Assembly: GCA_000565255.1 (NCBI GenBank)
Contig: ASRH01000008.1
Span: forward strand, 1 to 55,719
Direction of reading: 5' to 3'
Length of the DNA stretch: 55,719 nucleotides
Source of the DNA: Candidatus Aramenus sulfurataquae
GTDB lineage: Archaea; Thermoproteota; Thermoprotei_A; Sulfolobales; Sulfolobaceae
This document shows, piece after piece, positions 1-55,719 of the stretch (positions within the stretch are counted from its first letter, which is position 1; every line of letters starts with the position of its first letter). Made by a program: the position numbers and the translations under genes. The notes beneath the pieces are model-generated. The model was not told where the DNA came from. It ran no database searches and saw nothing but the letters and a program-made list of their open reading frames with translations.

Positions 1-120
1 TTAGTGCGTTGAAGTTGAGCAATTTTCATCATTATATTTATCTGGGATAAAACATGTAATTCTCATTTAATAAAAAGTTATATTAACTAGATTTATCATA
101 TTAAATTACAGGGTGATGTA

Positions 121-516
121 ATGGATTTAAAGAGCACCCAAAGGGTTACGTTATTGGCGGGCTCCGTCCTTTACTCGTTAAACGTGATCCTTTCCATCTC
201 CCTTTTCACTCTTCTAATCATCTCGCCCTTGCCAGTATCCAACTTGGACGCCAGGGCAATACTCACTGCAGTACCGCTAATATCAGGGGTCTTCAACGCC
301 TTAATCCTGGCATTGCTCTCCATGAGCCTTAAGTACGCAGAGTACTACGGCATAGCCAAGTCCTTTTTGGCGTTGATCATATACTCTGGCTACTGGTTGG
401 CGTTTAAACCTGGTTTTGACGTCCTCGCGTTGATAATACCTATTATGGCCCTTTGCGTTGCCCAAATAGGAGTCTTGTACTTATACGCAAGGGTAATAAA
501 GGAGCTGTTCGGGTAA
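121..516 (+). CDS. Small multi-pass membrane protein, unknown function
   Basis: The 131-residue product is almost entirely hydrophobic, with about four membrane segments (roughly residues 8-35, 46-70, 78-96 and 100-125) and no recognisable catalytic motif. A GGTGA ribosome-binding-like sequence lies about five bases before the ATG, which supports this start. The gene ends in TAATG: its stop shares a base with the start of the next gene, so the two are very likely co-transcribed and translationally coupled. I do not recognise the family. Confidence 0.7.
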   Translation: MDLKSTQRVTLLAGSVLYSLNVILSISLFTLLIISPLPVSNLDARAILTAVPLISGVFNALILALLSMSLKYAEYYGIAKSFLALIIYSGYWLAFKPGFDVLALIIPIMALCVAQIGVLYLYARVIKELFG

Positions 517-842
517 TGCTCGTAAAGGTAAGGCTAAAGGGCGAGGAATTATACCCGGCTGAAGTGAGGGGCAGGTTAGCCTACCTCAAGAACGTAATCT
601 TAATCATAAGGGCTCAAGGGAGACCCCTTTTTGTGGACTACGTTGATAAGAACTTGGCCTCTTACGAACCTCCCTTTTTCCTCTCTGGGAAGGTGTTCTA
701 CTACGAGGTGATAGAGGTTCCAGAGGATTACGTGCCCTTCCTCAAGTGCATAGCTAGGCAGGTGGAGGAAGAGGTGAAGCCTCTCTATAAGAACAAGAAA
801 CTGGGGTGCAGGGACGAGGTGACTGTGGTGGTGGAAAAGTGA
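516..842 (+). CDS. Hypothetical protein, middle gene of a three-gene operon
   Basis: The product is a soluble, basic protein of about 108 residues with alternating strand-like hydrophobic stretches and no transmembrane segment. The frame stays open further upstream, but the ATG that overlaps the previous stop by one base (TAATG) is the natural start. The 3' end overlaps the next gene as GTGA. No known domain is evident. Its position between a membrane protein and another small soluble protein suggests a shared complex or process, which is inference only. Confidence 0.65.
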   Translation: MLVKVRLKGEELYPAEVRGRLAYLKNVILIIRAQGRPLFVDYVDKNLASYEPPFFLSGKVFYYEVIEVPEDYVPFLKCIARQVEEEVKPLYKNKKLGCRDEVTVVVEK

Positions 843-1135
843 ACTTGGAGGAGTTCCTCAACTGCGGCGCAGTGAAGTGCTTGAAGACAGGACAATTTTG
901 CGTAGAGGTTGACGGGATTAGGGTACTCTTCAACGTGGAAGTGAACCTAGGTGCTGTTACCCAACTGAAGCTCAAGTCCGCCAACTATAAGGTGAATTGC
1001 AACGTTGAAGTTGACACCAGGACGGAGAGGGTAATAAGCGTGGAGTGCGTGGGTTTTAAGGAGGAAAAAATAAGGCTAACTTTGTTGGGTTGCTTCAAGG
1101 AAAGGGGGCTTCTCCACAAGGGACTTGTTTTTTAG
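839..1135 (+). CDS. Hypothetical cysteine-containing small protein
   Basis: The product is about 98 residues when read from the GTG that overlaps the previous stop (GTGA). An earlier ATG at 806 is in frame but lies deep inside the upstream gene and is less likely. Six cysteines are spread through the sequence (for example NCGAVKC and QFC near the N-terminus) without a clear metal-binding spacing. It is predicted to be soluble and beta-rich. It is the third gene of an overlapping set and has no family I recognise. Confidence 0.6.
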   Translation: MNLEEFLNCGAVKCLKTGQFCVEVDGIRVLFNVEVNLGAVTQLKLKSANYKVNCNVEVDTRTERVISVECVGFKEEKIRLTLLGCFKERGLLHKGLVF

Positions 1136-1149
1136 CCTTAAGATGCCTT

Positions 1150-1254
1150 TATGGAGGGCGTGAAGAAGTACGTTAGTGTAGTGAGGTTGACAAGGAGGCA
1201 GAAATGATGCTCATCTACGGTTACGACTTCAAGACGGTTTGGGCCAACAACTAG
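1150..1254 (+). pseudogene. Short decayed coding remnant
   Basis: Two short open stretches in different frames read like protein: MEGVKKYVSVVRL at the left, and a stretch ending MMLIYGYDFKTVWANN before a TAG at the right. A frame change between them would join them. This looks like the relic of a small gene, too short to assign. It could also be chance. Confidence 0.25.
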
Positions 1255-1267
1255 TAAAAAGCTGAAG

Positions 1268-1927
1268 TTACACGACCTTTGGCAACACCTTGGATATCTC
1301 CCTGTAGTCAAATTCTATCCACTTTGCCAGTTCCTCGCACACCACCTTGAACAAGTTAGCCCTAGGGTCACTCATAACGTCCCTGGCCCAGTCTATGACC
1401 CAGTTCACCACGTGTCTGTTCAAGAACTCGCTCTCCTCCTTCACTGTCTTCATGAAGTCCTTCCCCTCCTTCCTCTCCTCAATTTCTTCCCTCGCCAGCA
1501 GGGCCATGAAGGCCAGGATCGTAGTTATGTGGTCCGGTTCATGTATGAAGCTCCCTGCGACCTTGGGGACCACACCCCTTCTTTCGTAAAAGGAGGTTAT
1601 GTCCAAGTACTGTCTAAGAGCTTGTTTCTCACCAGAGATTGCGAAAGTTCTCCTACTCTCCACTGGCATTAGAGGTTTCAATCCAAGACCAGTAAGGAAC
1701 AATGTTGTGTACTCTATGGCGTAATCCTTTTTCTTGATCTCGGAGAACTTTTTCGCGATCCTGGGAAAGTCTACTCCGCTTACCTCCTTTATAGCTTGGC
1801 CTAGGTTCTCGCTTACCTTGTTAACCTTGTCTATCATTACCTTGTACTCGTCGTCGTTAATCTTATAGAAAAATATCTCGGAAAAGGTGTCATATACGTA
1901 AAACCTAATTACCGGAAGATCAGACAT
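1268..1927 (-). CDS. TorD/DmsD-like molybdoenzyme assembly chaperone
   Basis: The protein of about 219 residues has family-typical sequence: a YTTLFLTG-like segment followed by a PVESRRTF-like stretch, and later HEPDHITTILAFM, matching the E-PDH helix motif of TorD-type chaperones. Such proteins bind the twin-arginine leader and help insert the molybdenum cofactor before export. The start was set at the MSDLPV methionine, because the longer frame runs back into the upstream ferredoxin gene. It is third in the minus-strand set after the catalytic and ferredoxin subunits, so it is probably their private chaperone. The A. ambivalens sulfur reductase cluster has a comparable gene (from memory). 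Confidence 0.8.
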   Translation of the reverse strand: MSDLPVIRFYVYDTFSEIFFYKINDDEYKVMIDKVNKVSENLGQAIKEVSGVDFPRIAKKFSEIKKKDYAIEYTTLFLTGLGLKPLMPVESRRTFAISGEKQALRQYLDITSFYERRGVVPKVAGSFIHEPDHITTILAFMALLAREEIEERKEGKDFMKTVKEESEFLNRHVVNWVIDWARDVMSDPRANLFKVVCEELAKWIEFDYREISKVLPKVV

Positions 1928-1940
1928 AAAAAACCTACCT

Positions 1941-2765
1941 TTAGGAGTTGGAAGAGTTGGAGGGTGGGTTCTTCTCTGTAGACGTGGAGTTGTTACCTTG
2001 TGCTCCAAGCTGTACTACGCCGTTCCCAGTCCAGACGTTATAATACTCGGCTTGTGATAGCAGAGGCACGTCGTTATCAGCAGCGTAATTGCTCCTCCAC
2101 GGGAGGTAACCGCTAGCTGGATTGGCACCGGTCTCTGGGCCTAGGACGAAACCTCCCTTGTCCACAAACAATATGGTTCCAGGGTCTGTTGGATCTAACA
2201 CGTTAGCCCATGTCCTGGCTTGCACCATGCATCCGTGTATACACGCTGGTATCCTCTCCTCTGGCGGCAAGTTGGGATCGTTGATCCTGTCGAAGCAGTG
2301 GGTACACTTCTTGACCACTCCCTCTATTGGGTCGAACAGCCTGTTCCCGTAGGGACAGCCGTAGATGCAGTACTTACAGCCTATGCACTTGGTGTAGTCT
2401 ACCAGCACTATCCCGTCCTCTACTCTCTTGAAGGTAGCGCCTACTGGACACACTTCCACACATGGGGCGTGGAGGCAGTGGAAGCAGTTTATTGGTATGT
2501 TGTACACTTTAGTCTGGGGCCATTCTCCTATCTCTATGTAAAGCACCCTCAGCCAGAACATCACGTCTAGGTCTCCGTAGGGGTTTAGGTCTGGAAGAGG
2601 CCCAAACATCCCGGACGTATTCCACTCCTTACATGACATCTGACAGCCTCCACAGCCAAAGCACTTGTTCAAGTCAGTTATTATTGCGTAGTTTGCTTTG
2701 GGGTGGAAGGGTATTGAGTACTCTACCCCTCCTTGGTATATGTTTAGATTAGGGTTGGACGACAT
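1941..2765 (-). CDS. sreB: Four-cluster ferredoxin subunit of a DMSO-reductase-family enzyme (SreB/PsrB-like)
   Basis: The 274-residue protein has sixteen cysteines spaced for four [4Fe-4S] clusters: C35/C38/C41/C45, C94/C97/C102/C106, C127/C130/C133/C137 and C154/C157/C175/C179. This is the electron-transfer subunit layout of polysulfide, nitrate and DMSO reductases, carrying electrons between a membrane anchor and the molybdenum site. It has no signal peptide, so it would travel with the twin-arginine-bearing catalytic subunit. The gene lies 10 bases after the catalytic gene and 13 bases before the chaperone, in one operon. The symbol rests on the overall cluster composition and is provisional. 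Confidence 0.85.
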
Positions 2766-2775
2766 TTAGGTCACC

Positions 2776-5700
2776 TCAAGAGGAAGATGAGGTGGTGGGT
2801 TCTGCCGCGAACCCATACCTCACCTTGTAGTTGCCTATTACGTAGTTGTTCTGGGCCAAGGAGCTGGGCGCCACGTAGCTCCACAGGGAGGTGCTCTGTA
2901 TGTTGTTAGCGTCGAATCTCAAGTGCGGGACCGTGACCTGCTGGGCGAAGGCAGGCGTTGTTGGAGCGTTCTTAACCGAGATCTGTCCGCCCATCTGCGA
3001 CACTATTGCCGACAGTATATCCTGGTTGCTGAAGTCCTTGCCCATATAGACGAACTTGTTTGCAGTTACCTGCACCTGGTTGACGTTGGCCTTGCCTATG
3101 ATCTTTATCCTGGAGTCGTGCCACACGGTTTGCCCAGTTATGGGGTCCAAGTTCATTATCGGGAAAGCGTTGTCGGTGTCTGGCGATAGCATCCCTCCCC
3201 TAGAAGGAGGCATATAGGTTATATTGGCCCAGTTGTTAAGCACGCTGTACTTTACCTGTGGAGAGTCTGGCGTCATTCCCCTGAAACCTGGCAGCGCTTG
3301 CGCCGACACCACGACCCACGCTGCCCCTGGCCTAGTAGCCTCGTCTAGGAACGCCACGGCGGTGAGCTGAGTTCTCAGTCCTCCGCTCCACGGCTCGTTT
3401 ATTGCCTCGAAGGTCACAAAGTCCCCACTCTTAATCCCCATGGACTGCACGTATGGGTCCTTTGCGCTCAGCATCACTGGAGTGTATGGCATCATTGCCA
3501 TTAACCATGGGACGTTGAAGGACCAAGTGTGATAAGTCCTGTCGTGCCTCCTCACAAAGAAGGTCAACGGATACTCGCTCAAGTTTACTCCGTCGCTTGT
3601 GATCTCAGACATCCAGGTTGGTGGTGGGTAGTAGCCTCCGAAAGGTCTGTGGTAGTCCAGTATGTTCTTGGCTAGAGCTTTACCGTAGCTGTCGTTTGGT
3701 AACACAGAGGGAACTAGGAAGGCGCTGTTGCCGGTTTGCTTGTAGTAATAGTAATAGGCAGCGTTGTAGCCCTTCCACTTCCCTGCTGCTGCTAACCTAA
3801 ACTTCTGCAGGTACTCCAAGTAAATCCTGTGGATCCACGGCAGGCCAATATTACCGTAGCCTCCAGGCATGAACGCACCCCATCCCCTGAAGTAGAACAT
3901 GTTGACGTTCCTCATGTACCTTATCGAGGGAGGTAGCACGTAGGCCGCTCCGCCTTTGCCGACTTTCACTATCCCTGGGTTTATATCTTCTAGCGTCATC
4001 TGGTTGCTGGCGTAGTTGTTAATTATAGTCTGTAACATGGCCTGCAGGAGCGGCTGGAACTGCACTTGAATCCTAAAGTAGTGCTCTATCCCTGAGGACC
4101 TCTGGTTTGCAGCTATCTTGTAAGTGTTAGCAGTGGAGAACGTCTGGCCTTGTGGCACTTGAGTAAGTATCTGGTTGATCACGGTGCTCTGGTCGACGCC
4201 GTTGGGAACGAAGGAAGCGTAAAGCTTCAACTGCTGGTTGTTGGGTACTTCGGCGCCCTCTTCGTTCGCAAGTATGTACTGGAAGTTGTCGCCGTAGCCC
4301 GCAAGTAATATTCCACTCTTCAGAATGTACATCCCAGTGGAGATGAGCCCGGGCTGTCCTTGGGTAAGGATTTGCTGTCCGGTCACTGGGTCGTGTAGGT
4401 TGATTGGGCTTATTAGCGGTAAGCCAGTGACTGGATCTTGCGTCGTGTAATGTGGGTTATTCGTGGGCGAGATAGAGAGGTTGGGGTTAGCCTTCTGGTT
4501 GGGGTATCCCCTCAGTAGCCACAACAGGGTAAGCATGAAGTCGCCGTTAGATAGGACTGGGTAGAGGGCCGGTAAGGCAGGCCAGTTAAGCGAGTCAGAG
4601 GGTCCCTGAGGCAGGCTAGTAGGCCTGTCAAAAGTGGAGTGGAAGCCGTAGATCTCAAGGAAGGAGAGGTCTGGGATTACTAGGTCGACTACGTTGTTTG
4701 TCTCTTGCATGAACAAGTCGACGCTGATGGTGAAGGGGACGTAGTAGTTTCCGTTCTGGTCGGTCTCAGTCACCTTCTGTAGCAAGTCAGTCAAGGTGTA
4801 CGCGTTGTTCCAGTAAGGCGCAGTTATATACCACATCATTGCTTGTATCTGGTAGGGGAATATCCCCTTGCTCGCATACTTGTTAGCTAGGTAGGCTGTG
4901 TAGGATACCGCGGAGATCGACCTCTGCGTTGTCAAGGGCATCTCCCAGCTGTAGCCCCTGTCTATCAGCAAGGGCCTCCCGTTCTTGTATATCACTAGGT
5001 CGTCGGGGCCGTCTGGGAACCCATATGGACCCGCAGGGACTACGCTTACGCTTACTATGTCCACCGTTCCGTCGTTGTAGATGAGCTCGTTCTTCAGGAA
5101 GCCTGCTCTTCCTCCTGCTGGGGCCTTCACACTCGCGAGGTCGGGGTCAATTGACGGAGTGTTCGCAAGTGGGTGAGGAGGTACTGAGTGTCCAGGGAAG
5201 TAGTGTGGATACGGGTACTTGTACAAGTCCGCGCCGGGGTTGTCCCAAGCGCCAAGTAATAGCACTAAATAGTAATAAGCTGAGGCGGACATGAAGCCGT
5301 TTCCGTGGGCCGCTAGCCCCCTCATGAAGTATATTGAGACCGGCCTCCCTGTTACTGTGCTGTGGTACCTCCCTAAGTAATCCACCCACTGGGCTGGTTG
5401 CTCAATTGCCTTTTGGAAGGCTACTAAAGCCATTTCATTTGCCGTCCTTATTACCGTGTTGTGGGGTATTCCAGTTACGTCGGCTACGTTCAGGGCACCG
5501 AACTGTGGGGACTGGGAAGACGGAGTATACGGGTCGTAGTTCATCAACTCAGCCCTGAAAAGCTCAAAGGCTGTGGTCACGGTCAACGTTATGTTTTGGC
5601 CGTTAGGGGAGACTGGAACTGTGACTTGTATTGCGGGCACCTTCACGGTCTGCCCGTTCTTAAGCTTGTAGGGCACTTGAACTATCTGCGACTGCATGCT

Positions 5701-7137
5701 CTGAGGTAGCTCGTCCAACGTAAGTATTGGCATTACTCCGTTCTGCCACGGCGTGTCGACGTATGAGTACACGTTGCCGTCGCTCCCCATTATCGCCTCT
5801 AACCAAGTGTGGGCGGGGAACGTGATGGACACTGTCTTGCCAGAAGACGTCGTGGCCTCTATCGTCTGGGGCTTAGCGTACTGGGGGTTCTTGACTGGCA
5901 TCCTCAAGTGGAGGCCCACGTTGCTACCAGCGTTGGGGTCAGTTGGGTCTAGGACGTCGCCGTTAGCGGGGTTGGGGTTGACTACGACAAGCCACGACAA
6001 GTTAGTGTAGTATCTAAGGAACTCCTCATCTACGTGTGGAAATATTGCAGTTGAGGGTATGTCGCCGAGCTGTGGTAACTGAACCACTTGACCGCTCGGC
6101 GTAATGGTTTGCATAACTGCCTGCCCACTGCTTGGGTCAGTAGCAGGGGTGACTGGCTGTAGGGTTATGGGGTTGAGCACAGTCTTACCTTGCCTCACCT
6201 TGTACACATAGTAATGGAAGTCGACCAACACTCTCATCCAGCCCATTGCAAGGGCTCCGTCAGTGGCTGGGTTAATGTATAAGTGCTCGTCAGAGACGCT
6301 ATAGAAGCCAAACCTCTCGGGAGCAATCGTGAGGACTTTACCACCGTTCTCCCTTATCCTGGCAATGATCCTCCTCATCCAATTGGGGAAGTGGTCTCCA
6401 GCAAGCCCTGATAGTATGAAGTACTGGGCTCTCTCCTCGTCTGGCCCGGCGTACTCCCACACAGGGGCACCCGTGACGTAGACGCCCGCCGTGTAGACGT
6501 TCATTGAACAGAATCCGCCGTGAGCTCCACTGTTCGCTGTGCCGAAGTTACCCGCGAAAAAGCCCGCGTCAATTCCAGGGACAAGCTGGTCCCTGCCTTG
6601 GAAGTAGGCCAAGGAGTGTGGGTTCGTCTCCCTTATCTTAAGTAGGCCGGGGAAATTACCCACGCCGAGGTCTGACGGATTTAGCCCTAGCTTGGACCAT
6701 GATTGGGCGTTTGCCCCGTTGACGATTATGTCGAAGGCAGTGTCGTAGTCTATTGCCATCCACTGTCCAGAGCCCCTAGGCCCAGCCCTCAACAGGGGAT
6801 ACCTCAGCCTAGCGGGGGTAAAGTAATAGTAGACGTCTGACGCGCCCCTTGGACACACTCCTCCATCGTTTATGTGCCACCCAATTGTCCCCGTTACGAA
6901 CCTCGGGAATCCCTGTGGAGTTCTGACTACCTCTATTGCACATCTTCCCAAGCACTGGAAGCAGTTTGTGTAGACTATCTCGTCGTTGGGGTAGTTAGGA
7001 GTGTAGGTGACGTCGTTGGAGACGGAGGTAAATACCTTGTCCACAGCAGAGGGTAATCTGAGGAGTAAGGCTGTACCTACAGCAGTGAAACCGCTTATCT
7101 TTAGGAAGTCACGCCTAGTTACCTTTAGCTGGCTCAT
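2776..7137 (-). CDS. sreA: Very large molybdopterin oxidoreductase catalytic subunit (SreA-like, sulfur/polysulfide reductase candidate)
   Basis: This 1453-residue DMSO-reductase-family enzyme begins with a twin-arginine signal (RRDFLK, residues 8-13, then a hydrophobic stretch), so it is predicted to be exported folded to the outside of the membrane. C59, C62, C66 and C95 match the N-terminal [4Fe-4S] site. C210, in GGFCSMN, sits where the protein ligand to molybdenum is found, and a cysteine is the ligand type of polysulfide and nitrate reductases. Family members are usually 750-1000 residues; here long insertions extend the middle, roughly residues 310-560 and 640-1000. The ferredoxin and TorD-like genes follow directly. 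Sulfur or polysulfide is the most likely acceptor, but other oxyanions cannot be excluded. Confidence 0.82.
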
Positions 7138-7167
7138 TCCCGTTCTCTAGACGTTCTCTCATGCCAT

Positions 7168-7180
7168 TTTTTTAAACGTT
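7168..7180 (-). promoter_or_regulatory. Probable TATA box for the molybdoenzyme operon
   Basis: On the minus strand a GTTTAAAAAAAT-like stretch lies about 31-43 bases before the ATG. Initiation about 26 bases downstream would give a short leader. It was found by eye from the usual archaeal spacing. Confidence 0.4.
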
Positions 7181-7261
7181 CACTCCAGACTACCGATATT
7201 TCCAATTATGCATGTTTTAGTTAGCAAGTGTAGTTGATTTACCACAAAATAAGTCGATTAA

Positions 7262-7310
7262 ACATAAATGTAAAACTTAAATTACTTGACTTACATTTAT
7301 ATGTAGGTCA
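7262..7310. promoter_or_regulatory. Inverted repeats between divergent redox operons, operator candidate
   Basis: Two overlapping dyads are visible. TGACTTACAT at 7287-7296 faces ATGTAGGTCA at 7301-7310 with a four-base spacer (9 of 10 positions paired). ACATAAATGTAA at 7262-7273 faces TTACATTTATATGT at 7291-7304, which is complementary apart from a two-base insertion. The site lies between the two divergent promoters and near the winged-helix gene, as expected for a shared operator. Function is inferred. Confidence 0.5.
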
Positions 7311-7379
7311 GGAAGTTTCTCTACATCATTCTTTAGACATAATTCGGATATAAATTTAAATAGACTTTAATAAGAAAAT

Positions 7380-7388
7380 TTTTAAGGT
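7380..7388 (+). promoter_or_regulatory. TATA box for the winged-helix gene
   Basis: A TTTTTAAGG stretch is centred about 26 bases before the ATG at 7410, the spacing of a leaderless crenarchaeal promoter. Confidence 0.5.
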
Positions 7389-7409
7389 TAGTATACAATT
7401 ATCTTTTTA

Positions 7410-8048
7410 ATGGTTAAGCTGTCCCTGGACGACGACGACCTCGTAGTGTTGGAACACTTTGTGTCTCTCCCGCACCTTACCTCGTACAAGTTCTCCAAGC
7501 TAACCAAGATCCCCAACGCTACAGCCTGGAGGCTTTTCCTAAAACTGGCTGAACTTGGACTCATCAAGAAGTCCTCTAAGGGGTTCGCGATTACTCCAAG
7601 GGGAGTCGTGCTCACCTACATATTCACGGCCAAGAAGAACGTCAAGGCCAACTGCCTCAAGCTCCTCAAAGAGCTCTGGCGGTACGGTGGAAGCGAGGAG
7701 GAGTTGGGGAAGTTCATAGACGACTTCTACAAGGTAATCACGTCAGCTGGGATCTCGCCCTTCATTGTCTGCTTTAACCAACCCATAACCATTGCAATGA
7801 TGATGTACAACAGGCTTAACGAGGTAAGCGAGGACAGCAAGAAGGTGATAGCCGAGATGTTGTTGAACTACTTCAGCCCAGTAGAGGTAAACGGGTGCAG
7901 AGTGCTCATCTCCTATGACGGCGAGGGGAGGCCATACGCCATAGCAGCTAAGTGCAGGAAGGAAGGGATAAAGTTGAACTACTACTGCTCTGAGATCGAG
8001 AAGATAGTGGGTAAGGTAAATGCCACACTACCTAGAGGACTACGTTAA
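7410..8048 (+). CDS. Winged-helix DNA-binding protein with cysteine-rich C-terminal half, likely regulator of the cluster
   Basis: Residues 8-68 read as a winged helix: LTSYKFSKLTKIPNATAW as a helix-turn-helix followed by a GFAITPRG wing. Residues 80-212 are unlike any family I recognise and contain five cysteines (C82, C121, C163, C182, C193), which could bind metal or sense sulfur or redox state. The leaderless start has a TATA box 26 bases upstream. The gene is divergent from the molybdoenzyme operon and next to a dyad repeat, which suggests local transcriptional control. The 3' end overlaps the next frame by 29 bases. Confidence 0.72.
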   Translation: MVKLSLDDDDLVVLEHFVSLPHLTSYKFSKLTKIPNATAWRLFLKLAELGLIKKSSKGFAITPRGVVLTYIFTAKKNVKANCLKLLKELWRYGGSEEELGKFIDDFYKVITSAGISPFIVCFNQPITIAMMMYNRLNEVSEDSKKVIAEMLLNYFSPVEVNGCRVLISYDGEGRPYAIAAKCRKEGIKLNYYCSEIEKIVGKVNATLPRGLR

Positions 8049-8886
8049 AGCTGGCTTCAATCCCTCAACTACTATGGTCACTTGCGACTTGGGTAAGGCA
8101 TTCTCCTTGTTTTTAGGTAAGGGAAAAGTAAAGCTAGTTTTTGTTAACTCCCCGAAGCCCTACTCCTTCGACGCCCAAGTGATAGTACAATACTTCTCGC
8201 TTAGGCGCGACGAGGTCTTTGCCAGGGAGGTCTCCCTAGAAAGGGAGGGAGGAGTTTCTGCGACTACGCTGAGGTTCGTGGACGTTGGAGTACCTCTGAG
8301 CTCCAAGCTCTACGACAGGGTTATGGAGGCCCTCTCCTTAAACCCCCTAGTAGTTAAGGGAGTCGTCGACAACCTACAGTTCACGAGGGAGGACGAGTTC
8401 TTTGGATGGGGTATTGGGGAGGGTAGGGCGAACCTCACGCTTAAGCCCTCTCAAGCTGAAAAGTACTGCCTCATAGGCGAGCTGGGCGAACTCCTAGCCC
8501 TCTCCGTCCACAACAGGGCTGTCCTTGGGATGCTCTCCGCTGAGCCCTACCTACTGAAACAGGGGGAGGAGTTCTTGGAGTCCCACACCAAGGTATATAG
8601 GGAGCTCGGAGAGGTCATAAGGTCTAGGGAGGACGAGATCCTCTTAAGTGAAGAAGTTGGACTCAGCAGACCAATGGAGAGGCTTAAAGGCCTTAAAGTT
8701 GACAAGTTTCCCGTAAAGGATCCCTTTGCCTTGAGGAAGTACGGGGGGCTAATGAAGGATCCATTTGCCTCTCCCTTCTTTGTTGTCGTCGTGGGAAAGG
8801 CTAGGGCAGTGGAAGAGGTCTGCCAAAAGGCCAAGTCCCTTGGACTAAGGTCTGAAATGGGAACGGTACAGACTCTCACTTCTTAA
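8020..8886 (+). CDS. Conserved-looking protein of unknown function
   Basis: The 288-residue soluble protein is alternating alpha/beta with no signal or membrane segment. It ends in a strand-like hydrophobic run, FFVVVVGKARAVEE, followed by a helix. I do not recognise the fold; sugar-kinase or AIR-synthase-like architecture was considered without motif support. The ATG at 8020 overlaps the regulator gene by 29 bases; an in-frame ATG at 8074 would leave a 25-base gap and is equally possible. Co-transcription with the winged-helix gene is likely, so it may act with that regulator or in enzyme maturation. Confidence 0.65.
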   Translation: MPHYLEDYVKAGFNPSTTMVTCDLGKAFSLFLGKGKVKLVFVNSPKPYSFDAQVIVQYFSLRRDEVFAREVSLEREGGVSATTLRFVDVGVPLSSKLYDRVMEALSLNPLVVKGVVDNLQFTREDEFFGWGIGEGRANLTLKPSQAEKYCLIGELGELLALSVHNRAVLGMLSAEPYLLKQGEEFLESHTKVYRELGEVIRSREDEILLSEEVGLSRPMERLKGLKVDKFPVKDPFALRKYGGLMKDPFASPFFVVVVGKARAVEEVCQKAKSLGLRSEMGTVQTLTS

Positions 8887-8963
8887 TTAATCTTATCTTC
8901 ACTTTTTCGATATGAAAGGGAAGTAATATATTGGTTTTTAATTACATTTGAGAAGCTTAAATT

Positions 8964-9728
8964 ATGGAGGACCCTATAGAGGAGGGGCTAAAGCTACTAG
9001 AGGAGAAAAAGCCAGAGGAAGTGTTACGCTTACTTGATGGAATTGACTTGCCTGAAGCTTACGCCTTAAGGGCTAGGGCATACCTCCTCTCCAGGGAAGA
9101 GGAGAAGGCGGTGAAAGAGCTCGACAGGGGGACGGAGAGGTTCCCGTACTCCCACATGTTGTACTTCGAGAAGGCCCTCCTGTTCCTCGCGATGGACAAG
9201 TTGGAAGAGGCGTTAGAACAGGTGAAGAGGGCCTTGGAAATCATGCCCTACTCCTATGACTACAAAAAGTTAGAGGCGGAGATTCTATTTAGGCAGGGAA
9301 AGTACGAGGACGCCTTCAACGTGCTTGGAGATGTGATAAGGCTTAAACCAGACGACGTGGAGGCAAGGCTCATGAGGGCTGAGTGCTTCTACGCTTTGGG
9401 AAAGTACTTGGACGCCCTCTACGAGATAAATAGGGCACTGGAGTACGACAACAAGAACCCTTACCTCCACTTCTTGAAGGGGAGGGTCTACTTGGAGACC
9501 AGGTACTACAAGCTAGCGGAGAGCGAGTTCAGGATAGCCCTAAGCCTAAAGGCAGACCCCGAGTTCGCGGTTGGCTTGGCTGTGGCGGAGTTCTTGGGAG
9601 GGGAGAGGGAGAAGGCCCTCCAAGAGATAGAAAAGGCGATGAAGCTCTTCCCGGACTACAAGAGGGCGAGGGAAGTCTACGAGACCATGTTGAACCAGAC
9701 TGGAACTGGAAATATTTCCTCTAAGTAA
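8964..9728 (+). CDS. Tetratricopeptide-repeat protein
   Basis: The 254-residue protein consists of about six consecutive 34-residue helical pairs with TPR consensus residues, for example EEALEQVKRALEIMPYS, ALGKYLDALYEINRAL and YYKLAESEFRIALSL. It has no signal or membrane segment. TPR arrays are protein-protein scaffolds. Inside this redox cluster it may help assemble the iron-sulfur and molybdenum subunits, which is inference from position. A GTTTTTAATT box about 26 bases before the ATG indicates its own leaderless promoter. Confidence 0.8.
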   Translation: MEDPIEEGLKLLEEKKPEEVLRLLDGIDLPEAYALRARAYLLSREEEKAVKELDRGTERFPYSHMLYFEKALLFLAMDKLEEALEQVKRALEIMPYSYDYKKLEAEILFRQGKYEDAFNVLGDVIRLKPDDVEARLMRAECFYALGKYLDALYEINRALEYDNKNPYLHFLKGRVYLETRYYKLAESEFRIALSLKADPEFAVGLAVAEFLGGEREKALQEIEKAMKLFPDYKRAREVYETMLNQTGTGNISSK

Positions 9729-9812
9729 TATCGTTTTCCTGAAAATATCTGCTTTAAATCGAGCAACGAGACTAGAAATAGGGTGTAGCTTATCGTCCTT
9801 CCTGTAGGCGTA

Positions 9813-11303
9813 GTGGTGTCCAAGAAGGTCAGGGAATACTTGGGAGACGACTTGCTGAGAGAGGTGTTCGAGGAGGGAGGGCTAGCGTACATAGCCGAGT
9901 TCGGCGATTACCTAGTTAACGACTTGAGGGATAACGGCGTGCAATCGTTGGTTGTGGCGAGCGAAAGGGAAAACAAGGAACTGGAGGACTTCCTGGAGAG
10001 AGTTGACGACTTCACTCCAATCCATCCCCTGTCCGTGGAGAGGGTCTACCTAGACTGGTTCCAGGGGAAAGAGCACGGGAAGGCACTTCTTCTGGCCTAC
10101 GCCTACAAGGCCTCCATGTCTTACTTAGCTAAGAGAGTACAGCCCTTGAGGAGGAAGAGCGTCTCCAGGAGGTCTTTGGTTAGGGGTAAGCTCTACTATT
10201 ACAAACCATACCCAGTCCTACAACAGGAAGTGCAGTTTGAGAGGGAGATGAATTACCTATCCTCCCTTTGTCCCTTAATCGAGAAGTCCTTTGAGGGTCC
10301 CCATGTTTCAGACCCAGAGAAGTGCTCTGCATGCGGCTTTTGCTCCGGTATGTCCTTCCTGGGTTACCTCGAGGTACCAAACTTCACGACAGACCAAGTA
10401 GTGCACTTCCTTAACGCCTTGAACAAGTACGCTCCGAGGGACAAGCCCGGCGTAGTGCTTTTCACGTGCAACAAGGCACTCAAGATACCAAAAGTGGAGA
10501 ACGCGTACGTCTACCCCTTAATCGCCCCGTGCGTGGCCTCAGTTCACGACTCCTTCTTGGCGTTAACTTACGCCACCGGCTTCTACCCCCTCGTGTACTC
10601 TCCTGACGGAGCTTGCGAGCTGAGGGACGTGGCAAAGCTCAGGGTAGAGGCGTCAATGAGGAAGTTCCCAGGGACCAAGGTTCCCTTCCCCTTCGCCCAA
10701 GACGAGGCTGAGGCCAGGGACTGGGCGGAGAAGCTATCCCGCATGCCGGTGCCCCAAGGCAAGCAGGTCCCGGAGGAACTGGTCATGGGCAGGAGCAGGA
10801 GAAGGGGGCTACTACTGTGGGCCATCAAGGAGACAACTGTGGAAGACGAAGAGGAGGAAGTGCCGGGAGTCTATAAGGTGGTAGTGGATCCCAACAAGTG
10901 CGTCCTATGTGGAGTGTGCGTGAGGTCCTGCCAGATGCTCGTCTTTGAGCAGATCTCCACTAGGGACTCCACCACCCTCTACCACGACATGTCCTATTGC
11001 ATAGGCTCCCAGAGGTGCATAAGGAACTGCCCTGAGAAGGCCATAACCCTTGTGGGTCTCTCTAAGATAAAGGACTTGAAGAAGACCGTAGCCTCCTCGA
11101 GCCAAGTGGTCAGGTGTAGGTACTGCGGCAAGCCCTTGGACTCCTATAGCCTCAAGAACAGGGTGAGCACAGTTTTGTCCTCCCTTGGGATAGACGACGT
11201 AGAGGACTACACGGACGTCTGCAACGACTGCAAACAAAAGTTATTAACCAAGAGGTGGGTAGAGAGGGTGTTGAAGAATGGACTTCGCGTTAACACTCGT
11301 TAA
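9813..11303 (+). CDS. Polyferredoxin-like electron-transfer protein with C-terminal zinc-ribbon-like motif (SreD-like)
   Basis: The 496-residue protein has a large N-terminal half without recognised domains, then C171/C174/C177 (an incomplete cluster motif), C363/C366/C369/C373 (a classic [4Fe-4S] motif) and C396/C401/C405 followed by P (a second, widened motif). C435/C438 and C470/C473 form a CxxC...CxxC pair like a zinc ribbon. There are no membrane segments. Translation starts at one of two adjacent GTG codons (9813 or 9816). The Acidianus sulfur reductase cluster includes a polyferredoxin, which supports a role in passing electrons to the reductase. The next gene overlaps the 3' end by 26 bases. 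Confidence 0.72.
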   Translation: MVSKKVREYLGDDLLREVFEEGGLAYIAEFGDYLVNDLRDNGVQSLVVASERENKELEDFLERVDDFTPIHPLSVERVYLDWFQGKEHGKALLLAYAYKASMSYLAKRVQPLRRKSVSRRSLVRGKLYYYKPYPVLQQEVQFEREMNYLSSLCPLIEKSFEGPHVSDPEKCSACGFCSGMSFLGYLEVPNFTTDQVVHFLNALNKYAPRDKPGVVLFTCNKALKIPKVENAYVYPLIAPCVASVHDSFLALTYATGFYPLVYSPDGACELRDVAKLRVEASMRKFPGTKVPFPFAQDEAEARDWAEKLSRMPVPQGKQVPEELVMGRSRRRGLLLWAIKETTVEDEEEEVPGVYKVVVDPNKCVLCGVCVRSCQMLVFEQISTRDSTTLYHDMSYCIGSQRCIRNCPEKAITLVGLSKIKDLKKTVASSSQVVRCRYCGKPLDSYSLKNRVSTVLSSLGIDDVEDYTDVCNDCKQKLLTKRWVERVLKNGLRVNTR

Positions 11304-11778
11304 CACCTTGGTGTACGTCCCAAACGCAAAGGAAATCCTAGAGACGGTGGAGAAAGCTAACGACTACTTTGACGTAGACTTAGACCCCAGGTCGGTGAGG
11401 GCAAAGGAGGACGCCTACTTCCTAGAGGAACTGTCTTACAGGGGAAGGATCTTCCTAGTAACCAACGTCAAGAAGTCGACCGCTATGAGGGTATTGGCCA
11501 GACTAAACTTGGACTCTTTCATCACTAGGGTGGTGTCTGCAGAAGAGGTAAAGAGCTTTACAACTTCCCCTAAGTTCTTCGACTACTTCTACAAGGTAAC
11601 TAACGCCAGAAGGGGGACGTACTTCGTCACCTCCAACAAGCTCTCCTTGGAGTCAGCTAGGAAAGCCGGGCTTACAGTGGTTTACCAAGAGGGAAACGTC
11701 CTAAGGAAACTCGTGGAGGCCACTGGCAAGAAATACGTGGAGTCTAAGATGGGAGACTCAGCCTTGAGGTGCACGTAA
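11278..11778 (+). CDS. HAD-like protein lacking the catalytic aspartates
   Basis: The 166-residue protein follows the order of a small HAD phosphatase but with degenerate motifs. Motif I appears as LTLVNTLV where DxDGTL is expected. Motif II is FLVTNV (T62), motif III is KSFTTSPKFF (a lysine at 92 or 99), and motif IV is YFVTSNKLSLESARKAGL where GDxxxD is expected. With neither nucleophile nor metal-binding aspartates, catalysis seems unlikely; a structural or sensing role is more plausible. It overlaps the polyferredoxin gene by 26 bases and shares a TAATG with the next gene, so all three are probably one transcript. Confidence 0.65.
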   Translation: MDFALTLVNTLVYVPNAKEILETVEKANDYFDVDLDPRSVRAKEDAYFLEELSYRGRIFLVTNVKKSTAMRVLARLNLDSFITRVVSAEEVKSFTTSPKFFDYFYKVTNARRGTYFVTSNKLSLESARKAGLTVVYQEGNVLRKLVEATGKKYVESKMGDSALRCT

Positions 11779-12176
11779 TGAACGAGAACGACATAGCCAA
11801 CTTGTTCACTGAGCTGGGAATGAAGGTGGAGAAGGGCAACGCCCCAGGGGTCTACACCCAGCTCATCATCTCACCACCCTTAGGGGATGGCCCCAAGGTC
11901 ACCGTCATTAGGCCCTCTTCCACTTCCAACTACTTCGTTGTCACAATGGTAATAGAGACAGACGAAGGAAGGCTAACCCCAAGTAAGGTAAGGGCAATAA
12001 CCACGGAGCTAGCGAAGATGAACGTGGAGGTGTACATGACCCCTCCAGACAAGCCTAGGCTAATACACATCGCGAAGATAATTTACGCCGAGGGTGCAAA
12101 CAAGAACGACGCTATAAACGCGGTAACGTTAGTGAAGAACGCGGGCATAGTGGCCTTCAACCTACTTGCGGATTGA
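11778..12176 (+). CDS. Small soluble protein, possibly YbjN/secretion-chaperone-like fold
   Basis: The 132-residue protein starts at the ATG of a TAATG junction with the previous gene; a GTG nine bases earlier is less likely. The pattern of an N-terminal helix, a five-strand-like middle and a C-terminal helix resembles the YbjN/DUF2299 type fold, a weak impression without motif proof. It has no cysteines and no membrane segment. It lies just before the membrane-anchor gene, so a role as assembly factor for the complex is possible. Confidence 0.6.
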   Translation: MNENDIANLFTELGMKVEKGNAPGVYTQLIISPPLGDGPKVTVIRPSSTSNYFVVTMVIETDEGRLTPSKVRAITTELAKMNVEVYMTPPDKPRLIHIAKIIYAEGANKNDAINAVTLVKNAGIVAFNLLAD

Positions 12177-12246
12177 AATATGTTCTTCCAGTAATATTAT
12201 AAAGCTGAAACTAATCTTTATTTATACTTTTGGAGGACTCACAGTC

Positions 12247-13287
12247 ATGGGACTATTTACTGCACCTGCTCCAGGCACTAGTTTCGGAGTCCAGGCGCCT
12301 ATACTGCAGATAAATCAGTACCCAGAGTGGGACGTGACCGTGGCCCTAGCGCTGTTCTTCACGGGATTAGGAGGCATGCTAATGGCAATAACTGGCCTCT
12401 TAGAGGTAACTGGGAAGTACCCTGGATTAGTGAAGAGGAACTCGGTGTTCGCCTTCATCTTCACAGCCCTGGCGCTAATCTTCTTCGACATACACCTAGG
12501 CAACCCAGAGAGGGGGTTCTTCGCCCCTATAAACGCCTTCCCCCAGATGGTCCACTCGTGGATGGCGAGGGGTATAGAGTTCGTAGGGGGCCTACTGCTA
12601 TTTACGTTCATATTCATGGCGTTGAAGGTAGTACTAAACAGTAAGAGCGTGGTCTTAAACTGGACGTTTGCAATCCTCGGCGTCCTCGCGGGGATATTCT
12701 CAACTACCTACAGCGGCTTCGAGCTCTCTGCGGCAACTGGCGTGCCCTTCTGGAACAACGGAGGCCTCCCAGCCCTCTTCCTTGCCTCCGGGACAGTGGG
12801 AGGGGCTGCGTGGAGCTACATAATGAGCTTTGTGGGTAGCGGAGAAGAGTGGATAAGGGCAAGGAGGCTAACAGCCAAGCTACTGGCTTACTCCACCATT
12901 GCAGAGCTAGCGACGTGGTTCCTGTTCGTGGCAAACGTCAACTTCATCAACGTCTTCGACGAAGTAGGCTACATCTACTTAGTAACTTCAGCCACCTTCG
13001 CCCTAGACCTAGTGTTGTTAGGCCTAGGCTTCGTTGTCCCAGGGATAGGGACGCTTATGATCTGGAGAGCTACTAAGGCTACCGGCGGCAATACGTTGAA
13101 CGACTTCTCCATGGCAATAAAAGTGGCTATATTGGTAGTGGCAGTCCTCGCACTAGTAGCAGGGTTCTTTACCAGAGCTGACGTGCTATTCGCTGGACAA
13201 TACGCGTACCAGTTAGCTCCTCTAACTCCATTCCAGTACACTTCGAACCAACCAGTACCAATTGGATCGTTCGGATGGAGAAGTTAA
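12247..13287 (+). CDS. sreC: Multi-pass membrane anchor subunit, NrfD/SreC-like quinone-interacting protein
   Basis: The protein has about 346 residues and eight to nine hydrophobic membrane segments with short loops, plus an FDIHLGNPERGFF-like loop that resembles the LGxPxR region of NrfD/PsrC-type anchors. Such subunits hold the molybdenum and ferredoxin subunits on the membrane and exchange electrons with quinone. The start was taken at MGLFT: a TTTATACTTT box about 26 bases upstream and a GGAGG stretch about 11 bases upstream both favour it over the longer frame opening at 12166. Size and company match the roughly 37 kDa anchor of the A. ambivalens sulfur reductase as I remember it. The symbol is provisional. 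Confidence 0.72.
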   Translation: MGLFTAPAPGTSFGVQAPILQINQYPEWDVTVALALFFTGLGGMLMAITGLLEVTGKYPGLVKRNSVFAFIFTALALIFFDIHLGNPERGFFAPINAFPQMVHSWMARGIEFVGGLLLFTFIFMALKVVLNSKSVVLNWTFAILGVLAGIFSTTYSGFELSAATGVPFWNNGGLPALFLASGTVGGAAWSYIMSFVGSGEEWIRARRLTAKLLAYSTIAELATWFLFVANVNFINVFDEVGYIYLVTSATFALDLVLLGLGFVVPGIGTLMIWRATKATGGNTLNDFSMAIKVAILVVAVLALVAGFFTRADVLFAGQYAYQLAPLTPFQYTSNQPVPIGSFGWRS

Positions 13288-13288
13288 G

Positions 13289-13318
13289 TTATTTTTATAC
13301 CTTTTCTTTCCTTTTTTA
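13289..13318 (+). terminator. Poly-T transcription end after the anchor gene
   Basis: Directly after the stop codon come several T runs (TTATTTTTATACCTTTTC and a later T6). Such U-tracts are the usual archaeal termination signal. No stable hairpin is visible. Confidence 0.45.
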
Positions 13319-13509
13319 GAACTCCTATCTTAGATAAGCTACTTTTGTTAAAAGGCAAAAAAAGGGTATGACTTGATTACTTATAGATGGTCATTCCCTC
13401 AATCTTTACCAGTCTCTTTTTCCTTAAGTTCCTCTCTTCAGCTATCCTAACTTTTTCGTAACACATATCATTATATAAGTTATTTTTCTAAATAATAAAT
13501 ATTTCTTGA

Positions 13510-14802
13510 TTATGTCTCCCTAAAGTATAGCTCCCGAGCCTTCTCTACCCTCTCCCTCCAGTCCACCACGGGCCTTGGGTACCCTGGGATCTCCCTAGAG
13601 TAAGCCTCGTGGATAACGTGGGACGGATAGTCCCTTAGCTCCTCCACCCACGTCTTAATGTACTTGGCCTCGGGGTCGAACTTCTTCTGCTGTTTCCAAG
13701 GGTCAAAGACCCTAAAGGTGTAGTCTACCCCAGTGGAAGCCACCCACTGCCAGTTCCCGTTGTTTACAGAGGGGTCGTAGTCTACTAACTTCTGCGCGAA
13801 GTACTTCTCTCCCCACCTCCAGTCCACAAGGAATACCTTAGTTAGCAGGAAGGCAGAGATCATCCTCACCCTGTTGTGCATGTAACCAGTGTTGTTCAGC
13901 TCTCTCATGCCTGCATCCACTATAGGGTACCCTGTCTTGCCCCTCTTCCAGAGCTCGAAGAGTACCCTGTCGTTCTCCCACTTTACGTCCTTGAACTTTG
14001 CCTTAAAAGGCTCTTGAAACACTCTCTCATTGTAGTAAGCTAAGAGGGTGTAGAAGTCCCTCCAGAAAAGTTGCCTCGTGAACGCCAAGTTTTCCCTTAA
14101 GGCGTAGTATACCTCCCTGGGAGACACTGTTCCGAACTTTAGGTGGGGGGACAAGTAGCTCACGTTTCCCTCTGCTGGGTAGTCCCTTCTAGAGTAGTCT
14201 ATGTGCTTAGCCCTCTCCACAAGGTACAGCCCCTCCTTCCTCCCCCCTTTGAATCTGCCTGCAGGCTGTGGCTCCGGTAACTCCGCCTCCTCCATCAACT
14301 TCCCAGTGAAGAAGTTCTTGTAATCGTTCTTCACGGGCTCTCTAACCTTTAACCCCTTGACGTGGTTGTAAAAGGAGGTGAAGTTGCTGAACCCCTTAAA
14401 CTCGGCCTTTGGCGTGAGGAGGTAGTCCTCGAAAGAGCGGAAGGCCTTCCCCTTCCTCTTGCACGCCTCCGCTATTGCCAAGTCCCTCATCTTGCTGAAC
14501 GGCGTGTAGTCCTCGTTCAAGTAAACTGCCTCTACCTTGTCCAGAAGCTTGGCTATAACCTCCTCAGCTATCCCCTTAAAGACAAAGAGCTTACCTCCCT
14601 TGTCCCTTATCTCCTGGTCTAGCTCCCTGAGGGAGTTGAACATGAAGGTCAAGGCCTTCTCAGACTTATACTCATTGTTCTCAACTTGCCTAGGGTCTAT
14701 TACGAAGATTGGGGCCACCTGTTCGCATTCTCTCATAGCTGAGATGAGGCCAGTGTTGTCGTCAAGCCTCAAGTCCCTTCTAAACACAAAGGCGCAAAGC
14801 AC
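13510..14802 (-). CDS. phr: Deoxyribodipyrimidine photolyase
   Basis: The 430-residue protein opens with CAFVFRRDLRLDDNTGL, the N-terminal antenna domain of photolyases. Its C-terminal FAD-binding half contains GYPIVDAGMREL, TGYMHNRVRM and NNGNWQWVASTGVD, the conserved flavin and DNA-binding segments. It repairs UV-induced cyclobutane pyrimidine dimers using blue light. Full length for a class I enzyme. It starts at a GTG; a TTTTTAACT box about 26 bases upstream on the minus strand supports a leaderless message. It stands alone, convergent with the redox cluster. Confidence 0.95.
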   Translation of the reverse strand: MLCAFVFRRDLRLDDNTGLISAMRECEQVAPIFVIDPRQVENNEYKSEKALTFMFNSLRELDQEIRDKGGKLFVFKGIAEEVIAKLLDKVEAVYLNEDYTPFSKMRDLAIAEACKRKGKAFRSFEDYLLTPKAEFKGFSNFTSFYNHVKGLKVREPVKNDYKNFFTGKLMEEAELPEPQPAGRFKGGRKEGLYLVERAKHIDYSRRDYPAEGNVSYLSPHLKFGTVSPREVYYALRENLAFTRQLFWRDFYTLLAYYNERVFQEPFKAKFKDVKWENDRVLFELWKRGKTGYPIVDAGMRELNNTGYMHNRVRMISAFLLTKVFLVDWRWGEKYFAQKLVDYDPSVNNGNWQWVASTGVDYTFRVFDPWKQQKKFDPEAKYIKTWVEELRDYPSHVIHEAYSREIPGYPRPVVDWRERVEKARELYFRET

Positions 14803-14881
14803 ACGAAAGAAGGGAGGGATAAGTTAAAAATCGCTGTTAACTTTGGACTAACGAATTGACGCTATCCATTTGCTGCTCTAG

Positions 14882-15265
14882 TTACTCCACCTCGTACGTT
14901 ATTTCCATCTTTTCCTTCATGCTCTGGTAAATGGGGCAATTCTCCTTTACCCCCTCAGCTATCCACTTAGCGAACTCCTCGTCGCACTTCGCAGCGCAGA
15001 TCTCAACCACGATCCTCTCGAAAACGTAGTTCCCGGCTAACATTGCTATGGGGTTAAGCTTGTACCTAGCCACTACTTTTAGCTCCGCGTCTTCCTTCTT
15101 GCTCTCCGCCAATTGGGTAGAGGCCAAGTAAATGCAGTGGGGAATTGAAATTAGGAAAGCCATTAAGGGTCCCCTGGCGTAAAGCTCTATTGCCTTCCTC
15201 TTCTCCTTACCCAAGATGACGTCGGGGTTCTGGGGATTCCCGCTTAAAGTTATTGTTAATTCCAT
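14882..15265 (-). CDS. OsmC-family protein
   Basis: The 127-residue protein fits the OsmC/Ohr family in size and pattern: an N-terminal strand region, a central helix AFLISIPHCIYLAS with one conserved cysteine, and a C-terminal VEICAAKCDEEFAKWI-like helix with CP in ENCPIYQSM. The family reduces organic hydroperoxides through a cysteine pair or has related thiol chemistry. The gene follows the aldo/keto reductase by 23 bases on the same strand, so a joint stress-response transcript is plausible. Confidence 0.75.
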   Translation of the reverse strand: MELTITLSGNPQNPDVILGKEKRKAIELYARGPLMAFLISIPHCIYLASTQLAESKKEDAELKVVARYKLNPIAMLAGNYVFERIVVEICAAKCDEEFAKWIAEGVKENCPIYQSMKEKMEITYEVE

Positions 15266-15288
15266 AAAAAATGATAATATCGCGTATT

Positions 15289-16080
15289 TTAAAATCTTCC
15301 CCTCAAGTACTCCTCGTCTTCCTTGGATAGGGAGAAGCTCAAGGCCTCTAAGGCCTCGTCTAAGTGGGCCTTGTTAGATGCCTTGGGTATGGGGATTGAT
15401 CTCTTCATCAAGTAGTTTAACGCTATGGCTGAGGGAGGTTTCCCGTACTTCTTTGCTAGCTCAACTACCCTCTTGTCCTTGATTACCTTACCCTGTGCAA
15501 GTGGAGAGTAAGCTATTACGTGCACTCCCTGGGACTGGCAGTAGGGAATTAACTCCCTTTCTGGAGAGAGGTTGTACAAGTTGTACTCCACCTCGTCTGC
15601 CTCGATCTTTGCGTACTTTTGCGCCTCCTTTAGTAGGGGAAGGTCGAAGTTGCTAACGCCGACACACCTAACCAAGTTCTCCTCCTTTAACTTCTCCATT
15701 GCCGAGAGGGTCTCGGAGAGCGGGACCTCGCTGCTGGGCCAGTGGATTAAGTAGAGGTCTATGTACTCTACCTGCAACCTCCTTAAACTAGCCTTTGCCG
15801 AGTTAATGACGTCGTTGTACCTTAAGTGGTTTGGCCAGACCTTAGTAATGATCACGATTTCCTCCCTGTCGAAACCCTTGATTGCCCTGCCCACTAGCTC
15901 CTCCGCGTGTCCCCCTCCGTACATCTCCGCTGTGTCAATTATCCTTATGCCCCTCGAGAGGGCGTACCTTATCGCCTCAACGTCTTCTTGATCTCTTTCG
16001 TAGCTGGGGGAGAAGTAGCCCCCGCCCATTTTCCAAGTGCCTAAGCCGAGGGGCGGTACTTCCTTTCCACAGAGCTTCAT
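15289..16080 (-). CDS. Aldo/keto reductase
   Basis: The 263-residue TIM-barrel enzyme has the family tetrad in context: D and Y in IIDTAEMYGGGHAEE, K in VIITKVWPNH and H in YLIHWPSSE. The C-terminal PIPKAS segment is the NADPH-binding loop. It reduces aldehydes or ketones with NAD(P)H; the true substrate cannot be read from sequence. Length is slightly short but normal for prokaryotic members. The OsmC gene lies immediately downstream. Confidence 0.92.
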   Translation of the reverse strand: MKLCGKEVPPLGLGTWKMGGGYFSPSYERDQEDVEAIRYALSRGIRIIDTAEMYGGGHAEELVGRAIKGFDREEIVIITKVWPNHLRYNDVINSAKASLRRLQVEYIDLYLIHWPSSEVPLSETLSAMEKLKEENLVRCVGVSNFDLPLLKEAQKYAKIEADEVEYNLYNLSPERELIPYCQSQGVHVIAYSPLAQGKVIKDKRVVELAKKYGKPPSAIALNYLMKRSIPIPKASNKAHLDEALEALSFSLSKEDEEYLRGRF

Positions 16081-16124
16081 GTGTAGTATTTCGAGAACGA
16101 CTAGATATACTTATCTCAACTACT

Positions 16125-17180
16125 TCAGCACTTCTCTAGCTGGATTGCCCTCTCCTCGAAGTCCGGGGTCAAGGACATAGTGCCTAGGATAACCCCGTCA
16201 GCCTCCTCCGCCCTAGACAAGAACTTCACCGCTTTTTCCTCAACGTCTAGGAGGAGGCCAGCTCCTACCACCTTTCCCTTCCTCACTACGCCTAACAACG
16301 CTCCCCTTAGCGCCCTTACGTCGATCCTATATCCAACGCAGGGAGTTTCATCCACTAGCTGTACGTAATCCCCCCAGGCGTTTAGCAGGACGTCGGAGAC
16401 CCTTTCCCCGAGGAAGTCCTCTAGGGGGATTAAGTGAACCCTCCCCTGACTAAAGTACTCCCTGAACTTCTGCGCCCTGTTCTTCCTCCTCCTCTCAGGA
16501 TCCTTTGAGAGACCAACGCCTTTAACTGCTACCGCCCTCTGCCTATATGGGGAGGGGAGCTTCTCCCTTATCCTTTCATCGAAGACCACGACGAAGTCCG
16601 GGTCTACTCTTAAGGTGAGCTCGAACTTGTGTAGCATTGCCTTAACTCCCTTGAACCAGCCGTCCGTGTCAACAATTATCAGCCTCTCCTTACCCCTGCT
16701 AACTAAGGACGAAACGAGGTTTGCGTGTAGTCTATAGTTGAGGGAAGGGGTTATTCCACCAAAAAACTCCAGCTCCTCTGCCTTGGCCTCCAGCGTTAAC
16801 CTCTTCCCTGACAACTTCGTTGAGGCTATGAACCCCGGGAGGAAGAGGGAGGACTGCCCCACGTCCCCGTCCACAAAGTAGGAGGCGGAGAGGTTTGATA
16901 GGAGGGTAGAAAAGTAGGTCTTGCCAGAGTCGATAGCTCCCAACACGAGAACCCTCCCCCCAGAACGAGCGATCTCCTCTGCCACCTTTTCCCAGCCTAG
17001 ATTAACCTCCCCTAGGGCCCTGCAGTCCGTCTGGAACTTTGTGTTATCCTCTACCACGACGGTGAATGTCCTTGGAGGTAGTTTTAGTTCTTCTCCCTTC
17101 TCCACTGGTATCCCCACGACCTTGACCCTCCCCTCCAACACCTTAATGACGCAAGGTCCCTCTACTACCACTTCCCTCAT
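16125..17180 (-). CDS. Polynucleotide 5'-hydroxyl kinase, Clp1/Grc3 family
   Basis: The 351-residue protein has an N-terminal beta domain, then a P-loop GAIDSGKTYF (about residues 81-90), a DGDVGQSSLF segment and IVDTDGWFKG, the pattern of archaeal and eukaryal Clp1/Nol9 RNA kinases. These transfer the ATP gamma-phosphate to RNA or DNA 5'-OH ends and act in RNA processing or repair. The C-terminal domain (residues 265-351) resembles the family lid region. It is divergent from the TatD-like gene, with only 33 bases between starts. Confidence 0.88.
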   Translation of the reverse strand: MREVVVEGPCVIKVLEGRVKVVGIPVEKGEELKLPPRTFTVVVEDNTKFQTDCRALGEVNLGWEKVAEEIARSGGRVLVLGAIDSGKTYFSTLLSNLSASYFVDGDVGQSSLFLPGFIASTKLSGKRLTLEAKAEELEFFGGITPSLNYRLHANLVSSLVSRGKERLIIVDTDGWFKGVKAMLHKFELTLRVDPDFVVVFDERIREKLPSPYRQRAVAVKGVGLSKDPERRRKNRAQKFREYFSQGRVHLIPLEDFLGERVSDVLLNAWGDYVQLVDETPCVGYRIDVRALRGALLGVVRKGKVVGAGLLLDVEEKAVKFLSRAEEADGVILGTMSLTPDFEERAIQLEKC

Positions 17181-17213
17181 AGGTTATTACCCTCCTTCCA
17201 GAATTAAAAAGAC

Positions 17214-17858
17214 GTGAGAAGGTTTATAGATGCCAACACACACTACGGCATAGAGCTCTACAAGTACACGGTTACGCCTAGGACTGAGGATGGAGACGTG
17301 GTGGTGGAGAAGGTTGTGCTGAACCCCCTCTACAAATACGCGTGCGAATGTTGTGTGGACGGCTTTTACCAACAGTACTTGTGGGCACGTGACAAGGGAG
17401 ACAAGTTCCTGAGGCTTGGGATATACAACCCTAGGTGCAGGGTGCCCGTAGAGACTGAGATAAGGAGGCAACTGGAGAGGGGTGTAATAGGGTTTGTGCT
17501 AAGCCCTCCCCATCACGGCTTTTCCCTCCTTGATGGGAGGCTAAACTTTTTGTACAAGGCAGTGGAGAAGGAGAGGCTACTCCTATTTTTACATGGGGCA
17601 AAAAGGGAGGAATTGGAGGGGTTGCTCTCCACGTGGGAGTTGAAAATCCTCTTGCTTTATCCGTCCTTTACGTTGGACGACAAGAGGGTGTACTACGTAG
17701 TTGGTAGCAAGGAGGAGGCCTCTAGGTTCCCAAGGGAGAGGTCAGTCTACGGTAGTGACTCCCCCTATAGGGGAGTTGAGCTGTTGGAATCCGCTAAGGA
17801 GTTCCCCTACGACGAGGCAGTCGCGCACAAGAACTTCGAGAGGTTATTGTTCCTCTAA
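17214..17858 (+). CDS. TatD-like metal-dependent hydrolase
   Basis: The 214-residue protein begins RRFIDANTHYG, a D/H metal-binding strand typical of TatD and related amidohydrolases, and later has LLFLHGAK and VYGSDSPYRG, which correspond to the family's distal His and Asp motifs. It is shorter than the typical 260 residues. The first motif is NTH instead of the usual DxHxH, so metal binding may differ. A GTG start is used. The family includes 3'-5' DNases; the real substrate is unknown. Confidence 0.7.
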   Translation: MRRFIDANTHYGIELYKYTVTPRTEDGDVVVEKVVLNPLYKYACECCVDGFYQQYLWARDKGDKFLRLGIYNPRCRVPVETEIRRQLERGVIGFVLSPPHHGFSLLDGRLNFLYKAVEKERLLLFLHGAKREELEGLLSTWELKILLLYPSFTLDDKRVYYVVGSKEEASRFPRERSVYGSDSPYRGVELLESAKEFPYDEAVAHKNFERLLFL

Positions 17859-17959
17859 CGCCTTCCTTAGAGCGCTAACGTTTCTCTTGAAAGGCCTCAA
17901 GTACTGAGAGGATTCTTCATGGACGCAAACTTTTCCATCTTTTCTCTCGCGATTTTACG

Positions 17960-18385
17960 CTATAGCTTATCAAACATGCTATCGTAAGGCCTTGCGAACG
18001 TGGGCTCCCAACCTTTTGGTACTTCGCCCACCTCAAGTGTCAAGTCCTTAAAGTAGGGGTAAACCCTTTCCTCCTCCAAGAAGGTGTGGAGAGACATCAT
18101 CTCCGAAAGTAGACTCAAGTGGTTAAAGTTAGGGTACTCCTCTTTCAGAATGTCGTTGAAGAGGTTCCAGATCACTACGTGCTGATACATCAATGTCCTA
18201 ATCAACGGCTTCTCCTCTATTCTAGGAAACACGTATTCTTCTTCCGCGTATATGTGAAACTTGGTCACTTCAAATAGGTGAGCTAACGTTACCCTTATTT
18301 TCTCTACGTCGTGAAATGTCAGCTCCTTTAGAGACTTCTTCACAAAGAAGTGATCATCCTTTAGCTCATGAATTGATGTCCTCAT
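17960..18385 (-). CDS. Hemerythrin HHE-domain protein
   Basis: The 141-residue four-helix protein has the spaced metal ligands of the family: H6 and H12 (HELKDDHFF), HIYAEEEYVFPRIE in the second helix, HVVIWN in the third and HTFLEEERVYPYF in the fourth. These bind a di-iron centre that senses or carries oxygen or nitric oxide. It stands alone. No signal or membrane segment. Confidence 0.85.
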   Translation of the reverse strand: MRTSIHELKDDHFFVKKSLKELTFHDVEKIRVTLAHLFEVTKFHIYAEEEYVFPRIEEKPLIRTLMYQHVVIWNLFNDILKEEYPNFNHLSLLSEMMSLHTFLEEERVYPYFKDLTLEVGEVPKGWEPTFARPYDSMFDKL

Positions 18386-18633
18386 TCACTCTCCTCGATC
18401 TCATACTTTGTTTCACGATGCAATATATAATTTATTGCCGTTGTCAGTAAGTAAGCATCTTTACGTGCGAACAAATAACAACAGGGTTAATACCGTGTAC
18501 TTAGAATTGTGCCAATTTAAAAAGCAGGGCTAGGTATAGTGGATTCAATTAAGATTCAATAGAGTGCTTAGGCTAGATGCAGAGAACATGTGGCCTATAG
18601 TGTTAGTGGTCAGAGGCTAGACCACCCTCGCAG

Positions 18634-18702
18634 ACAATCTTCAGCTACATCGAGAGGATCAACGAAGGGCTGGAAGCTCTAAGGAGGGAAAAGCTTATAT
18701 AG
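18634..18702 (+). pseudogene. Relic of a protein C-terminus
   Basis: One frame reads TIFSYIERINEGLEALRREK followed by L, I and TAG, which has clear protein-like helix character but no start. The upstream sequence has stops in all frames nearby. It is probably the tail of a lost gene; the family is unknown. Confidence 0.35.
18694..18701 (+). promoter_or_regulatory. TATA box for the MscS-like gene
   Basis: CTTATATA is centred about 26 bases before the ATG at 18724, which indicates a leaderless transcript. It overlaps the end of the gene relic. Confidence 0.55.
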
Positions 18703-18723
18703 AAGACTTTCAATTCTGCCCAT

Positions 18724-19404
18724 ATGAAAGACGAAGAGATAACTTCCCGAGACCAGATAGTCAAGAAGATTGGGGAAAGCACCGGTAGGTTAATTGTACT
18801 AATTGTAGTCTACGTAATAGTTGCAGCAATTATAAATAACTTTGTTTTTCCCCTAATATCCACCATTTCTTTTTCCGCCTCTTCAGTTCAATTCTCTGGA
18901 AAAGGAGTCTACCAGTACGCACCCTACGTTAACATCTTACTGGCGTTGCTATTTGGTTACTTTATATTGCAGGCTTTCGTAAACGTAGTGTATTGGAACC
19001 TAAGATTAAAGTACGACCACCCAACCGCAGCGTCTATGAGGAGCGTCTTCAGGATAATAGGAGTAGGAGCGCTAGTTGCTGCCATAGCGGGTGCTGTTGG
19101 AGGAGCTGCCAGTGGGGTCGCTCTGGGCGGGTTCCTTGGGATTGTGATTGGGTTTGCCTCACAGCAAGTAATAGGGCAAGCACTGGCAGGACTCTTCGTC
19201 CTCCTCTCTAGGCCATTTACGATAAAGGATCACGTAGGCGTGCAGGGAGAAGATGGGACGGTAGAGGAGATAACCACCTTGTTCACCTACATAAAAAAGG
19301 CAGACAACACGATGGCAATCCTTCCAAACAACATGGTAATGGGCAGCAAGGTATACTTATATCCAAAGCAACAAACTCAGGGAGCCCAACAAGGCCAGAA
19401 GTGA
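18724..19404 (+). CDS. Short MscS-type mechanosensitive channel
   Basis: The 226-residue protein has three membrane segments (about residues 17-40, 72-95 and 107-150). The third is glycine/alanine-rich (GAVGGAASGVALGGFLGIVIGF) as in the MscS pore helix, followed by the family segment ASQQVIGQALAGLFVLLSRP and a beta domain (FTIKDHVGVQGEDGTVEEI, then TMAILPNNMVM). It stops soon after the beta domain, so the C-terminal alpha/beta cage of the 286-residue E. coli protein is missing. It likely releases osmolytes on membrane tension. Confidence 0.85.
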   Translation: MKDEEITSRDQIVKKIGESTGRLIVLIVVYVIVAAIINNFVFPLISTISFSASSVQFSGKGVYQYAPYVNILLALLFGYFILQAFVNVVYWNLRLKYDHPTAASMRSVFRIIGVGALVAAIAGAVGGAASGVALGGFLGIVIGFASQQVIGQALAGLFVLLSRPFTIKDHVGVQGEDGTVEEITTLFTYIKKADNTMAILPNNMVMGSKVYLYPKQQTQGAQQGQK

Positions 19405-19407
19405 AAC

Positions 19408-20100
19408 CTACCTTAGGTATTTTTTTCTAATGAACTCGGAGATTTCCTCTACGGCTTTTTCTATGGATACTCTCCCCTTATCCTCGTTAACCTCTACATC
19501 GCCGTCGTTTATTATGCCGTGGGGGCTTGCCTCGTAAGTGGTTATCTCACTGAAGATCCCCTCCTTCACGGACGTGTCTTTCACTTCCCTTAGCTTGTGT
19601 TCCCTGACTAACGACGGCCTTATTGCCTTCATCTTCGACGTCTCTGCTGAACCAGCGTGCAGGTCCACATTGCCGAACAAGTGGGCGTCCTTTCCCACAA
19701 GGTTGACCACGTGTACCTTGAATGGAGGAGAGGAGAAGTTGAACTCCCTCTGCACTATGTCCAGTACGCTCTCGTTTCCTCCGTGGCCGTTGACTATAAC
19801 GAGTCCCCTTAGATTAAGAGACTTGGAGCTCTCCAGTAGGTCAAGGAGGTAGTTGACCATTGTCACGTACCTCACCCCCAGGAAGGGGAAGCCCTTGTGC
19901 TCCATGGAGCACCCCACGTATAAGGTGGGGAAGAGCAGGACGTGTTCTGGAAACCTCTCCTCTACCCTCCTAGCCACTTCCTCAGCTATTATAGAGTCTG
20001 TCCCCATTGGCAAGTGAGGGCCGTGTTGCTCTACGCTGCCAATTGGCAAAAGTCCGACCTTCCCGCCTACCTCTTCCATGGTCGCCTCTAAAAGCTTCAT
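19408..20100 (-). CDS. Creatininase-family amidohydrolase
   Basis: The 230-residue protein has the metal-binding signatures of the family: LPIGSVEQHGPHLPMGTD near the N-terminus, VNGHGGNE in the middle and DLHAGSAETS later. Members include creatinine amidohydrolase and FAPy deformylase of archaeal riboflavin/F420 synthesis (ArfB). Substrate cannot be decided here. It is convergent with the MscS-like gene, only three bases apart. Confidence 0.85.
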   Translation of the reverse strand: MKLLEATMEEVGGKVGLLPIGSVEQHGPHLPMGTDSIIAEEVARRVEERFPEHVLLFPTLYVGCSMEHKGFPFLGVRYVTMVNYLLDLLESSKSLNLRGLVIVNGHGGNESVLDIVQREFNFSSPPFKVHVVNLVGKDAHLFGNVDLHAGSAETSKMKAIRPSLVREHKLREVKDTSVKEGIFSEITTYEASPHGIINDGDVEVNEDKGRVSIEKAVEEISEFIRKKYLR

Positions 20101-20269
20101 GGGAATTTAATATTAAGATAAGGATATAAGCTAATGTTTTTTAACTGTTCATTCACTTCCTTGCATCTTTTAAAAATATTTGGAAAAATCGCTAGTTTCA
20201 TGTCGTAGATTTAAGCCTTTCTAATTGTCGTTTAAGATTGCTTATTAGATTGTCTGGGAAAACTGGGAT

Positions 20270-20878
20270 ATGTACCTTGTAATAAAGAACCACCCAATTG
20301 AGGGCCCCGGCATCTTGGTCGACCTCTTGGATGACAAGGTAAAGGAGGTTATGGCATGGGAGGACTACCCTAAGGACTTCGACGGACTAATTGTCATGGG
20401 AGGACCCATGGGCGTCTACGAGGCAGATAAGTATCCCTTCTTGTACAAGGAGATGGAGGCCATAAGGGAAGCACTGAGCTCTGGGAAGAGGGTGTTGGGA
20501 GTTTGCCTGGGCTCCCAGCTGACCTCGAAGGCACTAGGGGGAGAAGTGGTCAAAGGCCACTTTGGTCCAGAGGTAGGCGTCCAGACAGTTAGATTCCTAA
20601 ACCACCTTGGAGAGAAGAAGGTGTTCCAGTGGCACGGGGACACGTTCACCCTTCCACCTAACTCTTCCCTCCTAGCCTACAGCGACAAGTACTTTCAAGC
20701 TTTTACTTTCAAAAAGGCGCTTGCGCTGCAGTTTCACGTTGAGGTGGACTCGAAGATGGTGGAAAGGTGGGTTGAAGAGTACGGAGGGGACAGGAAAGTG
20801 ATTGAGAGCGTGAGGGAGGTGGAGGACGAGCTCTACAGTCTCGCCAAGGAGTTGGTTAAGCTCTGGTTGCAACTCTGA
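20270..20878 (+). CDS. Class I glutamine amidotransferase-like protein
   Basis: The 202-residue protein has the triad of the family: C79 in GVCLGSQL, and H156 with E158 in [21 protein letters not shown] and FQWHGDTF are further conserved segments. As a free-standing protein it resembles GMP-synthase-like domains of unknown acceptor. A CTTATTAG box about 26 bases before the ATG suggests a leaderless message. The 3' end overlaps the convergent transporter gene by 23 bases. Confidence 0.88.
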
Positions 20879-22268
20879 AGGTGTAGTTCTTTATGAGAAG
20901 GGCAGATATTAGCGTGAGCACCATTATCCCTATTCCAGTTATAGATATGTAATTGAAGGCAGTAGCCGAGGGCAGGAAGCCTAGAACAAGGGGTTGGTTG
21001 TTGTACATCACCACTATGGGGTCTTGGTAAGAGTCCATGAATACGGTTGCTATTACTGGCCCAGCTGAACCTCCCAGTGTCCTCAGCAACGTGTTCATTC
21101 CCATCCCCGTCGTTCTGTACTCGTCTGGGAGAGAAAGCGCGACCATGTTCACTAATGGGAGGATTATTGCCACTAGCCCCACAGAGGACAGGAAGCCATC
21201 CGCCAGAATAGCCAGTGGAGTGGCCCTGTTTACTATGAAGAGGAAATAGGAGACTATCCCCAACACTGTCCCCAGGATTACTATGGGTTTGGGGCCAACC
21301 CTCGGCAGTAGTCTACCAAACAAAGGCCCAAAGATGACCATGCCAAAGGCTACTGGGGACATCAAGAGCCCGGACTGTATTATGGAGAGGCCTAGGCCAT
21401 ATGGTGATGGCAGCTGGGAGTAGTAGACCAAGAAGATGAATACCATGAACATCCCAACCCCCGAAATGAGGCCAACTAGGTTTGCCGCTGCGAAGTTCCT
21501 TATCTTAAATAGCTCAAGCTTCAGGAGGGGCTCGCTTGTCCTCCTTTCGAAGGCAATAAAGGCACCGAAGAGCACTATTCCAGAGAAAAGCAACAACAAG
21601 TTTTGCAAAGAGAGGGCGCCCCAATCCGGTATCTCAGTCAGATAAACTAGCACCATCACTGTGGCCAGCCCTATTAGCGTCGCCCCGATTACGTCAACCT
21701 TCTCCTTGACCCTGTGCCCTGTGTGGGGCAGATAGACCTCTGAGAGGACGAAAACTACAAGCGAGAGGATTGCAGCAGTGTGGAAGGCGTACTGCCATCC
21801 TAAGTCTTGAACTATGTAGGAGCCTATTAGCAGGCCCAGTGCAGGGCCTATACCTAGGATGGCGCTAAGTATAGCCTGGGCGAAGGCTACCCTTTCCTTG
21901 GGGTACAGGTCGGTGATTATTGAGATGGCTATTGGGAAGATGGAGAAACCGACCCCTTGGATCGCCCTTGCTGCGATGAGAACCCAGATGTTGGGGGAGA
22001 AACCGGCCAAGGCTACTGCCACAATGTAAAACAAGATAGCTATAGTGTACATCCTCTTCTTGCCGTAGGTATCGGCTAGCTTCCCCATGAGGGGAGAGGT
22101 AGCAGCAGCGACTATCATGTAGGCAGAGGTTATCCACCCTGCGAGCGTCGCGGAAATTGAGAAGTCCGTCTCTATTGTGGGGAGAGCAGGGATGACCATG
22201 GTCTCCACGTAGTTAACTATTAACAACATTGCAGAAAGGAGTGCCATTGTCCTAGTCTTGATGTCCAT
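20856..22268 (-). CDS. MFS drug:H+ antiporter, 14-helix (DHA2) type
   Basis: The 470-residue protein has about 14 membrane segments. The first loop has [13 protein letters not shown], the MFS A-motif, and the fifth helix has [17 protein letters not shown], matching the antiporter C-motif. This points to proton-driven export of drugs or metabolites. It is full length and starts [14 protein letters not shown]. It is convergent with the amidotransferase gene. Confidence 0.88.
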
Positions 22269-22387
22269 AATAACCTAAAGCTACTCGACGAGATAAAAAG
22301 TTTTCGATATATCTATTTCACGCATAAGATGGGAGACATTCAAGGGACTAACACAAGGTTTTAACTGTTTTTTTCATAAATATAATT

Positions 22388-23587
22388 ATGAAGATTTCTA
22401 CCGGAAAAAAGGACTACTTCCTAAATGACGTCACCGTGCTCTACGGAGAAGATGTAGACGACTTAGTGACGGCGCTCATGGCTTTGGACCCAACTGGCTA
22501 CGTCAACTTGAGGAGGAAAGTAGCGTGGGACCTCTACTTTAGAGCCTCAAGGGCTTTCTCAGACCAGATAAGGGAGGCGTTCTTCGCCCTCTTTGAGCTC
22601 TCAGCTGTAGTGAGGGAGCTGAACTTCCGTTTTGTTAACCCTTCCTACGCCCTGCCATCGTTGGTAGGGAAGCTCAATACGTCGGCTAAGCTGAAGTGGG
22701 AGAAGGGAAAGGTCACACTGGAGAATCCCGTGGAGGTCAAAATCGAGTTTGACGTAGTTAAGGAACTAAGGAAACACGTAAACTTGGAGATAGACGGCAA
22801 AGACGTTAAAGTAAGTCCATCTTCCACTGGGGAGAGAACTAGGCTGGACCTCAGTAGGCTCACCGGGGTAAAGGGGGTGTTCCTGAGCTTAGAGTCAGCC
22901 TATCGAGACGGGAACTTGAGGGCCTCTCTAAATCTGGAGTACGTGCCAATGGAAAGGGGGATGAACAAGGACGTGGACGTGGAGGAGCTAAACAAGGTAT
23001 TGAGGGTCACTGCAAAGGAGGTAAACGAAAAGTCAATTGGCTCCCAGTCAGCCTTAGAGGACTTTATGGTAAGCGTGGCGGAGGTCTTGGTCGAGCCCAC
23101 CCTTTCCTCCTTTAGAGAGGAACTGGAAAAGGCTTTGGGAGTGAGGGAAATGGTTTATATACCTCCGTCAAGGCCATTCCTGCTCAACGCGTCCTTCTCT
23201 GCCTTGACTGAACAGGAGGTGGCACAGCTCTTTTCAAGCAACTGCGTTATGGCAATGGAGAGAGTGAGGAGAGGGAAAGGGGAGCTAAGTGAGAACCCGC
23301 TAGGGCTAAAGGTTGACGGAGGGATAGTGGAGTACCAAGGGATCCAAGTAACTTCTGCCCCAAAGTGGGTCAGAGCGCTGGCCGCTGTGGTCCTAGAGCT
23401 TGCCTCTGTGAGGGATAGGGCTTTGATAGTGCTTGAGGCCCCAGAGGAGTATTTAACGGAGGACAAGAGGACTTTAATGCTCGAGTTGCTAGCAAGGGAG
23501 GTTGAGAAGGGAAACAAGCTCCTTGTCTCGACGTGGGACAGGGAAATGGAGATGGCGCTGAGGTCTCACTTCTCCTCCACTAGGTAG
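22388..23587 (+). CDS. RecF/OLD-like ATPase homologue with degenerate nucleotide-binding motifs
   Basis: The 399-residue protein follows the plan of archaeal RecF/ABC-like predicted ATPases but without the key residues. At residues 15-31, [13 protein letters not shown] stands where the family has a VGxNGSGKS P-loop. [12 protein letters not shown] near residue 255 matches the YIPxSR segment of these ATPases. At 345-356, [12 protein letters not shown] stands for the Walker B LLIDEPExxL. The P-loop lysine is absent and the Walker B acidic pair is shifted, so ATP hydrolysis is doubtful. Its 3' end overlaps the convergent FAH gene by 22 bases. Confidence 0.55.
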
Positions 23588-24474
23588 TTCCTGAGCACTC
23601 CAATCCCAGTTATCTCCGCCTCCATAACGTCCCCTGGCTTTAAGTACTTCCCCGTGGCCAGCGCCACCCCCTGTGGGGTGCCCGTTGAGATTACGTCTCC
23701 AGGGGAGAGGGTTATTCCATTTGAGGTGTACTCAATTACCTCGTCTACCTTAAATATCATGTCCTCAGCGTAGCCCTCTTGCCTTACCTCGCCGTTAACC
23801 CTGAGCGTCAGCTTCACAGAGTTGGGGTCAAGCTCGTCCCTCGTCACTATCCAGGGCCCTAGGGGCATGGCAGTGTCCATGCCCTTCCCGTGGACCCACC
23901 TCATCCCGTAAGGAGGTTCTGGGGGGAACTGCTTGTCCCTAAAGCTCACGTCGTTGGCTATGGTGTACCCAAAAACGTAGTTGAACGCCTCCTTCCTTGG
24001 GATATACTTCCCCCTCTTGCCTATGACAACTGCAAGCTCCACCTCGTGGTCTACCCTGCTAGACGCCTTGGGATAGATCACTGGCTGGTTGTGACCCACT
24101 AAGGCGTTGGCGAACTTCGTGAAGAGATATGGCTCCTTGGGAGGGGAGGTGCTGGTCTCGTTGCCGTGGGACTTGTAGTTTACAGCTAATAGGAGGATCT
24201 TCTCTGGACGTTCAATAGGAGGGTAATAAACGATCTTCTCTGGGTCATATGACACAGCTCCCTCCACTCCCTTCAGCCTTGACAAGGTCTCCTTAGCCAA
24301 GAGGAGTGCCCCATCTCCCCCTGCAACGAACTCCTTCAAGTCGAGGAACCAATTGGGAGCACTTGCCTCAAACACCACCTCGTAGGCCTTTGCTAAATCT
24401 ACTACCCTCCCGTTAAGCAGAACTCCCACTCTCTTTCCTTCCCCTGGCACGGGAGAAAAGGAAAGTAACTTCAT
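23566..24474 (-). CDS. Fumarylacetoacetate hydrolase-family enzyme
   Basis: The 302-residue protein contains [33 protein letters not shown] (metal-binding Glu residues) and [12 protein letters not shown], all FAH-family landmarks, and ends with [14 protein letters not shown]. Members include 2-keto-3-deoxy-sugar-acid dehydratases, acylpyruvate hydrolases and homoprotocatechuate-pathway isomerases. In Sulfolobales one such enzyme serves pentose degradation, but no sugar gene lies nearby. The substrate stays open. Confidence 0.88.
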
Positions 24475-24604
24475 GGTAGAAATTAGCGGGGTTTCACTTA
24501 AAAACTTGCGTTGACTGCACTTGGGTTTAAACTTTTTATATAAGGGTCGTATTATCGCTATATATTTTAGACTTTTGCGTACAATTAAAGAAAATCTTAA
24601 TTAC

Positions 24605-24619
24605 ATGGGGACAGCCCAT
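24605..24619. promoter_or_regulatory. Small dyad upstream of the acetate-type transporter
   Basis: ATGGG and CCCAT face each other with a five-base spacer, ending eight bases before the ATG at 24628. Lying between a likely TATA box near 24600 and the start, it is placed like a repressor site. Short enough to be chance. Confidence 0.25.
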
Positions 24620-24627
24620 ATTATATA

Positions 24628-25191
24628 ATGTCAAACGAAAAGAGAGCAAACCCGGCACCGCTGGGTCTGTCCGGTTTCGCCCTAACGACGCTAGTGTTAA
24701 GCACGTTTAATGCGGGGATATTGTCGTCTCAAGGAGCGGGAGTGGTACTGGGGCTAGCAGCTTTTTACGGCGGTCTGGCCCAGTTACTCGCAGGAGTCCT
24801 CGAGTGGAGGGCCGGGAACACTTTTGGATATACGGCATTTTTCACCTATGGCGCCTTCTGGGAGTGGTACTTCCTCACGGCCTTGGGCATCTTCGGCGGC
24901 GTTACGGCACAGGGAGTAGGTCTAGTGCTCATAGCCTTCGGCATATTCACGTTCGTAATGTGGATAGGAACATTTAAGGCTAACATGGGACTTTTCGTGA
25001 CGTTCCTACTGCTCTGGATAACGTTCTTCCTGTTGGGAGCTGGGGCGATCTTGAATAGCGTAGCCCTGACCCACGCAGGGGGATACGTGGGCATCCTCAC
25101 TGCCATAGCAGCTTGGTATACGGGCTTGGCTACCGTCGTAGCGGAGAGCTTAGGAAAGAACCCACCACTAGGGAAGGCACCGTTAAGTTAA
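24628..25191 (+). CDS. Acetate/succinate-type transporter, AceTr (YaaH/GPR1) family
   Basis: The 187-residue protein has six hydrophobic helices and the family signature [14 protein letters not shown] at residues 8-21, plus [13 protein letters not shown] in the third helix. Members of this family move acetate or other short acids with protons across the cell membrane; in an acidophile this may serve uptake or relief of organic acids. The start is ATG after a TATA-like region. A poly-T tract follows directly. Confidence 0.9.
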
Positions 25192-25197
25192 GTCGTC

Positions 25198-25207
25198 TTT
25201 TTTTTTT
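25198..25207 (+). terminator. T10 tract after the transporter gene
   Basis: Ten consecutive T residues start seven bases after the stop codon, a strong archaeal termination signal. Confidence 0.6.
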
Positions 25208-25252
25208 ACTACATTATAGTGGAAGGAAAAAGGACGCTTGTTGGTCGTTAAG

Positions 25253-25618
25253 TTAAGCCTTCCCTTGGGCCTCCCTTTCACCTATGTAGATACCGTAGAG
25301 AACCGAGAAGTTGGAGACTAGGCCTATTGCCAGCAGGAAATGTAGTAAGATGACCACGTTTGACTGCAACTGCAAAAAACCTAAGCCGAGGGCCGAGATT
25401 AGCACTACCAGTAGTATGTTGCCTATCACTATCCTCCTCTCCCTTCCCTTCTCGGCGAACCTCAGTCCAAAAAGGGCTAGCAGGAGGAGGATTCCAGCTA
25501 GGAACGCATGAGCGCCCAAAAGCGGTGGATAAGGAGCATAATAGGTCATTACGTTACCTATCAGCATCTGTAGGATTGTTACTCCTGCCGCCGCTAGCCA
25601 AAAAGTCCCTTTGTTCAA
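25253..25618 (-). CDS. Small four-helix membrane protein paired with a DsrE-like protein
   Basis: The 121-residue protein has four membrane segments and short polar loops. The frame is open further upstream, but that part overlaps the DsrE-like gene; a TTG start overlapping the upstream stop as TTGA gives a natural coupled start (LNKGTFWLAAAG). No cofactor ligands stand out. Coupling to a DsrE-family gene suggests a membrane partner in sulfur chemistry or transport, which is inference from position. Confidence 0.65.
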   Translation of the reverse strand: MNKGTFWLAAAGVTILQMLIGNVMTYYAPYPPLLGAHAFLAGILLLLALFGLRFAEKGRERRIVIGNILLVVLISALGLGFLQLQSNVVILLHFLLAIGLVSNFSVLYGIYIGEREAQGKA

Positions 25619-25947
25619 AACGTTATAACCTCGTAACCGTTGTTGACGTAGTGTGACACCCTTTCCCCAGATGGGAGAAGCGAGACGCCCAATCTCTCCA
25701 GGCTGGACTTTATGTTCATGCTCTGTGCAACTCCTACGCACGCAGAGTCCACTACTTTGTTTTGTAGCATCTCCTGGAACATGTTCTTCATTTCCCCCTC
25801 AAGGGTAGTAAGCCTCTTTTGGCTTGGTCCGAAGTATATTACCTTTATGTCCTCAAACCTCTTGTTCTTGAAGGAGTTGTATGCCATTCTCATGGCTAGG
25901 TCGAACTTCTCGTCCCCAGACATTATGAGAAATAGGGCTTTAGCCAT
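25615..25947 (-). CDS. DsrE-like small protein
   Basis: The 110-residue protein matches the DsrE/F-like fold by pattern: KALFLIMSGDEKFDLAMRMA at the start, KVIYFGPSQKRL in the second strand and VDSACVGVAQSMNI with one cysteine, C70, at the position often used for sulfur transfer. Family members bind or pass persulfide sulfur, though many relatives have unknown roles. It is first in a two-gene set with a small membrane protein. Confidence 0.75.
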   Translation of the reverse strand: MAKALFLIMSGDEKFDLAMRMAYNSFKNKRFEDIKVIYFGPSQKRLTTLEGEMKNMFQEMLQNKVVDSACVGVAQSMNIKSSLERLGVSLLPSGERVSHYVNNGYEVITF

Positions 25948-26308
25948 GCTCGACCTTTATCCCTTTAACTTATAAGTTTTTCCTATAAAAGGAGATAAAG
26001 GAATGTAAATGACCTCTGAAAGGAATTAAAGGGAATGGTCGCCTACGCGCGTTAGTCTCTACATTCTGTTTTTCAGATAACTCCTAGGTCACGTGTGGTT
26101 ACTTGGACTTCTATAGTTAATGGATCGTCAAAGCGAGACTGCAAGGGGACTGCATGGTGATCTTTTACGCCCTTGGAGCAGAGGTTTCGCCTCGTGAGTA
26201 ATCAGTTATGCACAAGGGCTGAATAGATCGTAGCCACAACAAAAGGTTACGGCACGTCTTCCCTGTCAGTAGCGTAAGTCTCTGGCGACCGCTTTTAGTT
26301 TACTATTG
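25948..26308. other. Gene-free stretch
   Basis: No open frame with protein-like composition, RNA gene or clear repeat is visible in these 361 bases. A weak match to the IS605-like hairpin (TGACCT...TTAAAGGG near 26011-26040) was seen but is not convincing. Confidence 0.4.
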
Positions 26309-27454
26309 CTATCCCTGCTTCTGTTCCTGCTTGAACACGTTGAATATATAAGCTGTGAAAAGTAGGGTGATCAAAGCCAATACTCCAAAGGAACCTCTTA
26401 CGCCCAAGACGTCAACTACTCCAGATATTAACAAGGGGACAAAGGAAGAGAACCCTGTCATAACTGCAGAGAAATAGCTATTGGCCACGCTCCTCTCCCC
26501 CTCAGAGAAGCTCCTGGATATGGATATGAGGGACACAGGGTAAGTTATACCGTGTGGGACTCCCAACACGATCAGGGCGAGGGCGTACATGATTAACGAT
26601 CTCGAGAAGAACGCCATCACGAGGCCAGCAAACGTGAGTGACGTGGAGAGCCCCACGAATCCCCACAGCCCCTTAGGTGGGTAAATGGTTAAAGCAAGCC
26701 TTCCTAGGAAGGAGGTAGTGAAGAACAGGGAAAAGAGCAGGGTCGCGGCGGAATAGGAGGCCCCAAAGCTGTCAATAGCGAAGATTCCCCCGAAGGTTGT
26801 CAGCGTCCCGAAGGGTATTCCGTACATTAAGTTTAAAGCTACGGAGAGCTTGAACCCGCTCCTTCTCCACACGTCCACTCTACCCTCGACCTCTTGCACT
26901 GACTTGGGGAAGTCGAGGAAGAACGAGAGGGCGAAGACGAGCGCTGCGAGAGGGGAGAAGAGGAGAAAAGCTTGGAAAAGGTTGAACTTCAATAGCACAG
27001 CTGACTCAATGGAAGGTCCTGCTATAAGCGAAGTGCTCAGGGCGAGCGTGTAAAGGGAGAGAAGCCTCTCCCTTGTCCTCTGCTCAGGGAAGAGGCTAGC
27101 TGAGGTGACTACGTTGGGCATCAGGACCCCTATTGCGAACCCCATTACCGAAGTAAGTAGCCATACGTTTGCAGGAGATGAGAAGTAAAAGAGGGGAAAA
27201 GAGATGGCATACGTCGTCGACGCAATGAGGAACGCCCTCCTCCTTGCCTCTCCCCTAAGCCTTGCGTTCAGGAGGCCACTTGACAGGAAGGCGAATACGG
27301 TAGCTAGGGAAGAGACGAGGCCTATGGTGAGGCTAGAGAAGTGGAAGTAATACTTGGCTATTAAGGGCAGGGTGGTAGTTAACATGTTGTCAGAGGCCCT
27401 AAAGGAAAAGGTGAGCAACACTAGAACTAGGGCAAAGAGAAGAGGTTTCCTCAT
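26309..27454 (-). CDS. Major facilitator superfamily transporter
   Basis: The 381-residue protein has about 12 hydrophobic helices. The A-motif region is weak (SGLLNARLRGEARRRAFL), and no substrate-specific signature is visible. The C-terminal half includes VLGVPHGITYPVSLISISR. It is divergent from the isoaspartate methyltransferase gene. The substrate is unknown. Confidence 0.82.
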   Translation of the reverse strand: MRKPLLFALVLVLLTFSFRASDNMLTTTLPLIAKYYFHFSSLTIGLVSSLATVFAFLSSGLLNARLRGEARRRAFLIASTTYAISFPLFYFSSPANVWLLTSVMGFAIGVLMPNVVTSASLFPEQRTRERLLSLYTLALSTSLIAGPSIESAVLLKFNLFQAFLLFSPLAALVFALSFFLDFPKSVQEVEGRVDVWRRSGFKLSVALNLMYGIPFGTLTTFGGIFAIDSFGASYSAATLLFSLFFTTSFLGRLALTIYPPKGLWGFVGLSTSLTFAGLVMAFFSRSLIMYALALIVLGVPHGITYPVSLISISRSFSEGERSVANSYFSAVMTGFSSFVPLLISGVVDVLGVRGSFGVLALITLLFTAYIFNVFKQEQKQG

Positions 27455-27547
27455 GTCTCACTATTCTGTGGACACGTAGTATATATGCATGAGAGAAGGC
27501 TCTCTCCCCCTTTCAAGGTTTAAAGCTTCAGAGGAGAATCTAGAGTA

Positions 27548-28177
27548 ATGGAAAAAGAGCGCTTAGCCTCAAGGATAAATAACCCCCTGTTAAGGGACGC
27601 GTTCTACAAGGTCAACAGGGAGGACTTCTTGCCGGAGCACTTGAGGAAATTGGCGTACAGCGAGAAGTACTCCGGCCAACCTCTGGTCATCTTCCCTGGG
27701 GTTACGACTACTGCGCTAGATCTTGGCCTCCACATGTTGGACAGCCTAGAGCTTTCTCGGGGGCAGAAAATTCTGGAGATAGGGACGGGGATAGGCTACT
27801 ACACGGCGTTGATGGCTGAGATCGCTGGTAAGGTGGTTAGCGTAGAGATCCACGACGAGATGTACGAGTACGCCAGGAAGAGGCTCAACTACCCCAACGT
27901 TAAGCTTGTTAAGGGAGATGGTACCCTTGGATACAATGAGGATGCCCCCTACGACAGGGTAATAGCGTGGGCCTCTGCCCCTACCCTCCTCTGCAAGCCA
28001 TTCGAACAGCTCAAGGAAGGAGGAATAATGGTATTGCCAATAGGCTGGAGGAAACAGTGGCTCTATAAGGTGAAGAAGGTAAACAACGCCCCAGTGATGG
28101 AGAGGCTGACGGAGGTGGTCTTCATGAAAATGAGGGGAGTCTACGGCTTCTACGAGGAAGACGACCTAGAGCATTGA
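27548..28177 (+). CDS. pcm: Protein-L-isoaspartate O-methyltransferase
   Basis: The 209-residue enzyme carries ILEIGTGIGYYTALMAEI, the SAM-binding motif I, with the Pcm-typical acidic strand KVVSVEI after it and PYDRVIAWASAP as the later motif. It methylates damaged aspartyl residues so that they can be repaired, useful in hot acid. The N-terminal VNREDFLPEHLRKLAYSE is also typical. A GTTTAAAG box lies about 26 bases before the ATG, so the message is probably leaderless. Confidence 0.93.
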   Translation: MEKERLASRINNPLLRDAFYKVNREDFLPEHLRKLAYSEKYSGQPLVIFPGVTTTALDLGLHMLDSLELSRGQKILEIGTGIGYYTALMAEIAGKVVSVEIHDEMYEYARKRLNYPNVKLVKGDGTLGYNEDAPYDRVIAWASAPTLLCKPFEQLKEGGIMVLPIGWRKQWLYKVKKVNNAPVMERLTEVVFMKMRGVYGFYEEDDLEH

Positions 28178-28226
28178 GTGAGCCTACTAGAAAGGCAACT
28201 GAAGGGGCTCATGTCAAGGCTAGGGC

Positions 28227-28604
28227 TTAGTCCTCAAAGCTGAGGTCTGCGTTTTCCAAGAGGATACCGCCAGGAATTTTCGCTAAGACGTACCTAAGGA
28301 GAGGCAAGTAGGAGTAGGGCAACTCCAAGTACTTCCCCTTGTTTGCAAATATCTCCACCTTTTTAGAGTAGTGGTCAACGTAGACTATGAAGTCCGTGAA
28401 CCGAAGGTCTAAGACCAACTTCAGGGGACCGCTGAGCACCTCCATGAGGTCTTGGAGCTCGAGCTCCTCCACGTCGTAGACTATCATTGGTCTCGCCAGC
28501 CTTATCTCATAGCCGTCCAGCTCCTTTACTTTCTTCATCTCCCTTACCTTCCCGTCGTAGGAGAAAACCTTGTCCTTAGTAATGAACAGGTACTTGGACG
28601 GCAT
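28227..28604 (-). CDS. Hypothetical protein of about 125 residues
   Basis: The protein is soluble and strand-rich: an N-terminal YLFITKDKVFSYDGKVREMK hairpin, a LKLVLDLRFTDFIVYV middle and a helical end. No metal-binding residues, signal or membrane segment is seen, and I do not recognise the family. It is the last of three small minus-strand genes, each separated by 40-100 bases and so probably with individual promoters. Confidence 0.6.
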   Translation of the reverse strand: MPSKYLFITKDKVFSYDGKVREMKKVKELDGYEIRLARPMIVYDVEELELQDLMEVLSGPLKLVLDLRFTDFIVYVDHYSKKVEIFANKGKYLELPYSYLPLLRYVLAKIPGGILLENADLSFED

Positions 28605-28700
28605 AAGATTATTTTCTGTATTATCTAGATATAAACCTTTCTTCTAAATAAGTCAGATCAAATATGAATTTGTCATTGAGATTAAATATATAATGTCTAT

Positions 28701-28925
28701 TTACTCTATATAGTCTATATAGTTCTTTACCCTCCTCATCGCCGTGGAGAGATGCTTACACTTTCCCCTTATGGCGAAGCCGGGACAGCTACAGCTTGCC
28801 CTTACCTTAGTTCCCACGTCTATTTTAACAACGTAACTTTCAAGGGGGTTCTCCTCGCTGTCAACTACTAGGAGGAAGACCTTCCTCTCTTCGTAAAGCC
28901 TCGCGGAGACCAAGTAGGGATACAC
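28701..28925 (-). CDS. Minimal SWIM zinc-finger protein
   Basis: The 74-residue protein holds a full SWIM signature: C45 and C47, then C56 and H58 (CxCx8CxH), preceded by a strand-rich region that includes YVVKIDVGTKVRASC. SWIM fingers bind zinc and mediate contacts with DNA or proteins; in archaea and eukaryotes some small SWIM proteins partner recombinases. Here it is free-standing. The function is therefore only suggested. Confidence 0.82.
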   Translation of the reverse strand: MYPYLVSARLYEERKVFLLVVDSEENPLESYVVKIDVGTKVRASCSCPGFAIRGKCKHLSTAMRRVKNYIDYIE

Positions 28926-28970
28926 GAGGAAAAAAGTTTTAGATATTGGCTGAGGGGAGGCCGAAAGTGG

Positions 28971-29336
28971 TTACTTCATGTTCCTTGCCAGCTTCTCCTT
29001 GACGGAGGCGTCTAGGCCGTTAATTACTTGACCAACTATCTTAGCGTCCCTCTCCTGCAACTCTTTAGGTAAAGACTGAACTACTTTAGCCCTCAGCGAT
29101 ATGACTGCCTTTACCACTTCGTCCGGGTACATGGAGAGCACCCTCATCATCGAGTCGCACCAGTTCACGTACTCCTCGTCCGAGGCCTTTGTCCCAAGTG
29201 CAGTTAAGAGGCCCTTTAACGCCTCAAGTTTCTGGTTGTCGTCTAGCGTGAACAGTGTATTTAAGACTTTCATTATGGTGTCGTTTCTCTGGGTGTAGGG
29301 CATTTTGGCTATTTGGATAGGATCTAAGGAGGACAT
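28971..29336 (-). CDS. Hypothetical all-helical protein
   Basis: The 121-residue protein is predicted to be entirely helical and soluble, with blocks such as PYTQRNDTIMKVLNTLF and PDEVVKAVISLRAKVVQSLP. It has a single cysteine and no metal site. I do not recognise the family, but length and composition look like a genuine gene. It lies directly before the SWIM gene (46 bases), so co-expression is possible. Confidence 0.65.
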   Translation of the reverse strand: MSSLDPIQIAKMPYTQRNDTIMKVLNTLFTLDDNQKLEALKGLLTALGTKASDEEYVNWCDSMMRVLSMYPDEVVKAVISLRAKVVQSLPKELQERDAKIVGQVINGLDASVKEKLARNMK

Positions 29337-29467
29337 TAAGGATTATCAACTTTACGCAATATTAAATTAATCTATAATTGCAGATCTTGGATCCCACGTA
29401 AAGAGCTAGAAGTGGAAACGTAAGTAGTATAAAAAAAGGTATTACTTGTTTACCTCCTCAAGCTGTG

Positions 29468-30868
29468 TCACTTCCTTGGAGTACTCTTCTCAAACTCTAC
29501 TACCACTTCTTGAGAGGACTCTTCAAGTGGCTTGCTCTTTGTTTCCGGCACAAACAGCAGCGTGATTACTGCTGCTATTAGAGCTACTGCCCCTAGGAAG
29601 CCCACAGCGAAGCCCTCTCCGTAAGTGAGGAAAAGCGAGGGAAAGACGAAAGACGTTAATGCCGCTCCTATCCTGCCGGAGGCAACGGTAAGCGACTGCA
29701 CTAATCCCCTGACCTTGGTAGGAGCCAGCTCGACGCCTAACATCCCAGCGGCGCTAATTGACCCTGGACCAGCTTGCTGTGCGAAATTCATCATGCCGTA
29801 GATCACGTAGGCTATCAAGGGGCTAAAGGCTGCTCCAGCTAAGTCTTTGTAGGCTGTGAAGGCAAATAGGGAAAGGGCCATGCCTATGAAACCGACTGTC
29901 TGGAGAGGCTTCCTGCCCAGTCTGTCTATGAAAGCTAAAGCCACTAACCCTCCCGGCACAATGAAGAGGCCCTCGTTCAGAAGCTGAAACACTCCAGAGT
30001 TTATGCCCAAGCTCTTCGCTATCAAGGATGGGCCAAATAGAATTCCAGAGTACGCTACTATGTCAAAGAGGAACCAAAGCAAGGCTGCGACAAGGAATGT
30101 CTTTCCGAACTTGCTGAAGTACTCTGAGAAAGTCTTCACGTCCTTGAGCTCACCTGACGCTTGAATATCTTGGCCCACGACCTCCTTTATTACATTTCTG
30201 AGCCCCTCTACGTCTCCCTTTATTCTGGCTAGGTACCTAGGGGTCTCGGGTATTTTCCTCCTCAAGTAGATTACTGACGCTGCTGGTATTGCCCCTGCAG
30301 CTAGGACTACCTTCCAGATAACGTCTGGAGATACGCCGGCGTAAGACAGTCCAAGGTATATAAGTGCCGCTGTTGTGGCGCCGAAGCCCCAGAAGAGCCC
30401 AAAGCCTAACGCTATTATCTTACCCCTGTCCTTAGCGTTGGAGTGCTCCGCCATTATCATTGGAGACAGCACGTAGTCTGCGCCTATGCCGATGCCCAGC
30501 AGTAACCTTACCAAGACGAGCTCTAGGGGTGAAGTTACAAAAGCTTGTAGCAGTGCACCTACCGTCATCAACGCCACGTCGACACCGTAGAAGGTCTTCC
30601 TCCCTCTGTTAGACAGTATACCAAAGATTATTGCCCCCACTGCTGCGCCTATAAGCGCTGATCCCGCTATTAACGACGTGTAGAGGGCGTAGTCGGGACT
30701 GTGGCTGGTAATTCCAAAAGAGGACAGCACTGTTAGCAGCACTATACCAATTGACGACAAGTCGTAGCCATCTGTGAAAACCCCCATTCCAGTTGTTATC
30801 ATGGACTTTGCGTGGAACCAACTAAACTTTTTTTCGTCTAATGGCTTAAACACAGACCTTATGTCCAT
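29468..30868 (-). CDS. MFS transporter, phosphate/sugar-porter-like
   Basis: The product has about 466 residues and 12 helices, with [17 protein letters not shown] in helix 1, [22 protein letters not shown] in helix 4 and [12 protein letters not shown] in the central loop, all as in phosphate:H+ symporter and related sugar-porter proteins. An ATG at 30886 would add six residues, but the TATA-like box at 30897-30907 puts initiation downstream of that codon, so the ATG at 30868 (MDIRSVFK) is preferred. The true substrate is uncertain. Confidence 0.85.
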
Positions 30869-30896
30869 AACTCCTCGATTTTCCATAGGGCGCGGA

Positions 30897-30907
30897 AAAT
30901 ATAAATA
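30897..30907 (-). promoter_or_regulatory. TATA box that decides the start of the phosphate/sugar-porter-like gene
   Basis: On the minus strand ATTTATATTTT lies about 34 bases before the ATG at 30868 and only 16 before that at 30886. With the normal 26-base distance the transcript begins between the two, favouring the inner start. A second AT-rich box near 30935 leaves some doubt. Confidence 0.45.
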
Positions 30908-31079
30908 TTCCCAACTATTGGATATATATTCCTAAATAGTTTATCAATGATATGAAAGAATATATAGTAAAATATAGCCTACTTTCTCTTCTGGAAATAT
31001 GGAGCGACTATTTAGAGAATATAGATGTATATAGTCTAATGTTAGGTTTGCTTTTATTTCCCTCAAGGAACAATAACGC

Positions 31080-31919
31080 ATGGACGCGGTCATAGTAGGC
31101 GTGGTGCTCGGCGTAGTTCAAGGCGTGAGCGAGTGGCTTCCAATAAGCAGTAAGACCCAAGTGCTCTTGGCATCTACCATTCTCCTAGGGCTCAGCTTCT
31201 CGGTGGGATACTCCTTTGGGCTCTTCATGGAAGTGGGTACGATACTGGCTGCGATAGTGTACTTTAGGAGGGAGATATACGGAGTACTGAAGGCGTTGGT
31301 TGGGAGGGGCAGCCAGATTGACGTATTGCTCCTGAAGTACTTGGTAGTATCGACTTTAGTGACGGGAGCTATAGGAGTACCAATATACGTCGCAATAGTA
31401 AACCTAGTCAAGGGACCTACCATTGGCGTGCCAATGACCATATTAGGTCTAGTACTGATAGTTGACGGGTTGGTAATTCACTTCTCCAGGAGGACTTACA
31501 GACCTAAAAAGGGAATAAAGGACATAAGCTTGAGAGATATGGCTCTAGTTGGACTAGCCCAAGGCCTAGCTGCCCTCCCTGGGGTGAGCAGGTCAGGGAT
31601 GACTACCTCAGCCTTACTACTCCTAGGGTATAAGCCTGAGGAAGCCTTCAAACTCTCTTTCATTGCATTGATACCTTCTGCTTTAGGAGCAATAGGGGTC
31701 ACTGTCTTGCTGTCAAAGGACGTGGTGGAGAAGGCTTTGGGAGAAGTTGGACTTGGGGCCTTGGGAATATCAGTTGTCGTAGCTACTGCTGTGAGCCTAG
31801 TGCTGATAGACGGACTTTTGAAGTTCGCCAGGACCAAGAAGGTCTTGCTGCTGGTCTTCGCGTTAGGTGCAATGGCGCTAGCAAGTGGGATACTTAGCAC
31901 CCTCACGGGGGTAGGCTAA
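31080..31919 (+). CDS. uppP: Undecaprenyl-diphosphatase (UppP/BacA) family membrane phosphatase
   Basis: The 279-residue protein has about eight membrane helices and both family signatures: GVVQGVSEWLPISSKTQ near the N-terminus (including the catalytic Glu) and LPGVSRSGMTTSALL in the middle. In bacteria it recycles the C55 lipid carrier; in archaea it may act on dolichyl-type or other prenyl diphosphates used for glycosylation. A CTTTTATTT box about 26 bases upstream supports a leaderless ATG. Confidence 0.92.
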   Translation: MDAVIVGVVLGVVQGVSEWLPISSKTQVLLASTILLGLSFSVGYSFGLFMEVGTILAAIVYFRREIYGVLKALVGRGSQIDVLLLKYLVVSTLVTGAIGVPIYVAIVNLVKGPTIGVPMTILGLVLIVDGLVIHFSRRTYRPKKGIKDISLRDMALVGLAQGLAALPGVSRSGMTTSALLLLGYKPEEAFKLSFIALIPSALGAIGVTVLLSKDVVEKALGEVGLGALGISVVVATAVSLVLIDGLLKFARTKKVLLLVFALGAMALASGILSTLTGVG

Positions 31920-31938
31920 GCAGAGTGCCAAGGAAGGC

Positions 31939-32679
31939 TCACGCCAAGGACTCATTCATGGCTTGAACTTGTGGAAAGAGCTCAAACTTCCTCACCTTGA
32001 CTCTTTTCACCTCCCCGTTAAAGTAAAGCAGCGACTCCCCGACGCCCAGCGAGGGGACTACCCTCTCAATCTCCTTTGGTTTGAGGGGTAGGATCTCCTT
32101 ATACACCTTTAGGTCTGCAGGGTGGACCACCTTGTGGAGGAAGTAGAGCTCGCTCTCCGTCAAAGCGTCCTTGTTTACCTTAGCCGACCTCTGGCTGACG
32201 AAGACTAGACCAAGCCCCCTCTTTCTCCCTCTCAAAGCTATCCTAACTATGGCATCTGAGAGCTCGGTTTGTTTTCCTTGTGGAACGAACTCGTGCGCCT
32301 CCTCAATTACCACCTGCCTGTCCATAGGGTAGGCTTTTGCAACCTGCCACATTGCGTCCAAGTACTTAGCGAGGAAGGTGAAGGACTCCTCTCTCCACTC
32401 GCTCATGTCCACGTCTACAATAGCGTTTGACTTCTGATGTAAGAGAGCTAGTTCAACTGGGTCACTTGAGAAGTCGCTGACCACAGTCCCGCCGTAGGCC
32501 ACCACTTCCTCCACGTACTCTCCGTCCGGGTCAACAATAGTAACTGGGACTCCCTCCTTAATGAGCTCCTCCACCAAGACCTTTGCCGTGTTGGACTTGC
32601 CGGAGCCCCTTATCCCCAAGATGGCCACGCACTTCCTTGTAACCTGTTCCTTAGGTAGTACAACGTCTCCTAATATCAT
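31939..32679 (-). CDS. HerA-like (DUF87) P-loop ATPase
   Basis: The product has about 246 residues, with Walker A GIRGSGKSN, then TIVDPDGEY, Walker B QVVIEEAHEFVP and an arginine-finger-like segment ALRGRKRGLGLVFVSQRSAKV. These are the marks of the HerA/FtsK-type ATPase group. It is much shorter than HerA (about 500 residues) and lacks the N-terminal barrel and further insertions, so it is a compact relative. The start was set at MILGDVV: a CTTATTTAAG box lies about 26-30 bases before that ATG, while the longer frame would start before the transcript. Confidence 0.82.
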   Translation of the reverse strand: MILGDVVLPKEQVTRKCVAILGIRGSGKSNTAKVLVEELIKEGVPVTIVDPDGEYVEEVVAYGGTVVSDFSSDPVELALLHQKSNAIVDVDMSEWREESFTFLAKYLDAMWQVAKAYPMDRQVVIEEAHEFVPQGKQTELSDAIVRIALRGRKRGLGLVFVSQRSAKVNKDALTESELYFLHKVVHPADLKVYKEILPLKPKEIERVVPSLGVGESLLYFNGEVKRVKVRKFELFPQVQAMNESLA

Positions 32680-32739
32680 ATGAAGATAACTGGAGCGGGA
32701 TAGCCTTAAATAAGTTGGCACTAGGTAAGACGGACGATT

Positions 32740-33807
32740 TCAGCCTTTTACCTTAAGGAAGGAGAGGGCGGTGATCAAGGCGTAAGGAAGGACTACGTAA
32801 ACTATGGGGTACCCAGTGAAGGAGAGCACGAGGGGAGGGAGCGACCCCCCTAGGACGCTCGCCAACTGGTAAGAGAGGTTTACGTTAGTGTGCTTGTACT
32901 CTCCCTTGAACAAGTCCACTAAGATAGAGGACTGCGGGGAGTAGAGGGCGGAGTCAGAGAGGGAGAGGACAAGTTCCCCTGGCAGAAGTAGACGACTCTC
33001 CAGTAGGGCTGCTCCGACTACGAAGAGGGCTATTCCTATCAGCCCAACCTCCTTCCTCCCGACTTGGTTTGCCAAGTAGCCAAATAAGGGCATGGTAACT
33101 AACTGGGTAAGCACTGAGATCAAAACGTCGCTCGACACCGAGGCAGTGGCAAAGGAAAAGACGAAGGATGTGAAAATATAGAAGTTCGCGCTCTCGCTTA
33201 CCTTTATCCCAACGGCGTGGAGTATGCCCTTCCACTCCTTCAACGCTGAGGCCAAATTGTAGCCCTCCCTACCCCCACGGCTGGGGGCCTTTATAAGGGG
33301 TATGGAGAGCAGAGACAGTAAAACCACGAGGAGGAGAGCGTAGTTCCAGTCCTCGAAGTGCCTTGAAGAGAGGAAGAGCACCGCCCCTGTCGACAAGATT
33401 AGGGCAATGGGAACGGCTAGCTGTATAAAGCTGAGAAGGAACACCCTAAACCTCGAAGAAGAGAAGGCCTCTGAGAGGGCCACGCTAGCTCCTCCCCACT
33501 CTCCCCCCAAGCTGAAACCTTGAATCACTCTGAATACAGCCACTAAGGGAGTGGAGGGGACAAGCGAGACTACAAGGGAAGAGGAGACCAAGGTGAGTAC
33601 AGTGATCACCAAGGAGGCCCTAGTACCGAACCTATCGCCAAAGTATCCCAACACCATGCTACCGAGAAACCTCCCTGCGAAGCCCAAGAAAAAGAGAAGC
33701 GAACCAATTGCTGGAGGGAAGAGTATGAACGCAACTTGAGAGAGGTAGAAGAACGCGAACCACTCCGCCACCGTCAAGGACACGGCTGACGCAAGGAGGA
33801 TCCTCAC
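32740..33807 (-). CDS. MFS transporter, metabolite:H+ symporter-like, short form
   Basis: The 355-residue protein shows GYFGDRFGTRASLVIT, the MFS A-motif, and GFSLGGEWGGASVALSEA, a segment typical of the metabolite:H+ symporter group. At 355 residues it is shorter than the usual 420-450, and the central loop and termini are compact; about 11-12 helices remain. Members carry organic acids or osmolytes. The gene lies 60 bases before the HerA-like start and is on the same strand. Confidence 0.82.
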   Translation of the reverse strand: MRILLASAVSLTVAEWFAFFYLSQVAFILFPPAIGSLLFFLGFAGRFLGSMVLGYFGDRFGTRASLVITVLTLVSSSLVVSLVPSTPLVAVFRVIQGFSLGGEWGGASVALSEAFSSSRFRVFLLSFIQLAVPIALILSTGAVLFLSSRHFEDWNYALLLVVLLSLLSIPLIKAPSRGGREGYNLASALKEWKGILHAVGIKVSESANFYIFTSFVFSFATASVSSDVLISVLTQLVTMPLFGYLANQVGRKEVGLIGIALFVVGAALLESRLLLPGELVLSLSDSALYSPQSSILVDLFKGEYKHTNVNLSYQLASVLGGSLPPLVLSFTGYPIVYVVLPYALITALSFLKVKG

Positions 33808-34206
33808 AAGCTCACAAGTTTAATTAAGCGTAGTTACTCTTAAGCTGTTTTCCAGCCATCTGACCTTTCCCCGTCCTAAAGGGCGAGGTTTGCAGTCAAA
33901 TTAGTTAGTAGCCTTGCCGAAAGTAAAACTAGAGCTAGTTGTAATCAACTAGTTTACCGAAGAACGAGAACGTCGCCTTGGGCAACTTATAGGCTCACTA
34001 CGTTTGTGAAGACTTGAGTTCGCGTTATTTCAGTTCGTAAACCTAACACTCTATTTATACATTTTATTTCTAGTTTAAGTTCAATTTTTTATGATAAACC
34101 TCCGTAAACCTCGTAGAGAAACTCTAAGTTTACGTGCTGTGAACCTGAACTAAGCCACGAAACTATTTTAGTGAACCTCCTTAAGTTATTTTATCTTAGA
34201 TGTGAA
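33808..34206. other. Gene-free stretch holding an IS605-like hairpin
   Basis: No gene is seen in these 399 bases. The left part has the hairpin listed at 33861-33892. The right part is AT-rich with a CTTAAGTTA box about 26 bases before the ATG at 34207. Confidence 0.4.
33861..33892 (+). repeat. Hairpin resembling an IS200/IS605-family element end, copy 1
   Basis: TGACCT is followed by the stem CGTCC-TAAA-GGGCG and then AGGTTTG. A second, diverged copy lies at 35088-35120 in the same orientation. Hairpins of this form flank IS200/IS605-type elements in Sulfolobales as I remember them. No transposase is present here. Confidence 0.4.
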
Positions 34207-34668
34207 ATGAACAAAATCGTAACAGCGTCCATAATACTGGCTGTACTAGTAACGTCAACGCTAGTAGTTTCAGAAATATACCTAGGACCCCTGCTATCGG
34301 TGAGGTTTACCATAAATCAGCAACCTGCTGTAGTATATGGAGCATACTTAAATCTTGGGAACTTGACTCCAGGGTTGTACTATACTTACTCTACTACTGC
34401 TTACATAGAGGTTCTTACGCCCGGGGTTTACAACATTACTATCAACGAAATGCTATTCGAAGCGTTCTCGTCCTATAACGTTACGCTTTCTCTGCAAAAC
34501 TCCACGGCGACAAGCACGCTGACTTTCTCCAACGGCTATCCCTTCAGCCAAGCCGTGTACTTGAACAAGGGCAACTACAGCGTCTACATAACTCTGAACT
34601 TCGTGGTAAGCAGTAACCCCAGCCTTCTCGACTACAGCGGCCCAGTAATCTACGTGTACTATAAGTAA
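34207..34668 (+). CDS. Secreted or membrane-anchored beta-rich protein
   Basis: The product has about 153 residues: one N-terminal hydrophobic segment (TASIILAVLVTSTLVV) and then an asparagine/threonine/tyrosine-rich, strand-forming ectodomain with several N-x-S/T sites, as usual for exported archaeal glycoproteins. It has no enzymatic motif. The start was set at MNKIVTAS because it places the signal first and fits a TATA box at about 34181. The next gene encodes a membrane-tethered winged-helix protein, and the two may form a sensing pair. Confidence 0.65.
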   Translation: MNKIVTASIILAVLVTSTLVVSEIYLGPLLSVRFTINQQPAVVYGAYLNLGNLTPGLYYTYSTTAYIEVLTPGVYNITINEMLFEAFSSYNVTLSLQNSTATSTLTFSNGYPFSQAVYLNKGNYSVYITLNFVVSSNPSLLDYSGPVIYVYYK

Positions 34669-34681
34669 GTAAAGGTAAAGC

Positions 34682-34698
34682 TTTTTCTTTTCTTTTTC
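34682..34698 (+). terminator. T-rich transcript end after the secreted protein
   Basis: CTTTTTCTTTTCTTTTTC begins about 13 bases after the stop codon and precedes the winged-helix gene, a likely archaeal termination or attenuation site. Confidence 0.45.
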
Positions 34699-34721
34699 CT
34701 ATTTCAAGATAGGAAAAAGAC

Positions 34722-35042
34722 ATGCTAAATGTCACATTGCTTACCCTTGACGTACTGGCTGGAGCCCTAACGTTCTTCGTTTCAAGGGAAGTGATGACGT
34801 GGCTAATCAATAGGAAAAAGGAAGTGCTGATGAGCTCTAGCGTATCTGCTAACGAGGAGAAAGTCCTTGAAGCCATAAGGAACGGCGCTAAAACCCTTAA
34901 CGAGATAATGAAGCACACAGGGCTCCCCAAGTCAACTGCGTACAAGGCACTGAAAAGACTATTGAGGGAGGGAAAGGTCGAGAAGGTAGTAAACGGAGGG
35001 AACGTTAGGTACGTGGAAAAGGTCAAAAGCGAAAAGGATTAG
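34722..35042 (+). CDS. Membrane-tethered winged-helix DNA-binding protein
   Basis: The 106-residue protein has one membrane segment (about residues 5-30), a basic linker NRKKEV, and then a winged helix from about residue 44: NEEKVLEAIRNG, KTLNEIMKHTGLPKSTAYKALKRLL and a KVEKVVNGGNVRYVEK wing. The HTH resembles the MarR/ArsR-like group. Such one-helix regulators may carry signals from outside to DNA. It sits 53 bases after the secreted-protein gene. Confidence 0.72.
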   Translation: MLNVTLLTLDVLAGALTFFVSREVMTWLINRKKEVLMSSSVSANEEKVLEAIRNGAKTLNEIMKHTGLPKSTAYKALKRLLREGKVEKVVNGGNVRYVEKVKSEKD

Positions 35043-35087
35043 AACCTGTTCCGGAAAAGCTACCTCTCTTGTCCTTGAAGTGTAAAC

Positions 35088-35120
35088 TGACCTCCTTCCT
35101 GCCTTAAAAGGCGAGGCTTG
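35088..35120 (+). repeat. Hairpin resembling an IS200/IS605-family element end, copy 2
   Basis: TGACCT, ten bases on a perfect stem GCCTT-AA-AAGGC, then GAGGCTTG. It shares the TGACCT and GGCGAGG blocks with the copy at 33861-33892. Together they frame the secreted/winged-helix pair. Confidence 0.4.
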
Positions 35121-35283
35121 TCGAGTCTTTGCCATGGGTGGTAATGGATCGCGGATTCTTAAAAGATGGGTTTTAGTTCTTAGTAGTTTTCACTGAGAAT
35201 CAAACTGTTTTATAGAAAGACGCCAAATAACCAGTACCAGATACCGAAAAAGGCGGATGGTTAGGGATATTAAAAAACCTAGA

Positions 35284-36213
35284 TTATGGTTGATACACCG
35301 CTGGTACATCCACAAACGCTCCATTAGATAGGTTTATCCTTACCGTGTATGTCATCCCAGGGGATAAAGACACGGGTCCGTTGAAGTTTACCGTGATGGT
35401 GTTATTGCCTATCCCTACTGTGTTTGGCGTTGTTGCAGCTGTAATATACTGTGTTCCCAGTATCTGAACAGAAAGGATTGTACCTTGATATTGAGAGTAA
35501 AAGGTCAAGGTGGCAATCCCGTTACCTCTTATGAGATTCTGCGTCGAAACAGCAGGTCCTGTCGGAGCATAGGAAGGTGTTGCCCCTGCTGTAGCGTAAG
35601 ATGAGAGCTTCTGGAGTATGTGCCCTGTTCCTACATACACCAAGATTACGCCGATAAAGCCAAGGAAAATAGATACTATGCCACCCACTTTTGTTAACGT
35701 GTCTTGGTAGATGCTTCCTACCTTGTACAGTCCAATTCCTAGAAGTATTACACCTATAAACAAGAGTATGTCGGCTATAGGAATTATAAAAAGACCTACA
35801 GTAAGGAAAGCTAATAGCATTCCTAATATTTCTAGAATTGCACCCACAAGCGTTAACGTAGCTCCTGTTCTCCCAATGCCTACGTCTCTATTTGCTAACA
35901 CAAGCTTCCCAAACCCGTCCCTAACCCTTAGGAGAGCTAACAAGATAAGAATCCCACCAACTACTATTGGAACGGCAAATGATATTAAACTCGTAACTGT
36001 TAACCCTGTCGTTGCGCTCAGTCCCGCAAGAATTCCTGATGCAGAACTAGAAGAGGAGTTTGAAGCACTACCTTCTAAAGCTCCAAATAGTCCGAATAGC
36101 AATCCCACGTAAATGAATGCTAAAAAGATTGCCAACAAATTACCAAGTATGTATATCAGCATTCCACTTCTGATCTTTTTGATTCCCTCTATTTCTAAGT
36201 TCTGATAACTCAT
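35284..36213 (-). CDS. DUF973-family membrane protein
   Basis: The 309-residue protein begins LEIEGIKKIRSGMLIYILG, typical of the DUF973 family found across Sulfolobales, and contains about five to six membrane helices up to residue 200. The C-terminal 100 residues form a beta-rich domain (TGPAVSTQNLIRGNG onward). Base composition looks more AT-rich than the neighbours. Function is not known. Confidence 0.8.
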   Translation of the reverse strand: MSYQNLEIEGIKKIRSGMLIYILGNLLAIFLAFIYVGLLFGLFGALEGSASNSSSSSASGILAGLSATTGLTVTSLISFAVPIVVGGILILLALLRVRDGFGKLVLANRDVGIGRTGATLTLVGAILEILGMLLAFLTVGLFIIPIADILLFIGVILLGIGLYKVGSIYQDTLTKVGGIVSIFLGFIGVILVYVGTGHILQKLSSYATAGATPSYAPTGPAVSTQNLIRGNGIATLTFYSQYQGTILSVQILGTQYITAATTPNTVGIGNNTITVNFNGPVSLSPGMTYTVRINLSNGAFVDVPAVYQP

Positions 36214-36361
36214 ATATGTTATCTGTTACTATTTTAGTATTTACGCTTAATGCTCACTACATTAAAATGAATTGACATCTAGTATCCGTTTTGTTACCTA
36301 TACAACAATAAAGTGAAAGTTCTAAGGAAAACTATTTTAATTTTTAAATCAACTTTACCTT

Positions 36362-37135
36362 ATGAAGTTAGGTTATTTCGTCTCCCACGGTTCTCCTACA
36401 ATACTCGTAGAAAACGTCAAGTGGAAGAGCACTTTGAGCTCTATAGGTAAGGAAATCAAGAAAGAGGTGAATCCAGACGTTGTTGTAGTGTCGAGTCCCC
36501 ACTTCTTCACCTTCTCCGACGTCCACTACGTGGAGGTGTCCGAGAAGCTGGAGTGTATCCAGGATTACTACGGCTTCCCAGACGAGCTGTACAAGTTCTG
36601 CTACTCCGCCGAGAACGACGTGGAGCTCGCAAGGAAGATAGCTGAGCTAAGCCACGGCAAGTTCGTGGAGGATAAGAGCTGGGGGCTAGACCACGGGGCT
36701 TGGATACCCCTCTACTACATGTTCCCAGAGGGTGGGGTAAAGGTGGTCACGGTATCCATAAACGAGGATAGCCCAGAGGAGCACTATGAGCTTGGAGAGG
36801 TTATAGCCAAGGCGGTGGAGGCGTTGGGGAGGAGGGCGGTGTTCCTAGCTACTGGGTCTCCAACGCACAGGCTTGACTTGTTCTACTTCAAGTTGAAGCC
36901 GAGGCCAAGCAAGTTCGATCACCTACTGGTTGACCTCCTCAAGGAGGGAAAGTTTGAGGAAGTTCTCAAAGCAAAGGAGCTCTACCCAAAGGAGTGGAAG
37001 GAGGCGATGCCAGAAGGGGAGCTCAACACAATGTACATGCTCATGGGCTTCGTAAAGCCAAAGAGGGCTGAGGTAATAGACTTTGACGTCCCGTGGACTG
37101 GGGTGAGCATGCTGGCCACTGCTTTCTACGGGTAA
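36362..37135 (+). CDS. Class III extradiol dioxygenase, LigB/DODA family
   Basis: The 257-residue protein has the metal-binding histidines of the family: H9 in SHGSPT, HFF in SSPHFFTF and a later DHGAWIPL, plus [10 protein letters not shown] near the C-terminus. Family members cleave catechol-like rings with non-haem iron or zinc-dependent relatives; the natural substrate is unknown. A TTTTTAAAT box about 22-26 bases before the ATG suggests a leaderless start. The M1 aminopeptidase follows 48 bases later. Confidence 0.88.
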
Positions 37136-37183
37136 CTTGAGGACAACGCGAGAGGTTTTTTACCAACTCAACGGAAATCACTT

Positions 37184-39457
37184 ATGAGCTATCTACCGCC
37201 TAGGGAACAAGCCAGGCTAGGTAAGAACTTCCTGTTAAAGGACTACTCCCTCGTCTACCCGGAGAGGCTGAAGTTTAAGGTAAAGCACTACTTCTTTGAT
37301 CTGTTCATCGACGTGGACAACGACCTGGTGGAGGGAAAGGCGACAATAGAAGTGGACGCTAGGGGAGAGGTAAGGCTAGACGCAATCCACTTCGAGGTCA
37401 GGTCAGTGAAGGTAGACGGAAAGGACGCAGATTACAAATACGACGGGAAAACGCTGTCGATGGAGCTAGAGGGCAGTCACAAGCTAGAGGTGGATTACGT
37501 GGCGAGGAAACCAAGGACTTTCAAATTCGTCCGCAAAGGCGAGGCGGTGGAGGCGTGCAACGTGGGAGAGGTCATGAGCGCCCCCCACTGGATACCCGTG
37601 GTTGACTACCCTGGAATGAAGGCGACATCAGAGAAGGTAATCAAGGTGAAGAAGCCTTTAGTTGCAGTATCAAACGGGAGGCTAGTGAGGAGGTGGGAGG
37701 ATGGGGAGTACAACTTCTTCCACTGGGTCATGGATAGGCCTCACTCGGCTTACTTAAACAGCGTGGCTGTGGGCAACTTCGCGGTGTACGAGGAAGGGGG
37801 AGACCCCACGTTGCAGTACTACTTACCTAGGGGCTACGAGAAGTTCCTGTGGAACTTCTCTAAGACGAGGGACATGATAGAGTTTTTCTCCTCCTACACC
37901 GGTGTGAGGTATCCTTACGAGAAGTACGCCCAAGTGGTGCTCTTCTCAATGAGGGGAGGGATGGAGTACATAACCTCAACCCACTTGACGTGGTACACGC
38001 TTCACGACGAGGTAGCTGAGATGGACTACTCTAGCGACGGGCTCCTGTCCCACGAGCTTGCCCACCAGTGGTTCGGTGACTTAGTGACCACGAAGGACTG
38101 GTCAAACATTTGGTTAAACGAGGGCTTCGCCACTTACTTCCAAGCGCTTTACTTCCTGCACTCGAGGGGTGAGGAGGAGTTCGTTTATGAGATGTACGGA
38201 AAGCTCAAGGACTACCTAGAGGAGTACAAGAAGTACTCGAGGCCCATAGTGGTTAGGTACTACAAGTGGGCTGAGGAGCTCTTCGATAGGCACACGTATC
38301 CAAAGGGAGCCCTTGTCCTCCACTCGCTGAGGAGTTACTTAGGGGACGAGACGTTCAGAAAGGGGATTAAAAACTACTTGGAGAAGTACAAGTTCTCCTC
38401 TGTAGACACGGAGGACTTCAAGAAGGTGATGGAGGAGGTAGCAGGGGAGGACTTAACGTGGTTCTTCGACCAGTACGTGTACTCTGCTGGCCATCCAGTG
38501 GTTAACTTGTACTACGATGGGAAAGAGGTGAGGCTTGAGCAGGCAGGGGACATCAAGTACGACTTAAAGCTGGAGGTGAAAGTAGTCAAGAAGGACGGCA
38601 CTGAGAAAGTCATTGAGGTGGAGGAAGGAGCGGAGGAGGAGGGAGAATACGCTTGCCTAGACCCCAAGTTCAAGTGGTTCAAGGTGGTCAACGACATGCA
38701 GGGCGAGGAGATGCTAATTAAGGAGACCAAGGATAAGGAATTGATGTGCAGAATACAAGCAGTGAACGGGCTGACCAGGTTCTCCAACCCTAGGTCAGTC
38801 TCAGCAATAGCGGAACTCCTCAACGACCCATTCTGGGGGGTAAAGTACGAGTCGGCTATGGCCTTGGGCAAGGTGGGGGGAGAGGACGCCTTAAAGTACT
38901 TGACTTCTACGTGGGTGGAGCCCTCGAAGGCTAGGAGGGGAGTGGCGAAGGCCTTGGGGGAGTTCAAGTACAACGAAAGGGCCGGGGAGTACCTAGTGCA
39001 GCTGTTAAGGAAGGAGAGGAGCTACTACGTCAAGGCAGACGCCTTGGTTTCCCTAGGTAAGGTAGGGGTCGCTAAGTTCAAGGAAGAGGTAGAGGCCCAC
39101 TTTGGAGAGCCCTCACACAACGACGTGATCTCCTCGGCTGTAATAGAGGCGTTGTCCTACTTCGGCGACGACGAATCCTTTAACTTCGTCTTGGAGAAGG
39201 GGGTGAAGAGCGAGGTAGAGAACGTGAGGGCCACCTCAGCTAGGGTGTTGTGGAGGTTCAAGGATCCGAGGGTAAGGGAGGTATTGACGGCTATGCTGAA
39301 GGACCCTAGCACTGCAGTGAGAATGTCTGTAGCGACCTCGCTAGGGGAACTCAAGGACAAGGGACTGCTCTCTCAAGTGGTTAACAACGAGGACGAAGAC
39401 CAAAGGGTTAGGGCTGCTGCGTTGAGGTTGTTGAGGTCCATTGAGGGAAGCCAGTAG
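37184..39457 (+). CDS. M1-family zinc aminopeptidase with C-terminal HEAT repeats
   Basis: The 757-residue enzyme has the exopeptidase signature GGMEY and the zinc site H290-E291-x2-H294 with E313 (HELAHQWFGD...WLNEGFATY). It removes N-terminal residues from peptides, completing protein breakdown downstream of the proteasome. The N-terminal beta saddle is present. The C-terminal 250 residues form about six HEAT-like helix pairs, as in FAMLGKVGGEDALKYL-like units and VSLGKVGVAKFKEE. A GTTTTTTACC box lies about 26 bases before the ATG. Confidence 0.93.
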   Translation: MSYLPPREQARLGKNFLLKDYSLVYPERLKFKVKHYFFDLFIDVDNDLVEGKATIEVDARGEVRLDAIHFEVRSVKVDGKDADYKYDGKTLSMELEGSHKLEVDYVARKPRTFKFVRKGEAVEACNVGEVMSAPHWIPVVDYPGMKATSEKVIKVKKPLVAVSNGRLVRRWEDGEYNFFHWVMDRPHSAYLNSVAVGNFAVYEEGGDPTLQYYLPRGYEKFLWNFSKTRDMIEFFSSYTGVRYPYEKYAQVVLFSMRGGMEYITSTHLTWYTLHDEVAEMDYSSDGLLSHELAHQWFGDLVTTKDWSNIWLNEGFATYFQALYFLHSRGEEEFVYEMYGKLKDYLEEYKKYSRPIVVRYYKWAEELFDRHTYPKGALVLHSLRSYLGDETFRKGIKNYLEKYKFSSVDTEDFKKVMEEVAGEDLTWFFDQYVYSAGHPVVNLYYDGKEVRLEQAGDIKYDLKLEVKVVKKDGTEKVIEVEEGAEEEGEYACLDPKFKWFKVVNDMQGEEMLIKETKDKELMCRIQAVNGLTRFSNPRSVSAIAELLNDPFWGVKYESAMALGKVGGEDALKYLTSTWVEPSKARRGVAKALGEFKYNERAGEYLVQLLRKERSYYVKADALVSLGKVGVAKFKEEVEAHFGEPSHNDVISSAVIEALSYFGDDESFNFVLEKGVKSEVENVRATSARVLWRFKDPRVREVLTAMLKDPSTAVRMSVATSLGELKDKGLLSQVVNNEDEDQRVRAAALRLLRSIEGSQ

Positions 39458-39493
39458 TCCTTTACTCCCAGCTTTTTAATCAGCGTCTCCTTT

Positions 39494-40618
39494 TCATCCC
39501 TTTCTCTCCCTTATAGCTCCGCTCACAGCGTAGAGCAAAGCTGAGGCAACCCCTAGGGAGGCAACGCTTCCCCAGAGCACAACTGGGGCAAAGAGGAAGG
39601 GGCCCATCATATACCCAGTGAACGCGGAGCCTGCGACCCTTCCCAGCGCGGTGACCATGCCGTATATACCTATTGACCTACCCCTTGTCTCCTTATGGGT
39701 GAGGGAAGAAGCTATGGCTTGCGAGAGCGGCGACACCACCATCTCGGCCAAGGTTATGAATACAACGTCAACTAAGGCGAGGAGGAAGGAGGTAACGAAG
39801 GCCACAGCGAAGTAGGAGGCAGAGTAGAGTAGCATGCCCAAGGATATCATCCTTTGCGTTAACCTCCTGCCCACAAGCTCTTGGAGGGCTACTATGAGGA
39901 CTCCGTTGGTCATAAAGAGGAGCCCCACTTGGAAGGTGCTCAGCTTGTCCACTAGGTTGTAAAAGGTCAGCAGCGGGAAACCGAGCTGTCCCATTACCAT
40001 GAACGTCATAAAGGTGGGGACCAAGAAGAAAGCGAAGTCCTTGTTTACGTGTAAAGATACCTCTATCCTCCCCTTATACTCCGGCAGGCTCAGGATTAAG
40101 GGTATGAATACCAGGGAAGCTAGGGAGGAGACTAGCAGGACTGCCCTAAACCCTAAGGTGGAAAAGACAAGGCCACCGATAACTGGCCCTACTGCCCACC
40201 CTGCGTTTATCCCTACCCTCACCCTGCTGAAAGCCCTAACTAACCTGCCAAAGCCAGTAGTGAGGTCGCCTATGATGGAGGTGTTTGCCACGTTATAGGC
40301 GGAGTTGAAGAACGTCTGCGCGAGCATGAGGGACACCACCGCCAAAGGGTAGTTCAGCAAGTAAGCCAGCAATAGAGAGAGGGAAGAGGACACCGTGGAC
40401 AACAGCATTGTTTTCACCCTACCAAGGAGGTCGGTGAAGTATCCTCCCAGGAGGTAGGCGACTAAGCTTACCGCTCCCTGGAGCAAGTAAAAGGCGGAGA
40501 CTGCGGAGAAGGGAAAGTGGTAAACGTCGTATAGGGCGAAGCCTATAAAGGGCCAAACTACGGACCCGCTCAGCGATCTGGCGCCGCCCACCAAGGCTAG
40601 CTTGTCTACTTCCTTCAT
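39494..40618 (-). CDS. Major facilitator superfamily transporter
   Basis: The 374-residue protein has about 12 helices and a clear A-motif, GGYFTDLLGRVKTML, after helix 2. A SLTHKETRGRSIGIYGMVTALGRVAG segment marks the second half. No substrate signature is visible. It is the downstream member of a tandem pair of MFS genes, 39 bases after the other on the same strand, so co-expression is likely. Confidence 0.85.
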   Translation of the reverse strand: MKEVDKLALVGGARSLSGSVVWPFIGFALYDVYHFPFSAVSAFYLLQGAVSLVAYLLGGYFTDLLGRVKTMLLSTVSSSLSLLLAYLLNYPLAVVSLMLAQTFFNSAYNVANTSIIGDLTTGFGRLVRAFSRVRVGINAGWAVGPVIGGLVFSTLGFRAVLLVSSLASLVFIPLILSLPEYKGRIEVSLHVNKDFAFFLVPTFMTFMVMGQLGFPLLTFYNLVDKLSTFQVGLLFMTNGVLIVALQELVGRRLTQRMISLGMLLYSASYFAVAFVTSFLLALVDVVFITLAEMVVSPLSQAIASSLTHKETRGRSIGIYGMVTALGRVAGSAFTGYMMGPFLFAPVVLWGSVASLGVASALLYAVSGAIRERKG

Positions 40619-40657
40619 TGGATAGGTCTGGGGTCGTCCAATAAAAAAGTTACCAGT

Positions 40658-41785
40658 TTACTTTTCACTTCCCCCTGAATTCCCCTTGACTACTAGCGTG
40701 ACCAAGGCTAAAGACGCTAGGGGGCCAAAGGCCAGGCTATCTATGGCAAATCCCTTTAACCCTAGGGAGATCACCTCGCCTACAAAGAGGGGTGCCACCA
40801 TTGAACCCGCTTGGGAGATGGCGTTGGCGAAGCCCATGGATGTGCCTGCATGCCTGCTCCCCATCACCTTTACCACTAAGGAGTCAGTTGGTGGCCTATA
40901 TATGAAGGAGAACACTCCCAGTAGGAAGGAAAGGGGGATAAGGAAGGAAGCCTCCTTGGCCAGGGGTAGCGCAAACACCAAGGCTACGAACGCTGCCAAA
41001 GTCACCTTTACCAGCTTAACGTCGTCCACAGTCCTAGATAAAAGGCCGGAGACCAAAGTAGAGGTAAACTGGCCCACGCCGTAGAGCAGGAAGAGGATCT
41101 CCGACAGCTTTACTGGCACCCCGTCGTAGAGTACTAGGAAGGGGAATAGCCACGAGGAGGTTCCCCACAGGCCCCACTGCTCCCCCGCCCTTATCAGGGA
41201 GACGTAAATTACCCTCCTGTCCAGTAGCACTTTCCTCAACTGCGTCGACTTAAGCGTGCTCACCTTGAGGGACAGGGAGAGGAGGCCTCCCAAAAAGAGC
41301 CCCAGGGAAAGGGTGACGTAGTAGAAGGTCCAGCTTGAGAGTATCTCCCCTGAGAGGGACGAGATCACCAAGGTAACCACTGGGGCCGCCGAATCCAGTA
41401 ACGCCAAGTAGAGGGTCAGCGATCCCCCAGAGGCAGACACAACCTTTACTGCTGACGGGTAAATCCCCGCAGTGAGTACCCCTTCCAGCAAGTAGATGGC
41501 GTAGAGCTCGTCCACGTTTTTTGCCAGGAAGACCAACGGCAGGAGGAGTCCAGAGAAGGTAGCTGAGATGAACATGGCTTTCCTAGGCCCCTCCTTGTCT
41601 ATCATTGCTCCCCACAGGACGGAGCTGGAAGTGTACCCCAAGTAGAAGAGGAACAACACCGCCCCTATCTCCACTGGGGTGAGGTGGAGGGAGACAGCAA
41701 AGACAACCGCCACCACTCCCCAGCCCAACCTCAACGCCAGTTGAAGGAAGGTAAGGAGCCAGCCCAGGGCGAAGGAGTACTTCAA
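40658..41785 (-). CDS. Major facilitator superfamily transporter
   Basis: The 375-residue protein has about 12 helices and the A-motif variant GAMIDKEGPRKAMFIS. HAGTSMGFANAISQAGSMVAP belongs to the second half. No substrate can be assigned. It precedes the other MFS gene by 39 bases on the same strand. The two are similar in size but not obviously recent duplicates by eye. Confidence 0.85.
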   Translation of the reverse strand: MKYSFALGWLLTFLQLALRLGWGVVAVVFAVSLHLTPVEIGAVLFLFYLGYTSSSVLWGAMIDKEGPRKAMFISATFSGLLLPLVFLAKNVDELYAIYLLEGVLTAGIYPSAVKVVSASGGSLTLYLALLDSAAPVVTLVISSLSGEILSSWTFYYVTLSLGLFLGGLLSLSLKVSTLKSTQLRKVLLDRRVIYVSLIRAGEQWGLWGTSSWLFPFLVLYDGVPVKLSEILFLLYGVGQFTSTLVSGLLSRTVDDVKLVKVTLAAFVALVFALPLAKEASFLIPLSFLLGVFSFIYRPPTDSLVVKVMGSRHAGTSMGFANAISQAGSMVAPLFVGEVISLGLKGFAIDSLAFGPLASLALVTLVVKGNSGGSEK

Positions 41786-41836
41786 GACTCTTTTCTCTCA
41801 AAATAAATAATAGGAGTGTTTTCAAATTTAACGGTA

Positions 41837-43525
41837 ATGAAAGAGTTAGCCTTCTTGTCAAACCAGATGACCTCTGCCTTGATATCCATGGACACCAACG
41901 TGGCGTGGTTCCCCGCCCCTAGACTCCTCTCCCATCTTCGCCTCTATCCTAGACGAGGAGCACAGAGGAGAGTTTAGGTAATACCAATGGGAAAGGTATT
42001 CTCCACCTCAAGGGAGTACCTAACCTACAACGTGCTTAGGACTACCGTCTATGCTGAGGGTGGGAAGGTAGCAGTCACCGACCTTTTGTCCATAGGCGAG
42101 CCAGCCATTATAAGGAAAGTTGAGGCGGAGATCCCTGACGATGAAGGTTTACCCGACCTTCAACCACGCCCTCCACCGCCCTGTCATCAAGTTCCACAAG
42201 GGCGCCATCCAATTCCTAAACCCCGTAGGGGACGACTGCGTGGGCTTCGTTTACGGCAAAGGGGAGAGGGAGGGAAACGAGGTGCTCCTGCCAAAAGGAA
42301 CGCACTTCCTCTACTTGGCCTACTTCAAGAACGCTAAGCACGGCCTCTTCAGCGAGAAGTCGGCAAAGCTGACGTGGAGGAGGCGTTCAACGCGACGGTA
42401 TCCTTCTGGAAGGGGAAGGAAAAAGCCGAGGGAAAGCTAGCTAAGGGGTCTTACACTGTGCTCTACGGCGTTCTTTACTCCCCCACTTCCGCCCCAGTTG
42501 CGTCCCCTACAACATCCCTGCCAGAAGTGGTGGGAGAGAAGAGGAACTGGGACTACCGCTTTGCTTGGATTAGGGACTCCTCGATAGTGGCCCAGGACTT
42601 AATAGAGGTAGGTGAGGTGGTAACGGGGAGGAGGATACTCAACTTCCTGTTGGGGCTGGTGAACTTCGCGAGTAAGCCTTTCCGCCACCCACTCTACACA
42701 GTAGACGGGGAGGACCCGCCGCCAGAGGTTGAGCTCAAGTGGCTCCCTGGGTACAAAGGCTCTGCGCCTGTGAGGGTGGGGAATAAGGCGTCGGAGCAAC
42801 TCCAGCTCGACGTTGAGGGCTTCTTCATGTCGGCCCTCTGGAAGTACTACGAGAAGACTGGGGATCTGGTGTTCCTCAAGGAGGTAGAGGAGAAGGTCAA
42901 GTACATAGCTAACTGGGTCTCGAGGAACTGGGGCCTCACTGACGCCAGCATATGGGAGGAGAGGGGAGTGTCTAGGCACTACACGCACTCAAAGGCCATG
43001 ATGTGGGTGGCCCTCAAGAGGGCGGGAGAAGTAATGAGGGAGCTTGGGGAGGAGGACTACTGGAAAGAGAGCAGGGAGAAGCTCAGGGAGTGGATCTTCA
43101 ACAACTGCGTCCACGAAGGTTACCTAACTAGGTATGCTGGTTCCACTGACGTTGACTCCGCCCTCCTTTCCCTACCGCTCTATGGCTTCTTGGACGTCAA
43201 GGACGATGTGTTCCTCAGAACGCTGAGGAAAATAGAGGAGAACCTAAAGGTAGGGCCTTTCGTGAAGAGGTACGCGAGCGATTTCATGGGAGAGGCTAAG
43301 CACCCGTTCCTCTTAACCACCTTGTGGCTGGCCGGGGTCTACGTCAGGCTAGGTAAGAAAGAGGAGGCCATGAAAGTAGTTGAGGAGTTGGACAAGCTTT
43401 CCCCACTTGGCTTAGTTGGAGATCACTTGGACGTGGAAGAGGGGGACTTCACTGGGAACTTCCCATAGGCCTTTGTTCACGCGGAGCTACTGGTGCTCTT
43501 GAAGGAGCTTGGGGTTAAGCTGTAA
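41837..43525 (+). pseudogene. Broken GH15 glucoamylase/trehalase gene
   Basis: Several frames together spell one GH15 protein. The N-terminus MKELAFLSNQMTSALISMD and TNVAWFPAPRL is in one frame, DSSPIFASILDEEHRGEF in a second, STSREYLTYNVLRTT in a third, then PTFNHALHRPVIKFHK, then a long open part (42374-43468) with the catalytic GEKRNWDYRFAWIRDSS. A TAG after GDFTGNFP replaces an expected codon, and the next codons (AFVHAELLVLLKELG) complete the family end. At least three frame changes and one stop make it non-functional. It would have cleaved alpha-glucosides such as starch or trehalose. Confidence 0.85.
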
Positions 43526-43670
43526 TTCGCAGACGCCTAGGTGAAGAGGTAGTCGGATATTGAGCAGGAGAGCTGTAGACCCGTGGACTACGGCGCCCAT
43601 CAATATGCTCGTTCTCAACTCTCCGAAAATACGCAAATAACATAAATAACATAGTTTCCAAAATAATATT

Positions 43671-44870
43671 ATGGTATACCCGTTTTCCTCGATAGAGGAC
43701 TTCAAGGTCGATCTAACCCAAGAACACGAGCTCCTCAGAGGAGTGATAAGAGAGTTCTCCGAGGAGGTTTTGGCTAAGCACGTGGAGAGGGGAGAAGCGG
43801 AGAGGGACGTGCCCAGAGAGGTCAAAGAGAAGGCTAAAGAGATTGGAGTTTACGGCCTCTACGTACCTCCTGAACTTGGTGGTCAAGGGGGAGATTACCT
43901 TTCCCTGCTCGTGGCGTCTGAGGAGATAAGCAGGGTGTGGCCATCATTTGGGACTTTTCTCCTCATAGACTGGATGTTTATGTACGCCGTAACCCGCTTC
44001 GCCAGCGAGGAGCTGAAGAAGGAGTTCGTACCTCCTGTCGCCAGTGGAGAAAAGGTTGCGGCGTTTGCGACTACCGAACCCTCAGCTGGCTCAGACGTAG
44101 CTGGGATCAAATCTACGGCGAAGAAATTGGGCGACGGGTACTTGCTTAACGGCAGGAAGATATTCATAACCAACGGAGACGTGGCTGACTTCTACTTGGT
44201 CACTGCCAGGACTTCGCCCCCCGAGCCCAACGCCAGGTGGAAGGGGATATCCATGTTCCTCGTGGAGAGAGACGACGTGAAGGTGGTGAGCAGGATAGAC
44301 ACTACTGGACTGAAGGCGTCCCACACTGGGGAGATAGAGCTCAGCGACGTAAAGGTACCAGCAGAGAGGTTAGTGGGCGAGGAGGGTAAGGGATTTATGT
44401 ATGCCGTGAGTTCCTTTGACTTCGCCAGAACAATAGTGGCGTCGCAGGCCATTGGGATAGGGCAGGGGGCGCTGGAGAGGATGCTGAGCTACTCGCTACA
44501 GAGGACGGCCTTTGAGAGGAAGCTGGCTGACTTCCAGCTAGTGCAGACCAAGATAGCCGAGTCCATAGCGGACTTGGAGACTGCTAGGTTAGCTACGTAC
44601 TGGGCTGGGACGCTCTTCAAGGAAGGGAAGGAGAAGGAGTTCGTCGTTGCCTCGTCCCTTGCAAAGTTCGTGTCCACTGAGGCAGCGGAGAGGATCGTGC
44701 TGAGGGCCATTGGAGTACACGGCGGTTATGGCGTAACTACCTCCACTGGGCTTGAAAGGATGCTGAGGGATCTGCAGATACTGAAGACCTACGAGGGGAC
44801 TAACGACATTCAGAGGGTGAGCTTAGCTAGGTTTACCTTGAACAAGTTCCTGGGCTACAAGACCACGTAA
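43671..44870 (+). CDS. Acyl-CoA dehydrogenase
   Basis: The 399-residue flavoenzyme has FATTEPSAGSDVAGIKSTA, the FAD/substrate segment, LSDVKVPAERLVGEEGKGF and the C-terminal YEGTNDIQRVSLAR, whose glutamate is the usual catalytic base. It makes trans-enoyl-CoA and passes electrons to ETF. Chain-length preference cannot be read. It stands alone between the broken GH15 gene and decayed sequence; a CATAAATAAC box lies about 25-30 bases upstream. Confidence 0.93.
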   Translation: MVYPFSSIEDFKVDLTQEHELLRGVIREFSEEVLAKHVERGEAERDVPREVKEKAKEIGVYGLYVPPELGGQGGDYLSLLVASEEISRVWPSFGTFLLIDWMFMYAVTRFASEELKKEFVPPVASGEKVAAFATTEPSAGSDVAGIKSTAKKLGDGYLLNGRKIFITNGDVADFYLVTARTSPPEPNARWKGISMFLVERDDVKVVSRIDTTGLKASHTGEIELSDVKVPAERLVGEEGKGFMYAVSSFDFARTIVASQAIGIGQGALERMLSYSLQRTAFERKLADFQLVQTKIAESIADLETARLATYWAGTLFKEGKEKEFVVASSLAKFVSTEAAERIVLRAIGVHGGYGVTTSTGLERMLRDLQILKTYEGTNDIQRVSLARFTLNKFLGYKTT

Positions 44871-45412
44871 ACGACCTAGCCCTCTCCAACTTCTAGCGTT
44901 CGCCCTTTGGCTTCACAAAGGTTAAGTTGACCTTATGGAGAGGGGGTCCACGAATTTAACTAGGTTGCCTTTGAAGGCTCTCACTCCCAGGAGGTCTCGT
45001 GGGGACAAACTGATGGTGGCACAGTTGTGGAGCTGAAGTGCTAAATCTTTAAGCACAGGATCGCCGTGAACGAGAAAGGAGAGATGAAGTTCAACCTTAA
45101 GGACCTCTAGAAGGGAAAGTTCTATGGTAGAAGTAGACGGCGAAAAGTAGGCTTTAAGGGTGACTGAAGACAACAAGATCTCTAGTTCTAGAGTAGGAAA
45201 AAGCCAGAGATAACGGAGATAACATGGCGTGAAGGCAAAAGAGCCAAGGGCAGTACATGGCAAAATAATACCAACGTGAGCCTACAGGAAAATGAAAAAC
45301 GCGAAGTTCTTCGTTCACCGAAACGGTAACGTGAAGGAGGAGAGAGTAGAAACGGCGTTATCCCATAAATGGGAGGAGGAATGTCTCCTTAGAAAGCTTT
45401 AGAGCATCGCGC
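44871..45412 (+). pseudogene. Decayed coding sequence, product unknown
   Basis: No intact gene is present in these 542 bases, but parts of the plus strand read like protein interrupted by stops. One stretch near 45051-45110 gives KHRIAVNEKGEMKFNLKDL then TAG, and MVEVDGEK then TAG follows in another frame. It looks like an old gene relic; I could not place the family. Confidence 0.4.
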
Positions 45413-45670
45413 CTAGGTACTGTTACCCCTGCAGGCAGAGCTCAAGGCGTTCAGCACTTCTTCCTCCCTCCCTTTTCCCTTCCCTGCAATGTAGTTTACC
45501 ACGTCCTCCACTAGCTCCTTGAGCTCTTCCCTGTCCTCAGAGCAGAACCTCTCCCTCATCTGGGGGTCAGTCCTAAACCTCTCCTCGATGAACTCGCTTA
45601 TTTTCTCCTGCTCTAGACACTCCCTTATGAAGTTCCTCATTAGGGCATACCTATAAAATGGGGTCTCCAT
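45413..45670 (-). CDS. Small hypothetical protein, helical and charged
   Basis: The 85-residue protein is acidic and helical (EDREELKELVEDVVNYIAGKG and similar), with three cysteines and no domain I recognise. A CTTAAAAAAG box lies about 26 bases before the ATG on the minus strand, compatible with a leaderless gene. It is divergent from the DmsBC-like fusion, 64 bases apart. It could be an accessory or assembly factor for that protein, a guess from position only. Confidence 0.5.
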   Translation of the reverse strand: METPFYRYALMRNFIRECLEQEKISEFIEERFRTDPQMRERFCSEDREELKELVEDVVNYIAGKGKGREEEVLNALSSACRGNST

Positions 45671-45734
45671 GTGTTTTAATTGTTGTATCTCTTTTTTAAG
45701 TCGATGTTATAAAGTTTTAATTCGAAATTTACAT

Positions 45735-46937
45735 ATGGAAAGAAAATTAGGCTTCATATTTGACCACAACAAGTGCATCCTGTGTAACGCCTGCGTTAAC
45801 GCTTGCAACAGGGCTTACGGCAACTTAAACTGGAGGACGCTCGTTGTCTTTCCCATGGAAGACGTGAAAACGGCTCTATCCATCTCGTGCAACCACTGCG
45901 ACTCGCCTAAGTGCATGGAAGTGTGCCCCGCAAACGCCATAGAGATGGGGGAGATGGGCGTGGTGAGGATCAGACAGGAGGCGTGCATCGGCTGCGGCTT
46001 CTGTACGTGGGCCTGTCCCTACGAGGCGCTCAAGCTCAACGACAAGGGAGTGATGACCAAGTGTCATTTCTGCTACGACGTGCTAATTGGAGGTAAGGGG
46101 ATTCCGTACTGCGTTGATGCCTGCCCTACCGGTGCCCTCGCCTTTGGCTGGGTGGAGAAGGGAGAGACAGACGTGGACTACCTACCCCCATACGAGATAA
46201 CTAGACCCAGGATAGTCGTGAAGCCCCCTGAGAAGGGGAAGGTCAAGGCTAAAATCCTCCACCAAAAGAAGGAGGAGAATTACTTGGGGCTCTTGGCCTT
46301 CACTCTGGGTAGCGAGTTCACCCTAGGCTACGCCTTGCTCAAGCTACCCTACTGGGCGCTCGTAGGCTTCCTCCTACCCCTCTTGACCCTCCTCATTTCA
46401 GTGGGCCACGCTAAGAGGGCTAATAAGTTCTACAGGGTGGTGCTCAACTTGAGGACGTCGTGGCTGAGCCGGGAAGTCCTCTTCTCCTCTCTGTCCCTCC
46501 CTTTCTTCCTCCTATCCCTGTTGTACCCAGTCCTCTACTACCCAGCAGTGGCGTTTCTGGCGTTGGGGGTAGCTTCGAGCGTGATGATATACATGCTCAA
46601 GAGTAGGCCATCGTGGTACAACGTTGACACCCCGGTCTCCTTCATAGGCACTGCCTTCAGTACCACCCTTCCCATCGCCTACCTGCTAGGTAGGGAACCC
46701 CTCCTCCTGCCCGTTCTGTCTTTGGTCCTAGCGGTGGAGGTGCTCTCCTCCTACTTAGCTAAGAAGCCGTTCAAGGCTAGGCTATCCCTTAACGTCGCTT
46801 CGATTATACTCTCGTTTATTTCGTTAATATTACCAGAATTAATTATTGCAGTTGAAATTTTAAATATCGTTTCAGAATTTTCAAATAGAGTAGGTTTCTA
46901 CAATAAAGTTTTATATTATGGCCTCCCTAAAGTTTAA
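45735..46937 (+). CDS. DmsB-DmsC fusion: ferredoxin domain joined to a membrane anchor
   Basis: The 400-residue protein has two parts. Residues 1-140 hold four [4Fe-4S] sites: C14/17/20/24, C52/55/60/64, C84/87/90/94 and C110/113/126/130. Residues 175-400 hold about seven to eight membrane helices with the DmsC-like loop GHAKRANKFYRVVLNLRTSW. In DMSO reductases these are separate subunits passing electrons between quinone and the molybdenum subunit, but no DmsA lies here. The four-subunit oxoacid oxidoreductase follows. The ATG at 45735 with GTTATAAAG 26 bases upstream is the leaderless start. Confidence 0.85.
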   Translation: MERKLGFIFDHNKCILCNACVNACNRAYGNLNWRTLVVFPMEDVKTALSISCNHCDSPKCMEVCPANAIEMGEMGVVRIRQEACIGCGFCTWACPYEALKLNDKGVMTKCHFCYDVLIGGKGIPYCVDACPTGALAFGWVEKGETDVDYLPPYEITRPRIVVKPPEKGKVKAKILHQKKEENYLGLLAFTLGSEFTLGYALLKLPYWALVGFLLPLLTLLISVGHAKRANKFYRVVLNLRTSWLSREVLFSSLSLPFFLLSLLYPVLYYPAVAFLALGVASSVMIYMLKSRPSWYNVDTPVSFIGTAFSTTLPIAYLLGREPLLLPVLSLVLAVEVLSSYLAKKPFKARLSLNVASIILSFISLILPELIIAVEILNIVSEFSNRVGFYNKVLYYGLPKV

Positions 46938-47000
46938 ACATTTTTTGTAAATACCCTTTTTAATGATGAAGACTATACATTACGTAAAGGTGAACAGTTA

Positions 47001-47555
47001 TTGCTCGAAATAAGGTTTCACGGCAGGGGAGGTCAAGGGGTAGTCACGGCCTCTAACCTGCTCGCGGAGGCTTGTGGGCTAGATAACTTGTACTCCTCCG
47101 CTTTTCCCATATACGGGGCAGAGAGGAGGGGGGCGGAAATAGAGGCCTACTGCAGAATCTCCGACTCCCCCATAAGGGTCACCTCTCCCGTGGAGGAGCC
47201 AGACTACGTGGTGGTGATAGACCCCTCCTTGCTAAGGATATCCAAGGCGGTCTTCAGGGGGATGAAAACCACGTCCAAGGTTGTGGCAAACTACTCTGGC
47301 GAGCTACAGCTCAAGTGGAGAACCTTTACCATCAACGCTAACAAGATAGCCACGGAGCTGGGGCTGGTGAAGTCGGGCTGGCCCATGGTGAACGTGGTGA
47401 TGCTGGGCGCACTGGTGAGGGTAATGGGGATCCCCAGCCTTGAGGCGCTGAAGAGGGCAATAGAGGAGGAGTTTGAGGGAAGGGTAGCAGAGCTAAACGC
47501 GAAGGCAGTTGAGGTAGCGTACAAGGAGGTGAAGGAGAACTATGTCCTTGCTTGA
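47001..47555 (+). CDS. porG: 2-oxoacid:ferredoxin oxidoreductase, gamma subunit
   Basis: The 184-residue protein opens with LEIRFHGRGGQGVVTASNLL, the gamma-subunit signature, and has AFPIYGAERRGAEIEAYCRI. It contributes to coenzyme A binding and assembly of the pyruvate-type oxidoreductase. The start is TTG with an AGGTGA ribosome-binding sequence seven bases before it. The delta gene overlaps its 3' end by 14 bases. The exact oxoacid (pyruvate, 2-oxoisovalerate or other) is not readable. Confidence 0.9.
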   Translation: MLEIRFHGRGGQGVVTASNLLAEACGLDNLYSSAFPIYGAERRGAEIEAYCRISDSPIRVTSPVEEPDYVVVIDPSLLRISKAVFRGMKTTSKVVANYSGELQLKWRTFTINANKIATELGLVKSGWPMVNVVMLGALVRVMGIPSLEALKRAIEEEFEGRVAELNAKAVEVAYKEVKENYVLA

Positions 47556-47805
47556 GTACCAGTACTTCCCCGTCACGAGGCCGGGAAAGGGGGCAGGAGG
47601 GAAGACGGGACTCTGGAGAGTGTACAGACCCGTTGTGAATTACCAGAAGTGCGTGGGGTGCAGGGCGTGCTTCATGTTCTGCCCTGAGAATACCATCCTT
47701 TTGTGGCAGGACAAGGTGAGGGTGGACTACGACTACTGCAAGGGCTGCGGCGTCTGCGCCAACGTTTGCCCAGTTAAGGCCATAGAGATGGTGAGCGAAC
47801 AATGA
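47542..47805 (+). CDS. porD: 2-oxoacid:ferredoxin oxidoreductase, delta (ferredoxin) subunit
   Basis: The 87-residue protein carries two [4Fe-4S] motifs, CVGCRACFMFCPE and CKGCGVCANVCP, that take electrons from the thiamine site to external ferredoxin. An N-terminal stretch of about 35 residues precedes the clusters, as in archaeal PorD. It overlaps the gamma gene by 14 bases and the alpha gene by 4 (ATGA). Confidence 0.92.
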   Translation: MSLLEYQYFPVTRPGKGAGGKTGLWRVYRPVVNYQKCVGCRACFMFCPENTILLWQDKVRVDYDYCKGCGVCANVCPVKAIEMVSEQ

Positions 47806-49001
47806 TGAGGAAGGTCATATCCGGGAACCAGGCTGTGGCGTTGGCTGTGAAGCTTGCAAACGTGGGAGTAACTGGAATCTATCCAATAACTCCCCAGACC
47901 ACCATTATCGAGGAGCTGGCCGAGATGAGGGCTAGGGGCGAGATAAGCACGGAGATAGTGAGGGTTGAGAGCGAGCACTCCGCCATGGCAGCTACCCTGG
48001 GCGCAGCGTTGGCTGGGATAAGGGCTTTCACGGCCACTGCGTCCCAAGGCCTGCTTTACATGCACGAGATGGTGTGGTGGACTGCTGGCAGTAGAACGCC
48101 CGTGGTAATGGTGGTGGGCACTAGGGCAGTGGGGCCACCGTGGAACATATGGAACGAGCACACGGACTTCACGAGCGAGAGGGACAGCGGTTGGATAATG
48201 GCCTTCGCTAGCAACCCTCAAGAGGCCCTAGACTTGACGCTCCAAGCGTTCAGGATATCGGAGGACGAGAGGGTCTTCCTGCCAATGATGGTTGGCATGG
48301 ACGGATTCATCCTTTCACACACCAAGACCAACGTCCTAGTCCCCGGTGGCGAGGAAGTGGAGGAGTTCCTACCGCCGAGAAGGCAACCCTACGTCGTTGA
48401 CCCAGAGGAGCCCCTTGGAATGGGCAACCTATTTCCTCCAATAGAGTACATGAAGCTTAGAAACTCCATAGACCTAGCGCTTAGGAATTCGGAGGACGCG
48501 ATAAGAGAGATAGGGAGGGACTACGTGAGGAAGGTTAACCCGATGGGCGACTACTCGTCCCTCAACGTCAAGTACAAGCTCGACGACGCAGATTACGCTG
48601 TAGTTCTCATGGGAGCCTGGGCTGGGGACGCCATGGAGGCAATAGACAAGTTAAGGGAGGAGGGGGTGAAGATAGGGATGCTGAGGATAAGGTATTTGAG
48701 GCCGTGGAGCGAGAGGGAGATAAGGAACGCTTTGGACGGGAAGAAGGCTGTCCTAGTCCTTGACAGGAGCACCAGCTTTGGTAGGGGAGGGCCCCTCTAC
48801 GTTGAGGTAAAGTCCACTGTCGCAGACGTTGTGCCCTCGGTCAAGGGAGTAGTAAGCGGTATAGGAGGGGTAGCGGTAAACAAGGTAGACCTCTATAATC
48901 TGTTCAAGAAGTTCGTGAGCGGGATAAGGGAGGACGTAATATGGTACTACCCAGAGGGGGTGGAGAAGGTTGAGCTTAGGACTCCGAGGGATATTGAATA
49001 G
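47802..49001 (+). CDS. porA: 2-oxoacid:ferredoxin oxidoreductase, alpha subunit
   Basis: The 399-residue protein has TGIYPITPQTTIIEELAEM at its N-terminus and RVESEHSAMAATLGAALAG after it, both alpha-subunit landmarks near the thiamine site, and the C-terminal domain (about 260-390) typical of the transketolase-C fold. It decarboxylates oxoacids to acyl-CoA together with beta. It starts at one of two tandem ATGs with a 4-base overlap to delta and overlaps beta by up to 32 bases. Confidence 0.93.
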   Translation: MMRKVISGNQAVALAVKLANVGVTGIYPITPQTTIIEELAEMRARGEISTEIVRVESEHSAMAATLGAALAGIRAFTATASQGLLYMHEMVWWTAGSRTPVVMVVGTRAVGPPWNIWNEHTDFTSERDSGWIMAFASNPQEALDLTLQAFRISEDERVFLPMMVGMDGFILSHTKTNVLVPGGEEVEEFLPPRRQPYVVDPEEPLGMGNLFPPIEYMKLRNSIDLALRNSEDAIREIGRDYVRKVNPMGDYSSLNVKYKLDDADYAVVLMGAWAGDAMEAIDKLREEGVKIGMLRIRYLRPWSEREIRNALDGKKAVLVLDRSTSFGRGGPLYVEVKSTVADVVPSVKGVVSGIGGVAVNKVDLYNLFKKFVSGIREDVIWYYPEGVEKVELRTPRDIE

Positions 49002-49866
49002 TCAAGGTTCCCTGCTCTCTGGGACTTCTGCTTGTCCAGGCTGCCCTGAGAACATGGCCATGAGGATGTTGGGAATGGCACTGGGGAAGGACGTCGTAGT
49101 AGTGGTTGTAGCTGGATGCTCCTCAGTGATCCAAGGGAACGCTCCCTACAACGCGTATAACGTCCCAGTAGTAAACGTGGCGTTCGCCGCGGGGCCGGCG
49201 TTGGCCTCAGGGCTAGCGAGAGCGTACAAGCAGAAGGGGAAGGACGTCACAGTAGTGGTCTGGGCCGGGGACGGCGGAACTGCGGACATAGGCTTTGCTT
49301 CCCTGAGCGGGGCAGCGGAGCGGAACGAGGACTTCATCTACGTGTGCGTAGACAACGAGGCGTACATGAACACTGGAGGACAGAGAAGCGGCTCCACGCC
49401 CTACGGCGCAGTAACTACCACTACCCCGGAGGGCAAAAAGGAAAACAAGAAGAACGTGTACTTCCTCATGATGGCCCACGACGTGCCTTACGTCGCTACT
49501 GCGTCAGTTGGCTACCCCCACGACTTCATAGCTAAGCTGAAAAAGGCGAAGCAAATCAAGGGCTTCAGATACGTGCACGTACTTGCCCCAGACCCCTATG
49601 GTTGGCTGTTCGACCCATCCAAGACGGCCGAGGTGGCCAAGCTAGCTGTGCAAACGTGCTACTGGCCCCTCTTCGAGTACGAGAGAGGGAAGCTCACCAT
49701 AAGCCCAGAGTGCATGCACTGCCTAGACAGGCGCACTAGGAGGCCCATAAGGGACTTCCTCTCCCTCCAGGGAAGGTTTAAGAAGTTAAAGGACGAGGAC
49801 GTGAGGGAACTGGAGGAGTACATAGACAGGACGTGGGAGAAGTTAAAGAAGATGGCTGAGGGATAA
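48970..49866 (+). CDS. porB: 2-oxoacid:ferredoxin oxidoreductase, beta subunit
   Basis: The 298-residue protein has CPGCPE near the N-terminus and the thiamine diphosphate motif starting WAGDGGTADIGFAS and ending CVDNEAYMNTGGQRS. Further cysteines (C22 and C25 counted from the first TTG, then C57) fit the beta-subunit [4Fe-4S] cluster. Two TTG starts are possible: 48970, preceded by a GAGGGGG stretch at good distance, and 48994, which would shorten the overlap with alpha; the first is listed. It is the last gene of the set. Confidence 0.9.
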   Translation: MSLGLRGILNSQGSLLSGTSACPGCPENMAMRMLGMALGKDVVVVVVAGCSSVIQGNAPYNAYNVPVVNVAFAAGPALASGLARAYKQKGKDVTVVVWAGDGGTADIGFASLSGAAERNEDFIYVCVDNEAYMNTGGQRSGSTPYGAVTTTTPEGKKENKKNVYFLMMAHDVPYVATASVGYPHDFIAKLKKAKQIKGFRYVHVLAPDPYGWLFDPSKTAEVAKLAVQTCYWPLFEYERGKLTISPECMHCLDRRTRRPIRDFLSLQGRFKKLKDEDVRELEEYIDRTWEKLKKMAEG

Positions 49867-49899
49867 GGCCTCCACTAAGACCTAAGCCTCCTAGTGACC

Positions 49900-50090
49900 T
49901 CGCTCATTATCTCCTTTTTGTCCTTCGCGTTAGTTAACTCCTTGGTCGCCTCCACCAGCTCCGAGTATTATTACGTTCCTCCCAGTCCTGGCTGTCCTCT
50001 CGGGCACTAGGGCAACTGAAAAGTAGAGCCTAAAGGGGAGAGGCTTTTGGCGCTGCTTACCCTCACCGAGAAGGACAACGTCGTCGATAA
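49900..50090 (-). pseudogene. Decayed minus-strand gene fragment
   Basis: Read on the minus strand, one frame gives LPFRLYFSVALVPERTAR then TGRNVIIL, and another, a base shift later, gives SELVEATKELTNAKDKKEIM then SEVTRRLRS and a stop. Together they look like the C-terminal part of one protein with a frameshift and no start. The product is not recognised; the TGR element raised the idea of a helicase tail but is too weak. The rest of the 334-base gap shows nothing more. Confidence 0.4.
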
Positions 50091-50170
50091 GTTTAGCACT
50101 TAACGTTTAAATCCTTTCTACGCCTCGAGGTCTAATTAAGTTTTATTTGCATTATTCAAATCTTGTACAT

Positions 50171-50180
50171 CTTTTTAAAC
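50171..50180 (+). promoter_or_regulatory. TATA box for the molybdenum hydroxylase operon
   Basis: CTTTTTAAAC is centred about 25 bases before the ATG at 50201, the spacing of a leaderless promoter. Confidence 0.55.
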
Positions 50181-50200
50181 TTACATTCTAATATTTAATC

Positions 50201-52477
50201 ATGGTACACTACTTGGAAGGCCTTAGGGCCGTAAAGGGGGAGGGAGAGTACATCCATGACCTCCCTAGCCCGCCTGGGACCCTCTACATGGCGATTTACA
50301 GGAGCTACGTGCCCCACGGGAGGATAAAGAGGGTGGACGTCTCAGACGTAGTTAGGAAGGGGGGTATAGCTTACACCAACGAGGACTTGCTCAAGTTGGT
50401 GAAGGCACCGTTTCCCTTGGCCCTCCCAGTAAAGGTTGAGTACTACCCAGTGGCGAAGGGCAAGGTCAGGTTTGTGGGCGAACCATTGGCTGTGGTGTTG
50501 GCTGAAGACCCTTACAGAGCGGTGGACCTCCTGGAGTACGTCAACGCGGAAATAGAGGAGCTACCTCCTGTCACCAACGCCCAAGAGGCCCTTAAAGGGA
50601 AGGCACTGGTACACGAGGAGCTGGGGACAAACGTGGTAATGAGGAGGCACATGGAGTTCGGCGACGTGGAGAGGGCTTTCAAGGACTGCGACGTTGTAGT
50701 TAGGAAGGACTTCAAGGTCGCTAAGCACTCAGCCCTCCCCCTTGAGACCTATGGGATCATAACTAGGTTCGGAGAGGAGCTGGACGTGATCGCGAACGTC
50801 CAGGGCCCAATGCTCCAAGCGTACTACGTGGCAAAGGCCCTAGGCCTCCCTGAGAGCAAGGTAAGGATTAGATCGCCGAGGGACATAGGCGGTAGCTTCG
50901 GCGTCAAGTACTCCCTCTACCCATACATTGTGCTTACCGCGGTGGCGTCAAAGCTCTCTGGCAGGCCAGTGAGGTGGACTGAGAGCAGAACAGAGAGCTT
51001 CCTGGCTTCCTCCTCCAACGCAGATAGGGAAGGCTACGTGGAGCTCGGGTCCACTAGGGATGGGAGGATAAGGGCGGTCAAGTACAACTTCCTCGAGGAC
51101 GTGGGGGCTTACCCTAGGCCCCCGGAGCCCGGCGCCCTTTTCAGAGTACAAGGCAACTTGAACGGGGCGTACGACGTGAGGAACATAGAGGCTGAATACA
51201 CAGTGGTGGTCACAAACAAGTCGCCCACTGGACTAAACAGGGGCTACGGCTCCCCTCAATTTTACTTCGCGTTGGAGACCGCAGTGGACGAGCTGGCCAA
51301 GGAGCTAGGACTAGATCCGCTAGAGCTAAGGAAGAGGAACTTGATAACGTCCTTCGACAAGGTGGTTCAAGGCTACCCCTTTTACGAGACTGCCACTGGG
51401 GGCCTCTACCCAAAGCAGGACTACGCAAAGGTCGTACAATTGCTGGAGGAAGAGTACAAGAGGGCTAGGAGGGAAGAGGGAATGGGGGTAGGGGTCTCAA
51501 TCGTAATTGAGCCCTCCGTGACCAACCTGGGCTATGTGGACTTGGCTGTAGAGGGGGAGAAAAGGAGGCACAAGCACTCCCCCTCAGGAGAATACGTGAC
51601 GCTTTCCCTCAACTACGACGGCTCGCTTTCTGTTTTTGTGAACTCCACCAACGAGGGACTTGGCCACGAGACGGTGGTGGCAGAGGTCGTTGCTAGGGAA
51701 TTTCACGTAGATCCCTCCCAGGTCAAAGTTGAGTACAAGGTAGACACTTCACATCCCTGGGCCCTTTCCAGCGGTAGCTACTCCTCTAGGTTTGCCCCTC
51801 TCGTGGTTAGCGGGGTTATAAAGGCCTGCGACGCGCTAAAGGAGAGGCTAGCTGATCTAGCCAAGAGGTACTTGGAGGGGGAGGTGAAGTTCGTCGAGGG
51901 GAAGTTTGTGGACGAGAAGGGAAGGAGCGTGGACTTGAAGACGTTGGCCTCATCATTCCACTGGGACCCATACTCATTCCCTGGGAACTTGACAGTCACG
52001 GTCTTCTACCACTCAGACCTTCTCTACCCAGCAAACGGAGACAAGGTGAACTCCTCCCTTGGCTACTCGATCCAGGGGCACTTGGCAGTCGTTAAGGTCG
52101 ACCCGCTCACCCACGACGTAAAGGTGAAGAGATACGTGGTGATCCACGACGTGGGAAAGGTGTTGAAGGAGGAGCTACTGGACGGGGTTATGTACGGTAG
52201 CGTCATCCAAGGGCTTGCCGAGGCGCTCTACGAGAGACTAGAATACGACCCCAACGGTAATCCCCTCGTGACTACCTTTGACGCTTACGAGACCCCTACC
52301 CTTGCAGAAGTGGTAGGGATGGAGATAACGCTTAAGCACCTAGAGGGAGAGGTTAAGTTCCTCCCATCCGGCGCCCTAGGCGCTGGGGAGGGGCCTATTA
52401 TGGGTGTGCTAGCTACTTTGGCGAACGCGGTATCAGATGCCCTAAAGAGGAGGGTCAACCAAGTGCCCATGAGGTGA
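50201..52477 (+). CDS. Molybdenum hydroxylase large subunit (xanthine dehydrogenase/aldehyde oxidoreductase family)
   Basis: The 758-residue protein has the fold of CoxL/CutA-type subunits: GGSFGVKYSLYPYIVL, an active-site loop NRGYGSPQ at residues 346-353, and the catalytic Glu at E730 in LGAGEGPIMG. True aerobic CO dehydrogenases have a selenosulfurated cysteine loop, AYxCSFR, which is absent, so an aldehyde such as glyceraldehyde or an N-heterocycle is the more likely substrate. Sulfolobus glyceraldehyde oxidoreductase belongs to this family. The cofactor-domain gene follows after four bases. Confidence 0.88.
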   Translation: MVHYLEGLRAVKGEGEYIHDLPSPPGTLYMAIYRSYVPHGRIKRVDVSDVVRKGGIAYTNEDLLKLVKAPFPLALPVKVEYYPVAKGKVRFVGEPLAVVLAEDPYRAVDLLEYVNAEIEELPPVTNAQEALKGKALVHEELGTNVVMRRHMEFGDVERAFKDCDVVVRKDFKVAKHSALPLETYGIITRFGEELDVIANVQGPMLQAYYVAKALGLPESKVRIRSPRDIGGSFGVKYSLYPYIVLTAVASKLSGRPVRWTESRTESFLASSSNADREGYVELGSTRDGRIRAVKYNFLEDVGAYPRPPEPGALFRVQGNLNGAYDVRNIEAEYTVVVTNKSPTGLNRGYGSPQFYFALETAVDELAKELGLDPLELRKRNLITSFDKVVQGYPFYETATGGLYPKQDYAKVVQLLEEEYKRARREEGMGVGVSIVIEPSVTNLGYVDLAVEGEKRRHKHSPSGEYVTLSLNYDGSLSVFVNSTNEGLGHETVVAEVVAREFHVDPSQVKVEYKVDTSHPWALSSGSYSSRFAPLVVSGVIKACDALKERLADLAKRYLEGEVKFVEGKFVDEKGRSVDLKTLASSFHWDPYSFPGNLTVTVFYHSDLLYPANGDKVNSSLGYSIQGHLAVVKVDPLTHDVKVKRYVVIHDVGKVLKEELLDGVMYGSVIQGLAEALYERLEYDPNGNPLVTTFDAYETPTLAEVVGMEITLKHLEGEVKFLPSGALGAGEGPIMGVLATLANAVSDALKRRVNQVPMR

Positions 52478-52481
52478 GGCT

Positions 52482-53882
52482 ATGTTCGCGCTAGGCTTTC
52501 CCAAGGCGTTCCGCTACTCTAGACCGGAGAGCCTAGAGGAGGCGCTAGAGGAGCTCGAGGAGGGGGAAGCGGTACCACTTGCAGGCGGGCAGAGCTTGAT
52601 ACCTATGATGAAACTGAGGGTCTTAGAGGTAAAGGGCCTAGTGGACTTGAACGACTTAGAGGAGTTGAGAGGGGTAAGGGAGGTGGAGGGAGAAGTAAGG
52701 ATAGGGGCGTTGGAGACCCACAACGAAGTGGCGACCAACCAGACCTTAAGGAGGGAGTTCCCGTCCTTGAGCGCCTCAGCGTGGGAAATAGCGGACCTGC
52801 AGGTGAGGAACAGGGGGACGATAGGAGGGTCCATAGCTAACGCCGACCCCTCCTCCAACTACCTCCCCGTCCTCATGACGCTGGACGCAGAAGTGGTGAT
52901 AGTGGGAAAAGGAGAGAGGAGGGAGAGGTTGGAAGAGTTCGTGAGAGGGCCCTACACGACGAGCTTGAGGAGAGGGGAGCTGGTGAAAGAGGTGGTGTTA
53001 AGGAAGGAAAATAGGAGGACCGGCTTCGCCCTAGCCAGGAGGGGCGGTTCATCTTACCCCATTGCTGTCGTAGCGGTGTCCATGTCCTTGGAGGACGGAG
53101 TGGTAACTTCGTCTAAACTGGCAATAGGAGGAATCTCCGAGAGACCAGTGTCCTTCAAGGACTTCCTAGTGGGGAAGGGTTTGGGCGAAGTGAAGGAGGA
53201 GGAGGTGTTGAAGGCCATCGACCCCCTGCTGGAGGAGGTAGGGGTGATTGAGGACGTCCACGGAGGAAAGGAGTACAAACTGAAGGTCGCCAAGAGGCTT
53301 GTGGTGGAGGCAGTAAAGGAGGTAGCACGGCCTCCCCCAGTAAAAGAAATGGAGACTCACTGGAGGAACGGCAGAAGGCTTGGGCCCAGCACGCGCCACG
53401 TGGTCAAGGTCAAGGTGAACGGAACGTGGCTTGAGGGGGAGGTGGAGTCGAGGAAGCTCCTAGTGGACTTCCTCAGGGAAAGGGGGTTCACTGAAGTGAA
53501 GAGGGGCTGCGATGAGGGAAAGTGTGGAGCGTGCACGGTTCTAGTCAACGGGAGGGCCGTGAAGTCTTGTAACGTCTTTGCAGTCCAGGCTGATAATCAA
53601 GAGGTGACGACAATAAGGGGGCTAGTTAAGGGAGAAGGACTTAACTACCTCCAGAGGGCATTCCTTGAGAGTTACGCGATGCAGTGCGGCTTTTGCACCC
53701 ACGGCTTCATGATGGTCACTCACGATTATCTAGATAACGTGGACCCAGAGGCTAAGGACGAGACGCTAGTGCACTGCGTAAAGAACGTATGTAGGTGCAC
53801 TGGCTATGTGCAGATAATCAAGGCTATAAGGACTGCGTCAAGGGAACTGAGGGAAAAGGGTGTCCACTATGGAGTTACTTAG
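52482..53882 (+). CDS. Fusion of FAD-binding and 2Fe-2S subunits of a molybdenum hydroxylase
   Basis: The 466-residue protein fuses two subunits that are usually separate. Residues 1-290 match the medium FAD subunit: PLAGGQSLIPMMKLR and RNRGTIGGSIANADPSS bind FAD. Residues about 310-466 match the small subunit: C343/C348/C351/C363 hold one [2Fe-2S] cluster and C402/C405/C437/C439 the second. Electrons pass from molybdenum through both clusters to FAD. The gene starts four bases after the large-subunit stop and overlaps the convergent transporter by eight bases. No stop or frameshift separates the halves. Confidence 0.9.
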   Translation: MFALGFPKAFRYSRPESLEEALEELEEGEAVPLAGGQSLIPMMKLRVLEVKGLVDLNDLEELRGVREVEGEVRIGALETHNEVATNQTLRREFPSLSASAWEIADLQVRNRGTIGGSIANADPSSNYLPVLMTLDAEVVIVGKGERRERLEEFVRGPYTTSLRRGELVKEVVLRKENRRTGFALARRGGSSYPIAVVAVSMSLEDGVVTSSKLAIGGISERPVSFKDFLVGKGLGEVKEEEVLKAIDPLLEEVGVIEDVHGGKEYKLKVAKRLVVEAVKEVARPPPVKEMETHWRNGRRLGPSTRHVVKVKVNGTWLEGEVESRKLLVDFLRERGFTEVKRGCDEGKCGACTVLVNGRAVKSCNVFAVQADNQEVTTIRGLVKGEGLNYLQRAFLESYAMQCGFCTHGFMMVTHDYLDNVDPEAKDETLVHCVKNVCRCTGYVQIIKAIRTASRELREKGVHYGVT

Positions 53883-55188
53883 CCGTGACTAGGTCCACGT
53901 CCTTCGTCTCCTTCAGGGGTATTACGGACGCTAACGAAAGGATCCCCCATATTCCCAGGAAGGTCGCTACTAGCCACGACTCACCAAGGTAGGCTGAGGG
54001 GTTTCCCAATAGGTATATAAGCAGGATCGGCATTAGCCCTCCCTCTATGGCCGCGGCTAGCTGGAGCCCGTAGCTTGCCCCAGAGTACCTGTACTTCACT
54101 GGGAAGATCTCTGGGTAGAAGGCAGCCATGGAGGAGTAGGGGGCGTAGGCGGCGAAGCCTATGAGGAACTGGGCTAGGAGAACTTCCCCAACGTTCCCGG
54201 AAACGAACATGTAAACGTATGGCACTGAGAGGAGAGCTATTAGGGCGTTGCCCATCACGAGGGACTTTTTCCTGCCCACTTTGTCTGCAAGAACTGCGAA
54301 GATTGGCATGGAGATTATCCCTCCCACTGAGTAGACGTAAATGAGGAGGGACCTCAGCGGCACCTCCGCTCCCATCACAGAGACTTCCAGCGGTAGACCA
54401 AAGGCCTTCTGTACTTGCGGTAGGTAGAGGCTGGGCATCACAGTGGCAGGTACGTAGACGCCGATGAAGACGCCTCCCACAGCTAGGGCCAGCAATATTA
54501 TCTCTTTCCAGTAAGCCTTGAAGACCTCTATGGAAGGTATCCTCGATATCTCTCCCTTTTCCTTTGCGTTCAAGAAGGGAAGGCTCTCTGTCGCTAAATA
54601 CCTCATCAGCGCGCCCAACAGCGCCACAGCCCCGCCCACTAGGAAGCCCACTCTCCACCCCACTGTCGCGAAGTCCGACGAGAAGACCAGGAGCACAGTA
54701 GCGGCACCCATGAAGCCCAGTGGAGACGCTAACTGAATAGCGCTGGTAAAGGTTGCCCTCCTCCTGCTCAAGTGCTCGCTGACCCACGTGGAGACTCCTC
54801 CCCACTCTCCCCCGACTCCGAGCCCCTGCACGAACCTCGCCGTGAATACTAACAGGGGAGCTAGTATGCCCAAGGTTGAGTAGCCCGGCAAAATTCCCAC
54901 TACTATCATAGCAACTCCCACAAGCACTAGGTCGAAGCTTAGGGCGTGCCTCCTACCTAGCTTATCTCCAAGGTGACCAAAAACGGTTGCGCCCAACGGT
55001 CTAGCGAAGAAAGCCACGGCGTAGGACGAGACTGAGGCTAGCAGAGAGACTAAGTATTCCTTTGATGGGAAGAAGATTGAGGGAAACGCTAAGAGAGCAG
55101 CGTAAATGAAGAGATAATAGTCGTACCACTCTATTGCCGTACCTATAACTCCAAGAGCTAAAATACGTTTCATAGAAGGGACAACCAC
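53875..55188 (-). CDS. MFS transporter, metabolite:H+ symporter type
   Basis: The 437-residue protein carries FGHLGDKLGRRHALSFD, the A-motif with the form usual in metabolite:H+ symporters, and GLGVGGEWGGVSTWVSEHLSRR, the second family mark. It is full length with 12 helices. Relatives carry citrate, shikimate, proline/betaine or other organic acids. It is convergent with the molybdenum hydroxylase, so it could feed that enzyme a substrate, which is speculation. Confidence 0.9.
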   Translation of the reverse strand: MVVPSMKRILALGVIGTAIEWYDYYLFIYAALLAFPSIFFPSKEYLVSLLASVSSYAVAFFARPLGATVFGHLGDKLGRRHALSFDLVLVGVAMIVVGILPGYSTLGILAPLLVFTARFVQGLGVGGEWGGVSTWVSEHLSRRRATFTSAIQLASPLGFMGAATVLLVFSSDFATVGWRVGFLVGGAVALLGALMRYLATESLPFLNAKEKGEISRIPSIEVFKAYWKEIILLALAVGGVFIGVYVPATVMPSLYLPQVQKAFGLPLEVSVMGAEVPLRSLLIYVYSVGGIISMPIFAVLADKVGRKKSLVMGNALIALLSVPYVYMFVSGNVGEVLLAQFLIGFAAYAPYSSMAAFYPEIFPVKYRYSGASYGLQLAAAIEGGLMPILLIYLLGNPSAYLGESWLVATFLGIWGILSLASVIPLKETKDVDLVTAK

Positions 55189-55539
55189 GTACGTAATATA
55201 TAAGCTTTCTCTAAGTATAGAGGGTCAAGCAGAGAAAAATGTATCGACTAATTTTTCTGAGTTTAAAATTAACCGAGCCTTGAGGTATTAACCTCAAACT
55301 AGTTAAGACGCTTTTGCAAAGTGTAAGAGTTTCTGCTTAAGGATTTCAGCTTTTCGTTACAAAGTTATGACAGCGTTGTTTACAAGTACGTTTAATGGAA
55401 AAGTTTCTCTTAGTCGCTGTCTTCACTTGCAATTTTATCCGCCATAAGAAAGGCGTACAGCGGCATAGGAAATTAAATTACCAGCTATCAGTAGGAGAAA
55501 GGTGCAATATATAAACTTTTCAGATAATATATTGTTGAG
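55189..55539. other. Gene-free stretch with one dyad
   Basis: These 351 bases hold no gene that I can see. The perfect inverted repeat at 55280-55297 and the TATA box of the next gene (near 55507-55517) are the only notable features. Confidence 0.45.
55280..55297. promoter_or_regulatory. Perfect inverted repeat, operator candidate
   Basis: TTGAGGT faces ACCTCAA with the four-base spacer ATTA. It lies about 92 bases upstream of the transporter start on the minus strand and 243 bases before the PaREP1 gene. It resembles a dimeric regulator site; the target gene is uncertain. Confidence 0.4.
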
Positions 55540-55719
55540 ATGGGAGAAAGTAGTAAGATATTAACTGCTGCTGACGTTCTCGTAGAGGAGGCAGATGAGT
55601 TATTGTCTAAAGGTGATATCGTACAAGCATCCGAAAAATATTATAAAGCCGCAGAAGAATCAATAAAACTACTAGTAAAAATACTAGACATAAAAGAAAT
55701 AATGGAAAAAGTTGAGAAA
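55540..55719 (+). CDS. PaREP1-family protein, truncated by the window end
   Basis: Only the first 60 residues are inside the window. They read ADVLVEEADELLSKGDIVQA and SEKYYKAAEESIKLLVKIL, the helical repeat pattern of the PaREP1 family common in crenarchaea, of unknown function (related in pattern to HEPN/TPR-like helices). An ATATATAAAC box lies about 26-30 bases before the ATG, so a leaderless message is likely. The 3' end is cut off. Confidence 0.75.
   Translation, partial: MGESSKILTAADVLVEEADELLSKGDIVQASEKYYKAAEESIKLLVKILDIKEIMEKVEK

Follow-up and report, generated by a model that had tools for sequence, protein, structure and literature searches.

A conserved Sulfolobaceae gene cluster encodes a predicted exported molybdoenzyme that groups with bacterial SoeAB

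Positions 1268-13287 of the window (the whole 55,719-nucleotide stretch of Candidatus Aramenus sulfurataquae DNA that was analysed) carry a ten-gene cluster for a molybdoenzyme. Judged by sequence, its catalytic subunit A and electron-transfer subunit B group with bacterial SoeAB, a sulfite:quinone dehydrogenase, and not with SreA, PhsA or TtrA. We place it there because of the tree, approximately unbiased (AU) tests, the iron-sulfur subunit and the Mo-ligand motif. We read the complex as a probable quinone-linked oxidoreductase of sulfur oxyanions that is exported and most likely oxidizes external sulfite/SO2 while reducing quinone, and we give this reading a probability of about 0.5.

A sequence-only reading had already recognized the cluster, and its gene set and positions were confirmed (Table 1): the same set surrounds every intact orthologue examined, far beyond chance. 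The minus strand encodes the chaperone, a four-cluster iron-sulfur protein and the Tat-signal molybdoenzyme, and the plus strand the regulator, the 288-residue protein, the TPR protein, the polyferredoxin, the HAD-like protein, the DUF2299 protein and the NrfD anchor. Comparison with orthologues places the NarJ start at ATG 1927 rather than TTG 2008; the NrfD start is ATG 12247 rather than TTG 12166, with orthologues beginning MGLF.AP.PGT.FG. The perceived likeness to the gene content of Acidianus sreABCDE is real, as A, B, anchor, polyferredoxin and chaperone all match, and the “four to five” extra accessory genes number five, all conserved (regulator, 288-residue protein, TPR, HAD-like and DUF2299).

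Table 1 Features of the cluster, in window coordinates.
Feature	Position	Strand	Details
NarJ/TorD-family (DMSO_red_II_cha-like) maturation chaperone	1268..1927	-	219 aa; PF02613 58 bits, TIGR03482 55 bits
Electron-transfer subunit B, SoeB-like	1941..2765	-	274 aa; PF13247; 16 Cys
Catalytic subunit A	2776..7137	-	1453 aa; Tat leader TRRDFLK; SoeA clade
Divergent promoter region, subunit A / regulator	7138..7409		five-genome alignment
Winged-helix regulator, IclR-type N-terminus	7410..8048	+	212 aa; PcaR/PcaU N-terminal match 22 bits
288-aa protein	8020..8886	+	overlaps regulator gene and travels with it
TPR protein	8964..9728	+	254 aa; PF07719/PF14559; conserved
SreD-like polyferredoxin	9813..11303	+	496 aa; HycF-like C-terminal half
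HAD-fold protein, catalytically dead	11278..11778	+	166 aa; conserved C-terminal MGDSALRC
DUF2299 protein	11769..12176	+	135 aa; PF10061 81 bits; orthologues found
NrfD-type membrane anchor / quinone site subunit	12247..13287	+	346 aa; PF03916 42 bits

Subunit A has only five cysteines, the [4Fe-4S] ligands C59, C62, C66 and C95 and the Mo ligand C210 (AHGGFC), while the cysteines of B are exactly the number for four [4Fe-4S] clusters. The chaperone, equivalent in position to SreE, has an orthologue in nearly all intact clusters. The regulator gene is conserved beside the cluster across orthologous loci, and five aligned genomes share a TATA-like T/A run in the divergent promoter region, on the side facing A. 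The 288-residue protein has no Pfam or NCBIfam match, evolves fast (diverged orthologues also occur in Metallosphaera-type clusters) and gives a poor structure model (pLDDT 60). The TPR protein is a candidate assembly factor. Compared with SreD, the polyferredoxin has lost one N-terminal cluster and has one Cys replaced by Ser; a fold search with its model (pLDDT 87) yielded nothing beyond generic ferredoxin folds and the HycF-like match of the C-terminal half, with no match to the middle domain. The HAD protein had been called dead, and 14 orthologues agree in lacking the motif-I Asp and an acidic motif IV.

The catalytic arm had been described as sulfur-reductase-like, but bit scores and trees put A and B with SoeA and SoeB. 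Two trees join A to SoeA-like proteins with 100/100 support; the SoeA references in them are plasmid-encoded proteins named by operon context and not biochemically studied SoeA. A clade of the long family, its shorter sister family (see below) and SRE, whose SreA belongs to a PsrA/PhsA-related lineage, was rejected (AU p 1e-6). Sister-family A proteins match SoeA at 31% identity over 90% of their length (513 bits) and SreA at 88 bits at most, and a reverse search from SoeA returns the sister proteins first. B is 47% identical to a SoeB-like protein of Paraburkholderia, its best match outside the family, versus 30% to SreB. The AHGGFC motif is common to A and SoeA and differs in SreA, PhsA and TtrA; the NCBIfam TtrA model scores 54 bits on A against a cut-off of 1750. 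Moreover, a canonical sreABCDE set sits separately in the same genome (locus L039). A sulfur reductase by descent is thus ruled out by the trees, the AU test and the B-subunit scores, and the suggested distinct subtype proves to be a family of its own length within the SoeA/SoeB lineage.

The size of A, singled out as unusual, is indeed large beside SoeA (977-1001 residues), TtrA (1021) and the organism's own SreA (1035), but is normal among its orthologues (1421-1456). A single added domain behind the extra length is ruled out: relative to SoeA, A has some 365 additional residues in 11 scattered blocks, of which the longest has 84 residues. Clusters with A of this length are present in 22 of the 31 Sulfolobaceae species, one copy being broken by an IS110 transposase, and the carriers include genomes taken as S. 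acidocaldarius, S. tokodaii, M. sedula and strain A20. The split into two arms is true here, but the same genes also occur in a second arrangement: Metallosphaera and Sulfurisphaera-like genomes have TPR-A-B-NarJ-polyferredoxin-HAD-DUF2299 on one strand. A family of equal length with the same accessory genes therefore exists, and we found no paper describing it as such. No relatives were found in viral contigs. Across the 31 species, presence of the cluster showed no anticorrelation with SRE, SOR or TetH (Fisher p 1.0, 0.68 and 0.11, phylogeny ignored).

The sister family, with A of 1227-1270 residues, occurs in Thermoproteus-, Vulcanisaeta- and Caldivirga-like genomes and in G002, G013 and G044. 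Its A is ~31-34% (BLAST) or 40% (alignment) identical to that of the long family, and its clusters likewise have the Tat signal, NrfD anchor, polyferredoxin and NarJ chaperone; TPR, HAD and DUF2299 genes were not detected in the sister clusters read. T. tenax, a sulfur reducer, has a gene named sreA1 (PMC3189178; G140 positions) that probably encodes the sister enzyme, an assignment made by homology only.

SoeABC is known from Allochromatium, Aquifex and Ruegeria, and is represented here by plasmid operons of Azospirillum, Indioceanicola and Paraburkholderia. It has A and B in the same clade as the archaeal enzyme, and the same [4Fe-4S] and Cys-ligand motifs, a four-cluster B and a membrane anchor subunit. 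The Aquifex and Allochromatium complexes are described as sulfite:quinone oxidoreductases (PMC8076601), Ruegeria soeABC adjoins pta and a taurine regulator (PMC4334477), and the A-B-DmsC operons of Azospirillum adjoin xsc and sulfoacetate-type genes. However, SoeA has no Tat signal, whereas all long and sister members examined have a twin-arginine leader; the archaeal anchor is of NrfD type (PF03916) and that of SoeABC is DmsC (PF04976, Paraburkholderia operon); and the archaeal enzyme has the scattered inserts and additional chaperone, polyferredoxin, TPR, HAD, DUF2299 and regulator genes. SreABCDE (Acidianus; L039) has the same five-gene make-up, with a Tat-exported A, NrfD-type anchor, SreD-like polyferredoxin and NarJ-type chaperone, but SreA lies in a different part of the tree and is ~27% identical over ~10% of A, the anchors can hardly be aligned, and the polyferredoxin of our cluster has fewer iron-sulfur clusters.

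The sequences themselves show the anatomy of the complex, its export signal and cofactor ligands, its kinship to SoeAB and its conservation; the substrate, direction of electron flow, energetics and accessory-protein roles given next are inferred. A (Mo-bisPGD with a Cys ligand, one [4Fe-4S]) and B would fold in the cytoplasm and be matured by the NarJ-type chaperone, probably with help from the polyferredoxin, TPR, dead-HAD and DUF2299 proteins. The pair would be exported together by the Tat signal of A and dock on the NrfD-type anchor at the outer side of the membrane. There the complex would most likely oxidize sulfite/SO2 to sulfate and hand the electrons, by way of five clusters, to caldariellaquinone, from which they would reach the terminal oxidases. 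Volcanic SO2 is one possible source of the external sulfite; another is thiosulfate set free by TetH, which decays in acid. Unlike cytoplasmic SoeABC, such an exported form could conserve energy, because oxidation would take place outside and quinone reduction could take protons from inside. The guess that the partner substrate differs from sulfur may be right, and this substrate could well donate electrons instead of accepting them.

Sulfite oxidation is favoured by the A/B kinship to SoeAB, the AHGGFC motif, the bacterial operon contexts and retention of the cluster in G015 (taken as S. acidocaldarius), a genome without SOR, DoxD and TetH. Against it stands Tat export, as the location differs from that of cytoplasmic SoeA and the substrate may too, as well as the NrfD rather than DmsC anchor and the likely identity of the sister enzyme with sreA1 of T. 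tenax, which points to reduction in that organism. The current view also places the formation of sulfite in the cytoplasm (PMC8551704). Every complete Sulfolobaceae genome has a further candidate sulfite oxidase (PF00174), so that the long enzyme is not obviously needed.

A less probable but still serious possibility is that the complex works as a reductase: B would carry electrons from quinol outward to A, which would reduce sulfur, thiosulfate or tetrathionate outside the cell. Functionally, although not phylogenetically, this would be the sulfur reductase of the sequence-only reading. The SreABCDE-like layout and the apparent identity of the sister family with the sreA1 operon are consistent with this, as are two genomic neighbours: doxDA, whose product is tetrathionate, adjoins the sister cluster in four genomes from two distant lineages, and tetH lies ~10 kb from the long-A cluster in 6/6 Metallosphaera genomes. 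However, such a reductase would be redundant in seven genomes, because these also carry true sreABCDE, and G015 keeps the enzyme at 79% identity although S. acidocaldarius is a strict aerobe. The SoeAB-like A and B and the homology-based naming of sreA1 also weigh against it.

The enzyme is unlikely to oxidize another external reduced sulfur compound (thiosulfate, polythionates or sulfide) and to pass the electrons to quinone and the cbsAB/soxLN respiratory branch. In G024 the long-A cluster, and in G002 the sister cluster, has CbsA-like (PF09459) and cytochrome b genes next to it, and the doxDA and tetH neighbours would fit, but each of these links is confined to few genomes and is not family-wide, G015 lacks DoxD, TetH and SOR alike, and DoxDA already oxidizes thiosulfate. 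Reduction of a different oxyanion such as arsenate, selenate or chlorate is more improbable still: TtrA and an ArrA-like protein of an arsenic plasmid are the next neighbours in the larger tree, and a Cys ligand is common to several oxyanion reductases (PMC10100899), but that join is long-branch and lost in the smaller tree, a TtrA/ArrA clade excluding SoeA is rejected (AU p 1e-3), and no ars or similar genes were recognized around the cluster among the loci read. TtrABC is likewise exported and has a Cys ligand, a B subunit and an NrfD-type anchor; TtrA is only 23% identical over 21% of A.

A published survey of the SoeA lineage found five archaeal proteins among 1,354 matches (PMC10100899). 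The archaeal branch is larger than that, and one likely reason that members were missed is that Pfam PF00384 scores below its cut-off on the long enzyme. The family also warns that sreABCDE-like gene content does not identify the catalytic subunit. Sulfite oxidation in Sulfolobaceae, and sulfur oxidation in genera without SOR, have been described as open (PMC8551704), and strain A20 reportedly has neither SOR nor SRE (PMC5127849). The cluster may be a missing enzyme of Sulfolobaceae sulfur metabolism. We tentatively suggest that the family could be the missing membrane-bound sulfite:acceptor oxidoreductase, outward-facing and energy-conserving, which evolved when a SoeA-type enzyme came to be exported onto an SreC/NrfD-type anchor; if true, the appearance of sulfate outside the cell would be accounted for. 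The conserved cluster provides a defined ten-gene candidate for sulfur metabolism in Sulfolobaceae, present in the genetically tractable S. acidocaldarius.

Gene reading and profile searches bore out all ten genes claimed for the cluster, and orthologue comparison revised the starts of the NarJ chaperone and NrfD anchor genes. The window corresponds to contig C8 of a Sulfolobaceae genome of 1.80 Mb. The catalytic subunit A contains just five cysteines in 1453 residues, all at cofactor-ligand positions, and these and the twin arginines are invariant across 15 aligned relatives. The iron-sulfur subunit B has exactly 16 cysteines, sufficient for four [4Fe-4S] clusters. The extra length of A is spread over 11 scattered inserts, ruling out a single new domain. 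Elsewhere, the window encodes a second molybdenum system, with a xanthine/aldehyde/CO dehydrogenase-type large subunit and a FAD-[2Fe-2S] subunit.

Positions of the features discussed
Feature	Sequence	Position
Ten-gene cluster	window	1268-13287
A gene	window	2776-7137
A [4Fe-4S] ligands	subunit A	C59, C62, C66, C95
A molybdenum ligand	subunit A	C210
Revised NarJ start	window	ATG 1927
Revised NrfD start	window	ATG 12247
Second molybdenum system	window	50201-53882
SRE contig	L039 (G000:C23)	1-8469
Broken A gene; NrfD gene also split	L088 (G045)	4214-9681 and 10697-11773
doxDA beside sister cluster	L037	12153-13195
doxDA beside sister cluster	L086	4751-5790
doxDA beside sister cluster	L080	13057-14167
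doxDA beside sister cluster	L081	13000-14065
tatC and tatA-like genes	L036	14682-16224
Sister A, 1240 aa	L148 (G140:C1)	44096-47380

Of the 31 Sulfolobaceae species searched, 22 have an orthologue of A with 1421-1456 residues (the long family); across 398 sampled genomes of the phylum, none turned up outside Sulfolobaceae. We take genomes G015, G004, G042 and G010 to be S. acidocaldarius, S. tokodaii, M. sedula and M. cuprina, respectively. Orthologues share 74-97% identity in A and 80-97% in B; the accessory proteins are far less conserved (about 25-65% outside the genus), and a diverged form of the 288-aa protein adjoins the regulator in Metallosphaera-type clusters too. Intact copies are flanked by a recurring gene set in two arrangements, and the copy in genome G045, interrupted by an IS110-type transposase, is pseudogenised. 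A confident model (pLDDT 87) of the SreD-like polyferredoxin shows a C-terminal half resembling HycF; relative to SreD, the protein is short of one N-terminal cluster, and in the last cluster a Ser replaces one Cys. Neither the catalytic Asp nor an acidic motif IV is present in the HAD protein, which ends in a near-invariant MGDSALRC tail. With NarJ, TPR and DUF2299, these two proteins appear to form a group of maturation factors dedicated to this very large exported enzyme.

The sequence-only reading had called the cluster sulfur-reductase-like and possibly a distinct subtype; the distinct subtype was upheld, whereas sulfur-reductase likeness of the catalytic arm was not. The long family and a shorter sister family join SoeA-like proteins at 100/100, with SRE placed elsewhere; clades with SRE (p 1e-6) or TtrA/ArrA (p 1e-3) were rejected. 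Comparison of B agrees, indicating SoeB-type kinship. Since A and B are SoeAB-like but the NrfD-type anchor, barely alignable to SoeC or SreC, does not follow them, the predicted complex is mosaic, its catalytic arm being SoeAB-type and its exported setting SreC/D/E-type. On plasmids, the closest bacterial relatives are A-B-DmsC operons of Paraburkholderia, Azospirillum and Indioceanicola, that of Azospirillum adjoining xsc and genes typical of sulfonate breakdown. The xsc enzyme releases sulfite from sulfoacetaldehyde. Ruegeria soeABC adjoins pta and a taurine regulator (PMC4334477).

A canonical-looking sreABCDE cluster (sulfur reductase, SRE), comprising A, B, NrfD, polyferredoxin and NarJ genes with a 1035-aa A, lies on a separate 8.5-kb contig of the source genome (C23). 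This contig has 36% GC against a genome near 50%, a UbiE-like gene adjoins the cluster, and the set was probably acquired horizontally. This type also occurs in G014, G017, G021, G045 and M. yellowstonensis (G018; 1054-aa frame), which is listed with SreABC in a published survey (PMC11143483). SRE is reported missing from strain A20 and S. acidocaldarius (PMC5127849), yet the genomes taken to be theirs (G005, G015) carry the long cluster. We equate the 1035-1059-aa type with Acidianus SreA by this reported distribution.

The sister family, in which A measures 1227-1270 aa and is accompanied by genes for B, NarJ, polyferredoxin and NrfD, occurs in Thermoproteus-, Vulcanisaeta- and Caldivirga-like genomes (inferred genus labels) and in G002, G013 and G044. 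The thiosulfate:quinone oxidoreductase genes doxDA lie within a few kb of it in G013, G044, G180 and G123, in two distant lineages, and at one locus tatC and tatA-like genes directly downstream fit an exported enzyme. In G140, a sister-family A lies at 44 kb and an 836-aa enzyme with no leader at 70.5 kb; these match operons TTX_0045-49 (sreA1, Tat) and TTX_0073-75 (sreA2, no Tat) of T. tenax, in which sreA1 activity was assigned by homology (PMC3189178). The name sreA1 thus probably covers a SoeA-lineage enzyme, and its sulfur-reductase designation may be wrong.

The putative function favoured by kinship to SoeAB, by the Tat signal and by the enzyme's retention in aerobes is outward-facing oxidation of sulfite/SO2, with electrons passed to quinone. 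A reductive role on sulfur compounds stays in consideration, given a setting like that of SreABCDE, the sister enzyme in T. tenax, the doxDA neighbours and tetH about 10 kb from the cluster in six of six Metallosphaera, although this last is neighbour evidence inside one genus and not independent. Cluster presence does not track SRE, SOR or TetH. A candidate PF00174 sulfite oxidase in 30 of 31 genomes makes redundancy possible.

SoeAB is annotated in all Metallosphaera genomes, function unproven (PMC7325606, PMC8551704). This annotation probably stems from the long enzyme, because the remaining PF00384 proteins of G010 and G042 are 582-1000-residue types; we found no description of its export signal, size, accessory set or sister family in the available literature. 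PF00384 scores 19.5 bits on it against a 24-bit cut-off, and PF00384 searches never listed it in 13 genomes. This may account for a published survey's count of just five SoeA-type proteins from archaea (PMC10100899), and means that domain-based surveys can miss the long family.
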